A stretch of DNA of 64,000 nucleotides from Thermoplasmata archaeon (GTDB lineage: Archaea > Thermoplasmatota > Thermoplasmata > Thermoplasmatales > Thermoplasmataceae). The position numbers and the translations under genes are program-made. The notes under the pieces were generated by a model. That model worked only from the letters and a program-made list of their open reading frames with translations, was not told the DNA's origin and did not search any database. Shown here piece after piece: positions 1 to 64,000 of the stretch; the stretch's first letter is position 1; each line of letters opens with the position of its first letter. Where the stretch lies: the NCBI GenBank assembly GCA_021846395.1, contig JAJZXB010000009.1, positions 1 to 64,000 of the forward strand. The letters run 5' to 3'.

Positions 1-191
1 AATCCCATTCCCCGCGCTTTGAATTATAAGTGAATACCTTAATAACCATATTGTTGTCCTTTTTGCACAATGATGATTGGATTAATTGCTGGTATGAAAC
101 TGTTAAGGCAAAATATTTTATTTTAACTGATATTTGAGGGAAAAATTTAGGTTCATATATTTGAACATAAACAATATGGTTTTTCATAACT

Positions 192-419
192 TTATAAATC
201 TATTATCTGAATATTCATTACTCTTTTACATTTTTTTATTGTGCCGCTAACATAGACAACTTTGTATCCACGCAACTCAATTTTTTTTATTATAATGTTT
301 TTATTGAATTGATTAACAAGATAGATACGATAATTTTTATTTTTAAATTTTCTCTTTAGTCCAAAAGAGGAAAAGAGATATTTATCCAGTTCTTCCCCAT
401 TCACAATCGTATGTACCAT
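192..419 (-). CDS. small basic hypothetical protein
   Basis: An open frame of about 75 residues, rich in Lys, Asn and Ile, with no family that I recognise. The frame can be extended upstream to a TTG at 452, but a TATA-like stretch (around 434-442) lies between that TTG and the ATG at 419. This fits the leaderless style of this genome and favours 419. There is no signal peptide or clear membrane segment. It could be a decayed fragment; the only support is length and a plausible promoter, so it is weak. Confidence 0.35.
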   Translation of the reverse strand: MVHTIVNGEELDKYLFSSFGLKRKFKNKNYRIYLVNQFNKNIIIKKIELRGYKVVYVSGTIKKCKRVMNIQIIDL

Positions 420-500
420 GATGTATCTTTTCCTATAAATAGACGATTTCAATGAATGATAATGTAGAAGTCATTTATCTATTTATTGCACAATTTAATT

Positions 501-1106
501 TTAAAATTTTAATGGTTTTCCATGACCAGGTAAAATAAGTGAGGGTTTCATATCCATTATCCTTTTTATCGAATTTTGTGCATCCTCAATATTCCATGTG
601 AATGTTTTATTTACATCCGGGCTTCCATTTTTGTTAATTATGGCATCTCCTGAAAAAATTATATTTTTTGGGATCAAAAAATAGGAGGTGCTTCCGACAG
701 TATGCCCCGATGTGTCATAATATTCGAGGTCATTTATTTTCATATTGTATACTGGTTTTATGCTGGATATGTGGTTTACCGGTGCCATTGAATATAATAA
801 TTTCTGCACCAAATTTCTGGCATGGGGTCTTTCAGTACCATTTATTATTTTTACCTCAAGCATGGGGACATAGATATCCGGTTTGAATTCTTCATAAATT
901 TCATTCAACCCCCCTATATGATCCATGTGAAAATGTGTAATGAGAACAATTTCGGGTTTTTTGTTTATTCTGTTAAAATATTCTATTATTCTCCTGCCGG
1001 ATTTTTTTGTGCCTGCATCAATCAAAATATCTATACCATTAAGCTCAATATGGTAGCAGTTTGCCATAGTATGGTCTATAAGCTCAATATCTTCAAAGAT
1101 TTTCAT
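501..1106 (-). CDS. metallo-beta-lactamase fold hydrolase
   Basis: A 201-residue metallo-beta-lactamase superfamily protein, presumably a cytosolic two-metal hydrolase. The signature H-x-H-x-D-H is at residues 58-63 (HFHMDH, followed by IGG). Further metal ligands appear as the His of SGHTVGS, the Asp of SGDAI and the His of PGHGKP near the C terminus, so the catalytic set looks complete. The length is typical for the small glyoxalase II-like or lactonase-like branch. Substrate cannot be told from sequence, since the superfamily includes thioesterases, lactonases and nucleases. It stands alone, downstream of pyrI on the same strand with about 75 bases between. Confidence 0.85.
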   Translation of the reverse strand: MKIFEDIELIDHTMANCYHIELNGIDILIDAGTKKSGRRIIEYFNRINKKPEIVLITHFHMDHIGGLNEIYEEFKPDIYVPMLEVKIINGTERPHARNLVQKLLYSMAPVNHISSIKPVYNMKINDLEYYDTSGHTVGSTSYFLIPKNIIFSGDAIINKNGSPDVNKTFTWNIEDAQNSIKRIMDMKPSLILPGHGKPLKF

Positions 1107-1180
1107 AGCAAATAATTATAATTAAAGATTTATATTTATTTTATATATTCATATAAAGATAAAAATGATCTGTAACACAT

Positions 1181-1636
1181 CTATAAATTATTAATTATTT
1201 CATTATCTGCCATTTCTCTTTTGCAATAAACGCATTTGACTGTCAGGGGATTTGAAGATACCAAATTAAATTCAGAGTTAACAGGCTCACCTGCGTTTGT
1301 AATGCAATTCTGATTGTTGCATTTCAATATTCCTATAATTTTCTGGGGTAAATCAACACTAAATTTCTCTATTATGTCATAATTTTTTATAATACTTATT
1401 GATGCATTTGGAGCTATCATGGCTATTTTGTCAAGCTCAATTTTTTCCAGAAATCTGTTTTCTATTTTTATTACATCTTTCTCTCTCATTTTGTTGCTTG
1501 GCACTTTAATTCCAATACTAATTGAATTATTTTCACCTATATTAATAATATTCAATACCTTCAATGCTTTTCCAGCAGGTATATGGTCTATAACAGTTCC
1601 ATCCTTTATTTTTGATATTTTTAATGTTCTATCCAT
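1181..1636 (-). CDS. pyrI: aspartate carbamoyltransferase regulatory subunit
   Basis: The regulatory chain of aspartate transcarbamoylase, the committed step of de novo pyrimidine synthesis. The 151 residues match the family length. The N-terminal half is the nucleotide-binding allosteric domain. The C-terminal zinc domain is complete, with four ligands at C106, C111, C135 and C138. Its ATG follows the pyrB stop directly, and the GGTGA ribosome binding site lies inside the last pyrB codons, so the two subunits are translationally coupled. It is known in enterobacteria and archaea to give CTP/ATP control; the same is inferred here. Confidence 0.96.
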
Positions 1637-2554
1637 TTAATCACCTGCTATCATTGAGATTAAAGCCATTCTTATTGGGATACCGTAAGAAGCCTGTTTA
1701 AAGTATTTTGCTTTTTTCATAAAATCCACCTCAACATCAATCTCATCTATTCTTGGCAAAGGATGCATGATTATTGAATTTTCCTTCATTTTTTCAACCT
1801 CTTTTTTGGTAATTTTATATGATCCAATTAATTTATAATACTCATTTTTATCGGTGAACCGCTCTTTCTGTATTCTTGTAATATACAAAACATCACTTTG
1901 TTTAATGGACTGTTCAATATCATCTATTATGTTAACATCAAGTTTATTTTTGATTTCCTTATAGACATAATCTGGAAGCTTTAAATTTGCAGGTGAAACC
2001 AGATTGATTTTAACATGGTATCTGGTTAATGCCAGCAGTAATGAATGAACTGTTCTGCCATATTTTAAATCACCTATTATGGTTATTTCTTTATTTTCTA
2101 TATCCCCGAGTTCCTTTTTAATCGTATAAAGATCAACCAGCGTTTGTGTTGGGTGTTCTCCTGAACCATCACCTGCATTTATAACAGGTTTCGATGAGAA
2201 TCTTGATGCAAGCAATGCAGCTCCTTCCAGAGGATGCCGGATAACTATTATGTCGGAGTATGATTCAACAATTCTTATGGTATCAGCTAGTGTTTCGCCC
2301 TTGGAAAATGAGGATGTTTTTGAATCAGCCATGCTTATTACCGATCCTCCAAGGCGTTCCATGGCGGATTCAAATGATAATCTTGTTCGTGTACTTGGTT
2401 CATAGAATAATGTTGACAGTATTTTTAACTTCATTGGTTCATTTTGCCTCATATTGTTCATGTTCTGATACATATAATCTGCCTTTTCAAAAATATCTTC
2501 TATGTCCCCCTTGTCAAGGTCCGAAACAGAAATTAAACTTTTATTTTTTAACAT
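1637..2554 (-). CDS. pyrB: aspartate carbamoyltransferase catalytic subunit
   Basis: The catalytic chain of aspartate transcarbamoylase, which makes N-carbamoyl-aspartate from carbamoyl phosphate and aspartate. It is 305 residues, the usual length. The carbamoyl phosphate loop STRTR is at residues 54-58, followed by the conserved SFESAMERLGG stretch. The aspartate-site motifs GEHPTQTLVDLYT and MHPLPRIDEI are both present. It is first in a two-gene operon with pyrI, which starts at the base after the pyrB stop. This biosynthetic pair shares the window with a complete pyrimidine-degrading operon about 27 kb away. Confidence 0.97.
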   Translation of the reverse strand: MLKNKSLISVSDLDKGDIEDIFEKADYMYQNMNNMRQNEPMKLKILSTLFYEPSTRTRLSFESAMERLGGSVISMADSKTSSFSKGETLADTIRIVESYSDIIVIRHPLEGAALLASRFSSKPVINAGDGSGEHPTQTLVDLYTIKKELGDIENKEITIIGDLKYGRTVHSLLLALTRYHVKINLVSPANLKLPDYVYKEIKNKLDVNIIDDIEQSIKQSDVLYITRIQKERFTDKNEYYKLIGSYKITKKEVEKMKENSIIMHPLPRIDEIDVEVDFMKKAKYFKQASYGIPIRMALISMIAGD

Positions 2555-2670
2555 TTATTTGTAATTAATTATTTAATCTTTAACTTTTTGATTTACGATG
2601 TGAATTTTCGCAATAACAGTAAAATATGTTTTTAATAACTGTGAATTAATGTATATTGAATTTTTTTTGC

Positions 2671-2723
2671 CCCGCCATCTCTATAACTGCCAATAAAACA
2701 TCTCCTCACATAATGAAGGCGGG
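2671..2723. repeat. GC-rich inverted repeat between pyrB and an NTF2-like gene
   Basis: CCCGCC at 2671-2676 is complementary to GGCGGG at 2718-2723, separated by 41 AT-rich bases. This is conspicuous in such an AT-rich region and lies in the divergent gap between pyrB and the next plus-strand gene. It could form an RNA stem or be chance. No function is claimed. Confidence 0.3.
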
Positions 2724-2765
2724 TATTGATAAATAAAAATTTATAACATATTTCTATATGTAATT

Positions 2766-3119
2766 ATGTCAGATCTGGAAGATATAGTTAAAAAATACTA
2801 CCGTGCAGTGGATGAAAATAACCTTGATATCCTATTTTCATTGTTTTCAAATGATATAATATATGAAAGGCCAGGGTATGAGCCATTAAAGGGCATGGAG
2901 GAATTCCAGAATTTTTACAGATCCAGCAGAATAATAAAATCGGGGCACCATACTATTTTCAATATAATTGTTAAGGAACCATACGTTGTCGTTGAGGGCG
3001 AATTCAATGGTGTATTGAAAAATGGAAACAGATCGTATACGAAGTTTGTTGATGTTTATAAATTCCACAATGAAAAGATATGTTTTCGACACACATACTT
3101 TGATGGGGCAAATGTTTAA
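2766..3119 (+). CDS. SnoaL/NTF2-like family protein
   Basis: A 117-residue protein with the cone-shaped NTF2/ketosteroid-isomerase-like pattern. An N-terminal helix (DLEDIVKKYYRAVDENNLDIL) precedes the LFSNDIIYERPGYEPLKGMEEFQNFY stretch typical of SnoaL-like proteins, followed by alternating beta strands that end in RHTYFDGANV. The fold is used by isomerases, cyclases and many binding proteins, so function is open. A TATA-like segment precedes the ATG by about 25-30 bases. It is monocistronic by appearance. Confidence 0.75.
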   Translation: MSDLEDIVKKYYRAVDENNLDILFSLFSNDIIYERPGYEPLKGMEEFQNFYRSSRIIKSGHHTIFNIIVKEPYVVVEGEFNGVLKNGNRSYTKFVDVYKFHNEKICFRHTYFDGANV

Positions 3120-3518
3120 AGCACTAAAAACATCAATAAATTGTAAGGCTGAAGAAAATTACGAAAAATGTTCCAGTAAATTTGGGTTAAATAAATATCA
3201 GAAAAATGCAGCTTGGCCAGATTCACCGAACAGAAATTAAGCAACTCTCTTTAAAATAAGAATGAAAGCCATATGGATGCGGTATTCTCAAATAACCTGC
3301 ATAGCGTTTTCCATATTTTTAACATTCATCTTTCGGAAAACCATTTCTTTCTTTTATTGGCCCCACAATTGCAATATATTCACAGCAGTTTCTAATGGAG
3401 TCTGGTGTGGTATATTTTTGTCCATGAAGTTTTGATGTTGTGTATTGTTATACAATTAACGAATTTAAAATAAAGTATAAAATAAAAAAATTATTAATAT
3501 TATTAATTATATGGATTT
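3120..3518. other. gene-free stretch, no recognisable feature
   Basis: About 400 bases between the NTF2-like gene and HMG-CoA reductase. Short open frames on both strands contain fragments that read like degraded coding sequence: a plus-strand frame ending at 3240 and a minus-strand frame interrupted by stops near 3330. I cannot assign either. The last 40 bases are very AT-rich and probably hold the promoter of the reductase. Confidence 0.4.
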
Positions 3519-4775
3519 ATGAATTCTGACATTCACGATTTTCATAAGATGACATTAAATGAGAGAAGAGACACGGTAAGGAAACTCAGATCACTCTCCG
3601 ATGAGGACATGGAAATAATGAAAAATAATACAGATATAAAAGATCTGGAAAATATGATAGAAAATGTTATTTCAACAATGGAAATCCCTGTTGGTATTGC
3701 AACAAACTTTAAGATAAATAATAAGGACTATTTAATACCAATGTGCATAGAGGAGCCTTCTGTGGTTGCAGCATGCTCGCACGGAGCAAAAATAGCACGA
3801 GTTTCTGGAGGTTTTAAGGCATATTCAATGGAATCATTAATGAGAGGGGAACTTCAGTTATACGACGTTCCGGATAGAGATAGTGCCATAATAAGTATCT
3901 TCCAGAACAAGCAAAAAATTCTGGACATGGCAAATACAAGGTCAAAAACTCTCTCTTCAATGAAAGCAGGAGCAATGGATATTGAAATATCAGCAATAAA
4001 GGACTATATTGTTTTATATTTAATAATAAATGTTAAGGATGCCATGGGTGCAAATGTTATAAATACAATGCTCGAATTCATTGCACCTTTTATTGAAGAC
4101 ATTACAGGCGGTAAAATAAATTTAAGAATAATGAGCAATCTTACAACTGAAAGGATAAGCTATGCACATGCAAAATTCAAGAAGGAATTAATAGGTGGAG
4201 AGAAGATAGTAAATAGAATTATTATGGCATCAAACCTGGCAAAACAGGATATTTATCGGGCTACCACACACAATAAGGGAATAATGAATGGCATTGATGC
4301 CGTAATACTTGCCACACTTAATGATTTCCGGGCAGAAGAGGCTAATGCACACGCCTACGCTTCCATAAACAATTATCACTCGCTTACAGATTATTACAGT
4401 GATGAAAATGGAGATTTAATAGGAAGCATAAAAATACCAATATCCACGGGAATAGTTGGAGGTGCCACAAGAACATCAAAAAAGGCCAGTTTATCGTTAA
4501 AGATTCTCAACATATCGAGCTCGCAGGAAATGGCGGATGTTCTTGCATGCGTTGGTCTGGCTCAGAATTTTGCAGCAATGAGAGCTTTATCCAATGAGGG
4601 TATCCAGAAGGGCCACATGAAATTGCATGCCAGAAATATTGCAATTTCTGCTGGGGCAACGGATAAAAATGTGAATGCAATAGTTGAAAAAATGATGGAG
4701 AAAAATACTATAAATTATTCCGCAGCGAAAGAATTATTAGTTAAATATAATGGTGATAATAATGGAAAGTTTTAA
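3519..4775 (+). CDS. mvaA: hydroxymethylglutaryl-CoA reductase, class II type
   Basis: Converts HMG-CoA to mevalonate, the entry to archaeal isoprenoid lipid synthesis. The 418 residues match class II (Pseudomonas mevalonii type) length rather than class I. Visible family motifs are EEPSVVAA with the catalytic Glu (residues 78-79), DAMGANVINTM, GIVGGATRT, and the C-terminal GIQKGHMKLHARNIA carrying the catalytic His. There is no N-terminal membrane anchor. Class II enzymes are typical of Thermoplasmatales and Archaeoglobus and presumably act biosynthetically here. The stop lies inside the following TPR gene, so the two are coupled. Confidence 0.95.
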   Translation: MNSDIHDFHKMTLNERRDTVRKLRSLSDEDMEIMKNNTDIKDLENMIENVISTMEIPVGIATNFKINNKDYLIPMCIEEPSVVAACSHGAKIARVSGGFKAYSMESLMRGELQLYDVPDRDSAIISIFQNKQKILDMANTRSKTLSSMKAGAMDIEISAIKDYIVLYLIINVKDAMGANVINTMLEFIAPFIEDITGGKINLRIMSNLTTERISYAHAKFKKELIGGEKIVNRIIMASNLAKQDIYRATTHNKGIMNGIDAVILATLNDFRAEEANAHAYASINNYHSLTDYYSDENGDLIGSIKIPISTGIVGGATRTSKKASLSLKILNISSSQEMADVLACVGLAQNFAAMRALSNEGIQKGHMKLHARNIAISAGATDKNVNAIVEKMMEKNTINYSAAKELLVKYNGDNNGKF

Positions 4776-5499
4776 AGAATATATAGAAAACGGGGACAGT
4801 TCAATGAAGAAGGAAAAATACATGGATGCCATAAGATCATACACAACGGCATATAACTCAATAAATGAGGAAAGCGATGAAAAAGCCGAGGTTTGCTATA
4901 AATTATCCCAATCCTATTTCGCTCTTGAACCAAAAAATATTGAAAACCCAATGAAATATGCACAGGAATCAATGCAAATTCATGAAAAACTAAATGAGAA
5001 CGACCTTAAGGTAATGGATCTTGTTAATATGGGATACATCAATCTTGACTCTGGAAAAAGGGACCAATCACTGAAATATTTTGAGGAGGCCATCGAATTA
5101 TCTGAAAAGATCAAGGACATACAGCTCATCGCAATGACAAATAATGCAAAGGCAGAAGCTTTATCATCATTAAAATCAAAATATAGTGAAGCTATGGCGA
5201 TATATGATAAGGTCATAACAATGACTGAAAAATCCACTGACTGGGATAATTATTTTGAAGCGATATATGGGAAATTAAACATCATGAGGAATCGGGATTT
5301 AAATGAAGCATTTGACACAGGAAAAGCGGCTCTTGATAAGGTTGATCAAATAATGAACACAATTAAAACAAAAAAGGAAAAAAAAGAGTTCAAATCCAGT
5401 CTTGGATATATATATGACATAACATCTGATATTGCAATGGAACTGGAGAATATTGATGAAGCTATGAAGATAGCGGCAAGGTCAAAGGATCAGGCATGA
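4762..5499 (+). CDS. TPR-repeat protein
   Basis: About 245 residues made of successive helix-turn-helix units of the tetratricopeptide type, for example the units around YMDAIRSYTTAYNS and QSLKYFEEAIELSEKI. It is probably a cytosolic scaffold; the partner is unknown. The start was chosen at 4762 because GGTGA lies five bases upstream and the first 14 bases overlap the end of the reductase gene; an in-frame ATG at 4750 lacks a ribosome binding site. The overlap suggests co-expression with the mevalonate enzyme, but nothing in the protein indicates an isoprenoid role. Confidence 0.8.
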   Translation: MESFKEYIENGDSSMKKEKYMDAIRSYTTAYNSINEESDEKAEVCYKLSQSYFALEPKNIENPMKYAQESMQIHEKLNENDLKVMDLVNMGYINLDSGKRDQSLKYFEEAIELSEKIKDIQLIAMTNNAKAEALSSLKSKYSEAMAIYDKVITMTEKSTDWDNYFEAIYGKLNIMRNRDLNEAFDTGKAALDKVDQIMNTIKTKKEKKEFKSSLGYIYDITSDIAMELENIDEAMKIAARSKDQA

Positions 5500-5569
5500 C
5501 ACATTCATTATTTTTCAATGGTACTATGGTTATAAAAATTGTGAATTAAAATTTAAAATATATGTTCTT

Positions 5570-6757
5570 TTAGTTTGATATTTTATCAATTATATAATTG
5601 TATATTTCAATTGAAAGCTGTGCTTTATCTATATTTTTAAAATTAGCCCTGTTTCCATTATATACAAACACATAATCCTTTGTATTTTCTCCAAAGGTAT
5701 TATCATTTATTGAATTCAAAACAATAAGATCAGGTTCAGAATTTTTGAACTTATCGGTATCGTATTCATTCTTACCTTCAAGGTTGAAAAGTACCATTTT
5801 TGAATCATGGGCCAGAGTTCTTATGTGGTCCCTGATCTTGCTTCCTGGTTTTAATCTTATCAACTGTTCTGATGAACTTTTAAGTTTTTCCCTGCTCTCC
5901 GTGAGTTCAAAATCCATCAGAGCTATGGGCATGATAATATAATCATAACGGTTTTTTTCCAGTGCTGAATCTGTTTCAACAATTATATCCTTCAAATTTA
6001 CCCTATTGACGTAATTTACATATGGTGGTATATCATACTCTGAATTACCAATGTATGTTATTAAATCTGCACCAAAACGAAAGGCATTTCTTGCAAGCCA
6101 GTAGCCAGTATAGCCTGTTGATCTGTTTGATAGCACACGTACCGGATCAATGTTCAATTCACTTTTTCCAGCCAATATGAAAATATTTTTATTTTTTAAT
6201 CTGGATCCATATACAGACCTGCAAATATAATCTATTATTCTATCATTGTCTGCAAGTTTTGCCTTGGTTTCATCATATTCTGGCTCCACAATTAGAACAC
6301 CTGTTTCTTTCAATTTTTTGATATTCTCTTTATTTATGCTAGTGTTCATCATGTCTTTATGCATTGCGGGTACAACTATTACCGGGTTTTTATGACCATA
6401 TGCATATGAGAAAAATATAGAAGGTATATTGTCCGCTATGCCATTTGCCATTTTCCCAATTGTGTTGTATGATGCAGGTGCTATTAAGAGTATAGTATCC
6501 TTATCGAACAGTGAAATGTGTTCTATATAGCCTGAAATTTCTGTGATTACGTCATGACCCGTAGCCCATTTAAAAATTTCCGGGCTTAACATTTCTGCTG
6601 CGGAAGAGCTTATGCCACTTATTACATCCGCACCCTCCCTTTTTATGTCCCTTATGAGATCCGGAATTCTATATAATGATATACTGGCCGAGCTGGCAAC
6701 TACAACTCTTTTGCCATGGAGCATATTTTCGAAATGTGATTTTATATAACTTGTCAT
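5570..6757 (-). CDS. coaBC: bifunctional phosphopantothenoylcysteine decarboxylase / phosphopantothenate-cysteine ligase
   Basis: Two consecutive steps of coenzyme A synthesis in one 395-residue protein. The N-terminal flavoprotein decarboxylase half starts at GKRVVVASSASISLYR. It includes the conserved EHISL His and the APASYNTIGKMANGIADN segment. The C-terminal ligase half begins near residue 190 with the NIFILAGKSELNIDPVR and SNRSTGYTG motifs. It stands alone on the minus strand. The last CoA step in archaea, dephospho-CoA kinase, is represented by the DUF359 gene at 56002-56499. Confidence 0.94.
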   Translation of the reverse strand: MTSYIKSHFENMLHGKRVVVASSASISLYRIPDLIRDIKREGADVISGISSSAAEMLSPEIFKWATGHDVITEISGYIEHISLFDKDTILLIAPASYNTIGKMANGIADNIPSIFFSYAYGHKNPVIVVPAMHKDMMNTSINKENIKKLKETGVLIVEPEYDETKAKLADNDRIIDYICRSVYGSRLKNKNIFILAGKSELNIDPVRVLSNRSTGYTGYWLARNAFRFGADLITYIGNSEYDIPPYVNYVNRVNLKDIIVETDSALEKNRYDYIIMPIALMDFELTESREKLKSSSEQLIRLKPGSKIRDHIRTLAHDSKMVLFNLEGKNEYDTDKFKNSEPDLIVLNSINDNTFGENTKDYVFVYNGNRANFKNIDKAQLSIEIYNYIIDKISN

Positions 6758-7242
6758 TGCTTTATTATTGAGATCTCATTTAAATTTTTTATTGTCAGGA
6801 TAATTATAATTTAATTACTATAAATATATCATATAATTAACTCTGGGACAAGATTATTTTGTGTATTGCATCTTGTAATTCGTGCTATCTGTTCATTGAA
6901 AATGCATTCCTATATTAATTTTCAAATACAACAATCTACCCATCAGGGACTCGTCCTATCAATATAAGTTATATGCTCCTTAAATGGTTCAGCGTCCTAT
7001 GTAAGTGAAAAAATAATGGATTAAACAGAATTAATGGGAAATCCGAGTTGTAGTGATAGTCAGGTGCTGGCAATTCTGAAAGAACAAGTAATTATATTAA
7101 TAGATAATGTGAATAATTCTATGCCGAAATGGTGCATATACTTCAAGTTTACAATCCAAAACGTGAACGCTTCTCAAAAAAATATTGTCTCAAACCATTC
7201 TACAATAGAAAAGATTTTTAATAAATAATGCATTTATTAGTT
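6758..7242. other. long intergenic region with a possible degraded ORF
   Basis: Nearly 500 bases between divergent coaBC and the TrmB-type regulator. A 64-codon open frame at 7034-7228 begins with a stretch (SCSDSQVLAILKEQ) that faintly resembles N-terminal transposase sequence, and the preceding in-frame codons contain a stop. No terminal repeats were seen. A TATA-like run at 7215-7226 probably serves the regulator. Otherwise I see nothing. Confidence 0.35.
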
Positions 7243-7959
7243 ATGGAAGCTAATTCCGAACATATAATTAAAACTGCCGAAATGCTAAAAATTCTTGGCC
7301 TTTCCTCATATGAGGCACAGGCTTTTTCAGCTCTTGTTTATCATGGGGTTGCCAATGCAGATACAATTGCTGATACCGCCGGTATACCGAGAACCTCTGC
7401 GTATAAAGTTATGGAATCTCTTGTTGATAGAAACTTCGCAAAAGAAACTGAGGGAAGGCCCAGAATGTTCAAGCCTGAAGAAATGTCAAAGATTAAGGAA
7501 ACCTTTATTGACAATGTGAATAAGCTTTTTGATCAGTTAAGGGAGTTGCAGGATGTTTTACCATCAAAAGGTGATCCGCAGCTTGTTTATACAATATATG
7601 GCAGGTCAAAGGTAATGGCAAAAATGGCAGAAATGTTTGATTTATCGGAAAAAGAATTGATAATAGCAACACCTAGAATTAAAGATATACGTACTGAATT
7701 GAAGAAAAATATAGAAAATGCCATAAAGAGAGGTGTTCATGTGACATTTATTACACCCCCAAATAAAAGAGTGCCACCAAATACGGAAGTATACAGAAAG
7801 GATGGGCTGATTGCAACAGATGTGGCAAGCGATGAATCCCGAGCTATGCTGGCAGGTGCAGATCTTGATGCCTGTGGTTATACAGATAATCCTGTCCTAT
7901 CGTTGCATGTATTGCAGTTCATTCATATGATGATAAACAATGATGAATTTAGAATATAA
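7243..7959 (+). CDS. TrmB-family transcriptional regulator
   Basis: A sugar-sensor type archaeal regulator of about 238 residues. The N-terminal winged helix (LKILGLSSYEAQAFSALVYHG, then GIPRTSAYKVMESLVDRNF) is the TrmB HTH. A dimerising helix follows near residues 85-110. The C-terminal part (LIIATPRIKDI onward) is PLD-like, the TrmB effector-binding type. I chose ATG 7243 because the TATA-like run at 7215-7226 would place transcription start close to it; an ATG at 7228 is too near the box. Its 3' end overlaps the endonuclease IV gene by 20 bases. The ligand is unknown. Confidence 0.86.
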   Translation: MEANSEHIIKTAEMLKILGLSSYEAQAFSALVYHGVANADTIADTAGIPRTSAYKVMESLVDRNFAKETEGRPRMFKPEEMSKIKETFIDNVNKLFDQLRELQDVLPSKGDPQLVYTIYGRSKVMAKMAEMFDLSEKELIIATPRIKDIRTELKKNIENAIKRGVHVTFITPPNKRVPPNTEVYRKDGLIATDVASDESRAMLAGADLDACGYTDNPVLSLHVLQFIHMMINNDEFRI

Positions 7960-8788
7960 ACTTGAAAAGCACAGTAAATTAATAGGCGGGCATGTATCAA
8001 TAAAGGATCATATTTATCTGGCTCCGGAAAGGGCACATAATTTCAATTTTAACACATTTCAAATTTTTGTAAAAAGTAATATGCAATGGAAAAAAAATGA
8101 TAATCTATCAGAAGGTGATTTTTTAAAATTCAGGGAGAATACAAAAAAATACGGAATGAAAAAAACTGTTGCACACGCTTCTTATCTTATTAATCTTGCT
8201 AGTGAAAATGAAGAATTATTGAAAAAGTCAATTGATGATGTCAAATACGAACTTGAACTTTGCAATAAACTGAAAATTGATTATTTGGTAATTCATCCCG
8301 GTTCAAATTCAAACAAAAAAAGAGCAATGAAAAGCATTATGGAGACCCTTAATAATATTGAGTATGGACATACTGAATTGCTCATAGAAAATTCATCTGG
8401 AAAGGGAAATACAGTACCCGGTAGCATTGAGGAAATGGCTGAAATGCTTGATTACTCCCGAAATATAAACCTCTGCCTTGATGTTTGCCATTATTTTTCA
8501 TACGGGTACAATATTAGAAATGAATATAGTGAAGTTATGGACAGTTTATTTTCATTGATAAACCGTGAAAGAATAAGGGCTTTGCATATAAACGATTCAA
8601 AATATGAAGCAGGCCAAAAAAAGGACAGGCATGAAAATATAGGCTATGGACACATAGGAGATAAAGGATTTTATAACTTAATGAATGACAATAATTTTAA
8701 TAATATTCCAATGATAATGGAAACTCCAGACGGAGAAAATTACTATATAAAAAATTTGAGCAAATTGCTTGAATTTGTGGGTGAATAA
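7940..8788 (+). CDS. nfo: endonuclease IV (AP endonuclease)
   Basis: An apurinic/apyrimidinic site endonuclease of the TIM-barrel, three-zinc type that cleaves 5' of abasic sites in base excision repair. It has 282 residues, the usual length. Metal-site motifs appear in order: HASYLINLAS, VIHPGS, the IENSSGKGN loop (family ENTAGQG-like), LCLDVCHYFSYGY, and the LHINDSK ... DRHENIGYGHIG block. It overlaps the regulator gene upstream by 20 bases, and the DUF1015 gene follows one base after its stop. The three are probably one transcript. A uracil-DNA glycosylase at the right window edge would feed the same pathway. Confidence 0.95.
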   Translation: MMNLEYKLEKHSKLIGGHVSIKDHIYLAPERAHNFNFNTFQIFVKSNMQWKKNDNLSEGDFLKFRENTKKYGMKKTVAHASYLINLASENEELLKKSIDDVKYELELCNKLKIDYLVIHPGSNSNKKRAMKSIMETLNNIEYGHTELLIENSSGKGNTVPGSIEEMAEMLDYSRNINLCLDVCHYFSYGYNIRNEYSEVMDSLFSLINRERIRALHINDSKYEAGQKKDRHENIGYGHIGDKGFYNLMNDNNFNNIPMIMETPDGENYYIKNLSKLLEFVGE

Positions 8789-8789
8789 T

Positions 8790-9950
8790 TTGATAATACA
8801 GGAATTTACACCATATTTATTCAATAAAAATATTGAAGATTTTGTTTCGCCACCATTTGACACAATAACATATGAACAGGAACAGGAATTGAGGCAGAAA
8901 AAATACAATATTGTTAAATTAACTGTCCCGGACAAAAATGGTGGAATTACAGGTTCACAGGATATACTTAAAAAATGGATTGATGATGGTACTTTGTTAA
9001 AATTTACTACGGATTCAATAATAATAATGAAACAGGAGTTTTATAATAATAAGGAATTAATACAAAGATATGGAATAATTTCTCTGGTTGATATCATGGA
9101 AGACGTTAAAACCCATGAATATACGTTTCCAACACAGGTGAAAGAACGAAAGGATGTTATGTATAATTTGAATTCTGAACCTGAACCCATTTTCATTATT
9201 GTGCCAGACAACAATTTTGATAAATTAATTAAAAGAGAATCAGCAGATCTGGATGAAAAATATAAATTTTATCAGCCAAATGGAGTATTAAACACCGTAT
9301 ATTTTTTAACTGATGGCGATAAAATTAATAAAATTAAAAACGCACTGAAAAACGACACAGGCATAGTTGCTGATGGGCATCACAGAATGAGGGCAATAAC
9401 AGAATTATACGAAAAGACAGGCGATAATTTCTGGAGATATGCCATGGCATATACAACATCAGTATATGACAATGGATTAATGATAGGTGGAGTACACAGA
9501 TTATTATATGGTTTGAGCCTTGACCCATATTTGAATAAATTGAATGATTCTTTTGATGTTACAGTAGACAATAACATGGTAAACCAAAAAAATATTTATA
9601 TCTATCACAATTCAAAATTTTACTGCTTAATTCCAAAAAATTACATTGTAAAGGAGAAATTTGGAAATAAAAGTCCATTATCAACTGAAATCGTGAATAA
9701 AATTTTATTTGAACAAACTTTCTCTCTAAGGGAGGAAGAATACAATAAAAAAATAATATATATATACAATTACACTGATGCAATAAATGCTGTGGATATG
9801 CACCAATGCGATTTTGCAATACTAATCCCCCAGTGGCAGAAAGAGGATTTCCTTAAATTTATGGTAGAAAATAGATTAATGCCACAGAAATCAACATATT
9901 TTTATCCAAAAATACCATCTGGAATTGCTTTATACATAAAGCCACTGTAG
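8790..9950 (+). CDS. DUF1015 family protein
   Basis: A conserved uncharacterised protein of about 386 residues. Family landmarks are the N-terminal SPPFDTIT segment (family consensus near PPYDVI) and GIVADGHHRMRAITEL in the middle. The DGHHR core resembles the ParB/sulfiredoxin nucleotide-binding motif, which suggests a phosphotransfer or nucleotide-binding role, but that is inference. Start: GGTGA at 8780-8784 sits five bases before a TTG at 8790, giving the N terminus MIIQEF; no ATG is better placed. Its final three codons and stop lie inside the acceptor stem of the following tRNA-Thr gene. Confidence 0.86.
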   Translation: MIIQEFTPYLFNKNIEDFVSPPFDTITYEQEQELRQKKYNIVKLTVPDKNGGITGSQDILKKWIDDGTLLKFTTDSIIIMKQEFYNNKELIQRYGIISLVDIMEDVKTHEYTFPTQVKERKDVMYNLNSEPEPIFIIVPDNNFDKLIKRESADLDEKYKFYQPNGVLNTVYFLTDGDKINKIKNALKNDTGIVADGHHRMRAITELYEKTGDNFWRYAMAYTTSVYDNGLMIGGVHRLLYGLSLDPYLNKLNDSFDVTVDNNMVNQKNIYIYHNSKFYCLIPKNYIVKEKFGNKSPLSTEIVNKILFEQTFSLREEEYNKKIIYIYNYTDAINAVDMHQCDFAILIPQWQKEDFLKFMVENRLMPQKSTYFYPKIPSGIALYIKPL

Positions 9951-10013
9951 CTCAGCAGGTAGAGTGGCTGATTCGTAATCAGCAGGTCGGGGGATCAACG
10001 CCCCCCAGTGGCT
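9941..10013 (+). tRNA. tRNA-Thr (anticodon CGU)
   Basis: A complete cloverleaf. The acceptor GCCACTG pairs with CAGTGGC, and the D stem GCTC/GAGT has one G-U pair. The anticodon stem GCTGA/TCAGC has loop TTCGTAA, giving anticodon CGT. The five-base variable region is AGGTC, the T stem is GGGGG/CCCCC, and the discriminator base is T, as usual for archaeal threonine tRNAs. There is no intron and no encoded CCA. The first ten bases overlap the end of the DUF1015 coding sequence on the same strand. Confidence 0.96.
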
Positions 10014-10360
10014 CTATATAAAATGTTAAAAGCCCTAAAATATATATAAGATATGGGTTATATTAAAGTATAAGTAAAATTTTCAAATTCTGTGTAGCTA
10101 TAGAACTTAATCGAATTAAAAATATATTACAAAATAAAAAAAATTATAAAGGAATTTTTACAGGATATGAAAATAGAAGAAGAATGGGATAATTAGATGA
10201 AAAGCTAACATCGTTTATCAAATGATTCTTTAGTGTAGCATGTTTTAAACATATTTTCTGTTTGTTTGCAGCCCTATCAAAATTTTACTGCTTTCATAGT
10301 CTTTTTAAGATCTTATCATATATTGAAAACGAGAAAGATATTGCATAATGCCATACTAAT
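10014..10360. other. AT-rich gene-free stretch after tRNA-Thr
   Basis: About 350 bases between tRNA-Thr and the 3' end of the minus-strand exonuclease. Open frames here are short and interrupted. A plus-strand stretch near 10090-10225 reads as Lys/Asn/Ile-rich peptide with stops and is not assignable. I see no repeats or RNA structure. Confidence 0.4.
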
Positions 10361-10942
10361 TTATTGCCTCCCACTATTTTTTCTTTTTATTCTTTCCTTC
10401 TCTATTTCTTCATACAGCATAAGGGTAGAAACTGCGTCAGTATCAGCTCTATGTGGCTGCCCCTGCGGAATGATATTCAGCAATTCTAATGACCTTCTCA
10501 ATGATATTCTCCAGTCATCGGGCAAATTGAAAAAATCATGGGCCATATTCATGACATCAATTCCCCAGTTTAAATCAAAATTCCACGGTTCTTTTTTAAG
10601 AAATACGCTATCGAATGGTATATTGTATGCATGGAAAATTAGATTGCTTTGTTTATTCAGAGTATCGAATAGATTGCTGACATCCATAACCACTTCATAA
10701 TCAGGCATGGCTGCAAGTATATCTTTTTTACCAATATTTGAAACCGATATAGCCTCATCGGAATAACCGTCTTTGAAATATTCTGGGCCTGGATTGCAGA
10801 GAAATGATCTCCTCACGATAAGATTATGATTGTCTCTGTATGCAATTCCTAACTCAATTATCCTGTCATCTCTGGGAGGCTTGGCTACATGTCCCAATCC
10901 AGTGGTTTCAGTATCAATGAAAACATGTAATTCAGGCATCAT
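10361..10942 (-). CDS. DEDDh 3'-5' exonuclease (DnaQ/epsilon-like)
   Basis: A stand-alone exonuclease domain of 193 residues. The ExoI motif FIDTETTGLG carries the first two acidic residues (D10, E12). The central FHAYNIPFDSVFL carries the third, and HRADTDA gives the catalytic His and last Asp, so the active site is complete. It resembles the proofreading epsilon or RNase T/oligoribonuclease fold; the substrate is unknown. Two ATGs begin the gene, and the first overlaps the TGA of the 41-residue ORF upstream, showing coupling. Confidence 0.88.
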   Translation of the reverse strand: MMPELHVFIDTETTGLGHVAKPPRDDRIIELGIAYRDNHNLIVRRSFLCNPGPEYFKDGYSDEAISVSNIGKKDILAAMPDYEVVMDVSNLFDTLNKQSNLIFHAYNIPFDSVFLKKEPWNFDLNWGIDVMNMAHDFFNLPDDWRISLRRSLELLNIIPQGQPHRADTDAVSTLMLYEEIEKERIKRKNSGRQ

Positions 10943-11064
10943 AATTTTTCGCCTCTCATGAATATCTGACTCTCAATGGATTTTATTATGTCCAGTGTTT
11001 CAGGAAAATCATCATCATTTCCGGGCATTATCTTTATTTTTTCCAGTATTTCTATAAGTTTCAT
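10939..11064 (-). CDS. 41-residue small protein upstream of exonuclease
   Basis: An unannotatable but well-supported small frame. It begins MKLIEILEKIKIMPGNDDD, is predicted to be helical and acidic in the middle, and ends MRGEKL. Its TGA overlaps the ATG of the exonuclease, the usual sign of translational coupling here. It starts two bases after the stop of another small frame. I know no family for it. It could be an accessory subunit or simply a leader peptide for the exonuclease. Confidence 0.55.
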   Translation of the reverse strand: MKLIEILEKIKIMPGNDDDFPETLDIIKSIESQIFMRGEKL

Positions 11065-11066
11065 TT

Positions 11067-11180
11067 TTAAAACCTTTTAATTTCGTCATTTATATGGTTA
11101 AAGGAATAATTACGTACCTTAATCTTTTTTGGAATTATGGTGTTGTCACGTTTATTTAAGGAGTCATCAGGGAAATGCAT
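11067..11180 (-). CDS. 37-residue small basic protein, first gene of exonuclease cluster
   Basis: A frame starting MHFPDDSLNKRD and ending NDEIKRF. It is preceded by a strong ribosome binding site GAGGTGA at 11188-11194, seven bases before the ATG, matching those of certified genes in this window. It contains a basic patch (IPKKIKVR). The next small frame starts two bases after its stop. No homology is recognised. The well-placed ribosome binding site is the main support. Confidence 0.5.
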   Translation of the reverse strand: MHFPDDSLNKRDNTIIPKKIKVRNYSFNHINDEIKRF

Positions 11181-11294
11181 ATATTTTTCACCTCTTTTTT
11201 TAGTTTATATTATTCCAGCATTTATTCCTTTTAGAGCTATTTTTCCTTCTGGAGTGAAATATTAATACATGTAAAAAAAATCATCTATATAAAA

Positions 11295-11537
11295 TTACCT
11301 CTTCTTGAATACAATGCTTAATTCTCCCTTATTTTTTTTCAAATCCACAAAGTCGAGTTTAACAAAATTTAAGATTTGTTTAAACTTTTCCACATCATAA
11401 GGAAATTTGTCCGCCATTAAAAGAAGGTTAACTGTATCACCTCTATTAATGTCCAGGGCTATCCCCTTCAATGTGCTTAAAAGATAATTGAATGGGTCAC
11501 CACCGCATGTAATTTTTCTTTGATCCTCAATTATCAT
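11295..11537 (-). CDS. small TusA/SirA-like fold protein lacking the CPxP motif
   Basis: An 80-residue protein whose order of predicted elements suggests the TusA (sulfur carrier) fold: strand, GGDPFNYLLSTLKGIALDI helix, GDTVNLLL strand, YDVEKFKQILNFV helix and a final strand pair ending SIVFKKR. The catalytic Cys-Pro-x-Pro of true TusA is replaced around Gly-Gly-Asp-Pro, with one Cys just before. It would therefore not carry sulfur in the standard way. This is a fold-level guess; it may be a different small alpha/beta protein. Confidence 0.6.
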   Translation of the reverse strand: MIIEDQRKITCGGDPFNYLLSTLKGIALDINRGDTVNLLLMADKFPYDVEKFKQILNFVKLDFVDLKKNKGELSIVFKKR

Positions 11538-11639
11538 AATAATATTATGCCAATCAGCGATATAAGCATATCACTTTAATTATTTTTATGATTATTGCAC
11601 CTACCCAAAAAAATAATAATGATAAACTAATTTGTTTGT

Positions 11640-11867
11640 ATGGATACAATCGAAGTTAATAATCTATCTCCTTCCACCAAGCTGATATATCATATATTGC
11701 TTGAAGTCAAGGTGGCCAGATTATGCCAGCTTCAGGAGATGACCGGTTTATCCAAAAGAACAATTCTATATTCTGTTAAAACTCTAAGCAATTTAAGATT
11801 AATTGAGATAACAACATGTCTTAGCGATACACGGCAGAGGTTTTATTGCCTGAAAATAAAAATATAA
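11640..11867 (+). CDS. small winged-helix DNA-binding protein
   Basis: A 75-residue protein that is little more than a winged helix. The helix LSPSTKLIYHILLEV precedes the HTH pair LCQLQEMTGLSKRTILYSVKTLSNLRLI and a wing with the DTRQRFYCLKIKI strand. This is the MarR/Lrp-like minimal wHTH common in Thermoplasmatales. It is probably a dimeric transcription factor of unknown target, and it lies directly upstream of the peroxiredoxin operon, which also has a dyad in its leader. Control of that operon is possible but unproven. Confidence 0.78.
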   Translation: MDTIEVNNLSPSTKLIYHILLEVKVARLCQLQEMTGLSKRTILYSVKTLSNLRLIEITTCLSDTRQRFYCLKIKI

Positions 11868-11933
11868 TCTTGAATTTCCGGAACGTTTTCCAAAATTATA
11901 ATCATTTATGAATTCAATCATAAAAATACACGG

Positions 11934-11956
11934 AAAGGTGCAAATTCTGCACTTTT
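11934..11956. promoter_or_regulatory. imperfect palindrome upstream of peroxiredoxin gene
   Basis: GTGCA at 11938-11942 and TGCAC at 11948-11952 form a perfect inverted repeat around AATTC. It is flanked by AAA and TTT, which extend the symmetry with one mismatch. It sits about 45 bases before the ATG of the peroxiredoxin, a plausible operator position. It could be bound by the small winged-helix protein just upstream. Confidence 0.4.
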
Positions 11957-12001
11957 GAATATCTTATTATTTTAGCTCATATTAAGCCATATGGTGAAAA
12001 T

Positions 12002-12613
12002 ATGGCAGTAACAATAGGAGCAAAAGCACCTGATTTTATGGTGAACACAACAAGAGGGCCAATATCCATGTCAGAATATAAAGGAAAATGGGTGATATTG
12101 TTTTCACACCCTGCGGATTTTACGCCGGTATGCACAACGGAATTTATGGAATTTGCAAAAAGGTATGAAAATTTCAAGGATCTCAATGTGGAGTTAATTG
12201 GATTGAGTGTTGACAGCTTACAGAGCCATATAGAATGGCTAAAAGACATTAAAGAAAAATTTGACGTAGAAATACCATATCCAGTTATAGCAGATATAAA
12301 CAAAGAAGTTGCAAGAGAGTACAATTTAATTGATGAAAAAGCGGGAAATACGGTTAGAGGTGTATTTATTATTGATCCGGATCAGAAAGTTAGGTGGATG
12401 ATTTATTATCCTGCAGAAACTGGCAGAAACATAGATGAGATACTAAGAAGCCTGAAGGCTTTGCAGGTTAACTGGAATAATAAGCTTGCAACACCTGTGA
12501 ACTGGAAACCCGGAGAAAAGGGCATAGTACCACCACCCTCAACCCTTGAAGATGCATACAAAAGAATAAATGAAGGAAATAAAGCGTGGTATTTGAAATA
12601 TCAGGGAACATGA
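12002..12613 (+). CDS. peroxiredoxin (AhpC/TSA, Prx6-like)
   Basis: A thiol peroxidase that reduces hydrogen peroxide and organic peroxides in the cytosol. Its 203 residues carry the peroxidatic motif HPADFTPVCTTEF with C44. The C-terminal extension, with WKPGEKGIVPPPS and the following tail, is the long Prx6-type form seen in hyperthermophilic archaea. No second conserved Cys is obvious, so it may be a 1-Cys enzyme needing an external reductant. The AhpD-like gene starts ten bases after its stop and is likely its partner. Confidence 0.94.
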   Translation: MAVTIGAKAPDFMVNTTRGPISMSEYKGKWVILFSHPADFTPVCTTEFMEFAKRYENFKDLNVELIGLSVDSLQSHIEWLKDIKEKFDVEIPYPVIADINKEVAREYNLIDEKAGNTVRGVFIIDPDQKVRWMIYYPAETGRNIDEILRSLKALQVNWNNKLATPVNWKPGEKGIVPPPSTLEDAYKRINEGNKAWYLKYQGT

Positions 12614-12623
12614 GGTGATATTG

Positions 12624-12965
12624 ATGGATTCAAATGAAAAACTAAATGACATAAATAATTTGTTTGGTGAAATAGCAAAGGATAATGATAAATTCCAGAG
12701 TTCTTTCATGAATTTTGTGGGGAATGTCCTGACTGAAGGAGCTCTTGATGTAAAAACAAAGGAATTAATTATAATTTCTTTGAGCATGGCTTCAAGATGT
12801 GAATGGTGCATATCCTATCATGTTTTTCAGGCTTTAAAGGCCGGTGCAACCAAAAAAGAATTGATGGAAGTGGGTTATGTAACAACATTGATGTATGGTT
12901 CCCAGGCTTTAATGGAAATGAATAATTTGATAGACGCAATAAATCAATTTGAAAACCAAAAATAA
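12624..12965 (+). CDS. AhpD-like carboxymuconolactone decarboxylase family protein
   Basis: A helical protein of about 113 residues with the AhpD active-site motif RCEWCISYH (Cys-x-x-Cys with following His). In AhpD proteins that motif works as a disulfide reductase or peroxidase for AhpC. It directly follows the peroxiredoxin gene, so a reductant role for that enzyme is the simplest reading. Start: GAGGTGAT at 12612-12619 precedes ATG 12624 by four bases; in-frame GTG and TTG codons upstream lack a site. Confidence 0.9.
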   Translation: MDSNEKLNDINNLFGEIAKDNDKFQSSFMNFVGNVLTEGALDVKTKELIIISLSMASRCEWCISYHVFQALKAGATKKELMEVGYVTTLMYGSQALMEMNNLIDAINQFENQK

Positions 12966-13061
12966 ATTTAAAAGGTTTTAATTATAAATAGGTATAATAA
13001 ATTTTATTATAATTATCCTTGAGGTATAAGTTTTTATTTATTATATATATCATTAAATAAA

Positions 13062-13080
13062 GTGTGTAAAGGATACACAC
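13062..13080. terminator. hairpin with T-rich tail downstream of the AhpD-like gene
   Basis: GTGTGTA at 13062-13068 pairs perfectly with TACACAC at 13074-13080 around a five-base loop, followed by AAAA and a run of six T. It lies about 100 bases after the AhpD-like stop in an otherwise empty 290-base gap. It could act as a terminator or RNA-stabilising stem for the peroxiredoxin operon. Confidence 0.4.
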
Positions 13081-13255
13081 AAAATTTTTTATGGATCCTT
13101 AAAACTTTTTTTATTGCATTGTAATTATTCTCATTGTTCAAAATTTTCTTGGTTCTTTTTAATTCAGTTTCAATATTACTGTAATAAATTCCTTGCATAT
13201 TTTTAATTCTTGCATTCTTTATAAACCTTTATTGAGAATTTAACTTTTAGGGTTA

Positions 13256-13345
13256 TGCCGGGGTCGGGGATTGAACCCAAGACCTTCGGATTTCTCAGTT
13301 TTTAGACTTATGAGTCCGACGCTCTGCCAACTGAGCCACCCCGGC
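13256..13345 (-). tRNA. elongator tRNA-Met (CAU) with intron
   Basis: Acceptor GCCGGGG/CCCCGGC, D stem GCTC/GAGC, anticodon stem TCGGA/TCCGA, T stem TTGGG/CCCGA with loop TTCAATC, and discriminator A. The anticodon loop CTCATA...A is interrupted by a 17-base intron at 13292-13308 in the canonical position after base 37. CTCA of the exon pairs with TGAG of the intron, leaving three-base bulges on both sides, as archaeal splicing endonuclease needs. The inner helix is only two pairs. There is no encoded CCA. Confidence 0.95.
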
Positions 13346-13355
13346 TTTTAAATAT

Positions 13356-13985
13356 TTAATTTGCAACTGTTTCGGCCATTTGGCCATTGGCGGTTGATTG
13401 CAATGTCTTGCCAAAAACTTCTGAGCGACGGATTTCTATCTTTCTGATTGGGTAGATATCCTTCAATGCATCCACGATTTCACCATAAATATTATCGCCA
13501 ATTATATACAATGCAAATTCTGATAAGTTCATGTCACCTGATTTTGAATTTATAAAACTAACCACAGATGATCTCACTTCTGACCTTTTTGTACCGGTTA
13601 ATTTATTATCTGAAACAAGGACTATCTTGACTGCAACTTTATAAAGATCCTTCGTAATTATATCGGTAATTATATCTATTCTCTCCCTTCTTCTTCTTAC
13701 CATCCTTCTTATTGTATCGTCACTTACCTTATGCCCAATAAAATTTGTTGTGCATTTTTTTCCAACACAATCATCTATTTTAAATAAAGCCATTGACGCT
13801 GATTTTTTAAAGTTGCCAGTAAAATCAGATATTGGCACTGCTATCGTACGATTTATGATAAACTTTGGATCTGCACCCGGAGTTAAAGCTATCTCTTTCT
13901 CACCAAAGTATGATGGTGCAACTACAGTATACCACGATTTTTCTTTCCATTTATCCTTTACATTACCCTTTCTTTTATCTGCCAT
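13356..13985 (-). CDS. rps3ae: 30S ribosomal protein S3Ae (eS1)
   Basis: Small-subunit ribosomal protein shared by archaea and eukaryotes, 209 residues. Typical segments are DKWKEKSWYTVVAPSYFGEKEI near the N terminus, the ISDFTGNFKKS segment, and the basic RRMVRRRRERID cluster in the middle. It lies about ten bases from tRNA-Met on the same strand, a common arrangement of translation genes. The C-terminal GKTLQSTANGQMAETVAN tail is normal for the family. Confidence 0.96.
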   Translation of the reverse strand: MADKRKGNVKDKWKEKSWYTVVAPSYFGEKEIALTPGADPKFIINRTIAVPISDFTGNFKKSASMALFKIDDCVGKKCTTNFIGHKVSDDTIRRMVRRRRERIDIITDIITKDLYKVAVKIVLVSDNKLTGTKRSEVRSSVVSFINSKSGDMNLSEFALYIIGDNIYGEIVDALKDIYPIRKIEIRRSEVFGKTLQSTANGQMAETVAN

Positions 13986-14088
13986 TTAATCCCTCTTTTA
14001 TCCATTCAATTATTGACTTTAATTATCTATTGGTGAAATACATTATCGTTTATAAATTTATAATGTTTTCGCATTTTATGCATATAAC

Positions 14089-15330
14089 TCAGATTCTATT
14101 TAAAGCCGATGTCATACAGTGTGCACCACCATAACCACCCGTTAGCTCGCTAAGATCAATTTTTATCACATCTATTCCATATTCAGAAATCTCTTTATTA
14201 TCTGGAAATACTTTGTCCCTTTTTTCAATATCTTTTAAAACTGCCTGTTTAATCATATCATTAAAAACATTTTCACCCAGTAACTTTTTAATAATTTTTT
14301 TTGTATCTATTGCAATAATTTTTTTATTCTTAAGTGTCAGAAAATTGGATGAATACGATAATTGCTCACTTATACCAAGATTTATTATATCATACCCCTT
14401 TCTTTTAATATAATCATAGAAATTTGTTTCGTATTCCTTTGTATAGACGCCATCATTTCTTACATATATATCCGCATGTGCATTTCTAATGAGCGTTTCA
14501 GATGTAATTGCCAGCCCATTTGCCGGTATGTTGAAATATGTGTCTAGATGCATATTCATCATAACATCATTATCATTCATTAAATCGTATACGGGGTTCT
14601 GTATTAGTGCTATTTCCTCAAAATTCAATGCACCCGAGTTCATGGCATCCAAGGCTCCAGCATGATCCGTTCTGTTGCCTGTACCTATTAGTGCAAAATT
14701 TCCTGCAGGAATAAAATCACCACCTTCAAAATAGCCATTTTCAATCTTTCTTATGTTTTCCTTGAATATATTTTTAAAGATAAATGATGTTATTTCAGTT
14801 TCCTTCCTCCGCTGTTGCATTCTCATATTGCCTATTATAACTCCATTTGATACAGCTTGTTGATCTCTCATAAAATATAGATTGGCCAGTGGTAAATTTG
14901 AATATACTGTAGGGTATTCTATGCCTGTGACATATTTTTTAAGGTCTATTGAAAGTTCCATAATCAAAGCCTCAAACAGTGATCTTGAATCAATATGCCC
15001 TATATTATTTTCCAGATATCTCTGTGCATTTTCAAGCGATTCTACAGTGCCATAAAAATGAATCCTTGACCTGACAATATTTTCAAGATTTTCCCTGAAA
15101 TCATGATCTGTTTCTGCTGTTTTTTCTACAAGATCACTGAGTATGTCCACTTTAATACCATTTTCTTTCAAAATCTGTTGTAGATGGAGATGTTCATTTA
15201 CTGCACTTGAATAGTTGAATGGGCGTTCGAATAGAAAAGCGGTAGGTGCAAACATTGCATATGTTATTTCATTTCCAGGCAGATGCATCAATACGTGATT
15301 CAGAGAATCCCACTCGGCTTTTATTTGCAT
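14089..15330 (-). CDS. arcA: arginine deiminase
   Basis: Hydrolyses arginine to citrulline and ammonia, the first step of the arginine deiminase pathway. The family length (413 residues) and all catalytic blocks are present: LYFMRDQQAV, GYFEGGDFI, MHLDTYF, and C-terminal GGAHCMT with nucleophile C405. Ornithine carbamoyltransferase and carbamate kinase are not adjacent. The gene could serve ATP formation with partners elsewhere, or pH buffering by ammonia in an acid-loving organism; both are inference. It is common in bacteria and patchy in archaea, so transfer is possible. Confidence 0.95.
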   Translation of the reverse strand: MQIKAEWDSLNHVLMHLPGNEITYAMFAPTAFLFERPFNYSSAVNEHLHLQQILKENGIKVDILSDLVEKTAETDHDFRENLENIVRSRIHFYGTVESLENAQRYLENNIGHIDSRSLFEALIMELSIDLKKYVTGIEYPTVYSNLPLANLYFMRDQQAVSNGVIIGNMRMQQRRKETEITSFIFKNIFKENIRKIENGYFEGGDFIPAGNFALIGTGNRTDHAGALDAMNSGALNFEEIALIQNPVYDLMNDNDVMMNMHLDTYFNIPANGLAITSETLIRNAHADIYVRNDGVYTKEYETNFYDYIKRKGYDIINLGISEQLSYSSNFLTLKNKKIIAIDTKKIIKKLLGENVFNDMIKQAVLKDIEKRDKVFPDNKEISEYGIDVIKIDLSELTGGYGGAHCMTSALNRI

Positions 15331-15363
15331 TATAGTATATGCACCTTACATTAAAAATTTTTT

Positions 15364-16353
15364 TCATATGTTAAAATAATTTCCATTGTATTTATATAAA
15401 ACTATTTCTTTATTCTCAAATTTACCCTTTATTGACATTATATTGAAATTTTCAGAGTTCATAATCTGTGTCTCACCAGAATCTGAAGATAAAACGATGA
15501 ATTTTTCCATTACTGGTAATTTATATATTACACTGAAGGGTTTCCTGAAAAAATTTTTTGAGTTTAAATTTACAGTCCCTTTCCTATCAACACTCAGGAG
15601 TTCTATATTATTTGACGATATAGATTTTACCATATAATAATTTTTATCATATATAATTGAACCCTTCAAAAGATCAAGTATCCTTATTAAATGGGTATAT
15701 CTAAACATATCCTTCCCATCCTTTCTTCCCGCAAGTGATTTTGTAATCTTTAGATTCATAAAGTATACATCCTCAAGATTTTTATCAATTTTTACAGCAT
15801 CCTCCTTCCTGCCAAGGAAAATATCAAGACCCTCCTTTTTTTTCTCTATTCTTGAAATAAAGGAATTTGGATTGTTTTTATTAAGTGATTTTATATATGA
15901 TACTATTGAATCTCTGGCGGAGTTTAAAATATCATCATATTCTGTTGTAAAGGTCCTTAACTGAATAATAGCCTCATAGTATGATCCGGTGACACGGTTG
16001 CATACTGGACAGCTTTCATCAATTAGCTTTATATCCATATCTGTCTCCTTTTTAATTTCACCAAGATTTTTGTCATCAACAATTAGGTCAATGTTCATTT
16101 TTTTATCGTTCATGCTGTAATTTATTATCCTGATAGATGATGAATTATCCGCACTGATATTGGCAGTGGCTTGTTTTTTTACAACTCCTTCTATATTATT
16201 ATAATACCACTTTTTATTGATTTTAATAGATCCGCATTTCGGGCATTCAGTAATTTCCATTTTACTGGTTTTTAATTTTATCTTATCTGAAAGGCAATCA
16301 GTGCACAACCCGAATTTATACGCATCATTATTGCCACATACAATACATTTCAT
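15364..16353 (-). CDS. nmd3: NMD3-family protein
   Basis: Archaeal relative of the eukaryotic 60S export adaptor NMD3, presumed to bind the large ribosomal subunit during maturation. In 329 residues it shows the N-terminal zinc cysteines in CIVC and CTDC, a second pair in CPKCGS, and CPVC near residue 115. Next comes the TFTTEYDDILNSARDSIVSYI region and a C-terminal OB-like part. It lacks the eukaryotic export-signal tail, as archaeal forms do. It stands downstream of DUF255 and upstream of arcA on the minus strand. Confidence 0.88.
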   Translation of the reverse strand: MKCIVCGNNDAYKFGLCTDCLSDKIKLKTSKMEITECPKCGSIKINKKWYYNNIEGVVKKQATANISADNSSSIRIINYSMNDKKMNIDLIVDDKNLGEIKKETDMDIKLIDESCPVCNRVTGSYYEAIIQLRTFTTEYDDILNSARDSIVSYIKSLNKNNPNSFISRIEKKKEGLDIFLGRKEDAVKIDKNLEDVYFMNLKITKSLAGRKDGKDMFRYTHLIRILDLLKGSIIYDKNYYMVKSISSNNIELLSVDRKGTVNLNSKNFFRKPFSVIYKLPVMEKFIVLSSDSGETQIMNSENFNIMSIKGKFENKEIVLYKYNGNYFNI

Positions 16354-16622
16354 TTATATATAATTGCAAATTAATATTTAACTCCTGTGAGCAAAGGTCT
16401 CCCCTTAAGACAATGCAATTAAAGGAAAGGGCTTATTGCCGATTATAAAAACAATTCCATACAACAATGGGAGTATCGGTTAATTCATATTTGCCTGCAA
16501 CATTTTTAAATTTAATATTATTGGTTATGATGAAATATACCGCATATGACCTGATGAAAAAATAATATTTTAAGCAATATCGCTTAAGCAGGAATTCAAG
16601 TACAATATGTATTGAGTATACA

Positions 16623-18533
16623 TCACTTATTTATTATTTCAGCCAATTTATCTGTATTTCCAACTATGAAGCACTTATTAATATCGCAGACGTTGATTTT
16701 TCCATCGTTTGATGAAAGCATAAAATAGTTGTTTGGGTAATATTTTTTAATAGAATCCAGTTTTTCTCCATCTGCCTCTATTTTATAGAATTTTAGTTTT
16801 TTGAAAAAAGCATCAACAGTTGCAGAAAAAAACAGTGGTTTTGATGCCAGTTCATCGTATACGTTCCTCAGTGAAGCATCAATAACACTGTCATATTTGT
16901 TATTTATATAGCCGTATACCATCAAATTGTCAATGGCAATTGAAAAGCCAGATGGTATGGCATTATCATAACTTTCCTTCAATTTAATAATTTCTGGATG
17001 GTCTGTTTCATAGAACCCGCCATTTTCAGTATCATAAAATTTTTTCACCATATTTCCCGTTATTTCCTCAAAATATTTCATGTACACATCATTCAAAGAA
17101 GCCTCATAAAGATATAAAAGGCCTGATGAAAAGAATGCATAATCATCAAGAAAGCCTTCTATTGAAATATCATTCTCTCTGTACCTGTGGTAAAGAATAT
17201 TGTTTTTGTACATTTTAGATATGATAAAATCTGCTGCATTTTCTGCGTATTCAAGCATATCACGATCTGAAAAAACCATTGAGGATATGGATAGGGCTTT
17301 TATTACTAGCCCATTAATATCGGCAAGTATTTTATCATCAATCAACGGTTTTACTCTTTTATTCCGCACGTCATACAATTTTTTAATATTCACTTCCATA
17401 TTTTTGTTGTAAATTTCCTCAGGAGAGCCGGAAAAATAAAGTATATTTCTGCCAGTTAGCCGATAATTATTGTCATAAAAATTTCCAGCTTCAGAAACAT
17501 CATAGGATTTGGTAAATTCCCTATCTGTAATCTGCGATATTTCATCATATGTCCATGTATAGTATTTGCCCTCCTCATTTTCAGAATCCGCGTCTATTGC
17601 AGTATAAAACGCCTTTCCAAACATTTCATTCTTTAAAAACTGAAAAATTTCATAGGCCACATTTTTGTAAAAATCATTTTTTGTTATGGAATAGATGTAA
17701 GTATAAGCCATTAATGCCATAGCCTGATCGTATGCCATTTTTTCAAAATGCGGTATTCTCCACAATGCATCTGTTGAATATCTGTGGAAACCATATCCCA
17801 CCTGATCATAAACACCACCAAGTCGCATCATTTTTAAGGTTTTTTCTGACATTTCAAGTGCTTTTTTATCATTATAATTTTTATAATAATCCAGTAAAAA
17901 TATAATGTGCTGAAATGAGAGGAACTTTGGGGCAGCACCAAAACCACCATATTCCTCATCATAATTACCCTTCATAGATTTAAATGCTGACTTGACTATA
18001 TTCTCATAATTTATTTCATCGCCCTTTCTTTTTACATTATTATGGTTTATCGCACCCATAACAGCATCTCCATTTTTTTCAAGCTCCGATCTTTTATTCT
18101 TCCAGAAATAATGGACGGTATCACATAAATCCATTAAACCGATCATATTATTTCTTGAAGTTTTTGGTATGTATGTGAATGAAAATACTGGCTTTTTGTC
18201 AGGGGTTAAAACTACATTTAGTGGCCATCCGCCCTGTCCCGTCATAATCTGGCTCATAGTCATATACAAATTGTCTATATCCGGTCTTTCTTCCCTGTCA
18301 ACCTTGATGCATATAAATGTATCATTCATTTTATCTGCAACATCCTTATCATTAAAACTCTCCAGATCCATTACATGACACCAGTGGCAGGTTGAATATC
18401 CAATGCTTAAAAATATAGGTTTATCCTCATTTCTTGCTTTGGTGAAAGGCTCATCCGACCAGGGATACCAGTTAATGGGATTTTTTGCATGTTCCAATAA
18501 ATAAGGGCTTTTTTCATTAACCAATTTATTCAT
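16623..18533 (-). CDS. thioredoxin-fold / six-hairpin protein of the DUF255 (YyaL/SPATA20) family
   Basis: A 636-residue conserved protein. The N-terminal 150 residues are a thioredoxin-like domain with the redox motif STCHWCHVM (C49, C52) and the signature start [17 protein letters not shown]. The rest is an alpha/alpha barrel resembling glycoside hydrolases and N-acylglucosamine epimerases ([23 protein letters not shown]). Full length is usually near 650-700, so the C terminus may be slightly short. Biochemical function is not established for the family. It is monocistronic here. Confidence 0.92.
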
Positions 18534-18707
18534 AATCTAAAATTGCACGTATATATACAAATATATTGTATTGATCTATCTGTCGATAAACTTATTTATT
18601 ATGGATTTTTGATAAAAGTTAAATTCAGACAAATTAACAATGTTTAAATTCATATGGCTAAATAAATGTAGTTAAAATATGATCAGTGTATCCTGCTTTT
18701 ACTCATT

Positions 18708-19523
18708 TTAATATTTTTCATATCCTTCACTGTCATACAGGGAATCCATAACATTTTCAAAAAATTTTTTTGTTGATGTGAAGTCCTTTATATTGTGGCC
18801 ATGTACACTCAAAGGCGTTACTGAAATATTATTTTCATACATCACCGTGTAATAATCTGTATTTTTCTCATAACTTTTTGAAAATTTATTCCCAAACCAG
18901 TAATATTTAATTCCATTGGGATCCTCATTTTCATCGATAAAATCAATAAAGGCATTAAAATACATGGGAACAACCTCAATGGTTGTTTTTTCATTTATTC
19001 TAGATGGAAAATTGATATTAAGAACGTCAACATCCTTTGGAAATCCATTTTTTATGAATTCGTTCATGATGCTTTTTGATATTATACCTGCTTTTTCAAA
19101 ATCTGCGGAATTGTAATCGTAAGAATTTTCAAGAGCAATGGAAAAAGCCATGCTCTTTATGCCAATTAATGCCCCCGTCATTGCGGCTGATATTGTTCCG
19201 CTAGTGTACAGGGACCTTAATGATATATTCATTCCATGATTTATTCCACTTGCTATTAGATCAATCTCAGAATCCTTCAATAATGTGTTTTTTGCCATAA
19301 AAACTGTATCGGCAGGATATCCAGATATTGAATAGCCATTTATTCCATATTTATCAAGGGAGGATGCCCTCAGAGGTTCCATAAATGTTATGCTCATTCC
19401 TGATGCACTTCTAACCCTATCCGGGGCAACCATATATGCTCCTAAACTTGTCTGAGATGCATTCGAATATAATTCCTTAATTCCCAGTGAATCATATCCA
19501 TCGTCATTGGTGATCAATATCAT
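18708..19523 (-). CDS. surE: 5'-nucleotidase SurE
   Basis: A divalent metal-dependent nucleoside 5'-monophosphate phosphatase of the SurE fold, 271 residues. The metal-binding motif NDDG begins at N6 (MILITNDDGYDS). APDRVRSASG and SGINHGMN are both conserved active-site loops. The C-terminal extension with YYTVMYENNISVTPLSVHG provides the swapped dimer arm. It may supply nucleosides to the salvage enzymes near 41.5-42.9 kb. The permease gene lies about 40 bases beyond its 5' neighbour on the same strand. Confidence 0.93.
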   Translation of the reverse strand: MILITNDDGYDSLGIKELYSNASQTSLGAYMVAPDRVRSASGMSITFMEPLRASSLDKYGINGYSISGYPADTVFMAKNTLLKDSEIDLIASGINHGMNISLRSLYTSGTISAAMTGALIGIKSMAFSIALENSYDYNSADFEKAGIISKSIMNEFIKNGFPKDVDVLNINFPSRINEKTTIEVVPMYFNAFIDFIDENEDPNGIKYYWFGNKFSKSYEKNTDYYTVMYENNISVTPLSVHGHNIKDFTSTKKFFENVMDSLYDSEGYEKY

Positions 19524-19565
19524 TGAAAATATATATTAAAATAGTATTTATGATTATCCATGTAG

Positions 19566-20984
19566 TTATTTTCCTTCTATACCCTCTATTGTAAACTGCC
19601 CTGCAGATTTGACGTTTTCCGGATGAAGCTTATATTCAATTGCAGTCATTATGGCAGATATAGGAATCCACCCAACTCCCACATATATCGCAATGTTATA
19701 TGGATATTTTTCTGGACTTATCAGCGTTCCAGCCATGACGATTAAAAGCAGCAATATGCCTACTGCAGGTATGATTATGTGCTCAATTATTCTCAATTTA
19801 TTCATTCTTTTCATTAAAAATGGCAGACTTATTGATGCAATTATGTGCTCTGTATAGGCTGCGTATGCATTCATTAAAAGCATAAGCAAGCCCCCTGCAA
19901 CGGGTCCAAATTTAAGCCCAAAAAATATTGCAACAACAAATGAAAGGATAAATATGACAAGGGCGGATATGTGGGGTGTGCTGTATTTTTTATGAACACT
20001 TCCTATACTTTTTGGCAAAAATAAAATTCCATCTCTGGCAAAGGAATAGAATATTCTTGAATCCGCATTGCTTACCGAGATATTGTACCCCATGAAGCTG
20101 TTTATTGTTACGGCTATAAGGGCGATATACAGTATATAGCTATATCTTTTTACCAGTACAATGCCCGGATCAGCCCTGTTGTAAAATGAAACCATTTTTG
20201 TTGGTCCCCATCCAATGGTGAATGCGTATGAAACAATCAAAAGTGTTATTCCTGATAAAATAACAGTTCCTATCAGTGCCCTCTTGATTGTTTTTTCCGG
20301 TTCCTTTGCCTCCTCACCCAGTGCAGTTATTGATAATGTTGTGCCAAAATAAAGTGTTGTGGAATAAATCATGGAAAATATTAACTGTGTATATCCAGAC
20401 ACATATTTTAAAGTGAAAACATATAGAGTATTTAATTTACCCGCATCAACTATTATGATTATTGAAGATATAATCAATACTGCAACTTCAATTATTCCGC
20501 CGGCTATCTGATAATCTGTTGATACCTTCATTCCCCTGAATGTGAATAAAAATGAAATCAATGCGGCTATAAATGCTATTGGTACCCAGAAAAGAGCACT
20601 AGAATATGCCGGATCAATCAGTGTTATAAATGCCGCAAGTCCAAGAAACCCAAAACTTCCATAACCAAGAATGCCATAAAAAGCCATATTCCATGCCTGA
20701 AAAGTTCCTATTATTCCGCCGAGACCCTTTCCTGCAAAAGTGTAATATGAACCCGCCGAATTCACATGCTTTGAAAATTGGTATCCTGTGTTCATAATAA
20801 ACAGATATGCAAAAACTCCAAGTAAAAGTGAAAGTGGTGTTGCGCCCAGGGCAAATTCAACGATACCCACCAGCAAATATGCGGCATCAGCAGCAATTGA
20901 TAAAGTTCCCATAGCCTGCCAAATTAACCTAAAATCAGATAAATAACCCCTTCTTAATGAGTCCATTGGGGCATTAAAATACAT
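19566..20984 (-). CDS. APC-superfamily amino acid permease
   Basis: A polytopic membrane transporter of 472 residues with about twelve hydrophobic segments. The first begins around LIWQAMGTLSIAADAAYLL, and a conserved ALGEEAKEPEKTIKRALIGT loop is typical of the amino acid-polyamine-organocation superfamily. It lies between ggt and surE on the same strand. Uptake of glutamate or amino acids released by the gamma-glutamyltransferase is a reasonable guess, but the substrate cannot be read from sequence. Confidence 0.88.
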   Translation of the reverse strand: MYFNAPMDSLRRGYLSDFRLIWQAMGTLSIAADAAYLLVGIVEFALGATPLSLLLGVFAYLFIMNTGYQFSKHVNSAGSYYTFAGKGLGGIIGTFQAWNMAFYGILGYGSFGFLGLAAFITLIDPAYSSALFWVPIAFIAALISFLFTFRGMKVSTDYQIAGGIIEVAVLIISSIIIIVDAGKLNTLYVFTLKYVSGYTQLIFSMIYSTTLYFGTTLSITALGEEAKEPEKTIKRALIGTVILSGITLLIVSYAFTIGWGPTKMVSFYNRADPGIVLVKRYSYILYIALIAVTINSFMGYNISVSNADSRIFYSFARDGILFLPKSIGSVHKKYSTPHISALVIFILSFVVAIFFGLKFGPVAGGLLMLLMNAYAAYTEHIIASISLPFLMKRMNKLRIIEHIIIPAVGILLLLIVMAGTLISPEKYPYNIAIYVGVGWIPISAIMTAIEYKLHPENVKSAGQFTIEGIEGK

Positions 20985-21028
20985 TTAAATATAAATCTTT
21001 GTATTAAACAAGAATTTCACAATCGTGA

Positions 21029-22450
21029 TTAATATTTTTCAAACGCATCCCCTCTTGGATCAAATCCCGCCTCAATGTTTTCTCCAAATACTATTCCCTG
21101 TGCATGACCCATCATGCTATTGTAACCATCAACCTTTATGTATTTTTTTAAATTCAGTGGCTCTTCATAATAAATATCAGAATCACTGTATATTGATGCA
21201 GGATAGGCAAATCTTGGATAGTTTATTGCATCCTGAATGCTCAGGTTTCTATCAATGATTTTTGATAAAATCTGCACATTGACTTCCGGCTGAATATCAC
21301 CTCCCATGGAACCAAGCATTATTTCCTTTTTGCCCAATGCTAGTGTGCTCATTAAAGTATGGAATGTTTTTTTGAATGGTTTTAAGGAATTGTTGTTACT
21401 TTCATCAAGTGAAAAATAAGATCCCCTGTTGTTTATATTTATTCCTGTGCCCTTAACATTGTGGCCAGAACCGAATCCCATGAAATTGCTCTGTATTGCA
21501 CTTATTTCTATTTCACCATCAAAGACTGAAAATGCAGTTGTATCTGAATTTTCAGATTTTTTTCCATGTAATTCCCCAACTTTAAACGATCTAAAATTAT
21601 CCACATTTAAGCTGGAACCATCATAGATATATTTTCTATATAGGTATGATTCTTTCATATTCTGAATCAGTATATCATAGTAGTCCTTATCATCCATGGA
21701 AGACAAATCGTATTTATCCATGAGTTTCAGCCAAATGAGTTCTGTTATGCCCTGACTTACTGGAGGGTTGGTATATATATCATAGCCATGATAATTTACA
21801 CGCATTGGCTCCTTTATTTCTGCTTCGTATTTTTCAAGATCCGACAACCTTATCAATCCACCCTTATTTTTCATATCCTGTTCAATCATTTTTGCTATTT
21901 TTCCATTATAAAATTCATCTGGATTTTTGCTTAAAATTTCAAGCGTATTTCCCAGATCCTTTTGATATAAAACGTTTGAACCATTTTTGTAAATTCTATT
22001 GAAATCTTCATCTCCCTCAAAATTTTTTATGGCAATATCCATTTTTGCGGATTTTCTAAACCCATTTCTGGCATATTCTATTGCCCTTTTAAAATCCCTC
22101 TCTGGCGTAAGATTTATTTTTTCCATAATTATCTTCCACGCTGAAACCAACCCTGGCAGTGAAAAAGATGAGAGGACTCCCCTTTTAGGTATATCATTAA
22201 AATTTTTTGACTTAAAAAAATCAACGGTTGCCATTTCTGCTGCAAATCCACTTGCATTTATACAATATATATTTTTATCCCTTATCGTAGCGAACATATC
22301 TCCACCAAGACCATTTAAATGTGGCTGAACAACTGTCAGGGCTGCACTGGTAGCAAGCATGGCGTCATAAGCATTGCCTCCTTCAGATAAAACCTCTTCT
22401 CCAGCTACAGTGCTTAACGGATGGCTTGAAGCAACAGCGTATTTACTCAT
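21029..22450 (-). CDS. ggt: gamma-glutamyltransferase / gamma-glutamyl hydrolase
   Basis: An N-terminal nucleophile hydrolase that removes gamma-glutamyl groups, 473 residues. The proenzyme would self-cleave before the Thr pair in SDTTAFSVFD, splitting large and small subunits. Upstream motifs YAVASSHPLSTVAGEEVLSEG and GLGGDMFA, and the later GSMGGDIQPE, fit the family. No signal peptide is present, unlike most bacterial enzymes, which suggests a cytosolic form. Related Thermoplasmatales enzymes are known. It is about 45 bases upstream of the permease gene and perhaps in one transcript with it. Confidence 0.92.
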   Translation of the reverse strand: MSKYAVASSHPLSTVAGEEVLSEGGNAYDAMLATSAALTVVQPHLNGLGGDMFATIRDKNIYCINASGFAAEMATVDFFKSKNFNDIPKRGVLSSFSLPGLVSAWKIIMEKINLTPERDFKRAIEYARNGFRKSAKMDIAIKNFEGDEDFNRIYKNGSNVLYQKDLGNTLEILSKNPDEFYNGKIAKMIEQDMKNKGGLIRLSDLEKYEAEIKEPMRVNYHGYDIYTNPPVSQGITELIWLKLMDKYDLSSMDDKDYYDILIQNMKESYLYRKYIYDGSSLNVDNFRSFKVGELHGKKSENSDTTAFSVFDGEIEISAIQSNFMGFGSGHNVKGTGININNRGSYFSLDESNNNSLKPFKKTFHTLMSTLALGKKEIMLGSMGGDIQPEVNVQILSKIIDRNLSIQDAINYPRFAYPASIYSDSDIYYEEPLNLKKYIKVDGYNSMMGHAQGIVFGENIEAGFDPRGDAFEKY

Positions 22451-22567
22451 GGAATATTATTATTCAAATATTTATAATTATTTCTATAGGGCATTTCTAA
22501 ACGTAATGCATATAATTTTTTGCGAAATAAGTTAAGCTTAAATATAGATTTTTATTTATATGTTTTT

Positions 22568-23137
22568 ATGAAAGGAGTAAAAATAATTGTAATAGCTGTG
22601 ATAGTGGTAATAATAGCAGGCATAGGATTCTATGGATATCACTATGAAACAACTGGAACAATGAAAGTCGGGACATATGCCCCATCTAGTACTGCCTTAT
22701 CGCCAGCCTTCAAAAGTGCCGTGGGGATATCTCCTGATGCAAATATCTTCGATCTTAACGTCACCGTAAGCACCATAGGATTGTATAATTCAACAACAGG
22801 ATGGCACAACTATACCATTGATAAATCTGTAACCGTATTTTCAACATCACCAAGCAACTCTTCAATATTTGATAGTCTGAGCGTTCATGCGGGGTCCTAC
22901 AGCAAGATACTTTTAAATATAACTGGAATGAGCATATACTGGGCTTCTGTTGGAATATCACAGACAAATATAACGCTTTCACATCCCCTTGCAATAATAG
23001 TACACGCAATAACAATACATGCACATGGATCAACAACACTGTTTCTTGACTTCAATTTAGGGGCATTTGCAACAGCAGCGAAAAGTAATTCCTCAGCCAA
23101 TGTCAACTCTAGTGTAAATGCCACGGTTATGTATTAA
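22568..23137 (+). CDS. membrane-anchored DUF4382-like protein
   Basis: About 189 residues with a single N-terminal signal anchor (KIIVIAVIVVIIAGIGFYGY). An extracytoplasmic beta-rich domain follows, resembling DUF4382: the DLNVTVSTIGLYNSTTGWHN strand pair, SYSKILLNITGMSIYW and a strand-rich end. It has many Asn-x-Ser/Thr sites, suggesting N-glycosylation in the outer space. The start at ATG 22568 puts the hydrophobic anchor right after MKGVK; earlier in-frame codons lie in the promoter zone. Function is unknown. Confidence 0.72.
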   Translation: MKGVKIIVIAVIVVIIAGIGFYGYHYETTGTMKVGTYAPSSTALSPAFKSAVGISPDANIFDLNVTVSTIGLYNSTTGWHNYTIDKSVTVFSTSPSNSSIFDSLSVHAGSYSKILLNITGMSIYWASVGISQTNITLSHPLAIIVHAITIHAHGSTTLFLDFNLGAFATAAKSNSSANVNSSVNATVMY

Positions 23138-23349
23138 ATTTTTTTTATTTAAATAATTCTTTTGCATACTTTTATTTTTTTTAATACTGTTACCATACTC
23201 GGGCATATTTAAATAAATCCCATTATGGGCATTTTTGTATTTCACTGGTCTCTATTAAATAGCCCTTAAATTATTCTTTTAGGCAATGAAAATAACTGTG
23301 TGAAATTCTTTTGAAATTAAACTTAATATATATTATGCTATATCAAATT

Positions 23350-23817
23350 ATGAAAGTAGCAGTTATAATGGGAAGTTCATCGGATTATGTTCACATGAAG
23401 GACGCTATAGATACATTAAAGGATTTTGGCATAGAGGTAGAATATAAGATTGTTTCTGCACACAGAACACCAGAATTCATGCTTGAATATGCAAAGAATG
23501 CAATAAAAAATAATATTGAAGTAATAATAGCGGGTGCAGGGGGTGCAGCTCATCTTCCTGGAATGGTTGCTTCAATGACCTCTTTACCTGTAATAGGCGT
23601 TCCTGTTCCATCAAAAAATTTAAATGGCCTCGATTCTTTATTATCAATAGTCCAAATGCCATCCGGTGTACCTGTTGCAACAGTTTCTATTGGAGGTGCA
23701 AAGAATGCTGCCCTTCTGGCAATAAGAATTCTTTCAATAAAATATGATAAATTGAGGGCATTTATGGAAGATTATATGAATAAGCAGAAGGATAAAGTAC
23801 TGGGGGAAAAGCTATGA
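23350..23817 (+). CDS. purE: N5-carboxyaminoimidazole ribonucleotide mutase
   Basis: Class I PurE of purine synthesis, converting N5-CAIR to CAIR. About 155 residues. The substrate loop GSSSDYVHM, the [10 protein letters not shown] motif with the catalytic His, [15 protein letters not shown] and the GVPV...[20 protein letters not shown] stretch are all present. The start was taken at [12 protein letters not shown], the family's normal N terminus; codons upstream are weak starts. Its stop overlaps the purK start by ATGA. Presence of purK confirms the two-step bacterial-type route. Confidence 0.96.
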
Positions 23818-24893
23818 TCGTTGGCATCATTGGCTCAGGGCAGCTTGGCTACATGATGATAATGACAATGAAAAAATACCCAATAAAATTTCACGTCCTT
23901 GATAATAATAAAGGGCCTGCAGGATACATAGCGGATAAATTTTTTTCATTGAGCCAGTACAGGGAATTTGTTGATTCATGTGATTTTGTGACATTTGAAT
24001 TTGAGCATGTTGATGAAAATACTCTTGAGTATGCTTCTGATAGGGGAAAATTAAGGCCAAATATAAAAACAGTTGAATTGAAAAGAGATCGGTCACTTGA
24101 AAAGAATTTTCTGAAAAAAAACCACTTTCCAATTGCAGATTATGAATATGCTGAAACATATGGAGAAGCTTTCAAAATTGCAAAGAGTTTTGGCAGTGCG
24201 GTGATCAAAACATGCAAAGGAGGTTATGATGGCAAGGGGCAATTTTTTATAAGTCCTGAAACCGAATATAAAGAGGAAAATGCCAGAGGCCCATTTGTAA
24301 TAGAAAAATTCATAAATTATGATTTTGAAGCATCAACAATAGCAGTAAGGGATTCCAGAGGACATTTTGAATTTTTTGTACCTTCATACAACTACAATAA
24401 AAATGGCATTTTGATATACAACATTGCACCTTTAAAGGATCATAAAAAAATGATTACAATGGCTCAAAAATTGATGGAAAAGCTGGATTATATAGGTGTA
24501 ATGGGAATAGAATATTATGTTATTGATAATTGCATTAAGATAAATGAATATGCACCAAGAGTTCACAATACAGGACATCATACATTACTTGGCTCATCAA
24601 TTTCACAGTTTGAGGAACATATACATGCTGTTGCAGATATACCCATAGTTAAGCCGGAGTTATTTTCCCCATCAGGAATATTGAACATTATTGGGACGGA
24701 AATACATGATAAAATTGATGATATTATGAATTTGGGGAAAAGTGATGTATACTGGTATCATAAAACCGATATAAGAAGAAAAAGAAAAATGGGGCATATT
24801 AACGTTTATGGAAAATCTGTAGGTGAAGTGAAAGAAAAAATTGACAAACTCATAAATATAGTTTATAATGGAGATATTGACAATTATATTTAA
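23814..24893 (+). CDS. purK: N5-carboxyaminoimidazole ribonucleotide synthetase
   Basis: ATP-grasp enzyme that carboxylates AIR with bicarbonate, 359 residues. It starts with the glycine-rich [16 protein letters not shown]-grasp elements include [33 protein letters not shown] and the metal-site segment [15 protein letters not shown]. It is coupled to purE by an ATGA overlap. It converges on the ACT regulator gene with only three bases between the two stops. Confidence 0.95.
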
Positions 24894-24896
24894 TAG

Positions 24897-25409
24897 TTAT
24901 AGAACAACAATACCTCTAACTCCATTTATCCCTTTTATTTTATTTATTATTTCCCCAGAGAGTGGAACAGCTGTGACAATAATCGCTTTTGGATTTTCTA
25001 TCATATCAGGGTCATCTGTAATAACTTCCTTTATGCTGATATCATTTTCTGAAATAACTGAAATAACTCCTGCTATAATTCCAGATTTCGTAGCATTTTC
25101 TGGAATTATCTGTATGACACCAAAACCCATCCTTGAGCCTGCTTCCGATAAATTTGAAACTGGCTTCAAATTTGAAAAAAAGTCAAACAGTTTGACGTCG
25201 TCAACTATTCTCTTTAAAAGATTTACAATGACCCTGCGATCCACATGATATGCCTTCGCCAGGGCATTTGGCTTTACCTCAACCATATCGAAAAAAATTT
25301 TTACCTCATCGAGAACTATCCTAACACTTAAACCTATTTCAATCATTTTCTGAACTACTCTCTTCTCGGTCGGATATGAATCAAAAACCTTGTTAGCGTA
25401 ATCCCACAT
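24897..25409 (-). CDS. archaeal regulator with HTH and ACT domain
   Basis: About 170 residues. The N-terminal part (IGLSVRIVLDEVKIFFDMVEVKPNALAKAYHVDRRVIVNLLKRI) reads as an HTH. The C-terminal half (GFGVIQIIPENATKSGIIAGVISVISENDISI and what follows) is an ACT-type ligand-binding domain, as in the archaeal group described as predicted regulators of amino acid metabolism. ATG 25409 was chosen because a TATA-like TTTAAATATA lies about 25-30 bases upstream; a GTG further out lies in that promoter. Confidence 0.8.
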   Translation of the reverse strand: MWDYANKVFDSYPTEKRVVQKMIEIGLSVRIVLDEVKIFFDMVEVKPNALAKAYHVDRRVIVNLLKRIVDDVKLFDFFSNLKPVSNLSEAGSRMGFGVIQIIPENATKSGIIAGVISVISENDISIKEVITDDPDMIENPKAIIVTAVPLSGEIINKIKGINGVRGIVVL

Positions 25410-25616
25410 ATATAGGTGACATGTAAATGCTATATTTAAATTATACACTGTAATAAACGTATAAAATTTAATATAAAAGTATTATTATTTGTCTAACTGC
25501 ATATGTACATTCAATTAATTTAATATTATTGTCCATTTCTAGTAATGGTATTGTAATTACTGCAATTCCAGAAATGACAATGCCGTAGGTTTTTAAAATT
25601 ATATAATAAAATAAAA

Positions 25617-26896
25617 TTATCTTGAATATTTAACGAACATTACAAGAATTCCGGCTATCAGCACAAAAAATGCCATGGCATATACTCCAGAAACAAATGA
25701 ATGTGTGTAGCTTTCAAGCCCTCCAACAAGAATTGGTCCAACAATTCCTCCAAGATTCCCAAGACCATTGATCATTCCTATTGATGCTGCTGAGCTTTCC
25801 CTTGTTAATGATTCCTGTGGTATATTCCAAAAAACCGGTAAAAAGCTGAATATTCCTATTGCCGAAATTGTAAAGAAAATGAAAGATACAACAGCATTGC
25901 TTATGAAAAGTGCGCTCAGAGTCAAACCAGCAAATGCAACGAAGAATATAATGGCTGTTAAATGTTTCCTATTTCCCTTTTTATCTGAATATCGTAATAT
26001 AAATATTAAGGATATTGCCGCAGCAATATAGGGGATATCGCTCAGGAAACTAGCTTCAGCAGCACCCACATGCGCAAAAGATCCTATTATGGATGGGAGC
26101 CAAATCACAAATCCATATATTCCCGTAACACCAAAAAAGTATACTAAGGTCAATATTATCACATCCCTTTCCCTTAATGCCTTTTTCCATGATACTTTTA
26201 ATGGTTTTTCATTTTCTTCTTTTGCAAGTTCATTTTCAAGAGTATTTTTTCATCACTGCTAAGCCATTTTGCATCCTTTGGGAAATCTGTTAAAACAATC
26301 CATAATATTACAACGGATATCAGTGCAAGTATTCCTTCATATACGAATAAATATCTCCACCCTAAAGCATTGCCATACGTTAGAAATACAGATCCCGCTA
26401 TTAAACCACCAAAAATTCCTGCAACGGGTATCGCGGCATTGAAAAATGAATTTGCAACCCCTCTTTCAGATTTTACAAACCAGATGCCCATAAAAAACAT
26501 GACCCCTGCATAGAAAGGAGCTTCTGCTAAACCAAGTATAAATCTTAAGGCGTATATTTCAGAAACATTTTGTACAAGACCTGTTATTATTGTAATAACG
26601 CCCCATGCAGAAAATGCTATTGCAAAAATTTTCCTTATGCCAACACTATTTATTCTCAAAGTGGTAAAGACTTGAGGTATTGCATATGCCACAAAGAATA
26701 AAGCTGACGCAATCCCAGCTATTAAATCAGCACTTGATTTTGGAATGCCTATATCTGGAAACATGCCTGCAGCTATAGCATATGATAAATTCACTCTATC
26801 AAGAAAGTTTATAACATACAGAAAAAATAATACAGGCGCAAGCCTTAAATATCTCATTTTCAGAGATTTCCCTACATTGTTTACAGTAGTATTCAT
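25617..26896 (-). pseudogene. MFS transporter with a single frameshift
   Basis: One major facilitator gene read in two frames. The N-terminal half (26896 to about 26245) holds roughly six membrane segments, starting [21 protein letters not shown]. The C-terminal half continues in another frame down to 25617 (ending IAGILVMFVKYSR). The switch is at a run of six T at 26245-26250 (six A on the coding strand); one extra A would restore an uninterrupted protein through [26 protein letters not shown]. It resembles the anion:cation symporter group. A sequencing error, recent inactivation or slippage on the A run are all possible. Confidence 0.85.
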
Positions 26897-26958
26897 AAGT
26901 TACCATATCTGTATTTTTATATAAATTTTTTGTCAAGGAAAAAATTAATACATAAGTA

Positions 26959-28365
26959 TTAAACACCATTCAATAGGTCACTTATTTTTTTACGTTCTTG
27001 TTTCATGGAATCCCTGTACCTTATCGTTACTGTATCGTCTTCAAGGGTTTGAAAATCAACCGTGATACAATAAGGAGTACCTATTTCATCCTGCCTCGCG
27101 TATCTTTTTCCAATAGATCCTACCTCATCGTATATAATATATTTATCATTTTTCAATAATTCCATATAAAGGTTTTTAGCTTTATCCACAAGTTTTTCTT
27201 TCTTCATTAGGGGAAAAATAGCTAAATGAAATGGAGATACATTGGAATTCAATTTAAGAACATTGTAACCATTATCTCTTTTGTATAAAGATTGAACAAG
27301 AAGAGAAAGTATTATTCTATCTATGCCATATGAAGGCTCAATGACATATGGTATAATTTCTCTATTGCCAATATTAATTTTCATGGATTCCCTTGAATCA
27401 CGGTCATGATTTTTTAAATCAAAATCCGTTCTATTTGCAACTCCAACAATTTCAAACCATTCATTATCTATTATGGCCTCAGCGTCCCAGCTATCTGAAG
27501 CATAATGGGCCCTTTCATCGGATTCGTGCTGCCTGAATCTCAACCTATCATTATTTATTCCAATTTTATTGAGAATAACTTGCGTTTTTAGAATAAAATA
27601 TGCAAAAGCACTGTTTGGTATTATTTTTTTATTATAAGCCTCTATTATGCTTCCATGGAATACATCCCCATTGTTTGGCAACAGTGTAACTTCGCTATAA
27701 TTATACAGATCTTTAAATTCAAGATGATCGGGATCGAAGAAAGCCTCAATTTCGCATTGATTGAATTCCTTGAGCCTTATAAGGCTCTGCCTTGGTGATA
27801 TTTCATTCCTGAACCCTTTTCCAACCTGGCCGGCAACCATTGGCAATTTTCCCTTATTATAATTATATAATAATTTGAAATTCACAAAAATACCCTGAGC
27901 TGTTTCAGGCCTCAGATACATATTATCAGCTTCAAACATTAAGTTGAAATCATATATGTTTTTGATAATATTTCCACAGGCAGGACATTTAAGCTTAAAT
28001 TCCTCTGCAAGTTTAAGCCCCTCGTTCAAATCCTTCGGTATTTTTTCAATTTTATTGAAATTAAGCACAGTTTCAAGCTTGAATTTATTTTTGCATTGAG
28101 TGCATTCACATGCAATATCGGAAAATCGATCTATGTGACCGGAAGCTTTAAAAACAGGTTCTGGAGTTAAGTTTGGGCTATCTATAAATACTGTCGAATC
28201 CTGTAAATATTCTTCCTTCCATATCTTTACTATATTATCTTTCAGAAGAACGCCAAGAGGCCCATAGTCGTAAAAACCTGAAACGCCACCATAAATTGAA
28301 AATGATGGCCAGAAAAACCCTCTTCTCTTTGCTATTTCTACAATTTCATCATACATTTTAATCAT
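26959..28365 (-). CDS. glyS: glycyl-tRNA synthetase
   Basis: Class II alpha2-type glycyl-tRNA synthetase, 468 residues. The N terminus has the typical EIAKRRGFFWPSFSIYGG. Next come a zinc-type insertion with CECTQCKNK and CPACGN, motif 2 near GKGFRNEISPRQSLIRLKEF, and motif 3 in EPSYGIDRIILSLL. The C-terminal anticodon-binding domain begins at SPFHLAIFPLM. Its first ATG overlaps the end of the CBS gene by eight bases; a second ATG three codons later would remove the overlap. Confidence 0.96.
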   Translation of the reverse strand: MIKMYDEIVEIAKRRGFFWPSFSIYGGVSGFYDYGPLGVLLKDNIVKIWKEEYLQDSTVFIDSPNLTPEPVFKASGHIDRFSDIACECTQCKNKFKLETVLNFNKIEKIPKDLNEGLKLAEEFKLKCPACGNIIKNIYDFNLMFEADNMYLRPETAQGIFVNFKLLYNYNKGKLPMVAGQVGKGFRNEISPRQSLIRLKEFNQCEIEAFFDPDHLEFKDLYNYSEVTLLPNNGDVFHGSIIEAYNKKIIPNSAFAYFILKTQVILNKIGINNDRLRFRQHESDERAHYASDSWDAEAIIDNEWFEIVGVANRTDFDLKNHDRDSRESMKINIGNREIIPYVIEPSYGIDRIILSLLVQSLYKRDNGYNVLKLNSNVSPFHLAIFPLMKKEKLVDKAKNLYMELLKNDKYIIYDEVGSIGKRYARQDEIGTPYCITVDFQTLEDDTVTIRYRDSMKQERKKISDLLNGV

Positions 28366-29203
28366 TGAAAACCTTTAGCAGTTCAACATCGTACAACATT
28401 CCAGATATTTCTCCATGTCCGGTAAGAATTGGGAGCTGATTATAATTTCCGTGTGCCATCAAATTTACTGCATCCCCGATAGTTGAATTAAGGTATACTC
28501 TGAAAGGATCCTTAACCATAATTTCTTTTACCTGAATTTTTGGAACCTTTATGTTGGATTTTTCGATAATATATGTGAATACATTTCTTATCCCCTCCCA
28601 TGACCATGGGTCTTCATCATCAGCTATCCCCGCTTCTGACAATACCTCTATAGATGATAGTTTTATTTTATCAAAAATATCACGATCAGTAATAAGACCA
28701 ACAAATTTTGCATTATCGTCAAGAACTGGAAATGAAAATACCTGCGATAATTTCATTGCAATCAATGCAACTGCCAGGGGTGTGTCTTCCCATATTGGAA
28801 AAGCGTCGAATACTTTCAATTCTTTGATTTTAGTATTGCTGTATTTTTCCTTCACAACGTTTAAAAAATTCTGTGGAGTTAAAATTCCCGTAACTTCCTC
28901 ATTTTCATTTGTTACCACAAGATGTCTTTTTCCTTGAAGGGTTATTTCCTTTGCTGCCTCCTCAATATAATCATCCTCTCTTATTGTGTTCGCCTTTCTC
29001 ATTACAAGAGCAGTTTGAGATTCATCAGGATTATAAAATATATCCCTTCTTGTAATTATACCAGCATATTTATTGTCCTTTCCAACAAGAGGTACACCTG
29101 TAACATTATTTTTTATTAATACTCGTATAACGTCTGAAACTGAACTTGGAACTGCATAGGTTATCGGGTTTCTGGTCATTATCTCCTTTACCTTATAATT
29201 CAT
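28358..29203 (-). CDS. CBS-domain protein (four CBS repeats)
   Basis: 281 residues composed of two Bateman modules, that is four CBS repeats: VKEIMTRNPITYAVPSSV, the DDYIEEAAKEITLQGKRHLVV repeat, LKVFDAFPIWEDTPLAVAL, and VKEIMVKDPFRVYLNSTIGD. No catalytic or DNA-binding domain is attached. Such proteins bind adenine nucleotides and sense energy charge; the target is unknown. It is overlapped by glyS at its 3' end, so it leads a two-gene unit with an aminoacyl-tRNA synthetase. Confidence 0.9.
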   Translation of the reverse strand: MNYKVKEIMTRNPITYAVPSSVSDVIRVLIKNNVTGVPLVGKDNKYAGIITRRDIFYNPDESQTALVMRKANTIREDDYIEEAAKEITLQGKRHLVVTNENEEVTGILTPQNFLNVVKEKYSNTKIKELKVFDAFPIWEDTPLAVALIAMKLSQVFSFPVLDDNAKFVGLITDRDIFDKIKLSSIEVLSEAGIADDEDPWSWEGIRNVFTYIIEKSNIKVPKIQVKEIMVKDPFRVYLNSTIGDAVNLMAHGNYNQLPILTGHGEISGMLYDVELLKVFND

Positions 29204-29264
29204 GACTGTACATATTATTATATTAATTAATATTTATCATTTTTACTGGTTTGTTGTCATGATA

Positions 29265-29723
29265 TCAGTCATCAAGCCGGTAAAGAGCTGTTGGGTCCTC
29301 CCTGAATGTAGATAATACGGTAATGGTGCTGCTTCTTTCAATTCTTTCTATGCTGGATAATTTATTGACTATTGCTTCAAGATTTTTTCTCCCCTTTGCC
29401 TTTATAATTACTATAAAGTCATAATCACCCAGAACATAATAAACAGAACTGATCCCCTCAATTTTGGATATCTCTTCACCTATTTTAACGGCATAATCAG
29501 GAGCATATTTTGCCCTTATCATTGATATTGCAGTTAATTGTTCCGGTAAATTCTCCTCATTGAGCTCCGGAATAAACCCCTTTATTATTTTCTCTTCTTC
29601 TAATTTTTTAAGTCTCTTCTGTACAGACGATTTTGAAATTTTAACATGTTCTGCAATGGTCTGTAAATTGTTTGTTTTCAGTCTCATCATTGAATTTATT
29701 ATATCTTTGTCCTTTTTATCCAT
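29265..29723 (-). CDS. Lrp/AsnC-family transcriptional regulator
   Basis: About 152 residues. The N-terminal HTH starts MDKKDKDIINSMMRLK and includes AEHVKISKSSVQKRLKKLEEEKII. The C-terminal ligand domain has the RAM-type pattern (SMIRAKYAPDYAVKIGEEISKI, then VYYVLGDYDFIVIIKAKG). Start M at 29723 gives the usual Lrp N terminus. It is transcribed away from the pyrimidine catabolic operon across a 190-base AT-rich gap, the classic layout for a local regulator, so control of that operon by a pathway metabolite is likely but inferred. Confidence 0.9.
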   Translation of the reverse strand: MDKKDKDIINSMMRLKTNNLQTIAEHVKISKSSVQKRLKKLEEEKIIKGFIPELNEENLPEQLTAISMIRAKYAPDYAVKIGEEISKIEGISSVYYVLGDYDFIVIIKAKGRKNLEAIVNKLSSIERIERSSTITVLSTFREDPTALYRLDD

Positions 29724-29879
29724 ATATAGTAATATCATTCAATAATATATTTTATTTTTATTTGTGATGATAAATTTTAACAGTCATTATTATATATTTT
29801 TTCCTTATCACATTATTATTGAAATAAAAATATTATTTTTTATCTTAAACCGATATAATGTATTGATTTCATCCCAAAT

Positions 29880-29894
29880 TTTATATATAAGTTA
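29880..29894 (+). promoter_or_regulatory. TATA-like box of the pyrimidine catabolic operon
   Basis: TTATATATAAG at 29881-29891 lies about 30 bases before the ATG at 29916 of the first operon gene. This matches the archaeal TATA box spacing for a leaderless or near-leaderless transcript. No ribosome binding site precedes that ATG, while the downstream genes of the operon have one or are coupled. Confidence 0.55.
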
Positions 29895-29915
29895 GAATTA
29901 TGATTATTGATAATA

Positions 29916-31262
29916 ATGGAAACTGAAATAGGTAAACATAATTATTCAACTGAAAATACTTTTGTCACATGGAGCCGGCAGAAAAACTGGAACCCTTTAA
30001 AGGTGGTTTCAGCTGATGGTTGTTATTTCAAGGATTCCAACGGTAAAAAATACCTTGATATGTCCTCACAATTAATGTGTTCCAATCTTGGGCACGGGAA
30101 TAAAAAAATAATAGAATCAATAAAAAACCAGGCCGAGACACTACCCTATATATCCCCATCTTTTGATACAGACATAAGGGAAGAGGTGTCCATGAAGTTA
30201 AAAACCATACTCCCCGACAATCTCACAAAATTTTTTTATGGTACTGCAGGAACAGAAGCAAACGAAGCGGCTATAAAAATAGCAAGAATGTATATGGCTG
30301 ATGGAAAAAAAAATAAAATCATATCCTTTTATAATTCCTACCATGGCTCAACTCTTGGCAGCCTGCAACTCACTGGAGATTTCAGAAGAAAACTTGTTGA
30401 TTCCTATGAAAATGCTCCAGGATTTTTAAGAATGTCCCCACAGTTTTGCTATCATTGTCCGTTCAATCTCAAGTATCCCGAGTGCAATATTGCATGTGCA
30501 GAAAATCTGGAATATACAATAAAGAATGAAGGAAATGTTGCTGCAGTTATCCTTGAACCTGTTACAGGAACAAATGGTGTTGTCGTTCCCCCGAAGGAAT
30601 TTCTTCCCAGAATTAGGGAAATTACCCGTGAAAACAACATTCTTTTAATTGCGGATGAAGTGATGACGGGATTCTGCAGAACAGGAGAGTGGTTCGCAGT
30701 GGATCATTACAAAGTTAAACCAGATATATTAACGGCGGCAAAAGGGATAACCGGAGCCTATGCACCACTATCATTAACTGCAGTTGACAGAAAGATTGCC
30801 GATTTCTTCGACGACAATATATTTGCGCATGGCCATACATATGAGGCACATCCATTGATGCTTTCTGCAGCATCAGCAGCAATAGATGAATACAAGGAAA
30901 GAAAAATTCTGGAACATGTAAGGGAAATGGCCCCTGTATTTACGAAGAAATTAAACGCATTGAAAGAGAAGCATCCATCGGTTGGTGATGTGAGAAGCAT
31001 AGGGCTGTTTGGTGCTGTTGAACTCAATAAAAACAGGGATAAAAAAATACCATTCAGCACTGCAGATGACAAAATAGCTGGAAGGCCAATGATTGTGAAC
31101 AGTGTTGCAAAATATGCCATGGAACACGGAGTCTATATAAGTACATGGATTTCGCATTTTATAGTGGCACCACCACTGATAATTAACATGAAGGAGCTTG
31201 AGGAGGGTTTCAGAGTAATAGATGAAGCTCTGAATATATCGGATAAGGAGGTTGTAAAATGA
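29916..31262 (+). CDS. class III omega-aminotransferase (beta-alanine aminotransferase candidate)
   Basis: PLP-dependent fold type I aminotransferase of about 448 residues. The PLP loop GTAGTEANEAAIK, the LIADEVMTGFCRTG segment with the cofactor Asp, and the Schiff-base Lys in TAAKGITGAY (about K276) are present. A Cys-rich insert (CYHC...CNIAC) occurs in some relatives of this subfamily. As first gene of the operon it most simply converts beta-alanine and a keto acid to malonate semialdehyde. It could also use 3-aminoisobutyrate from thymine. The ATG at 29916 is preferred to the TTG three codons upstream. Confidence 0.88.
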   Translation: METEIGKHNYSTENTFVTWSRQKNWNPLKVVSADGCYFKDSNGKKYLDMSSQLMCSNLGHGNKKIIESIKNQAETLPYISPSFDTDIREEVSMKLKTILPDNLTKFFYGTAGTEANEAAIKIARMYMADGKKNKIISFYNSYHGSTLGSLQLTGDFRRKLVDSYENAPGFLRMSPQFCYHCPFNLKYPECNIACAENLEYTIKNEGNVAAVILEPVTGTNGVVVPPKEFLPRIREITRENNILLIADEVMTGFCRTGEWFAVDHYKVKPDILTAAKGITGAYAPLSLTAVDRKIADFFDDNIFAHGHTYEAHPLMLSAASAAIDEYKERKILEHVREMAPVFTKKLNALKEKHPSVGDVRSIGLFGAVELNKNRDKKIPFSTADDKIAGRPMIVNSVAKYAMEHGVYISTWISHFIVAPPLIINMKELEEGFRVIDEALNISDKEVVK

Positions 31263-32725
31263 AAAGTGAAAGTATGGAATATACAATAAAGAATTATATA
31301 GATGGAGAGAAGCTAGACAACGTTGGGAATACAGAATACAGGGTTTACAATCCCGCATTTGGAAAACACATATCGTCAGTTTATGATACCGATAAGGATA
31401 TGGTAAACAAAGCTGTGGATCACGCCTATGATGCGTTTTTAAAATGGTCAAAAGTACCGATAACTGATAGAATAAAATACCTTTTTAAACTTGAAAACCT
31501 CATGAGAGAGAACATTGACGAACTGGCCAAAATGGTAACAATTGAACATGGAAAAACTTTCAAGGAATCTCAGGGAGAAGTGATGAGGGCAATAGAAAAT
31601 ATTGAAGCTGCATGTTCTTCAACATACAATATCATGGGAAGAAACAATAAAAATATTTCAGCAGGCATTGATGAGGAAATGATCAGAGTTCCAATGGGCG
31701 TATTCGCCGCAATAGCTCCCTTTAATTTTCCTGTTATGGTTGCATTCTGGTTCATTCCATATGCAATAGGTCTTGGCAACACAATTATTGTAAAGCCATC
31801 AGAAAAAACACCGCTGACACTTCAAAAAACCATTGAACTTTTTGATAAGGCTGGCTTTCCAAAGGGTGTTATAAGCATAGTAAATGGTGCCGTTGAAACT
31901 GTAAATGCATTGTTAACAAATGGTAAAATTTCTGGAATAAGCTTTGTAGGCTCAACAACTGCGGCAAAATATATTGTAAGCACAGCTGTAAATAACCATA
32001 AAAGATTTCAAGCAGGAGCATCGGCGAAAAATTATGAGCTCGTTATGCCCGATGCGAACGTTGAGAAGGTAATACCACATCTTATTTCATCTTTCTATGG
32101 AAATGCGGGAGAACGATGTTTAGCGGGTTCGGTTCTTGTAACATTGCCGGAAAATCATAAAAAAATCGTTGATTTGTTCAAAAAACAGGCAAAAGATATT
32201 AAACTGGGCTATGGATTGGATAATGATGTCAGTATGGGGCCACTAATAAGATCAGAACACAGGGAAAGAGTTTTGGGTTATATAGATTCCGGCATCAATG
32301 AAGGTGCAGACCTCATGCTTGATGGAAGAACATTTGATTATAAAAAATATAGTGATGGGTATTTCCTTGGCCCATCAATATTTGATAATGCTTCACCGGA
32401 TATGACAATAGTAAAGGAGGAAATTTTTGGACCTGTTGCAAGTGTTATTGAGGCAAAAAATTTTGAGGATGCCATTGAAATAATAAATAAAAGCAGGTAT
32501 GGAAATGCATCAACCATATTCACAAAATCCGGTGAATATGCGGAAAAATTTGTGGAGGAAATACAGGCTGGAAATATAGGTGTGAACATTGGAGTTGCCG
32601 CTCCAATAGCATTCTATCCATTCAGTGGCTACAGGGATTCCTTTTTTGGGGATCTACATGCACAGGGTGGACTTGACCACACAATGTTTTTCACAGATAG
32701 CAAAACCATAATAAAAAGGTGGTAA
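31259..32725 (+). CDS. mmsA: methylmalonate/malonate-semialdehyde dehydrogenase (CoA-acylating)
   Basis: Aldehyde dehydrogenase superfamily, 488 residues, of the CoA-dependent branch. The Cys nucleophile is C287 in GNAGERCLAGS. The position of the usual Glu base carries the GASAKNYELVMPDA sequence typical of MMSDH, which uses CoA for release. The N-terminal cofactor motif APFNFPVMVAFWFIPYAI is also typical. It would oxidise malonate semialdehyde to acetyl-CoA with CO2 loss (or methylmalonate semialdehyde to propionyl-CoA). Its ATG overlaps the aminotransferase stop, so the two last pathway steps are coupled. Confidence 0.92.
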   Translation: MKSESMEYTIKNYIDGEKLDNVGNTEYRVYNPAFGKHISSVYDTDKDMVNKAVDHAYDAFLKWSKVPITDRIKYLFKLENLMRENIDELAKMVTIEHGKTFKESQGEVMRAIENIEAACSSTYNIMGRNNKNISAGIDEEMIRVPMGVFAAIAPFNFPVMVAFWFIPYAIGLGNTIIVKPSEKTPLTLQKTIELFDKAGFPKGVISIVNGAVETVNALLTNGKISGISFVGSTTAAKYIVSTAVNNHKRFQAGASAKNYELVMPDANVEKVIPHLISSFYGNAGERCLAGSVLVTLPENHKKIVDLFKKQAKDIKLGYGLDNDVSMGPLIRSEHRERVLGYIDSGINEGADLMLDGRTFDYKKYSDGYFLGPSIFDNASPDMTIVKEEIFGPVASVIEAKNFEDAIEIINKSRYGNASTIFTKSGEYAEKFVEEIQAGNIGVNIGVAAPIAFYPFSGYRDSFFGDLHAQGGLDHTMFFTDSKTIIKRW

Positions 32726-32746
32726 AAAAATATAAAAGGTGATTGA

Positions 32747-33787
32747 ATGAGTTTGGAAATAGATTTTGAAGGAGTGAAATTTAAAAATCCGTTCTGGATT
32801 GGATCAGGGCCAACGAGCGGAACAGGTGATAAAATTGTACAGGCCCTGAAAGCTGGCTGGGGAGGAGTTGTTATAAAGACCGTTGGTGATTCTATTGTGA
32901 GAAAGGGAGTAAGGCCAATGTATGCTGCCATGAGAAACAGCAATAAAGACCTTGTTGTCTTTGAGAATATAGAATTGATAACTGAGGATAATCTCGAAAC
33001 ATGGGATAAATATATAAAAATGGTCAACAGAGAAATACCGAATGCACCAATAGTATTCAGTATAATGGGGTCTTCTGATATTTCTGAATGGTCAAAGCTT
33101 GCAAGATGGTCAGAAGACCACGGTGCAAATTTAATTGAGTTGAATTTTGGTTGCCCCCATGGTGAACCGGAAAAAAGGTCAGGAGCATATATTTCACAGC
33201 ATCCTGATCTTGTATATGATTATACAAAAGAAGTTGTACAATCAGTTGGTGTTCCTGTAATATCAAAATTATCGCCAAATGTTACGGACATAACTGAAAT
33301 TGCAAAAAATGCTGAAAGAGCTGGTGCAAAAGCAGTTTCGGCAATAAACACAGTATCCTGCCTCATGGGAATGGATATTGAAAGGGAGATGTTATCACCG
33401 CCTGTTTTTGGGTATACAACCTATGGTGGCTTATCTGGTCCTGGTGTAAAACCTATAGGATTAAGGGCCGTATCATCCATATCCAAGAATACAAAACTCA
33501 CCATAAGTGGAATAGGTGGAATAAGTAGCTGGCAGAATGCCATAGAATATATAATGTGCGGGGCAACATCAGTTCAGGTTGTTACTGATACTGTTATGCA
33601 TGGATTCAATCAGATAAAATCCTGGACAGAAGGCATGGAGGATTATCTGAAAAGACACAATTACGGAAGCCTTGAAGAAATAAAGGGAAAGGTTGTACCA
33701 AATATCAGGGAATACAGTTATCTTGAAACATTGATAGCTGAAAGGGATTCCATTGATGATGAAATGAAAAAGATAAGGGAGGCATGA
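32747..33787 (+). CDS. dihydropyrimidine / dihydroorotate dehydrogenase-like flavoprotein
   Basis: FMN-binding TIM barrel of 346 residues, closest in appearance to the PreA/DPD reductase domain (FKNPFWIGSGPTSGTGDKI at the start; INTVSCLMGMDIE and TTYGGLSGPGVKPIGLRAVSSI later). It would reduce uracil to dihydrouracil. Two oddities: it ends without the ferredoxin-like double 4Fe-4S domain of PreA, and in the catalytic loop after ELNFGCPHG the Cys of known enzymes is replaced by Ile149 next to Ser150. No PreT-type electron-input subunit is encoded nearby. A good GGTGAT ribosome binding site precedes the ATG. Confidence 0.85.
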   Translation: MSLEIDFEGVKFKNPFWIGSGPTSGTGDKIVQALKAGWGGVVIKTVGDSIVRKGVRPMYAAMRNSNKDLVVFENIELITEDNLETWDKYIKMVNREIPNAPIVFSIMGSSDISEWSKLARWSEDHGANLIELNFGCPHGEPEKRSGAYISQHPDLVYDYTKEVVQSVGVPVISKLSPNVTDITEIAKNAERAGAKAVSAINTVSCLMGMDIEREMLSPPVFGYTTYGGLSGPGVKPIGLRAVSSISKNTKLTISGIGGISSWQNAIEYIMCGATSVQVVTDTVMHGFNQIKSWTEGMEDYLKRHNYGSLEEIKGKVVPNIREYSYLETLIAERDSIDDEMKKIREA

Positions 33788-33796
33788 GGTGTAAAA

Positions 33797-34681
33797 ATGA
33801 GTGAAAAAAATATTGTTAAAATTGGAATGGTACAGATGGGTTCAGTTCCAGAAAAACAGGAGAATATAGAGAAAGCGATATCATATGCAGATGAGGCTGT
33901 ATCACAGAAAGCAGATTATATTGTATACAATGAATTATTCACAACTCCTTATTTTCCTGCTACTGAGGATATAAAATACTTCGAATACGCGGAAAAGGAT
34001 GATGGTGAAACTGTACAAATTTTCAGGAAATATGCTAAGGAACACAAGGTTGGCATTATTCCAACTATTTTTGAGGAAGACCGAACCGTTCGCGGAATTT
34101 TCTATGACACGGCAATTTTTATTGACAAAAGGGGAGATGTAATGGGAAAATATAGAAAAATACACCTGCCCCAGCTCAATGGTTACTATGAGAAATATTA
34201 TTTTCATCCAGGCAGCGGTTATCCTGTATTTCAGGAGGATTCATATAGGATAGGTTCAGTTATATGCTATGATCGACATTTTCAAGAAGGTCCAAGGATA
34301 CTGGCAATTAAGGGTGCAGATATAGTTTTTATTCCAACAACGACAAATTTTTATCCCGAAACATGGGAACTTGAAACAAGGGCACATGCTGCTTTCAATA
34401 CCATGTTTGTGGTTGGAGTTAACCGTACCGAGGAGGAATTTGAGGGGAAAAGAATAAAATATCTTGGAAAGAGTCTCATAGCCGGTCCATCAGGTGAAAT
34501 AGTTTATCAGATGTCAGATAAGGAAGGAGTATCAGTTACCGATATTGATGTAAATCTCATAAGAAAAAGAAGGGAAAAAGCACCATTCCTTGCCGATAGA
34601 AAGGTTATTGCATACGAAGAGCTGGTTGATAACGATATGGGCAACATTCATTATGATGACTTTGTAAAGGAGGAGAAATGA
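33797..34681 (+). CDS. nitrilase-superfamily amidase (beta-ureidopropionase candidate)
   Basis: 294 residues with the complete Glu-Lys-Cys triad of carbon-nitrogen hydrolases: E46 in YNELF, K121 in KYRKIHLP and C157 in ICYDRHFQEG. The last block resembles N-carbamoyl amino acid amidohydrolases and beta-ureidopropionases. In this operon it should hydrolyse N-carbamoyl-beta-alanine to beta-alanine, CO2 and ammonia. A GAGGTG site precedes the ATG, and its stop overlaps the first permease start by ATGA. It could act on other N-carbamoyl amino acids. Confidence 0.9.
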   Translation: MSEKNIVKIGMVQMGSVPEKQENIEKAISYADEAVSQKADYIVYNELFTTPYFPATEDIKYFEYAEKDDGETVQIFRKYAKEHKVGIIPTIFEEDRTVRGIFYDTAIFIDKRGDVMGKYRKIHLPQLNGYYEKYYFHPGSGYPVFQEDSYRIGSVICYDRHFQEGPRILAIKGADIVFIPTTTNFYPETWELETRAHAAFNTMFVVGVNRTEEEFEGKRIKYLGKSLIAGPSGEIVYQMSDKEGVSVTDIDVNLIRKRREKAPFLADRKVIAYEELVDNDMGNIHYDDFVKEEK

Positions 34682-36300
34682 CAGATAAGGTTGAGATCGA
34701 AAATGGGCAGGTTTACCTTGATAAAGAAAATAAAATAAATGATTATCTCTGGAATCCTGATTTTAATCCGGTTCCAAAAGACCTGAGAAAATGGGGGGCA
34801 TCAACATTTGCCAGTCTGTGGATTGCGATGGCTGTCATAATTCCAACATGGACTCTGGCAACAGTAGGTATTGCCCTCGGATTGAGCTGGACACAGGTAA
34901 TAATTTATATGTTTCTTGGTAATCTTATAGTTCTTATACCAACAATAATACAATCACACGGAGGTGCCAGATATGGTGTTGCTGAACCTCAATTAACAAG
35001 AAGCAGATGGGGGATATATGGTGCCCAGATACCATCATGGATAAGAAGCATTATTTCAATGGGATGGTGGGGCATAGAATCATTCATTATTGCAGAGGCT
35101 ACAACATATATTTATTTCATAGTAACACGAGGCTCTATAAGTCAAAAGCTTATAAATGAAATTGGCCCTGGAACACTTCCAAAGTTTTTCCCCGTGATTT
35201 TCTGGACAATATTTGCCCTGGTTATAATAGCACAGTTAGCGATATTCTATATCTCACCTCCGGTAAAGGGCCAAAGGCCCTTGAAGATACTGGCAAAGGC
35301 AGCGGCTCCAATAATGGCAGTGAGCTTCATTATAATGTTCTATCTATTTATGTCTGCGGGAAAATTTAATTTTACACCGATAACAACATACAACACTCAT
35401 GGAGCCCCACTGATGATACAGTTTGCATTCTTGAATTCAAATGTGGCTTACTGGGCTACAATGGCAGTGAGCATGCCTGATTATACAAAATATGCAAAAT
35501 CCCAATTTTCACAGACCGTGGGTCAAATGCCAATGCCATTTATAATGGCAGGAGTCGGGGCAATGGCGTTGCTAGGTGCAGGGGCATCCATAAGTGCTGG
35601 CTGGCTTTCTATACCATCATCACCGGCTTTCTTTGGATACAGTTCACTGGAATTAATGGCCATTTATTTTCCTGCGTATTATTCAGTACCATTACTTATA
35701 GCTGTCATAATAGGAACTTTCTCTGTAAACGTTTTTGCAAACTCAATAGCACCTGGCTATGATATTGCAAATACATATCCTACAAAGTTGACATGGTTCA
35801 AAGGAATAGTCATAGGTGTGGCGATAAGTCTTGTCCTGGGAGCATATACGGCCTACAGCACTAGTGTTTATCATTATGTTTTTGGGTGGCTACTTGCCTA
35901 TGGTGCTTTACTTGGTATGGTTGAAGGTGTTATAGTCTTTGATTACACTATTATGAGGCACTTCAAAATAAATATAAAAGACTTATTTTTAAAAACAGGA
36001 TCATACAGATTTCTTTACGGCTTTAATCCCGCACCAATTATAAGCGGAACAATTGCTGTTTTTATAACCTACATATATTACTGGGGAATATCAAAGGCAT
36101 ACATTTTTGCACTACTTTACAACAATTCGTGGATTTCTGCATTCTTCATTGCAGGCATACTTGACCTTGTATTGAATGTAGTATGGGTTATACCAAAATA
36201 TGCAAAGTCGCAAAAAGGAACTTTGAAGACAGGCTATATGGATCAGGAAACACAGGCATTGTTTGACTCTGGTAAAATTGAAACCTCAGGAAAAAAATGA
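34678..36300 (+). CDS. NCS1-family nucleobase permease (first copy)
   Basis: Polytopic transporter of 540 residues with about twelve membrane segments. NCS1 markers are the NDYLWNPDFNPVPKDLRKWGA N-terminal motif, HGGARYGVAEPQLTRSRWG, and SMPDYTKYAKSQ in the middle. The family carries uracil, cytosine, hydantoin or allantoin by cation symport. Location in the middle of a pyrimidine degradation operon makes a pyrimidine base or dihydropyrimidine the likely substrate. It is coupled to the amidase by ATGA and followed after 11 bases by a paralogue. Confidence 0.93.
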   Translation: MTDKVEIENGQVYLDKENKINDYLWNPDFNPVPKDLRKWGASTFASLWIAMAVIIPTWTLATVGIALGLSWTQVIIYMFLGNLIVLIPTIIQSHGGARYGVAEPQLTRSRWGIYGAQIPSWIRSIISMGWWGIESFIIAEATTYIYFIVTRGSISQKLINEIGPGTLPKFFPVIFWTIFALVIIAQLAIFYISPPVKGQRPLKILAKAAAPIMAVSFIIMFYLFMSAGKFNFTPITTYNTHGAPLMIQFAFLNSNVAYWATMAVSMPDYTKYAKSQFSQTVGQMPMPFIMAGVGAMALLGAGASISAGWLSIPSSPAFFGYSSLELMAIYFPAYYSVPLLIAVIIGTFSVNVFANSIAPGYDIANTYPTKLTWFKGIVIGVAISLVLGAYTAYSTSVYHYVFGWLLAYGALLGMVEGVIVFDYTIMRHFKINIKDLFLKTGSYRFLYGFNPAPIISGTIAVFITYIYYWGISKAYIFALLYNNSWISAFFIAGILDLVLNVVWVIPKYAKSQKGTLKTGYMDQETQALFDSGKIETSGKK

Positions 36301-36311
36301 TGGAAAAATAA

Positions 36312-37955
36312 ATGAAAGAAAATGATAAAACATGGAGAGAAAGCGTAACATCATATGATCCTAAAAATGGATATGTTGGCCTCAAGCAAAAATTTCCTGA
36401 GAATAAATATTTGTGGAATGAGGATTTCCAGCCAACCGGAGAAAGAAATAGAAACTGGGGTTCATGGACATATTTCGCAATATGGTTTGGGATGGCCGTG
36501 GAGGTTGAATCATGGAGTCTTGTTTCAGTAGGATTTGATTTCGGGTTTAACTGGTTCTGGTCATTGATGGCAGTGTTCATTGGTAATGTAGCAGTATTAA
36601 TTCCCATACTAATCATATCACATGGGGGCGCCAAATACGGAATGCCTGAAACATCTCTAACAAGAAGCAGATGGGGTACCTACGGCACATGGATTCCCTC
36701 TATAGTTAGGGGACTGATTGGAGCAGGATGGTGGGGCATAGATACGTGGATAATAACTGAAAGTTTCGCCGCCATGTACATACTTTCATCTGGTTTGAAA
36801 CCAGAGCTGATGACCTTTGTAAACTCTGGAAACGCAACCCCATTTACTATAGCTTCTATAAATCCCTCTCTTTTTATAGTTGTTTTCATAGCAACAATTT
36901 TTGTCAGGTTGATCATACTTTACTTTTCGCCTCCCAAAGCCGGCCAAAAACTTTTGAAGAAGATAATATGGGTTGTACCGTTCATAGCTTTCCTTGGCTT
37001 TATATTCCTCTTTTATTACAACGGAAGCAGTGTAGGATGGAATTTTTCACCAATTTTTCGGATAAAAACCACCGTTTCAGGATCCATTTTCTGGTATGCC
37101 TTGATAGGTTTAGTAAATGCAAACATCTCATTTTGGGCTACAATGGCTATAAGTATGCCTGATTACACAAGATATGCAAAATCTCAAAAATCTCAGATAT
37201 GGGGGCAGTTAACATTGCCATTTATGATGATTGGAATTGGAGTCATGGCCCTATTAACCGCAGGTTTGAGTGTGGTAAAATACCATACCGCCATATATGA
37301 TCCCATACTTTTAGCGACAATCTCTCTCCCACCATATGTTGCATACGTTACTTTGTTCCTGTTAATGCTTGGGGTATTGATGGTGAATGTTTTTGCTGAT
37401 ACCGTGGGGCCAGGATATGATTTTTCAAATATATATCCTAAATTAATACCATGGTTTGGCGGTGTTTTGATTGTTGTTGCCATAGCCGCTGCACTGCAAT
37501 CTTGGAGTTTTTATGCCAGTGCCGGTGCGTATGTTGAAACGTGGCTGGATGGATATGGTGCCATACTTGGGGCGGTTGAAGGGGTTCTGATATTTGACTA
37601 TGTGATAATAAGAAGATTCAAGTTTGAAATAGCTGATACATTTATGCCAAATGGCAGATTTAGATACTGGCTTGGAATAAATCCCGCGGCATTAATAGCC
37701 TTTGTTCTGGCAATGTTTTTAACATATCCGCCATCATCATATCTTCCTGTAACTTTTTCTCTGTATCCATTCCAATCGTGGATTTATCAGGGATCATGGA
37801 TTTCAACAATTTTAATATCAGGTCTAATATATATTTTGCTTATGAAATACTGGATTATACCAAAATATCAGCCAGAATTGAAGGGAAGTCTGTTGCACGG
37901 GTATATAGCTGAGGATACAAAAAAGATCTTCGAGGGCAAAGGTGATGGGCAGTGA
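36312..37955 (+). CDS. NCS1-family nucleobase permease (second copy)
   Basis: 547 residues, a clear paralogue of the preceding gene: the same KYLWNEDFQPTGERNRNWGS, HGGAKYGMPETSLTRSRWG and SMPDYTRYAKSQ blocks, but considerably diverged elsewhere. Tandem duplication followed by specialisation is the simple explanation, for example one copy for uracil or cytosine and one for a hydantoin-like or reduced base. Its stop overlaps the GTG start of the cytosine deaminase gene. Confidence 0.93.
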   Translation: MKENDKTWRESVTSYDPKNGYVGLKQKFPENKYLWNEDFQPTGERNRNWGSWTYFAIWFGMAVEVESWSLVSVGFDFGFNWFWSLMAVFIGNVAVLIPILIISHGGAKYGMPETSLTRSRWGTYGTWIPSIVRGLIGAGWWGIDTWIITESFAAMYILSSGLKPELMTFVNSGNATPFTIASINPSLFIVVFIATIFVRLIILYFSPPKAGQKLLKKIIWVVPFIAFLGFIFLFYYNGSSVGWNFSPIFRIKTTVSGSIFWYALIGLVNANISFWATMAISMPDYTRYAKSQKSQIWGQLTLPFMMIGIGVMALLTAGLSVVKYHTAIYDPILLATISLPPYVAYVTLFLLMLGVLMVNVFADTVGPGYDFSNIYPKLIPWFGGVLIVVAIAAALQSWSFYASAGAYVETWLDGYGAILGAVEGVLIFDYVIIRRFKFEIADTFMPNGRFRYWLGINPAALIAFVLAMFLTYPPSSYLPVTFSLYPFQSWIYQGSWISTILISGLIYILLMKYWIIPKYQPELKGSLLHGYIAEDTKKIFEGKGDGQ

Positions 37956-39136
37956 TCTTAAAAAATTGCCTCTCATACCCAAACAATGATATTATTGACA
38001 TAAAAATTAAAGATGGATTTGTATCAGATGATTCTGATGATGATATAATCATAGACGTAGGAAAAAACATGGTAATACCCTCGTTCTCAGAGCTTCACAT
38101 TCATCTTGATTCTGCTTTTATTCTTGATGAGGATTTGGAAAATAAAAGTGGAACCCTGGAAGAGGGAATATCATTATGGGATAAATACAAAAAGGAAAAA
38201 TTGAATCCTTCTGAATTGCGAGGTAGGGTAATGAAGGCAATACACCTTCTTGAGAATAATGGCGTAACAAGAATAAGAACAAATGTAGATGTTTCTGATC
38301 CAACTCTCACAGCTTTGAAGGAAATGATGAGGATTAAAAACGAGGTTAAAAATGTTGATTTGCAGATTACAGCATTTCCACAGCATGGATTATTTACATG
38401 TACAGATAATTCTGAACTTCTTGAAAAATCTCTTGAGCTTGGGGCAGATAATGTGGGTATTGCGCCACATCTAGAAGATACGTATGAAGAGGGAATAAAA
38501 TCTATAAAGACAGCATATGATCTTGCGGAAAAGTATAAAAAAAACATTGATGGTCATATAGATGAAACAGATGATCCTGAGTCAAGATTTATAGAGTTGC
38601 TAGCAAAAGAAAGAATTAAAAGAAATTTTAAGGGATCTGTTTCAGCCGGGCATTTAACAGCAATGCACTCGTATAATAACCAATATGCAAACAGGGTAAT
38701 AGGGCTTATAGCAAGGGCAGGTATTGATGTAATATCAAACCCGCTGATAAATATGCATCTGCAGGGAAGATACGATTCATATCCAAGGATCAGGGGAGTT
38801 ACAAGGATAAGGGAGATGCTTGACCATGGTGTCAATGTATCTATAGGCCAGGATTGTATTATGGATCCATGGTACCCCCTTGGAAGTGGCGACCCGCTCG
38901 ATGCCCTTTTTATGGCATTGCATGCTGAACCCTTGATGACACCGGATTTGCTTGAGCATTCACTGAACATGATCACATATAATGCTGCAATGGCATTCGG
39001 CGCAAAAAACTATGGATATTCCTATGGCTCACAGGGAGACTTTATTGTAACCGATGCAAAAAATCCAGTTGAAATAATACAATACCGTCACAGTAGGAAG
39101 GTAATAAGAAAAGGTTTCTTAATAAAAGGTGATTAA
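37952..39136 (+). CDS. codA: cytosine deaminase (CodA type)
   Basis: Amidohydrolase-superfamily deaminase of 394 residues. The metal and catalytic motifs follow bacterial CodA in order: ELHIHLDSAF, HIDETDDPES (His and catalytic Glu), SAGHLTAMHSY, and the Asp in GQDCIMDPWYPLGSGDPL. It would convert cytosine to uracil and ammonia, feeding the reductive pathway. It starts with GTG, which overlaps the preceding TGA (GTGA). It ends in GGTGATTAA directly before the dihydropyrimidinase ATG. Relatives deaminate isoguanine or creatinine, so specificity needs assay. Confidence 0.9.
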   Translation: MILKNCLSYPNNDIIDIKIKDGFVSDDSDDDIIIDVGKNMVIPSFSELHIHLDSAFILDEDLENKSGTLEEGISLWDKYKKEKLNPSELRGRVMKAIHLLENNGVTRIRTNVDVSDPTLTALKEMMRIKNEVKNVDLQITAFPQHGLFTCTDNSELLEKSLELGADNVGIAPHLEDTYEEGIKSIKTAYDLAEKYKKNIDGHIDETDDPESRFIELLAKERIKRNFKGSVSAGHLTAMHSYNNQYANRVIGLIARAGIDVISNPLINMHLQGRYDSYPRIRGVTRIREMLDHGVNVSIGQDCIMDPWYPLGSGDPLDALFMALHAEPLMTPDLLEHSLNMITYNAAMAFGAKNYGYSYGSQGDFIVTDAKNPVEIIQYRHSRKVIRKGFLIKGD

Positions 39137-40516
39137 ATGAGTAGTTTATTGATAAAAAACGGAAAAATATGTCTTTCTGATGGAATGATTGAGAAAGACA
39201 TGTATATAGAAGATGGCAAAGTTAAAAAGATTGGAATTCTAGGCAATGATGCGGATGAGGTAATGGACGCCAAGGGCAAATTATTGATTCCGGGCGTTAT
39301 TGATAGTCACACGCATATGGAATTTCCATTCATGTCTGAAGTGACAGCCGATGATTTTTACCACGGTACAAGGGCAGCTCTTGGTGGTGGTGTAACCACT
39401 ATAGTTGATTTCATCACGCCATCAAAGAATGAAAATCCTATGGATGCCTATAAAAGATGGAGAAATAAAGCCGATCCCAAAGTTGTATCGGATTATGCAT
39501 TGCACTGTATTTTAAGAAATGGAGATAGAAACACACTGGATTCAGTCAAGCCACTAATTGATGAGGGTGTAATATCCTTCAAACTTTTTATGGCATATAA
39601 AAATGAACTGCTTCTTGATGATGAATCCCTGTACGATGCAATTAAGGAAATTTCCAAATACGGAGGCGTCACTGCAATACATGCGGAAAATGGTGCCATA
39701 GTTGATAAAAAGACGGAGGAATTGTTAAAAGAAAACAAAACAGAGCCTGTCAATCATTATTATTCTAGACCGGAAATTGTTGAAATTGAAGCTGCCAATA
39801 GAATAGCCACAATAGCGTCTATGATAGGGAAAAATGTGAAAATGTATATGGTTCACACCTCAACCTTTGAGGCAGTAGATATTTTCAGAAAATACAGGGA
39901 AAGGGGTTATAAATTCTTCAATGAAACAACACCGAATTATTTAACTTACGATTATACAATTTTTGAGAGCAAATATGGTTATAGATACATAATGAGCCCC
40001 CCATTCAGAACAGAGGATGAATTGTCAGGTTTATGGGGAAGAATGGCAAATAACGAATTATCCATTATGGGAAGTGATCACTGTGTTTATTCTGATGAGC
40101 AGAAAAAAAGGCATTCTGATAAAGTACCACCATTCAATGAAGTGCCTAATGGCACTCCGGGTACTGAAACAATATTGCCCCTATTGTACACAAATGGCGT
40201 TTTAAAGAATAAAATTACAATGGACCAGCTAGTTACAATAACAAGCAAAAATACAGCAGATATGTTCGGGCTTAAATCCAAGGGAAATCTTCTTCCTGGT
40301 TACGATGCAGATATAGCAATAGTCGATCCTAAAAAAGAGTTTAAAGTTTCATATGAAATGCTTCATAGCAATATAAAATACAGCATTTTTGATGGGATGA
40401 TATTGAAGGGATTTCCCGAAACTACAATACTCCGCGGCAGGAAGGTATTTGAGAATGGAAATATATTATCAGATGCGGGAACGGGCAAATACGTAAGGGG
40501 TACGATTGGATATTGA
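39137..40516 (+). CDS. hydA: dihydropyrimidinase / D-hydantoinase
   Basis: Binuclear-metal amidohydrolase of 459 residues opening dihydrouracil to N-carbamoyl-beta-alanine. H58 and H60 lie in DSHTHMEFP. The carboxylated Lys is K149 in ISFKLFMAYK. Further ligands are in AIHAENG and VHTS, and the catalytic Asp is in MGSDHCVYS. Sequence and length match dihydropyrimidinase rather than dihydroorotase or allantoinase. It is the last intact gene of the operon; a perfect palindrome follows four bases after the stop. Confidence 0.93.
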   Translation: MSSLLIKNGKICLSDGMIEKDMYIEDGKVKKIGILGNDADEVMDAKGKLLIPGVIDSHTHMEFPFMSEVTADDFYHGTRAALGGGVTTIVDFITPSKNENPMDAYKRWRNKADPKVVSDYALHCILRNGDRNTLDSVKPLIDEGVISFKLFMAYKNELLLDDESLYDAIKEISKYGGVTAIHAENGAIVDKKTEELLKENKTEPVNHYYSRPEIVEIEAANRIATIASMIGKNVKMYMVHTSTFEAVDIFRKYRERGYKFFNETTPNYLTYDYTIFESKYGYRYIMSPPFRTEDELSGLWGRMANNELSIMGSDHCVYSDEQKKRHSDKVPPFNEVPNGTPGTETILPLLYTNGVLKNKITMDQLVTITSKNTADMFGLKSKGNLLPGYDADIAIVDPKKEFKVSYEMLHSNIKYSIFDGMILKGFPETTILRGRKVFENGNILSDAGTGKYVRGTIGY

Positions 40517-40519
40517 TAT

Positions 40520-40543
40520 AATCTGTTAACATATTAACAGATT
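40520..40543. promoter_or_regulatory. perfect 10-4-10 palindrome after the catabolic operon
   Basis: AATCTGTTAA at 40520-40529 and its exact complement at 40534-40543 flank CATA. It starts four bases after the dihydropyrimidinase stop and about 40 bases before the ATG of a decayed transporter. It may be an operator for that transporter's promoter or a terminator stem for the operon. A TATA-like TTTATAAC lies between it and the ATG. Confidence 0.5.
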
Positions 40544-40580
40544 CCTTTATTAATTATTTATAACATGGAGTTATGATTTT

Positions 40581-41507
40581 ATGGCTGATGTAAAAAAATT
40601 CAAACATTAAAAGGTGGATTAAGGTCGACAGCCGGGCATTTATATTATTTGCTATGGGAATGTTTCTTGAAGCCTATATTTTTGGAATGCTATTAATGGC
40701 CACCACATGGGTAAAAACCACTCCCACTTAAATCCCTTCCCTTATCATGGGCACCATTATGGCTCATAATAGGAATAGCCTTCAGTTACTCATATATTCT
40801 TATACTGCTATTTTTGGCGATTCTGCTCTTTGGATCAGAGGGTGAAATTAACACAATAATGGCACTTTCTCAGGAAATTATGCCAACAGAGCACAGAAGT
40901 TCAACAATGTTGCCTGAACCCAATTTCATACCCCTTGGCGGACTCGTGCTTTTTGCAACCTTAACAACTTCCTTTGCAGGAACAACCGGATTTGGCTTAA
41001 TAGCGTACGTTCTTGGGCCTATATTCTTTTTATCGCTCACTGCAATAATCCTTCTTGTGGCAAGTCTCGCTGCTTTTGGTACTGGTTTTATAGGTTTTTA
41101 CGGCGAAAAAATTGCCAGAAAAAATATGCTTCTATGGGGGAAATGTGGGCGCACTGATTTTCACATTGATAACATACATAACTATCGGAACATGGACAAA
41201 ATACATCCTGTTATTCTGGTTCCTTGTGATAGCTTTAAATGCCTTTGTTCAGCTGGGCTATCTGGCTGAAGGCACTCTTAAATCCGAAGTAGGGGATACA
41301 AAATCACGTGGATCACTCACCGCACTAGTAAGATTTTTGGGCATAGGGTTATACATCCCAACAATTTACATTACATCTTCATATTCACTAAACCAGTATA
41401 TATTATTCAACATAGTAGTATGGATAGCTGGTTCTGCAGGAGCTGTTGCATGGTTTATAGGAGGCAAGGAAACTGGAAAGGGAATACCAGTAGAAATGGC
41501 TGATTAA
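40581..41507 (+). pseudogene. decayed MFS transporter
   Basis: Remnant of a major facilitator permease at the end of the pyrimidine operon. It begins MADVKK at 40581, then shifts frame in a run of seven A (40592-40598) into WIKVDSRAFILFAMGMFLEAY, a first membrane segment. A stop follows at 40729-40731. Reading resumes one base later with SWAPLWLIIGIAFSYSYIL and an MFS loop (MALSQEIMPTEHRSS). A third shift near the G run at 41136-41140 leads to the last three or four membrane segments, ending at 41507. Total coding capacity is about 300 codons, well short of a normal MFS protein, so an internal part is also lost. Confidence 0.85.
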
Positions 41508-41953
41508 TTTTTATCCTTTTTAATTTTTTCCAGAACATTTTTTAATGTTTCCCAATCATGTATAATTTCATAAGAAAGTGAGTAATCAAGCATCAGATTG
41601 TTCTGGTTCCCTGAAAATTTTCTTGTGTCTGTCTGGAATCCTATGCAAATTTTATTCATTGCATATGCCATTCCAAGCTCAACACACGCACCCTCATCAG
41701 GCACTCTTCCGTCCATAATCATCAATAAAATCGTGGAATTTTTCAGTGCATCAACATCCCTTTGAAAGACTCTCCTGCTTGTTTCTGGCCATAATTCTGG
41801 CTTTTTTAGCAGCAATTCATCCTCACCACCATCCCTCTGTGGAAGGTATGTTGTGAAACCAAGAGACCTGACAATGCCGTCAACCTTTTCATTAAATGCT
41901 ATTTCCATTTCATTGAAAAGTGGTGCCGAGATGTAAATATCATACTTGACCAT
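41504..41953 (-). CDS. nucleoside 2-deoxyribosyltransferase
   Basis: 149-residue Rossmann-like enzyme of the nucleoside 2-deoxyribosyltransferase family, which transfers deoxyribose between bases or hydrolyses deoxynucleotides. The N-terminal IYISAPLFNEMEIAFNEKV, the FQRDVDALKNSTILLMIMDG segment and the catalytic Glu in DEGACVELGMAYA are all present. It overlaps the end of the decayed transporter on the opposite strand by four bases. Together with the nucleoside hydrolase upstream it would release free bases for the adjacent catabolic operon. Confidence 0.9.
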   Translation of the reverse strand: MVKYDIYISAPLFNEMEIAFNEKVDGIVRSLGFTTYLPQRDGGEDELLLKKPELWPETSRRVFQRDVDALKNSTILLMIMDGRVPDEGACVELGMAYAMNKICIGFQTDTRKFSGNQNNLMLDYSLSYEIIHDWETLKNVLEKIKKDKN

Positions 41954-42002
41954 AAAAATACATTTTAATCCCCTATTTATATCTTTATTTAAATTTTAGG
42001 TA

Positions 42003-42875
42003 TTAATTGAAAAATTTTCCATAGATACTCTTAATATATTCACTTTTATCCATAGAACATGCAACGTATTTATTTGAGTTTTTATTTTCATTCAGTGTTG
42101 TAACGCCATTACTGTCAACGGAAATATCACCATTAATATACTTAAAGGCATTTTTATTAAAATAAGCCATTGTCGCGATCGGGTCATGCATTTCAAATGA
42201 ATTATACCTTTCAACCATATATTTTAAGGTTTTATGCATGAAGTCTCCAATAACTCCCGTATCCTTCATTTTTTTTAAATCATCATTCTTTACCGAAAAA
42301 TCTGGATTCATCGTAACGTCCAGTGGCATTATATATTCCTTTATATTGGAATTAAATACTGTTTTAGCAGCTTCCGGATCATAATATATATTGAATTCTG
42401 CATTACCGACATTGCCATTACCATAAGAATTCGAATGGAATGCCCCGCCCATTATAATTATTTCATTTATATTTTTTTCAATATTTTCATCCATTAATAG
42501 CAACAATGCAATTGATGTTAAGGGACATGTATTTATGATCGTGTATTTCTTCCTTTTTAGTGCTTCATACATCTTCAAAATACCATTTTCACATTCATCA
42601 ATAGCGTAATTGAAGTTATAGCCTGCCATACCATTTTTTCCATGGTAATCTTCATAATACGCATCTCTTACCAGAGGTTTGCTTGATCCTTTATAAACAG
42701 GTACTGAAGAATTTAAAATTTTTACCACTCCTGCAGTATTTGTGATTGCATTTTCAATATGAGAATTGCCTGAGGAGGCAACTATAAAATCAGGTCTTAT
42801 CCCATGCTTTTCCAGAAGTATTATTGCGTAAGCATCGTCAACTCCTGTATCAACATTCAATATCACATTATTCAT
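42003..42875 (-). CDS. inosine-uridine preferring nucleoside hydrolase
   Basis: Calcium-dependent ribonucleoside hydrolase of 290 residues. The signature Asp cluster is at the N terminus (NVDTGVDDAYAI). A second metal or ribose site is visible around IIIMGGAFHS and the NIYYDPEAAKTVF segment, and MHDPIATMAYF carries the late catalytic His and Asp. It cleaves uridine, inosine or similar nucleosides to base plus ribose. It is about 50 bases upstream of the deoxyribosyltransferase on the same strand; both probably share a transcript and supply uracil or cytosine. Confidence 0.92.
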   Translation of the reverse strand: MNNVILNVDTGVDDAYAIILLEKHGIRPDFIVASSGNSHIENAITNTAGVVKILNSSVPVYKGSSKPLVRDAYYEDYHGKNGMAGYNFNYAIDECENGILKMYEALKRKKYTIINTCPLTSIALLLLMDENIEKNINEIIIMGGAFHSNSYGNGNVGNAEFNIYYDPEAAKTVFNSNIKEYIMPLDVTMNPDFSVKNDDLKKMKDTGVIGDFMHKTLKYMVERYNSFEMHDPIATMAYFNKNAFKYINGDISVDSNGVTTLNENKNSNKYVACSMDKSEYIKSIYGKFFN

Positions 42876-43093
42876 TTTACAATATCATACTTTTATAAAT
42901 AAATTTAATGAAATTCAATTAATATTATTTTTTTCACACTCAATTTCTATACTCTTCCAATATATTCGGTTCATAAACTGAAAATATAAATCCTCTATGG
43001 CATGGCATAACAAGGATATTTTCACATAATAATAGATATTGTAGGGGGCAATTAAAAGGAACCAATTCAAAAATAGGCATAATTTTTAAAAAT

Positions 43094-44590
43094 TTATTTA
43101 TTTAGGATGATTAATTTTAATTGGTTTTTATCGATTTTTCCATCTCCCGTCATGGGAAATTCATCAATATTAAAAACCTCCTCCGGTACCCACCATTTTT
43201 CAATTTTTTTCTCATCTGAAAGCGAATTTAAATAATCGAGAAGTTTGTATTTATCAACGCCGTTGTTTATAACTGCAACAGGTTTTTCTTCCCATTTCGG
43301 GTCTTCAAGACCAATAACGGCACACTGTGTCATCCCAGGGAAGTTCAGTATAAAATTTTCAACCGTTGCTGAAGGAATCCATTCTCCACCGCTCTTAATC
43401 AAATCATCCTCCCGATCCATTATTGTGAGACGCCCATCCTGTGTAATTTTTCCAATATCACCGGTGTGGAACCATCCCTTTTTATAATTTCCACGATCAT
43501 ACAGATAATACTTATCCGGTAGCCATGGAGCTTTGAAATATATTTTCCCATAATCAGAGCCACCAAGTTTTTCAATTCTAACACTGGCAAATGGAGCCAA
43601 ATTCACCGAATTCCTAATTATTTCTTCAATTTCCTCAAGAGGTTTTACAGATTCAGAACGGTTAACCCTTCCAATTCCTGCAATTAACCCATCCGAAGAC
43701 CCATAAATGGATGCAAACTCCATATGCATATCAAGTATCTGTTTTTTTAATTTTTCAGATATATAGGAACCTCCAAGTAGTATTTTAATTCCTGATAGAC
43801 CATTATGATTTGCTGATAGTATTAAATTTGCAATAGGCGGAACTGCATTTATCCACGTTACCTTACTTTTTTCAATAGTTTTTACCGTGTTTACTGGATT
43901 GAATTTTCCCCCAAGGATCAGATCGCATCCAATTAGCTGTGGTATATAAACCATGCCCCATCCGAACATATTATGCATTGGAACAATGGCCATGGCATTA
44001 TCACTATTGGTTAATTTAGCGGGCCCCTCATAGGATGATAAAAGAGAGGAAATGGACCATATAGCCTCAATCACTTGTTTATGAGAGTATAAAACGCCCT
44101 TTGGATGACCCGTGGTTCCCGCAGTTAAAAGTAACTGTGCAGGCTGATTTTCATCAAGATAATCGTAATTAACTGTGTCTGAATTGTTTTTGAAATTGGT
44201 ATATGACCACCTTCCATCAATAACTATTGATTCTCTTCCTTCGATTACATCTGAAAGTGAATCAAGGAGATCCTGATTTATAAATATTAGGTCAGGGTCT
44301 ATTTCCTCAATAATTTTTTTTATATTCGATGCTGTGAGCCTTATGTTCATGGAATTTATTATCGCACCGGACATGGGGATTGCATTGTGAAGAATATAAT
44401 GATCCAGTGTATTGTAATCTATAACAGTTACAATTGAATCCTTTCCTATTTCCTTTTTATTCAAAAATTTCACAACACCATTTATAATGCCGCAAGCCTC
44501 TGAATAATTAATCTTTATATCATCGTATGTTATTTCTCCAGATTTTTCAGATGGGTAATGTGCCCATATTCTATCTATTGTTATTCCCAA
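43094..44590 (-). CDS. AMP-forming acyl-CoA synthetase
   Basis: ANL-superfamily acid-CoA ligase, 498 residues. The ATP loop LLTAGTTGHPKGVLYSHKQ, IYGSSDGLIAG, the hinge HTGDIGKITQDGRLTIMDREDDLIKSGGEWI, and the C-terminal catalytic Lys in GDGKIDKNQLKL are all there. It resembles medium/long-chain fatty acid ligases. Substrate is unknown. A role in feeding acyl-CoA into beta-oxidation or lipid metabolism is likely in a lineage that degrades fatty acids. No neighbour explains it. Confidence 0.9.
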   Translation of the reverse strand: MGITIDRIWAHYPSEKSGEITYDDIKINYSEACGIINGVVKFLNKKEIGKDSIVTVIDYNTLDHYILHNAIPMSGAIINSMNIRLTASNIKKIIEEIDPDLIFINQDLLDSLSDVIEGRESIVIDGRWSYTNFKNNSDTVNYDYLDENQPAQLLLTAGTTGHPKGVLYSHKQVIEAIWSISSLLSSYEGPAKLTNSDNAMAIVPMHNMFGWGMVYIPQLIGCDLILGGKFNPVNTVKTIEKSKVTWINAVPPIANLILSANHNGLSGIKILLGGSYISEKLKKQILDMHMEFASIYGSSDGLIAGIGRVNRSESVKPLEEIEEIIRNSVNLAPFASVRIEKLGGSDYGKIYFKAPWLPDKYYLYDRGNYKKGWFHTGDIGKITQDGRLTIMDREDDLIKSGGEWIPSATVENFILNFPGMTQCAVIGLEDPKWEEKPVAVINNGVDKYKLLDYLNSLSDEKKIEKWWVPEEVFNIDEFPMTGDGKIDKNQLKLIILNK

Positions 44591-44806
44591 AATAGCACCT
44601 CCGTGTACAGTTATAGCACATGAATTATGAGTAATAAATTATATTTAAATTTAACTATTGACTCTGCAATATATAGATTTCACAATAAAAAATAATGTAT
44701 TATAGCCTTGATAGCATTTTAACCCTTATGAGCATGAAGTCGCTTTCCTTTTGGCATTAAAGGCAAGTCAAAAAAATCAAAATTTTTCCAGATCGTAGTA
44801 TATAAT

Positions 44807-44881
44807 GTACTTGTGGAATACATGGAATATACCCCTATGGATACGAAATATTCACATCTGTATATACCAAAGCATACCTGA
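44807..44881 (+). pseudogene. transposase C-terminal remnant (plus-strand copy)
   Basis: A short reading frame VLVEYMEYTPMDTK ending in TGA at 44881. Bases 44807-44848 match the minus-strand remnant at 45630-45671 at 33 of 42 positions, and the encoded peptides share VxVExxEYTPMxxK. The repeated peptide looks like the C-terminal tail of an IS605-family TnpB. The rest of the gene is not recoverable, and no clear end hairpin follows this copy. It points toward gmhB. Confidence 0.55.
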
Positions 44882-44913
44882 ATTGAAAGTTAGAGCATTG
44901 ATGCAATGAATAG

Positions 44914-45378
44914 TCATTTTTTATGTATGTCATACCCATGAACCTTTATAAATTTAACATTCAATTTTTCAGCAAGTTTTCCATCAATATCATCACGATC
45001 CCCTATTATTAATGATTCATTGAGATTTATATTATATTTTTCTCTTGCTCTGTCTATCATTCCCGTTTCAGGTTTTCTGCAGGAACAATTTTCATCTGGC
45101 TTGTGAGGACAGTGATAAAATTGTGAAATTTTAATGCCATTCTCCTCAAAAATTTCCCCTATTTTATTATTGAAATTCTCCATATCTCTAACGGAATAAT
45201 ATCCTCTGTTTATCCCAGACTGATTTGATATAACAATAATGATATATCCTGCTTGATAATATTTTTTGATTAATGGTATGATATCATCATATATTTTCAA
45301 ATCATCCATTTTATGGGTGTAGCCATTATCGTAATTTATTGTGCCATCACGGTCAAGGAATACAGCCTTATTCATCAT
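44914..45378 (-). CDS. gmhB: D-glycero-D-manno-heptose-1,7-bisphosphate 7-phosphatase-like HAD phosphatase
   Basis: 154-residue HAD phosphatase of the GmhB/HisB-N type. The nucleophile loop FLDRDGTINYDNGY, the SNQSGINRGYYS motif, the zinc-binding loop CPHKPDENCSCRKPETGM and the final IIGDRDDIDGKLA are characteristic. In bacteria it makes heptose precursors; in archaea, relatives may serve surface glycan synthesis. No other heptose gene is present here. It is bracketed by two inverted decayed transposase tails, which hints at acquisition by transfer. Its zinc-loop cysteines are all intact. Confidence 0.9.
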   Translation of the reverse strand: MMNKAVFLDRDGTINYDNGYTHKMDDLKIYDDIIPLIKKYYQAGYIIIVISNQSGINRGYYSVRDMENFNNKIGEIFEENGIKISQFYHCPHKPDENCSCRKPETGMIDRAREKYNINLNESLIIGDRDDIDGKLAEKLNVKFIKVHGYDIHKK

Positions 45379-45529
45379 GGAAAGTTATGTGCAATTTACT
45401 TATAAATTCTTTCATAGCAAATTTTGTTAAAAAATTTACAAAAAATTTAAGGATTTTAACACAATCACCCATGCTTTTATAAAGCAGGTGATTCAGTATC
45501 CCGCTGCAGTGATACGATTGCAAGATGTG

Positions 45530-45671
45530 GTGAACTACCAACGCTAAAGCCGTGGAGATTCCCATATCAACCACAAAGCTTGCCTTCACATGGAATATTG
45601 TTCAGTTATTCCATCATGGAGGTATAGGTTTTAATGCCCATAGGCGTATATTCCCCGTGTTCCACAGGTAC
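45530..45671 (-). pseudogene. decayed IS605/TnpB 3' end with right-end hairpin
   Basis: On the minus strand a frame reading VPVEHGEYTPMGIKTYTSMME stops at 45606. About 45 bases further lies a hairpin-like end (CCACGGC TTTA GCGTTGG, near 45537-45555) followed by TAGTTCAC at 45530-45537. That arrangement, TnpB tail then stem-loop then GTTCAC-type end, is the typical right end of IS200/IS605 elements. The stem has mismatches and the upstream frame is full of stops, so it is dead. The fragment is not adjacent to any TnpA. Confidence 0.6.
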
Positions 45672-45771
45672 ACTAGATGTTTACTGTATAACGATATAAA
45701 CTTTCGAACTTCATCCACATCACAAGCTCAGTGGTTTTCATGCTTTAAATCATTTTTAAATAACAAAAACA

Positions 45772-46707
<936 letters not shown>

Positions 46708-46790
46708 TTAAATAAAATATAGCAACACAACAAAATTAATTTTTAATAAAATTATCAATATATTTTTATTGAAGATACGAATTAAAGTAT

Positions 46791-48002
46791 ATGAACAATA
46801 TATTTGAGATAACTGGTTCTGATGTTAAACGGATTTTTGATTCAAGAGGAAATCAGGCAGTGGAGGCAAGAATTTACATTGGTGATACATATGGAGTATG
46901 TTCTGCACCTGCAGGAGCCAGCACAGGGGAAACTGAAGTTAAGGCTTATCCAGATAATGATATAAATAAAAGCATAGAATTTTACAATAAAAATGTTAAA
47001 AAGGCGCTCATAGGATTTAACGCTCTGTCTCAGAAAAATTTTGATAAGTTGTTGCACGAAATTGACGGAACAGATAATTTTTCTGCGATGGGTGGAAATT
47101 TATCCACTGCATTATCTATAGCAAATGCGAAAGCAGTTTCAAATTATTTGAAAATACCACTGTACAGATATGTTGGAGGACTAAATCCTTCTTTTCCAAG
47201 ACCCATGGGAAATGTCATAGGTGGAGGAAAACACTCAAAAAATGGGACAACCATACAGGAATTTCTTGCATCGTCCCAGGGAAAAACCTTTTTTGATTCT
47301 GTATATTACAACATAATGGTTCACAGAAGAGTTGGAGAAAAACTTTCTGAAAAACTCAAGAATCAAAGTGTTGGACTTGGTGATGAAAAGGCATGGACTG
47401 CTGATATATCTGATGAGGAGGCAATAGATATAATGAAAAGCGCTGCCAGAGAAATATCTGACGAATATCATGTAAAAATCCTTTTGGGTGTTGATTTTGC
47501 AGCTTCATCATTTTATGACAATGGAAAATATGATTATAAAAAAGAAACAAGAACTAGAGATCAACAGATAGATTTTGCCATTTCGTTGAATAAAACTGAA
47601 GGATTCTACTTCATCGAAGACCCATTGTATGATCAAGATTTTGAGGGATTCTCTCAAATAACTCAGAAAATTAAGGACACATCCATCGTTGTTGGCGATG
47701 ATCTCTATACAACAAACGCAGAGAGAATAAAAAAAGGGATTGAATTGAAATCAACAAATGGTGTTCTGATCAAGGTCAACCAGATCGGAACATTGTCTGA
47801 TACAGTTGAATCCGTAAAGCTCGCTTCAAAAAATGCGATGGACACGGTTGTATCACATAGAAGTGGAGAAACAACGGATGATTTTATAGCTGATCTGGCT
47901 GTTGCATTTAATTCAAAATTTATAAAAACAGGCACCATTGGTGGAGAAAGATTGGCAAAGCTCAATGAAGTGATCAGAATCGAAGACGATTTGATAGAAT
48001 GA
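46791..48002 (+). CDS. eno: enolase
   Basis: Phosphopyruvate hydratase of glycolysis/gluconeogenesis, 403 residues. It begins [22 protein letters not shown]. The catalytic and metal segments are [42 protein letters not shown], the Lys in [12 protein letters not shown], and [18 protein letters not shown]. The family is usually 410-430 residues, so this is slightly short but complete. Its stop overlaps the ATG of diphthine synthase (ATGA). An AT-rich promoter lies immediately upstream. Confidence 0.95.
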
Positions 48003-48778
48003 TAAATTTAATGGGTATTGGACTTCGTGGAATTAAAAGCATGACACTTGAAGAGCTGGATGTGTTGAAAAATTCAGACGTCATATATTTTGATGTTTAC
48101 ACATCCATATCACCAGAAAATACCATTTCAGCACTTGAACGTTTACTGGATAAAAAAATTGTTATTGCAGATCGCGAAATAATTGAAAATTCCGATGAAA
48201 TTCTGGAAAATGCAAGAAAATTTAATGTTACATTAATTGTTACAGGGGATGCCCTCACGGCAACAACCCACAATGAAATACGGGCAGAAGCAATGCAGGG
48301 GAAAATAGAAACAAGGATATACGAAAATGCATCAATATTTACGACATTTCCTGCAAGAACCGGGCTGTTTAATTATAAATTTGGTAGCATAGTTTCGTTG
48401 CCATTTGTCCATGAAAATTTTTTTCCACTCAGTGTCTATGATAAAATATTCAGGAATTATAATAATGATATGCATACCCTGCTACTGCTGGACCTTAATG
48501 ATGGAAAAACTATGAATATAAATGATGCAATTCAAAATCTACTCAAGATGGAAAATAAAAGAAAAAAGGGACTTATAACAGACAAAACTCCCATAATTAT
48601 CGGAATAAAAGTTGGCACAGACCTTGAAAAAATAATTTTTACCAATATAAGGGAAATTATCAATAATAAAGCTACAAATTTGTTTAATGAATCTCCTGCA
48701 TCAATAATTATACCGGCAGGATTAAATGATAAGGAGCTGGAATTTATTAAAATATTCTGTGAAAATGAATTGGTTTGA
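47999..48778 (+). CDS. dphB: diphthine synthase
   Basis: SAM-dependent methyltransferase of the tetrapyrrole-methylase fold that makes diphthine on elongation factor 2, 259 residues. The N terminus [20 protein letters not shown] and the [17 protein letters not shown] loop, with the [16 protein letters not shown] region, are characteristic. It is coupled to enolase by ATGA, an association that is probably only of translational or growth-rate logic. The downstream gene eL41 converges on it. Confidence 0.94.
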
Positions 48779-48877
48779 AAAATTTATTGAAGTTTTCATC
48801 TGTAATCGCATTTTTTATTTATTTACATACAAAAATATTATTTGAAAAATGAATATTAAACAGTAAAATGTCTGGCA

Positions 48878-48985
48878 TTACTGTTTGCTTGCCCTTCTTG
48901 CCCTCTTAAGTCTTCTTATCTTCTTTTTTCTCCATTTCCAGCGCATGTTACCTCTTTTCTTCCAATCTCTTGAACTTCTCTTCAA
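48878..48985 (-). CDS. rpl41e: 50S ribosomal protein eL41
   Basis: A tiny, extremely basic protein. From the internal Met it reads [18 protein letters not shown], which aligns closely with yeast and human eL41 (MRAKWRKKRxRRLKRKRR). A GAGGTGA ribosome binding site four bases before a TTG at 48985 suggests a 35-residue form with a 13-residue N-terminal extension ([12 protein letters not shown]). The alternative is the ATG at 48946, giving 22 residues, but no site precedes it. It is too short for routine gene callers and easily missed. It sits at an intersubunit bridge in known ribosomes. Confidence 0.8.
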
Positions 48986-49183
48986 TATGTCACCTCAATA
49001 TTTGATAATTTTTTTAGATATGATATTATTTTTTCATATATATATCTATTTTATTAAGATATTCAATATTTATATGATTTTCAATATACTATTTAAAATA
49101 AATAACGTTTCTATTTATCTGATAATTTAAAACCCAAACCAAGGATATGTTAAAAAGCGGTTGAAAATTAAGATTATAAAATA

Positions 49184-49191
49184 CAATTTTA
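49184..49191 (+). repeat. target site duplication, left copy
   Basis: CAATTTTA directly abuts the left inverted repeat of the IS66-family element. The identical octamer is at 50673-50680 after the right end. Eight bases is the duplication size expected of IS66 elements. Confidence 0.9.
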
Positions 49192-50672
49192 GTATTTGTT
49201 TAGCTCACCCAATACCACATAATTCTTTTCTGAGTATTTTGTCCATCTCCACAAACATGTTCTTTTTCTGGAAGTTCCATGTTGACATGAGTGATGAAAT
49301 ATACTGGTAGTTCTGAGATCCTGACTCTGACCTGAATGTACCTATGATCTTTCTTACAACTACATGCTCCTTTATGGATTGTTCAGCAAGGTTGTTTGTG
49401 GGTTCCATTCCAGGATAGAGGAGGCAGGTGAACCATGAGCCAAGTCCATTGATTATGTATTTAACCGGCTTTTTCAATTCTCTGTACTCCCCATATCTGT
49501 TTGCAATACCATTAATCTTTTTGTCGAATTCTTCCTTCACGGACATTCTGTAATCCATGTCTTCAGATTTCAGTGATTCTTTCAGTTCTTTGAACATGGC
49601 ATGTATCTCATCGGACAGTTCCTTCCCCTGTTCGTTGTCCTTGAATGCATCCACCTCCCTGATCAAGTGTGCCCAGCATCTCTGTATAATTGTAAGGTAA
49701 GAATATGCCCTCCATCCATCAACTATGACAGGGCCACGGAAATCTTCACCCATGGTCTCCTTAACAACATCCCTTCCCCGTGAATCCACGATCACTACCA
49801 GAATATCATTCTCTGCAGACCTGAAAGACCATAGCCAGTATTTTTTCCCATCAACATGGAAGCCTGTTTCATCGATATGCACCCATTTAGATTTGCTGAT
49901 GCGTTTTCCTATTGCATTATATTCCACTTTGCATGCCTCACCCACTCTGAGAAGTGCATCCTCTATACCCTTTGTACTGAGATCGAGGTTGTTGTTAACA
50001 CTGATGAAATCCTGAACCTTCCTTATGACGCCCCTCATATTGTATTTCAGCATGGTGATATAGTTCAGGAGGTATATTCCCATATCACCTTTCTGCGGAC
50101 AATCCTTATGTTTGGATTTTACCTCGGACCCACAGTTATTGCAGTGGTAAATATCCAGATCATATTCAGTAACCCTGACATCCTGCGGTGGGGGAATATC
50201 GAGGATTGTCTTCTTTTCTGTTTTGATTGGTGAGCCGAGGCTGCTGTTGCACTTTGGGCATTTATCCATGGATACGTGTATTGTTTCGTCCGGATGTTCC
50301 ATTACACGTGTTGCACCCCTATGCCCTATGGGGGCACCCCTCTTCCCGGGTATTTGTTCTTCCTGTGTTTTTCCCATGTTTATATTTCCCATCTTCTGGG
50401 ATGAGGGTGGTGTGTGTGGATTCTCATACTTGAGAATACGGCTCTTCAATTTTTCATTCTCATTAGAAAGTGAGAGGATCTTGGCTTTTAGATCATTATT
50501 TTCGGAGATAAGTTCTATAACATGTTTCTCCAGTTTAATAATATATATTTCATTAGTGTTATTGTTGTCAGAAGAATCCATGTACCATTATTATTTACTC
50601 ATGAAAATACTTTACGACTCAGGAAAATAACCATTATGGATAAAATATAGAAAAATGGAGCTAAACAAATAC
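49192..50672 (-). mobile_element. complete IS66-family insertion sequence
   Basis: A 1481-bp element bounded by perfect 15-bp inverted repeats: GTATTTGTTTAGCTC at 49192-49206 and its complement at 50658-50672. It is flanked by the 8-bp direct duplication CAATTTTA. It carries one transposase gene and none of the small accessory genes found in long bacterial IS66 elements. The transposase stop codon overlaps the left inverted repeat. Exact repeats and duplication suggest a recent insertion. It landed at the stop codon of the GH12-type gene without altering its protein. Confidence 0.93.
49205..50581 (-). CDS. IS66-family transposase
   Basis: 458-residue DDE transposase. An N-terminal coiled coil (LEKHVIELISENNDLKAKIL) is followed by the TPPSSQKMG linker. 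A zinc-finger region holds CPKCNSSLG and YHCNNCGSE. The catalytic core has HIDETGFHVDGKKYWLW, the second Asp in VIVDGWRAYSYL, the CWAHLIREVD helix and the Glu in EPTNNLAEQSIK. It is full length with no interruption, so probably active. Its codon use looks less AT-extreme than neighbouring genes, in keeping with a mobile origin. Confidence 0.95.
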   Translation of the reverse strand: MDSSDNNNTNEIYIIKLEKHVIELISENNDLKAKILSLSNENEKLKSRILKYENPHTPPSSQKMGNINMGKTQEEQIPGKRGAPIGHRGATRVMEHPDETIHVSMDKCPKCNSSLGSPIKTEKKTILDIPPPQDVRVTEYDLDIYHCNNCGSEVKSKHKDCPQKGDMGIYLLNYITMLKYNMRGVIRKVQDFISVNNNLDLSTKGIEDALLRVGEACKVEYNAIGKRISKSKWVHIDETGFHVDGKKYWLWSFRSAENDILVVIVDSRGRDVVKETMGEDFRGPVIVDGWRAYSYLTIIQRCWAHLIREVDAFKDNEQGKELSDEIHAMFKELKESLKSEDMDYRMSVKEEFDKKINGIANRYGEYRELKKPVKYIINGLGSWFTCLLYPGMEPTNNLAEQSIKEHVVVRKIIGTFRSESGSQNYQYISSLMSTWNFQKKNMFVEMDKILRKELCGIG

Positions 50673-50680
50673 CAATTTTA
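50673..50680 (+). repeat. target site duplication, right copy
   Basis: CAATTTTA immediately follows the right inverted repeat and equals the left copy. On the minus strand it contains the TAA stop of the adjacent GH12-type gene, so the insertion point is the last codon of that gene. Confidence 0.9.
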
Positions 50681-51478
50681 AATTATTTTCACATTAAAAA
50701 TACCTCGCTTTATTTCCATTTTATTAATATTGAAACTAATTTTTGAATTTTTCAAATCAGAATTACCAAATTCCATCCCATATTCTATCCCCATAATATA
50801 GTAATTATCTATGTTATGATCCGGAAAATATTTTATGAATATATTTATAAAGTCATTTAAGTTTATTATATTTTCATTCAAGTCAAATTTTTCATTTATT
50901 AGAAATGAGACAGTAAATGCACCCGTTATACTTCTTCCGACAAAAATGTTCCATCTTCTTGCACTACCTTTTTTTCCAATCGGAATTAAAACATCTTTAT
51001 AAAAAAGTTTTCCAGTGGGGAGTAATTTTTTATTGAAAACCTGTATCATGATTTCAACATCGTTCCTGCCAGGTGCCCCTTCAACTTTCTTTTTTATCCA
51101 CAGATCATAGGTAATGTTATGTTGCAGGTCATTTGGTTCATAATCAACAATTTTAGAAACAGACTTAACGTATATTTTTTTAAGAAGTAATTTTTTTACC
51201 TTTAATGGAAACTTAATTTTAGATGATTGTTTTTTATATTCATAATTCCATCCTGAAACGCCATATCCAATTCCGGGATAACCTGCTATGCTTCTGTTTA
51301 GATAGTTTGCATTAAGCAAATTAATTTTAAATGAGACATATCCATCCACGTTACATATTGCTAAATTACCATCTGAATTTTGTACATTCCATAAATTTGG
51401 AAAGACATTCCCGAACTTAAGTGGAATATAATCCGATTTATGATTTGGGGTTTCTGAATTCAAGCACTCCTTATCCAT
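50678..51478 (-). CDS. glycoside hydrolase family 12-like endoglucanase
   Basis: A 266-residue beta-sandwich type protein resembling GH12 beta-1,4-glucanases. The LWNVQNSDGN start, GYPGIGYGVSGW, ITYDLWIKK, nucleophile E142 in DVEIMIQVF, and acid/base E236 in YGMEFGNS are recognisable. The Trp that usually follows EIMI is Gln here. There is no signal peptide or membrane anchor, unlike most archaeal GH12 enzymes, so either export is non-classical or it acts on internal glucan. An IS66 element inserted exactly at its stop codon. Substrate is not determinable. Confidence 0.78.
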   Translation of the reverse strand: MDKECLNSETPNHKSDYIPLKFGNVFPNLWNVQNSDGNLAICNVDGYVSFKINLLNANYLNRSIAGYPGIGYGVSGWNYEYKKQSSKIKFPLKVKKLLLKKIYVKSVSKIVDYEPNDLQHNITYDLWIKKKVEGAPGRNDVEIMIQVFNKKLLPTGKLFYKDVLIPIGKKGSARRWNIFVGRSITGAFTVSFLINEKFDLNENIINLNDFINIFIKYFPDHNIDNYYIMGIEYGMEFGNSDLKNSKISFNINKMEIKRGIFNVKII

Positions 51479-51543
51479 TTATTATGGATTTATATGTATC
51501 TAATAAGTTTTTAGAAAATACGAATATTACATATGAATAAGGT

Positions 51544-52758
51544 TTAACTATATAGAATGTTTTTCAGAACATCCACATCATCGACAATATCCTGAATTTT
51601 ACAGTATTCATCAGGCATATGTGCCATTTTTATTACTGTTGTTGACCAGACAGCGGCATGTATGCCCCTTTTACGGAAAAATGCTGCAAATGTTGATCCA
51701 CCAATTCCAACGGAAATAGCATCAATTCCTCTTCTTTCACGAATGGATCTTTTCAACAGTGTAATGATTTCTGAATTTGAAGGGGTTGGATCTGAGGATT
51801 CTTCTTTCTGTATTACCTCATATGAAATTTTAGCATTTCCATCCTTACTGTAACGGTTTATAATTTCGTCAACGGTATGCAGGATTTCTTCAATGCTGTA
51901 CTCTGGAAGTATTCTGCAATCATAATAAAAGACATCTTTTCCAGGTATCGTGTTAACATTGTCTATATTTTTTTCATGTTTTGTGGGTTCAAATGTGGAA
52001 TAGGGGGGTTCAAATATGCTGTCCTTAAGATCAAAAGAACTTTTAAGCTGTTTATCCAGCAGATTCATAAAAATAGAAGATTCTCTGAAGGCGTTCACCG
52101 AATTTTCAGGCATACTTGCATGCCCCTGTTTTCCCAGTATAGTAAATTTCAGCCATAAAACACTTTTTTCTGCAATTTCTATAACTGAACCATCTTCAGT
52201 ACCTGCATCCGGAACCAGTATCAGATCATTTTTATCAAAAATATTTTTTTTCAGGAGATATTTGATTCCATAATCATTTCCAGTTTCTTCATCAGAAACA
52301 AATGCAAATCCAGCGTTTATTTTCAGCTTTGTTATATCAATATGTTTTAATATGAGCATAATTGTAAAGATAGATTGACCATTATCTACTGAGCCTCTGC
52401 CATATATTTTGCCATCAACTATGGTTGCGTTAAAGGGATCATATTTCCATAACGAGGCATCTCCCTCTGGAACAGTATCCATATGTGAAATAATCCAGAA
52501 TGTTCTATCACAATTTCCCAATTTCAATATAATATTGGGCCTGATTATATTATGATTATCCTTAACATCATAGTTTATGTAATTGTCAAAACCCAGTTCA
52601 TTCAGTATTGATACTATCTCCTTGCCTTTTTCTTCTTCTCCCATCCCTCCAGATTCCGGAGATATTGCCTTGATCCTCAGCAATCTTTTTGCTATTTCCT
52701 CAATGAATTCTCTATCACCCATGTTTTTCAAATTCATTTTATAACATATGCTGTCCAT
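51544..52758 (-). CDS. M20-family metallopeptidase / deacylase
   Basis: About 404 residues of the M20 fold (ArgE/DapE/carboxypeptidase G2). The metal sites are visible in WIISHMDTVPEGD (first His and Asp), IYGRGSVDNGQS, and AFVSDEETGNDYG (catalytic Glu). The lid domain contains ILGKQGHASMPENSVN, and the last ligand His is in IKMAHMPDEYC. It probably works as a dipeptidase or N-acyl amino acid deacylase. Several in-frame Met codons (52758, 52737, 52722) are possible starts. Confidence 0.9.
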   Translation of the reverse strand: MDSICYKMNLKNMGDREFIEEIAKRLLRIKAISPESGGMGEEEKGKEIVSILNELGFDNYINYDVKDNHNIIRPNIILKLGNCDRTFWIISHMDTVPEGDASLWKYDPFNATIVDGKIYGRGSVDNGQSIFTIMLILKHIDITKLKINAGFAFVSDEETGNDYGIKYLLKKNIFDKNDLILVPDAGTEDGSVIEIAEKSVLWLKFTILGKQGHASMPENSVNAFRESSIFMNLLDKQLKSSFDLKDSIFEPPYSTFEPTKHEKNIDNVNTIPGKDVFYYDCRILPEYSIEEILHTVDEIINRYSKDGNAKISYEVIQKEESSDPTPSNSEIITLLKRSIRERRGIDAISVGIGGSTFAAFFRKRGIHAAVWSTTVIKMAHMPDEYCKIQDIVDDVDVLKNILYS

Positions 52759-52792
52759 ATATATTTTTTTTTAACAGTTTTTACAATAAAAA

Positions 52793-52918
52793 CTATGTCG
52801 GATAATCTCTTTTGAAAATTCCAGACAATTTCTTTTCTGGATATCGTGGGATTATAGGCGATAAGCCAATTCCCATGCATATCCTAATTATCAGATACAA
52901 TAACAATGAGTAATCCAT
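52793..52918 (-). CDS. possible 41-residue hydrophobic small protein
   Basis: An ATG-initiated frame MDYSLLLYLIIRICMGIGLS followed by a proline- and lysine-rich tail, ending 34 bases upstream of the M20 peptidase on the same strand. It would have one membrane segment and a basic tail. There is no ribosome binding site and no homology that I recognise. The rest of the 270-base gap holds only the promoter of the membrane protein on the plus strand. Confidence 0.25.
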   Translation of the reverse strand: MDYSLLLYLIIRICMGIGLSPIIPRYPEKKLSGIFKRDYPT

Positions 52919-52995
52919 ACGGAATTTTTCAGTATAGGTGAGAGAAAATTAAAGTAGAACCCAAAAACTCAATGTCCGGCATATAATAAAAACAT

Positions 52996-53010
52996 ATATT
53001 TATATATAAA
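52996..53010 (+). promoter_or_regulatory. TATA-like box of the large membrane protein gene
   Basis: ATTTATATATAAAA lies about 25-30 bases before the ATG at 53028, the spacing expected for an archaeal leaderless promoter. Confidence 0.45.
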
Positions 53011-53027
53011 ATTTTGTTTAATGTAAT

Positions 53028-55154
53028 ATGGGTAAACTTGCTGGAATAATTACAGGAGGTATTTCAATAGTAATTCTTGCCTATACTGAAATTTCATCAC
53101 TTTATAGGCCATTAATAAACTGGTTAGGGCCATTATTTGGTTACAATTTCCCCCTATTTCTAGGTATACTTGGATTAATTGCGGGGAATCCAATAAATCA
53201 CCCCATAATATTGCTGTCATGGATAATTATAGGCGTTGTAATTGGTGTATTTTCAGGAAAGGGGTTTAGGGCAGCCGGTGTATCAATCTTAATGTTTACA
53301 TTATCATTATCTTTGATTTCTCTTATATTTTTATCAATGTTCAATATGAGTATTTTAAGTTTAAATATTTCAATTCTTCAGTCCGCTTTGCTTAATATAT
53401 TCCATGTAAGTTTATACGTAGTGCCTGCTGGAACAAGCTTAATTTCGATAAAAAATGAGCCAGTTATTTCAACTCTTTATACCATATTACTTAAAATAAT
53501 TGGGTCAGGAACCACAGGAAACGTCAGCTTTACACTATTTGAACCATTACTTTTAAATGTAATTGAAAATCTGATAATTGTTGTTACAATATCAAGCATT
53601 GTAGGAAGCCTGCTTCATAGAAAAAAACACATAAAAAAGAAAGAGGTGGTAACAGCTGTTATTGCAGTTATTATCATATTATTGATGATAACGTCGATGT
53701 ACGTACCTGTTAATAGTAATAACACAAATGCAACACCCTCCGCTTTTTCCATAACAAATTTAAACACATCAAAGCCAATGCAGGGTTCTCTGAATTATAT
53801 TACTGAGAACGGATCTTTGATAAGTTCAGTTGCTCTGGCAAACAATTATTCATCAAATAGCAATGTTGCATTTGCAGCGGTAATACTTAACAATAATATT
53901 TCTACATTATCTCATTTTCTTGGAGATCATAAATTTGCTGTCAATGGGCTTTCCAGCATACTGAACATAGTTCCAGATGCTGTCTTCATAGTTGTAACAA
54001 AAAATACGTACAGTCTTGGGGCTTCCGGAACATCCAATTTATTGAAAACATCCGGTATGACCTCCCCCAAACTTATCTATAACTCTACATACAAACATTT
54101 CAATATATACATCTATGGCCAAAATGTTAATTATAAAACTTCTGCGGAATCTGTGGTCAATAATTATCACTCCAACCAGACTATGTACTCAATTTTGAAA
54201 AATAACACAGATAGTGGATACTATATACCGGGCAACAGTGGCAACAGTGTAAATGCGTCCATACTGGCCTATGGTTTTGGAAACTATTCATTACTGTTTA
54301 AAAACAATGTAAATATAGGGGAAAAAGAATTCCTAGTTGGCATTTTTGAAAATAAAAATGTATTCCACTCTTCTGGCAGTCTCAAAAATATAAGGCTGAG
54401 CTATATATTAAATTACAATAAAACAATAAAATTCCCATCAAACGAACTTTCCTTTATAGGAATTATTTATCCCAATACAACCTCATCTGGAAACATAGTT
54501 ACGGATCGTGTTTTCTATTCCAACAATGCAGCCTTTGCTAAAAATTTAGGCTCAAATCAAAATACAACTTATTATACCGTGAGTGAAGTAACTCCATATA
54601 GCTCAAGTGTTCATGTTAATTATACATTTCCGGCATACATATACTTTAATATACACTATAAAACACAAAACGGAATAACAACAATATACACTGTACTTCA
54701 AAATAGAGATAATTCTACACTCAGGAATGTAAATATATCGGAATCAAAGTTTTTATCATACTATTATAAAACAAATTCAATTGAGCTTGTTTCCGGTAAA
54801 CCATTTAAAAACAATGTAACATTATCGACAAATCAATACGACAACTTTTCGTATCAGGTTAAATTAAACGGTACAGGGGACTATGTAATTCCATATGCCA
54901 GCATTTCATATAATATGAATAATAAATCACATAATACAACATCAAATCAATTTATTGTAAAGAGTCCGGAAAAAAATGTATTCGTTGTTATTAATTCGGC
55001 ATTTGACCCGTTATTTGCATCAATAAATGCTAAATTTTTGTCAACCACGTTATTTTCAGATAAATATGTGTCTGTTAATATTTTTGATTTAATATTATCC
55101 TCAATCGTGTTTTTGGATATATACATTGAATTCCGTGGCAGAAGAAAATCATAA
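53028..55154 (+). CDS. large membrane protein with Asn/Ser-rich external domain
   Basis: 708 residues, not recognised. About seven hydrophobic segments occupy the first 225 residues; the last is VVTAVIAVIIILLMITSMYV. Then follows some 450 residues of beta-rich sequence with very many Asn-x-Ser/Thr sites, and finally one hydrophobic segment near the C terminus with a basic end (RGRRKS). The layout suggests a membrane-embedded module carrying a glycosylated extracytoplasmic domain, as in archaeal surface proteins. It has its own promoter and no obvious partner gene. Possibly lineage-specific. Confidence 0.65.
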   Translation: MGKLAGIITGGISIVILAYTEISSLYRPLINWLGPLFGYNFPLFLGILGLIAGNPINHPIILLSWIIIGVVIGVFSGKGFRAAGVSILMFTLSLSLISLIFLSMFNMSILSLNISILQSALLNIFHVSLYVVPAGTSLISIKNEPVISTLYTILLKIIGSGTTGNVSFTLFEPLLLNVIENLIIVVTISSIVGSLLHRKKHIKKKEVVTAVIAVIIILLMITSMYVPVNSNNTNATPSAFSITNLNTSKPMQGSLNYITENGSLISSVALANNYSSNSNVAFAAVILNNNISTLSHFLGDHKFAVNGLSSILNIVPDAVFIVVTKNTYSLGASGTSNLLKTSGMTSPKLIYNSTYKHFNIYIYGQNVNYKTSAESVVNNYHSNQTMYSILKNNTDSGYYIPGNSGNSVNASILAYGFGNYSLLFKNNVNIGEKEFLVGIFENKNVFHSSGSLKNIRLSYILNYNKTIKFPSNELSFIGIIYPNTTSSGNIVTDRVFYSNNAAFAKNLGSNQNTTYYTVSEVTPYSSSVHVNYTFPAYIYFNIHYKTQNGITTIYTVLQNRDNSTLRNVNISESKFLSYYYKTNSIELVSGKPFKNNVTLSTNQYDNFSYQVKLNGTGDYVIPYASISYNMNNKSHNTTSNQFIVKSPEKNVFVVINSAFDPLFASINAKFLSTTLFSDKYVSVNIFDLILSSIVFLDIYIEFRGRRKS

Positions 55155-55245
55155 TGATATTTTATATTTATTTTTAAATAAATATCAATACATCCTATTT
55201 TATAAATAAGGAAAAGTTTATAAATTTTTATATAATTAGATAAAA

Positions 55246-55824
55246 ATGTATATTTCAATGGAAGATGAATATGTAATAAGAGTTCCTCCTGAGTTGTTAA
55301 ATGAAAATTACAATAAAGCCGTAATGGATGCATCAAAATCAATTCTTGAAGGCAAATTGGTGGATATGGAAAATGAAGAACACAGAAGTATTGGAAAGTC
55401 ATTTATCATTTCAATGGAAAATATTACCTTAACAGGTGATGGATCAATAGTGCATGGTGATGGTGGAGTTTATCAAACAATAAAATACAGTGCGCTTGCC
55501 TATTACCCTAAAATGCACGAAATAGTGGATGGCATTGTCATGTTTATTCAAAAATTCGGGGCTTTTATAAAATTTGGGCCATTCGAAGGATTGTTGCACA
55601 TAAGCCAGATTATGGAGGATTCTATAAATGTGGATGTTGATAATCAGATACTGTCAGGAAAAGATTCAAAATTATCTTTGAAAGTTGGGGACAAGATCAG
55701 AGTAAAAATAGTTTCATTGAATCTTGGCTCATCATCATTATCAGAAAGTAAGATAGGGTTAACAGCAAAACAACCGGGCCTTGGAAAGGAAGAATGGTCA
55801 CATAAGGAGAATATTAAAAATTAG
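55246..55824 (+). CDS. rpo7: RNA polymerase subunit Rpo7 (E')
   Basis: The larger subunit of the polymerase stalk, 192 residues. An N-terminal RNP-like tip (EYVIRVPPELLNENYNKAV) is joined to a C-terminal S1 domain (EIVDGIVMFIQKFGAFIKFGPFEGLLHISQI). It binds exiting RNA together with Rpo4. It leads the conserved archaeal cluster rpo7-spt4-DUF359-rps24e-rps27ae; the gene order itself is strong evidence. AT-rich TATA candidates lie within 50 bases upstream. Confidence 0.96.
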   Translation: MYISMEDEYVIRVPPELLNENYNKAVMDASKSILEGKLVDMENEEHRSIGKSFIISMENITLTGDGSIVHGDGGVYQTIKYSALAYYPKMHEIVDGIVMFIQKFGAFIKFGPFEGLLHISQIMEDSINVDVDNQILSGKDSKLSLKVGDKIRVKIVSLNLGSSSLSESKIGLTAKQPGLGKEEWSHKENIKN

Positions 55825-55832
55825 GTGAAAAT

Positions 55833-56024
55833 ATGAAAAAAGAATATAAGGCTTGTAAAATTTGCAAAAGACTGACACCTGAAAATATCTGCCCAGTGCA
55901 TGGGGAGGAAAAAGCAAAGGAGGACTGGTTCGGTTTTTTAATAATAAATAACATAAATTCCACGATTGCCAATAAGGCCAATGTCTCAGAACCCGGTATA
56001 TATGCCATTAAAGTTAGATCATGA
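55833..56024 (+). CDS. spt4: transcription elongation factor Spt4 (RpoE'')
   Basis: 63-residue zinc protein that pairs with Spt5 to clamp the elongating polymerase. Zinc ligands are in ACKICKRLT and ENICPVHG. WFGFLIINNINSTIA and the end GIYAIKVRS are typical of archaeal Spt4. TAGGTGAAAATATG shows the ribosome binding site between the rpo7 stop and its ATG. The 3' end overlaps the next gene by 23 bases. Confidence 0.94.
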   Translation: MKKEYKACKICKRLTPENICPVHGEEKAKEDWFGFLIINNINSTIANKANVSEPGIYAIKVRS

Positions 56025-56499
56025 TATTGTGCTGAACAATACCATAATTAATACCATAAAGGAATTCAAACACAATCTGACCACATGTTATAAAGTTAAA
56101 GAATTATCAAATTCCTATAAAATTATTAGTGTTGGTGATGTTACAACAGAAAATTTAAAAAATAATAACGTTGAAATTTTTCTTCAGGTTGTTGATCTGA
56201 TGACAAAAAGAAATGAAAGGGTTTTTGAACACATAAAAAATTCGGTAAAGGTACCCAATCCTCCCGGAACCATAAGCCTTGCCCTTATAAATGCAATAAA
56301 AAAAGCATTTGAAAGTGAAAATAAAACAAGAATAGAGGTGCTCGGTGAGGAAGATTTGGCTGTTATACCAATAATATTTTATGCAGATTTCAATACAGTA
56401 ATTGTATATGGAATTCCAGATAAGGGTATGGCATATATAAAAGTAAATAAAGAAATAAAAGATACGGTAAAAAAAATGTTGGGTGATGTAAATGTCTGA
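56002..56499 (+). CDS. DUF359 family, GTP-dependent dephospho-CoA kinase
   Basis: About 165 residues of the archaeal DUF359 family, shown in other archaea to phosphorylate dephospho-CoA with GTP, the last CoA step. Family blocks are [20 protein letters not shown] (consensus VDGKTKR; here the Gly is replaced by Leu-Met), NPPGTIS and the [31 protein letters not shown] region. The start at 56002 keeps a short N terminus while overlapping spt4 by 23 bases; earlier codons lie inside spt4. CoaBC is encoded at 5570-6757. Confidence 0.88.
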
Positions 56500-56809
56500 A
56501 AATACAGTAATAAAAAATTTCAAGGTTGATAGTGAGCGTGACAACGGAGTAGTGTTTAGAAAGGAAATAAAATATACAATAGTATATGATTCTGGAAAAA
56601 CACCTAGCAGGGAACAGATAAAGGATTTGCTTGTGAATTATTACAAGGCATCAAGGGAACTGATTATTGTTGACAATAACAAACAGGAAACTGGGAAGGA
56701 TGAAATAAAGGGATATGCAAAAATTTATGATACAAAGGAACACGCAATGCTATATGAACCTGATTATGAGTTAATAAGAAATAAATTAAAAGAGAAGGAG
56801 GCGCAATGA
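56492..56809 (+). CDS. rps24e: 30S ribosomal protein S24e
   Basis: 105 residues with the S24e core: the [20 protein letters not shown] region, then [19 protein letters not shown], and [19 protein letters not shown] at the end. It overlaps the DUF359 gene by eight bases and the S27ae gene by four (ATGA type), so the five genes form one polycistronic message. Confidence 0.95.
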
Positions 56810-56964
56810 TGGAAAAAAGAGAACTATATACAGTGGAAAATGACAAGATAGTTAGAAAAAAAAGGTTCTGCCCAAGATGCGGACCAGGCGTATTTCTTGC
56901 AGAACATAATGATAGATACACATGTGGAAAATGTGGATACACAGAATTTAAAAAGAAAAAATAA
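56806..56964 (+). CDS. rps27ae: 30S ribosomal protein S27ae
   Basis: A 52-residue zinc-ribbon ribosomal protein. It has the two Cys pairs in RFCPRCGPG and [10 protein letters not shown], a basic N-terminal stretch (IVRKKR) and a Lys-rich end. Two ATGs start the gene, and the first overlaps the rps24e stop. Position directly after rps24e is the conserved archaeal order. In eukaryotes the homologue is fused to ubiquitin; here it is free. Confidence 0.94.
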
Positions 56965-56976
56965 ATCTTTTAATAT

Positions 56977-57276
56977 TTATAAATTGTAAATTATATTTGT
57001 TATTTCTCCGCCTTCCTTTTCTATTGACGATATTCTTTTTCTTAAAAGCTCCTGGGATTCCTTATCATCGGTTTTAACGCCCAGTAATGCAACAAGATAT
57101 GTTAATTGGTAGTCAAGAATTAGGCTCAAAGTTCTAAGATATTCCTGTTTTTCCTCATGTACATTTTTTCTTTTTGTGGCTATAAAACAATCAAAATGCA
57201 CTGACCCATCCTTTGTAAAGGTGAATTTTTCACCAGTCTTTATCAACTTATTGCATATGTAGCATCCGTATTCCAT
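56977..57276 (-). CDS. DUF2175 zinc-binding protein
   Basis: 99 residues. An N-terminal treble-clef or LIM-like site is formed by CYICNKLIKTGEKF and HFDCFIATKRK (Cys-x2-Cys ... His-x2-Cys). A helical C-terminal half follows, including YLRTLSLILDYQLTYLVALLG. It matches the archaeal DUF2175 family, of unknown function. It converges on rps27ae with a 12-base gap. Confidence 0.82.
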   Translation of the reverse strand: MEYGCYICNKLIKTGEKFTFTKDGSVHFDCFIATKRKNVHEEKQEYLRTLSLILDYQLTYLVALLGVKTDDKESQELLRKRISSIEKEGGEITNIIYNL

Positions 57277-57484
57277 AATTCATAATATTTTAAAAGATGT
57301 TAAATTTATCGTCTGAAAAATCGCTAAATCCATTGTAAATTAACATTTTTACGCAGATTTCGAATATATGAACATTGACACTTTCTAAAAATGGATTCCT
57401 CAAACATACCATTCTCATAGTTTTTTAAAACACTTGTAAGTTGGTAATAAAAATGCAATATAAAATGAAAAAAATTAAAAGAAT

Positions 57485-57856
57485 TTATTTTTTTTGAGTT
57501 TTTGCCATCAATATTATTGCAATTGAAATAATTATCATGATAAAGTCTAGAATCAGTGCAGCAATAGAATCTGTTGTGTATGGAAGTTTAGTATTGAACA
57601 CCGGTGCTATTGCCACTCTGGATTCAAAAAGCAAAGCCGCATCAAGTATATAAAATATCAATACAGGAATAAAGAATTTTCTTCTGTCTTCTAGAAACAT
57701 CATCCCACTTGCAATGCTTATGGCTATAACAAAACCGAAAAAAACCTTTGCCACAAACGGAAGGGGCAACCCAATTAAAACAAAATGTAATCCCGCCCAT
57801 AACATTGAACCGAAAAATCCAAGCCATTGTAGTATCTGATAGCTATATTTATTCAT
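57485..57856 (-). CDS. four-helix integral membrane protein
   Basis: 123 residues with about four hydrophobic segments: ILQWLGFFGSMLWAGLHFVL, FVAKVFFGFVIAISIASG, FFIPVLIFYILDAALLF, and SIAALILDFIMIIISIAIIL, the last followed by a lysine-rich end. I do not recognise a family. It could be a small membrane sensor or part of an unseen complex. The 210 bases between it and DUF2175 hold nothing I can name. Confidence 0.7.
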   Translation of the reverse strand: MNKYSYQILQWLGFFGSMLWAGLHFVLIGLPLPFVAKVFFGFVIAISIASGMMFLEDRRKFFIPVLIFYILDAALLFESRVAIAPVFNTKLPYTTDSIAALILDFIMIIISIAIILMAKTQKK

Positions 57857-58125
57857 ATGTATACAAATAAATATTATTATTTAGAAATTATTGTGGGATA
57901 TTGTCTACAATTCCCATACAATTTACAAAAATAATAATTATGTTATATGACCTTATGTATTCTGAGAGTTGTGAAAATTTAATGGTTACAGTATATCTTA
58001 TAAAAGTTATTAGGTAAAAAATTTTTAAATTCTAAATTTAAAATTATATGTGGACAATATTCGTTTAATATTTAAAAATTTCAGCATATAAAAAAATATA
58101 TCTAAATTAATAATATATTCCATGG

Positions 58126-59415
58126 ATGGAAAAAATAAAAAACATATTATCGGATGATTTTATAAATTCAGATGTAACCATACATGGATGGGTTTACAGA
58201 ACGAGAAGTTCAGGAAAAATAACATTTATAATTTTAAGAGATTCTTCCGGAATAATTCAGTGCATTGCAAATTCAGTAAATCTAAATGAAGAACAGATGA
58301 AGGAACTTTCTTCAATGACTATTGAAAGCAGCATGGAGATTACCGGTTCAATAAAAAAAGAGACAAGAGCAATTACTGGCTATGAACTGGCAATTAAATC
58401 CTATAAAATCTATGAAAGAAATGAAAATTTTCCCATTACTAAGGATCTTGGTGAGGAATTTTTGCTGGATAACAGGCATCTATGGCTCAGAAGCAGAGAG
58501 TTTACATCTGTGCTTAAAATAAGATCGACCATATTCCAGGCATTTTCGGATTTTTTTTATAAAAATGATTATTATCAAGTACAGGCCCCAATGCTTGTCT
58601 CAACCGCAACCGAAGGCGGGTCAACTTTATTTACGGTTGATTTTTTTGGGGAAAAAGTAAATTTAACCCAGAGCACACAGTTTTATCTTGAAACACTAAT
58701 TTACAGTCTTGAAAAGGTGTTTACAATTGCCCCGAGCTTCAGGGCAGAGAAATCAAGAACCAGAAGGCATCTTACTGAATACTGGCACGCCGAAGCGGAA
58801 GTGGCATGGTACAGTAATGAGGATATGATGAGGGACGAGGAACAGATGATCGGATATATCATTGATCAGGTTATAAAAAATAATGAAGAAGATTTAAAAA
58901 TAATCAACAGAGATATAAATATGCTAAAGAAAATTAAACCACCATTTCAGAGGATAAAATACAGGGATTTAATAGAAATGTCAAAACAATTTGGAATGAA
59001 TTTAAAATACGGAGACGATCTTGGTGCTGATGAAGAATACAGCATAATGATCAATTTTGATAAACCCATATTTGTCACAGATTATCCCGAGTCATTGAAA
59101 ACATTTTATCACAGGCCAGATCCTGACAATCCGGGAGAAATTCTCTGCCACGATATGCTTGCTCCGGAAGGATATGGTGAAGTAATAGGCGGTGGGGAAA
59201 GGATTTACGATTTAAACCAATTGATGGAAAGAATAAAAAATAACGATCTGAACGAGGAAAATTATTACTGGTATCTTGATTTAAGGAAATATGGCAGCAT
59301 ACCACACAGTGGCTTTGGGCTTGGCATGGACCGTCTGGTTACATGGATATGTGGGCTTAAAAATATAAAGGAATCTCTACCCTATCCAAGAACAATAAGG
59401 AGAATAAAACCATGA
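58126..59415 (+). CDS. asnS: asparaginyl-tRNA synthetase
   Basis: Class IIb synthetase of 429 residues. The N-terminal OB fold ([23 protein letters not shown]) binds the anticodon. The catalytic domain has motif 2 in [21 protein letters not shown] and motif 3 in [21 protein letters not shown]. The HLTEYW and [11 protein letters not shown] features indicate Asn rather than Asp specificity. It is coupled to hemE by an ATGA overlap. Confidence 0.92.
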
Positions 59416-60425
59416 ATGATTTTATTTCAATGGTCAAATATCATCAATCAGAAAAAATTCCCGTCTGGTTCATGAGGCAGGCGGGGAGATATATGAAACT
59501 GTATCAGGATATACGGAAGGACAATACAATAAGGGAAATATGCATGAATCCCGAATTAACCGAGAGGATTACATATGAACCGGTAAAGCTCCTTGGAGTT
59601 GATTCAGCAATAATATTCGCGGATATTATACTGCCTCTTGAAGCTATGGGATATAAAATTGGTTTTAATTCAAACGGACCAGTAATAGAAAATGGATATA
59701 CAGATAATAGGGAAATGAAAAATATACATGAATTCGAGTATAAAAGCCTGAAATACAGAACTGTTGATGCAATAAAATTATTTAAGGAAAAACATAAAAC
59801 TCCACTGATAGGCTTTTCAGGAGGTATTGTAACAATTCTCTCATATATTATCTCGGGAAAATCAGACAGTAATCTGTTAAAGACTAAAAAGGTGATGTTC
59901 AATGATGAAGCTTTCAAAAGTTATGTTAAATTAATAAAGGAAATGATAATTGAATATTTGAAAATACAGGTAAAATCAGGAGTTGATGCAATTCAGATTT
60001 TTGATAGCTGGCTAGGATCAATTTCTCCATATGCATTTAACAAATATTTAAAAAATGATGTTATGGAAATAATAAATGAATTCAAAGGTAAGATACCAAT
60101 TATTTATTTCTCAACTGGAACTTCCGGAATTGTTGATGAATTAAGAGATACTGGTCCGGATTTTATCAGCATTGATTGGCGTATAAAGTTGAGTAATGTA
60201 CGAAAAATGATTGGGAACAATATAGGATTGCAAGGGAATCTCGATCCTTATACGGTTTCATACAATCAGAACGAAGCCATACATGAAACCAAAGATATAT
60301 TAGGCAATTTGAAGAATCATGACAATTACATATTCAATCTTGGTCACGGTGTTTTACCAGAAACGGATGAAAACACATTAAAAGAAATAACTGAACTGAT
60401 TCATAATTATAAACAAAAAAGATAA
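59412..60425 (+). CDS. hemE: uroporphyrinogen III decarboxylase
   Basis: 337 residues. The N-terminal substrate motif [19 protein letters not shown] is intact. [17 protein letters not shown], the [16 protein letters not shown] segment, [22 protein letters not shown] and the [11 protein letters not shown] end follow the family. It decarboxylates uroporphyrinogen III to coproporphyrinogen III, feeding haem synthesis. The pairing with asnS is positional only, and no other haem gene is in the window. Confidence 0.93.
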
Positions 60426-60449
60426 TATATCATTTTATTTTAAGTATTT

Positions 60450-61505
60450 ATGGAAAGCACTGGAAGTTCAATTTTACCATTACACTATGGCCATCCACCG
60501 GAATATCTATATAAAAGGATGGTGCGCCTTGGTGGCATAATCAGTGACATAATTATAAAAAATTTTGGAACAGGTGATTTTTTAAAAAAACTATCCGATC
60601 CCTTCTGGTTTCATTCACTATCACTTGCAATAGGGTTTGACTGGAATTCAAGCGGTACAACCACTGCAACATTGAGTGCACTGAAAAATTATTTAAATAA
60701 AAGTGATGATATTTTTATCCTTGGTGGAAAGGGCAATCATCTGAATGGCATTAAGGATGAATTCAAAATTCTTGAGAGTAATGGAAATATAAAAGAGAGT
60801 TTATTGCGCAGTATCAAGAATAGTGCAACAAAAATAGCTAAAATTGATGAAAAACTACTCCAGGACAACTTTGATTTATATATGCAATTTATAATAATTG
60901 ACTATAAGGGCAATTATTCAATTGTGCAGCAGGGCATGAACAAAAACACTCGCCTTGCCAGAAGATATCACTGGATAAACGGTATCAGGGATTATTATAA
61001 TGATGGAAGAAATGGATTGTCCGGTTATGAAAATAACAATGTGCTTGATTTATCCACATCAAAAAGTGGTGAAAATAAAAAGGGAATAATAGACATTATA
61101 AAGGATAATCCATTAAAATATTCTAGGCAAAGAAGTCTTGATAATTACATGGAAAAAAATGTTCTGGATTTAAATTATCACATAAACTGGAATAAAATGA
61201 GGGAGTTGTATGAATATAATCCCGATAATTTCGATGAGTTAATGTCCATTAAAGGATTGCAAAAATCCACAATAAGAGCACTGGCATATCTATCAGAGAT
61301 AATATATGGCCATCAAGCATCCTATATCGATCCTGTAAGATTTTCATTCTGCCTTGGAGGTAAAGATGGTGTCCCAAAACCAGTCAATATAAATGATTAT
61401 GATACTGCTATAAAATTTTACGGTGACATTTTAAATGGGAATCCAGAAAAATTTGATATACTAAGAAGATTATCAAAAATGAGCTATTCACACTATAAAC
61501 TTTAA
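60450..61505 (+). CDS. DUF763 family protein
   Basis: 351 residues of the conserved archaeal/bacterial DUF763 family. The typical N terminus is LPLHYGHPPEYLYKRMVRLGG, followed by DPFWFHSLSLAIGFDWNSSGTTTATL and RLARRYHWI. The C-terminal FDELMSIKGLQKSTIRALAYL looks like a helix-hairpin-helix DNA-binding element, suggesting a nucleic acid role. It starts 25 bases after hemE and is likely co-transcribed. Function is unestablished. Confidence 0.87.
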   Translation: MESTGSSILPLHYGHPPEYLYKRMVRLGGIISDIIIKNFGTGDFLKKLSDPFWFHSLSLAIGFDWNSSGTTTATLSALKNYLNKSDDIFILGGKGNHLNGIKDEFKILESNGNIKESLLRSIKNSATKIAKIDEKLLQDNFDLYMQFIIIDYKGNYSIVQQGMNKNTRLARRYHWINGIRDYYNDGRNGLSGYENNNVLDLSTSKSGENKKGIIDIIKDNPLKYSRQRSLDNYMEKNVLDLNYHINWNKMRELYEYNPDNFDELMSIKGLQKSTIRALAYLSEIIYGHQASYIDPVRFSFCLGGKDGVPKPVNINDYDTAIKFYGDILNGNPEKFDILRRLSKMSYSHYKL

Positions 61506-61664
61506 ACCACATTATATGACAATCACACTTTTATTTTATTAAAATGATATTAAATATTTCCGCTTTTTAATCTTAATATACTAGGTTAAATGGAGAATGT
61601 CAGGTTAAGAGTGAACATTCAGATGACTGGTATATCAGGAAAAATAAATTAACATCACTCAAAT

Positions 61665-61930
61665 ACAGGTTTTTTATCCTTTATGAATTTATTTGAGTTA
61701 AGATCAATTGTGGCTTCTTTAATTTGAGATCTATTATTCATCACAATGGGACCGTATCAGAATATATCTTCCTTTATTGGCTTTCAATTGAGAAGAAGAA
61801 ATTCCAAATTATCACGGGGTTTTATCACAATTTCATCCCCATTAATAGAAAATACCATGGCATTCCCCGGTTCATGTTTTTGATTATTTATTGAAATTTC
61901 TCCATTTACGGTATATATGATTTTTTTGTA
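61665..61930 (-). pseudogene. pirin C-terminal remnant with two in-frame TGA codons
   Basis: On the minus strand the frame reads YTVNGEISINNQKHEPGNAM through EFLLLN, a TGA at 61784-61786, KPIKEDIF, a TGA at 61757-61759, then YGPIVMNNRSQIKEATIDL to a stop at 61665. This matches the pirin C terminus (FLLLxGKPLxExIxxYGPFVMN). The first TGA replaces a Gly (GGA) and the second is probably a Trp (TGG). The N-terminal pirin domain with its metal ligands is missing. It is a relic; the neighbouring gap is otherwise empty. Confidence 0.75.
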
Positions 61931-62054
61931 ATAATTTTTTGTAAAGATTTTCTATATGTCCATATACACTGTATATAATTCAGCATCATCATTCAGTAAA
62001 TTAAAAGCATCATTCACAAAAAGGTATTATATACGTATTTCCCATAACACTCTT

Positions 62055-63398
62055 ATGGAACTCAAGAGAAACATAACGCTCTTTAACGCAGTCATGATAA
62101 ATCTGGGGGCCATAATTGGTGCAGGAATTTTTGTAATTATAGGCATAGCATCATTTAAAGCCGGTCCTGCAATAGTAATATCCATAATATTATCAAGCAT
62201 CATTGCAATATTTACTGGTTTAAGTTTTTCTGAAATTGCAAGACACGTATCAAAAGAAGGAGGGGTGTATGAATATGCTAAAAGTGTCTTGTCCCCAATG
62301 CCAGGATTCATTGGAGGATGGATGTGGACATTTGGCAATATTATTGGAATCGCAGCAGTGGCCTTGAGTTTCGGAAGCTATGTGAATGCATTGACAGGCT
62401 TAAAATTAAACCCATTGTTTTTTGCCATAATATGTATATTATCGTTTATGACACTAAACGTTTTGGGGATTAAAAACTCTGCTAAAACAATAACTGGAAT
62501 TGTAATCGTAAATTTAATAATTTTAATGGCATTTATATTTTCTGGCTTAAGCAATTTTAACTCTGGAAATTTTGTAAATTTTATGCCACACGGAATATCC
62601 GGGATTATAACAGGAACCGCTTTAATCTTTTTTGCCTTTACTGGATTTTCAAGAGTTACAACCATAAGCGATGAAATTGTAAATCCAGAAAAAACAATAC
62701 CACGGGCGATTATTTTATCAATAATCATATCATCAGTTTTGTATATTCTTGTTGCTGTGGCGTTGTTAGGATTCAAACCATATTATGATTATTCAACATC
62801 ATCATCACCCCTGGCACTTGCAATAAAATCATTGAACGATTATTATTTAACAATTTTAATCTCAATAGGTGGAATTACTGCAACTGCAGGAGTTACACTC
62901 ACGGGAATACTGGGAACCTCGAGAGTATTGTTTGCCATGGGAAGAGATGATGAATTGCCAAAAAAATTATCATATATAGATAAATTTTCAACACCCATAA
63001 TAGCCATAACTGTATCCGCTATACTTGGTATACTATTTTTAATATTCGTATCATTTGGAACCATAGTTGAAGCCTCAAATTCTGCGGTTTTAACCTCTTA
63101 CATAATTATAAATATTTCAGCAATAGTTCTATATTTTAAATTGAGAAACAATGAAAAATCAAATGCAAATTTGTCAAAAAAACCATATTTTATTATTATA
63201 CCCATTATGGGAATATCAACAATAATATTGATCATATTTTATATAAATGTTGCCAGTCTCTCCATTACCGGTGTACTATTACTTTTAAGTTTTATATATT
63301 ATATTGTAAGGAAATATGTGATAAAAATTAATGGAAAAAGAATACCAAAGCATAGTGAAGTGAGGGCCTTTGGTTTGAGCAGATTAAGAAAACTGTAA
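62055..63398 (+). CDS. APC-superfamily amino acid permease
   Basis: About 447 residues with some twelve membrane segments. The first includes the signature FNAVMINLGAIIGAGIFVIIG of APC transporters, and a FTGFSRVTTISDEIVNPEKT loop is typical. A TATA-like ATTATATACG about 25 bases before ATG 62055 favours this start; the frame is open for 33 codons upstream but without a ribosome binding site. Basic amino acids or other cationic solutes are possible substrates; none is indicated by neighbours. Confidence 0.88.
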   Translation: MELKRNITLFNAVMINLGAIIGAGIFVIIGIASFKAGPAIVISIILSSIIAIFTGLSFSEIARHVSKEGGVYEYAKSVLSPMPGFIGGWMWTFGNIIGIAAVALSFGSYVNALTGLKLNPLFFAIICILSFMTLNVLGIKNSAKTITGIVIVNLIILMAFIFSGLSNFNSGNFVNFMPHGISGIITGTALIFFAFTGFSRVTTISDEIVNPEKTIPRAIILSIIISSVLYILVAVALLGFKPYYDYSTSSSPLALAIKSLNDYYLTILISIGGITATAGVTLTGILGTSRVLFAMGRDDELPKKLSYIDKFSTPIIAITVSAILGILFLIFVSFGTIVEASNSAVLTSYIIINISAIVLYFKLRNNEKSNANLSKKPYFIIIPIMGISTIILIIFYINVASLSITGVLLLLSFIYYIVRKYVIKINGKRIPKHSEVRAFGLSRLRKL

Positions 63399-63448
63399 AT
63401 AATATTATATTGTATTTTTACATTTTAAAAAATCATTGGAAATAATTT

Positions 63449-64000
63449 TCATTGCTCTATATATTTTTTAATTTCCTTAAGGAAATCCGTGAAATCTGCC
63501 TTTTTAAGTATGCCCGTATTTACATTCCTTGGACTTGGGTGATATGAGCAATATAACCTTTTATCACCTAGCTCATAAAAAGTCTTATTTCCGAACTTAA
63601 ATTTGCCATGTTTGATATCTGCATTATCCAAATATGATATAAAGGAATCAAACGCAATTTTTCCAAGAACAAGTATTGCCTTCAAATTACTCATTCCATT
63701 TATCTCCTGTCTAAAAAACGGGGAGCAGTTTTCGAGCTCCTCTTTCAATGGAACGTTATCTGGCGGCGCACATTTAAGTGCCAGTGTTATGTACATATTG
63801 TAATAAATAAGTCCATCATCTTTATTTTCTGAAATTGGAATATTTGTAAATCCCGCTTCATAAAGACTGGATATTAGAAAATCTGAACTTTTATCTCCAG
63901 TGAATATTCTCCCTGTTCTATTGCCACCACTGAATGCCGGAGCCAGTCCTATAATTAAAAGCCTCCCATTAATATCTCCATATCCTGGCACGGGCCTGTT
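63449..64000 (-). CDS. uracil-DNA glycosylase family 5 (UDGb), partial
   Basis: C-terminal 184 or so residues of a UDGb-type enzyme, running off the right window edge. The active-site block is PVPGYGDINGRLLIIGLAP followed by GGNRTGRIFTGD, as in family 5. The late motif SYHPSPRNVNTG fits the same family. CAPPDNVPLKEELENC suggests the Fe-S cluster cysteines. It removes uracil and related deaminated bases from DNA and would hand abasic sites to the endonuclease IV encoded at 7940-8788. The true start is outside the window. Confidence 0.9.
   Translation of the reverse strand, partial: NRPVPGYGDINGRLLIIGLAPAFSGGNRTGRIFTGDKSSDFLISSLYEAGFTNIPISENKDDGLIYYNMYITLALKCAPPDNVPLKEELENCSPFFRQEINGMSNLKAILVLGKIAFDSFISYLDNADIKHGKFKFGNKTFYELGDKRLYCSYHPSPRNVNTGILKKADFTDFLKEIKKYIEQ

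Follow-up and report, generated by a model that had tools for sequence, protein, structure and literature searches.

The stretch of DNA analysed here, 64,000 nucleotides from a Thermoplasmata archaeon (the window), carries at positions 29916-40516 a block of eight genes that raises the question of whether an acidophilic archaeon can break down cytosine and uracil by the reductive route, and of how electrons would reach the reductive step. The sequence-only reading had proposed a coupled operon on the plus strand, and all eight open reading frames were found as described. Neighboring genes are joined by ATGA overlaps at 31259-31262 and 34678-34681 and by a GTGA overlap at 37952-37955, and the remaining junctions are gaps of 21, 9, 11, and 0 bp. 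Archaeal ribosome-binding sites of the GGTGAT/GGAGG type precede most internal starts. Directly after the final stop codon lies a perfect 10-bp inverted repeat (40520..40543, plus strand), which may possibly mark the end of the transcript.

The nearest records to the window were Thermoplasmata metagenome-assembled genomes, in keeping with the host assumed earlier, and a single scan of genome contigs recovered only two close relatives. The gene order, which the earlier reading had suggested comparing among relatives, is the same in three other genomes of the same lineage (L035, L036, and G002), so the arrangement is not due to chance. The encoded proteins are 64-95% identical to those of the relatives, and dN/dS values of 0.03-0.09 across the seven operon genes tested indicate strong purifying selection, with the amidase gene and the PreA gene at the bottom of the range.

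Searches against NCBIfam, Pfam, and the PDB returned exactly the families that had been predicted, and those operon enzymes that were checked by alignment keep their known catalytic residues. Two NCS1 nucleobase:cation symporters, A (34678..36300, plus strand; TIGR00800, 176 bits; PF02133, 172 bits) and B (36312..37955, plus strand; 205.6 and 213 bits, respectively), may take up cytosine and uracil, and possibly thymine; the next-best scores of both were to allantoin permeases, and their substrates are not readable from sequence. Cytosine would be converted to uracil by a CodA-type cytosine deaminase with a GTG start (37952..39136, plus strand; PRK09230, 370 bits), which matched the E. coli enzyme in the PDB at 310 bits with metal-ligand motifs aligned. 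Following reduction of uracil, the dihydrouracil ring would be opened to N-carbamoyl-β-alanine by a dihydropyrimidinase (39137..40516, plus strand; TIGR02033, 443.6 bits, cut-off 393) that keeps the HTH motif, the FKLFMAYK lysine, and the His and Asp motifs. The release of β-alanine, ammonia, and CO2 is assigned to a putative β-ureidopropionase of the nitrilase superfamily (33797..34681, plus strand; CN_hydrolase, 1.4e-55), in which Glu (NELF), Lys (YRK), Glu (YYEK), and Cys (ICYDRH) correspond to human E119, K196, E207, and C233. The highest-scoring model for this protein was N-carbamoylputrescine amidase, which counts against the β-ureidopropionase assignment, yet the score was far under that model's cut-off.

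The first two genes of the operon would carry β-alanine further. A class III ω-aminotransferase (29916..31262, plus strand), predicted to act on β-alanine or 3-aminoisobutyrate, scored 405 bits against the PRK06062 subfamily model (under the cut-off of 472); its top PDB match was taurine:2-oxoglutarate aminotransferase (280 bits), and it is 44% identical to haloarchaeal enzymes adjoining a methylmalonate-semialdehyde dehydrogenase. It would convert β-alanine to malonate semialdehyde. The latter would then be turned into acetyl-CoA by a CoA-acylating (methyl)malonate-semialdehyde dehydrogenase (MMSDH; 31259..32725, plus strand; TIGR01722, 493 bits, cut-off 448.5; top PDB match 1t90, 434.8 bits), in which the GERC nucleophile and the GASAKN segment are present. 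By homology, the block thus encodes a uracil reductase, a dihydropyrimidinase, and a β-ureidopropionase together, with a putative β-alanine aminotransferase and a CoA-acylating dehydrogenase as the extension to acetyl-CoA.

Divergent from the operon lies an Lrp/AsnC-family regulator gene (29265..29738, minus strand; AsnC_trans_reg, 4e-12; HTH_24, 8e-8), and its position is kept in the three related genomes. The same arrangement, with an Lrp-family gene facing an ω-aminotransferase gene, is known from BarR, the β-alanine-responsive regulator of Sulfolobales (PMC4977709, PMC10201364), where the dehydrogenase gene is adjacent in S. tokodaii; unlike here, pyrimidine-degradation genes are unmentioned for the Sulfolobales locus in those papers. 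By analogy, the regulator is a candidate BarR-like protein through which β-alanine probably signals. The two genes are separated by an AT-rich divergent promoter region of 177 bp (29739..29915), examined in the sequence and by alignment with L035 and L036. A TATA-like TTTATATATAAG located ~25-35 bp upstream of the ATG would make the transcript nearly leaderless. Inverted repeats also occur in this region, where they are weak evidence since it is so AT-rich.

The β-alanine genes bear on the purpose of the operon. In some bacteria, β-alanine from the uracil pathway feeds pantothenate (PMC7142369), and the operon might likewise serve chiefly to supply β-alanine for coenzyme A, or to salvage nucleobases, rather than for carbon and nitrogen catabolism. 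We hold this to be improbable, because the transcript begins with two genes whose products would consume β-alanine to acetyl-CoA, and because the BarR-type arrangement is tied to β-alanine degradation.

The protein expected to reduce uracil is, as the sequence-only reading did not note, a short-form dihydropyrimidine dehydrogenase (DPD), with only the FMN domain of PreA/DPD (32747..33787, plus strand; 346 amino acids). It scored 371.7 bits against NF006183 (cut-off 335) over profile positions 3-342 of 422. Cys136, in the motif CPHG, aligns with Cys671 of pig DPD, and NIELI and NTV are conserved, so the FMN/uracil domain is present with its catalytic cysteine, the predicted proton donor. An apparent loss of this residue was considered and dismissed, since Cys671 is the CPHG cysteine and not the downstream ACGQ one; the PDB entry 1h7x departs from wild-type pig DPD exactly at that position. 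A second dihydroorotate dehydrogenase was also rejected. The protein falls in the PreA/DPD clade, apart from PyrD, with 100/100 support, and shares NIELI with pig DPD but not with PyrD; the genome holds a separate PyrD-PyrK pair (C3:82.5-84.1 kb), so biosynthesis has its own enzyme, distinct from the PreA-like protein.

The branch leading to the PreA-like protein is long (1.74 changes per site), and its substrate could consequently have shifted. Together with a profile that does not separate dihydropyrimidinase from D-hydantoinase, and with N-carbamoyl amidases that can be broad, this would accommodate ring-opening enzymes whose substrates are hydantoins or further cyclic amides, alongside a PreA-like protein acting on another pyrimidine-like compound. 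Such a specificity seems to us improbable, as CodA co-occurs with a DPD-type uracil-binding pocket, and the aminotransferase and MMSDH best fit β-alanine or 3-aminoisobutyrate.

The C-terminal ferredoxin domain with two [4Fe-4S] motifs, present in all seven canonical PreA proteins compared, is absent from the PreA-like proteins of the window and of the three relatives. There is no CxxCxxC motif in the window protein, which sets it apart from ferredoxin-dependent PydAc. A frameshift or assembly truncation was rejected, given that the L035 and L036 proteins are equal to it in length and that the G002 protein ends in the same C-terminus. Among the 300 genomes of the class and 390 of the phylum that were surveyed, the short form was restricted to this genus, and two remoter relatives had the canonical Fe-S type. 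A predicted structure (mean pLDDT 54.8, from three sequences) was not used as evidence.

No PreT partner was found in the genome, which is 97% complete: there was no Fer4_20 domain, and the best match to full-length PreT scored 19 bits. The gene might possibly have been missed through incompleteness, but none of the four genomes has it next to PreA, which speaks against such a miss. The earlier claim of every step from cytosine to acetyl-CoA therefore stands insofar as each carbon step has a candidate enzyme; in gene terms the pathway is incomplete, since with both PreT and the Fe-S domain absent, no electron donor is apparent for the reduction of uracil. For the same reason, the FMN would have to receive its electrons from a donor of general use in the cell. 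One candidate is NAD(P)H itself, acting without an intermediary as it does in tRNA-dihydrouridine synthases; others are a reduced ferredoxin (the genome encodes ferredoxins and 2-oxoacid:ferredoxin oxidoreductases) and a flavoprotein in shared use, for example PyrK.

The lack of a reductant module would also suit a flavoprotein running in reverse, as a dihydrouracil oxidase using O2 or another acceptor in an operon fed dihydrouracil or hydantoins, not uracil; fungal class I DHODH-like proteins have that activity (PMC9585004). This, too, we judge to be unlikely. CodA and two nucleobase carriers, encoded in the same operon, would supply uracil, and uracil must be reduced before a ring-opening pathway can handle it; an oxidase would use up dihydrouracil, an intermediate of the pathway itself. 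Moreover, the archaeal protein lies in the PreA/DPD clade, whereas the oxidases of fungi are similar to class I-A DHODH (Ura1). With the step running toward dihydrouracil, we consider it likely that the block is a reductive pyrimidine catabolic operon with a short DPD fed by a general cellular donor. What the data show directly is the content and order of the genes, their conservation under purifying selection, the catalytic residues, and the lack of the redox modules, whereas the reactions, the way in which the DPD runs, its donor, and the regulation are deduced.

The sequence-only reading had also regarded an archaeal operon with both β-alanine steps as notable, and this overstated its novelty. 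A Haloferax volcanii gene cluster from uracil to acetyl-CoA, with an Lrp regulator, was described in 2019 (PMC6801745). The haloarchaeal clusters (H. volcanii pHV4; Haladaptatus L060, which also has a nucleobase permease) share with the operon dihydropyrimidinase, a carbamoylase, MMSDH, and the 44% identical aminotransferase; in contrast, their carbamoylase is an unrelated Zn enzyme, an LLM flavin oxidoreductase replaces PreA, and the genes lie on both strands. Another Thermoplasmatota genome has an amidase-aminotransferase-PreT-PreA cluster. Bacterial Pyd clusters (PMC7332683; Cytobacillus spongiae plasmid, L047), in which MMSDH and the aminotransferase are already known, likewise combine in one locus a nitrilase-type amidase, PreA, dihydropyrimidinase, and an NCS1 carrier; the Cytobacillus locus, however, has PreT, a [4Fe-4S] PreA, and a PucR regulator and lacks CodA, while the archaeal block is a single tight operon with a short PreA and without PreT. 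Clostridial PydAc, also located in a Pyd cluster, similarly lacks the FAD/NADPH module but retains two ferredoxin domains (PMC7332683), versus none in the archaeal protein.

The most interesting feature is the first enzyme, stripped of its usual electron-delivery parts as in plant PYD1. Compared by published description (PMC9930899) rather than by sequence, the protein has the architecture of the plant short DPD (PYD1/OsDHPD), in which FMN and uracil sites are kept, Fe-S, FAD, and NADPH modules are missing, and a partner gene has likewise not been found (PMC9930899, PMC2713857); the plant enzyme differs in being plastidial and about 400 amino acids long. Recombinant plant short DPD alone was inactive with NAD(P)H (PMC9930899), so an unrecognized partner may be needed. 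That a single-domain DPD reduces free uracil by FMN alone, drawing its electrons straight from NAD(P)H or from a ferredoxin of general use, is a proposition on which we see the chances as evenly balanced.

If true, it would define a distinct minimal class of DPD, with an architecture common to plants, and would by analogy suggest how PYD1 manages without a known partner; papers of 2009 and 2023 had yet to name an electron donor for it. In plants, the breakdown of uracil relies on a dehydrogenase of half size, and the archaeal operon offers the same half-size enzyme with all other steps and no partner. This suggests one of two things: the FMN domain needs nothing beyond a general donor, or its partner is a protein common in cells. 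With a single soluble protein from a prokaryote, tests should be easier. For the organism, the locus extends β-alanine-linked pyrimidine catabolism, known as haloarchaeal gene clusters, to acidophilic Thermoplasmata, where nitrogen could come from scavenged nucleobases.

Eight plus-strand genes were found at 29916-40516, encoding, in order, a class III aminotransferase, an MMSDH, a PreA-like protein, a CN-hydrolase-type amidase, two NCS1 permeases, cytosine deaminase (CodA), and dihydropyrimidinase. The operon is real: the sequence-only reading had described these genes as coupled, and three of the junctions are indeed 4-bp overlaps (ATGA, ATGA, and GTGA), the other four being gaps of 21, 9, 11, and 0 bp. 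Most internal genes have a GGAGG, GGTGAT, AGGTG, or similar site ahead of the start codon. A TATA-like TTTATATATAAG lies ~25-35 bp upstream of the ATG of the first gene (29916), and a perfect 10-bp inverted repeat directly follows the last stop codon. A divergent Lrp/AsnC regulator gene (29265-29738) may plausibly encode a β-alanine sensor, by analogy with BarR.

A function in pyrimidine catabolism is well supported by homology and gene context. The NCS1 carriers would import cytosine and uracil, CodA would convert cytosine to uracil, and a short-form dihydropyrimidine dehydrogenase (DPD), the PreA-like protein, would reduce uracil. Ring opening, decarbamoylation, transamination, and CoA-dependent oxidative decarboxylation would then lead to acetyl-CoA, with ammonia released and one amino group transferred.

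Window CodA scored 310 bits against the E. coli enzyme, and its metal-ligand motifs align. It has Cys (GQDC, residues 299-302, about 38855) at the position of E. coli Asp314, a site that is variable among aligned PDB entries and influences 5-fluorocytosine use in E. coli. Dihydropyrimidinase (TIGR02033, ligand motifs retained) and MMSDH (TIGR01722; 435 bits to 1t90) exceeded their profile cut-offs. The nucleophile region of the amidase reads CYDRH where aligned carbamoylputrescine amidases have CWDQ; human β-ureidopropionase has CYGRH there, and the Arg would suit a carboxylate substrate. In this nitrilase-fold protein, Glu (NELF), Lys (YRK), Glu (YYEK), and Cys (ICYDRH) correspond to the human catalytic tetrad E119/K196/E207/C233 (PMC10741476). 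The top PDB match of the aminotransferase is taurine:2-oxoglutarate aminotransferase; its closest plasmid relatives are haloarchaeal enzymes (44%), which adjoin MMSDH and, in several records, also an Lrp regulator.

The 346-aa PreA-like protein exceeded the NCBIfam PreA cut-off, yet it covers profile positions 3-342 of 422 only, ending just before the two [4Fe-4S] motifs of canonical PreA, as do 3/3 orthologues. Aligned to pig DPD residues 533-847, it has Cys136 as the counterpart of catalytic Cys671 and retains the uracil-pocket strings NIELI and NTV; PyrD proteins have NA(I/V)GL instead of NIELI. On a long branch, it fell within the PreA/DPD group, separate from 23 PyrD sequences (100/100), and PyrD and PyrK are encoded elsewhere in the genome. 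A Dus profile also matched it (2.7e-13). The FMN might be reduced by NADPH directly, as in the related FMN-dependent tRNA-dihydrouridine synthases (PMC9176250), by reduced ferredoxin, as in PydAc, which differs in retaining Fe-S domains, or by an FAD partner such as PyrK. A domain search of the genome found no PreT Fe-S domain, and the only match of a full-length PreT query scored 19 bits, to a 324-aa frame; 14 ferredoxin-domain and two 2-oxoacid:ferredoxin oxidoreductase hits were obtained.

The closest public records, two Thermoplasmata MAGs (L035, TL1-4.bin46, and L036, WH1.bin9), retain the whole order, divergent Lrp gene included, at 83-95% and 67-84% protein identity, respectively. A third relative has the identical order over two contigs, broken within or near the amidase gene (64-87% identity). 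Between the window and L035, dN/dS was 0.031-0.093 for the seven genes tested, and lowest for the amidase and PreA-like genes. The second NCS1 permease of L035 (13567-14130) has a large in-frame deletion of residues 65-420, either a genuine loss or an assembly error; the rest of that operon is intact.

In a class survey with the PreA profile (300 genomes), the cut-off was exceeded in this genus and a single distant genome only; a phylum survey (390 genomes) gave this genus and two distant genomes only. The PreA proteins of the distant genomes (G231 and G346) have the Fe-S domain, absent in this genus; thus, canonical and short forms occur within one archaeal phylum. In G346, from Thermoplasmatota, PreT, an aminotransferase, and a CN-hydrolase amidase adjoin PreA (canonical PreT-PreA cluster at 8750-13305 of locus L052).

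Directly 3' of the operon lies a decayed major facilitator transporter (40580-41507), frameshifted and shortened; its L035 counterpart (16755-18044; 430 aa, MFS/Sugar_tr) is intact. Adjoining on the opposite strand are a nucleoside deoxyribosyltransferase (41504-41953) and a nucleoside hydrolase (IU_nuc_hydro, 42003-42875), both of which could provide free pyrimidine bases. The minus strand also carries an IS66-family transposase (49205-50581) and a further nitrogen-releasing enzyme, an arginine deiminase-family protein (14089-15330). Two haloarchaeal plasmid clusters (L060, Haladaptatus, 8296-16701; L063, 7766-13135) encode MMSDH, aminotransferase, and Zn carbamoylase, the former also dihydropyrimidinase and cytosine permease. 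Both are without PreA and have an LLM-class, F420-type flavin oxidoreductase, a candidate for a previously unrecognised uracil reductase.

The proposal that such an operon would be new to archaea is weakened, since bacterial clusters covering all these steps exist (e.g., Cytobacillus), a 2019 paper (PMC6801745) described a haloarchaeal cluster with an Lrp regulator and a predicted route from uracil to acetyl-CoA, and the pathway has been stated to be present in archaea (PMC7332683). The literature searched, which omits most subscription journals, contained no description of a short-form DPD in a prokaryotic operon. Its architecture matches that of the plant short DPD: OsDHPD retains FMN and uracil sites, lacks Fe-S, FAD, and NADPH sites, and was inactive by itself, no partner having been found (PMC9930899); the plant partner has been termed unidentified (PMC2713857). 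The main interest of the operon lies in the pared-down form of its first enzyme, which makes the plant electron-donor question tractable to test.
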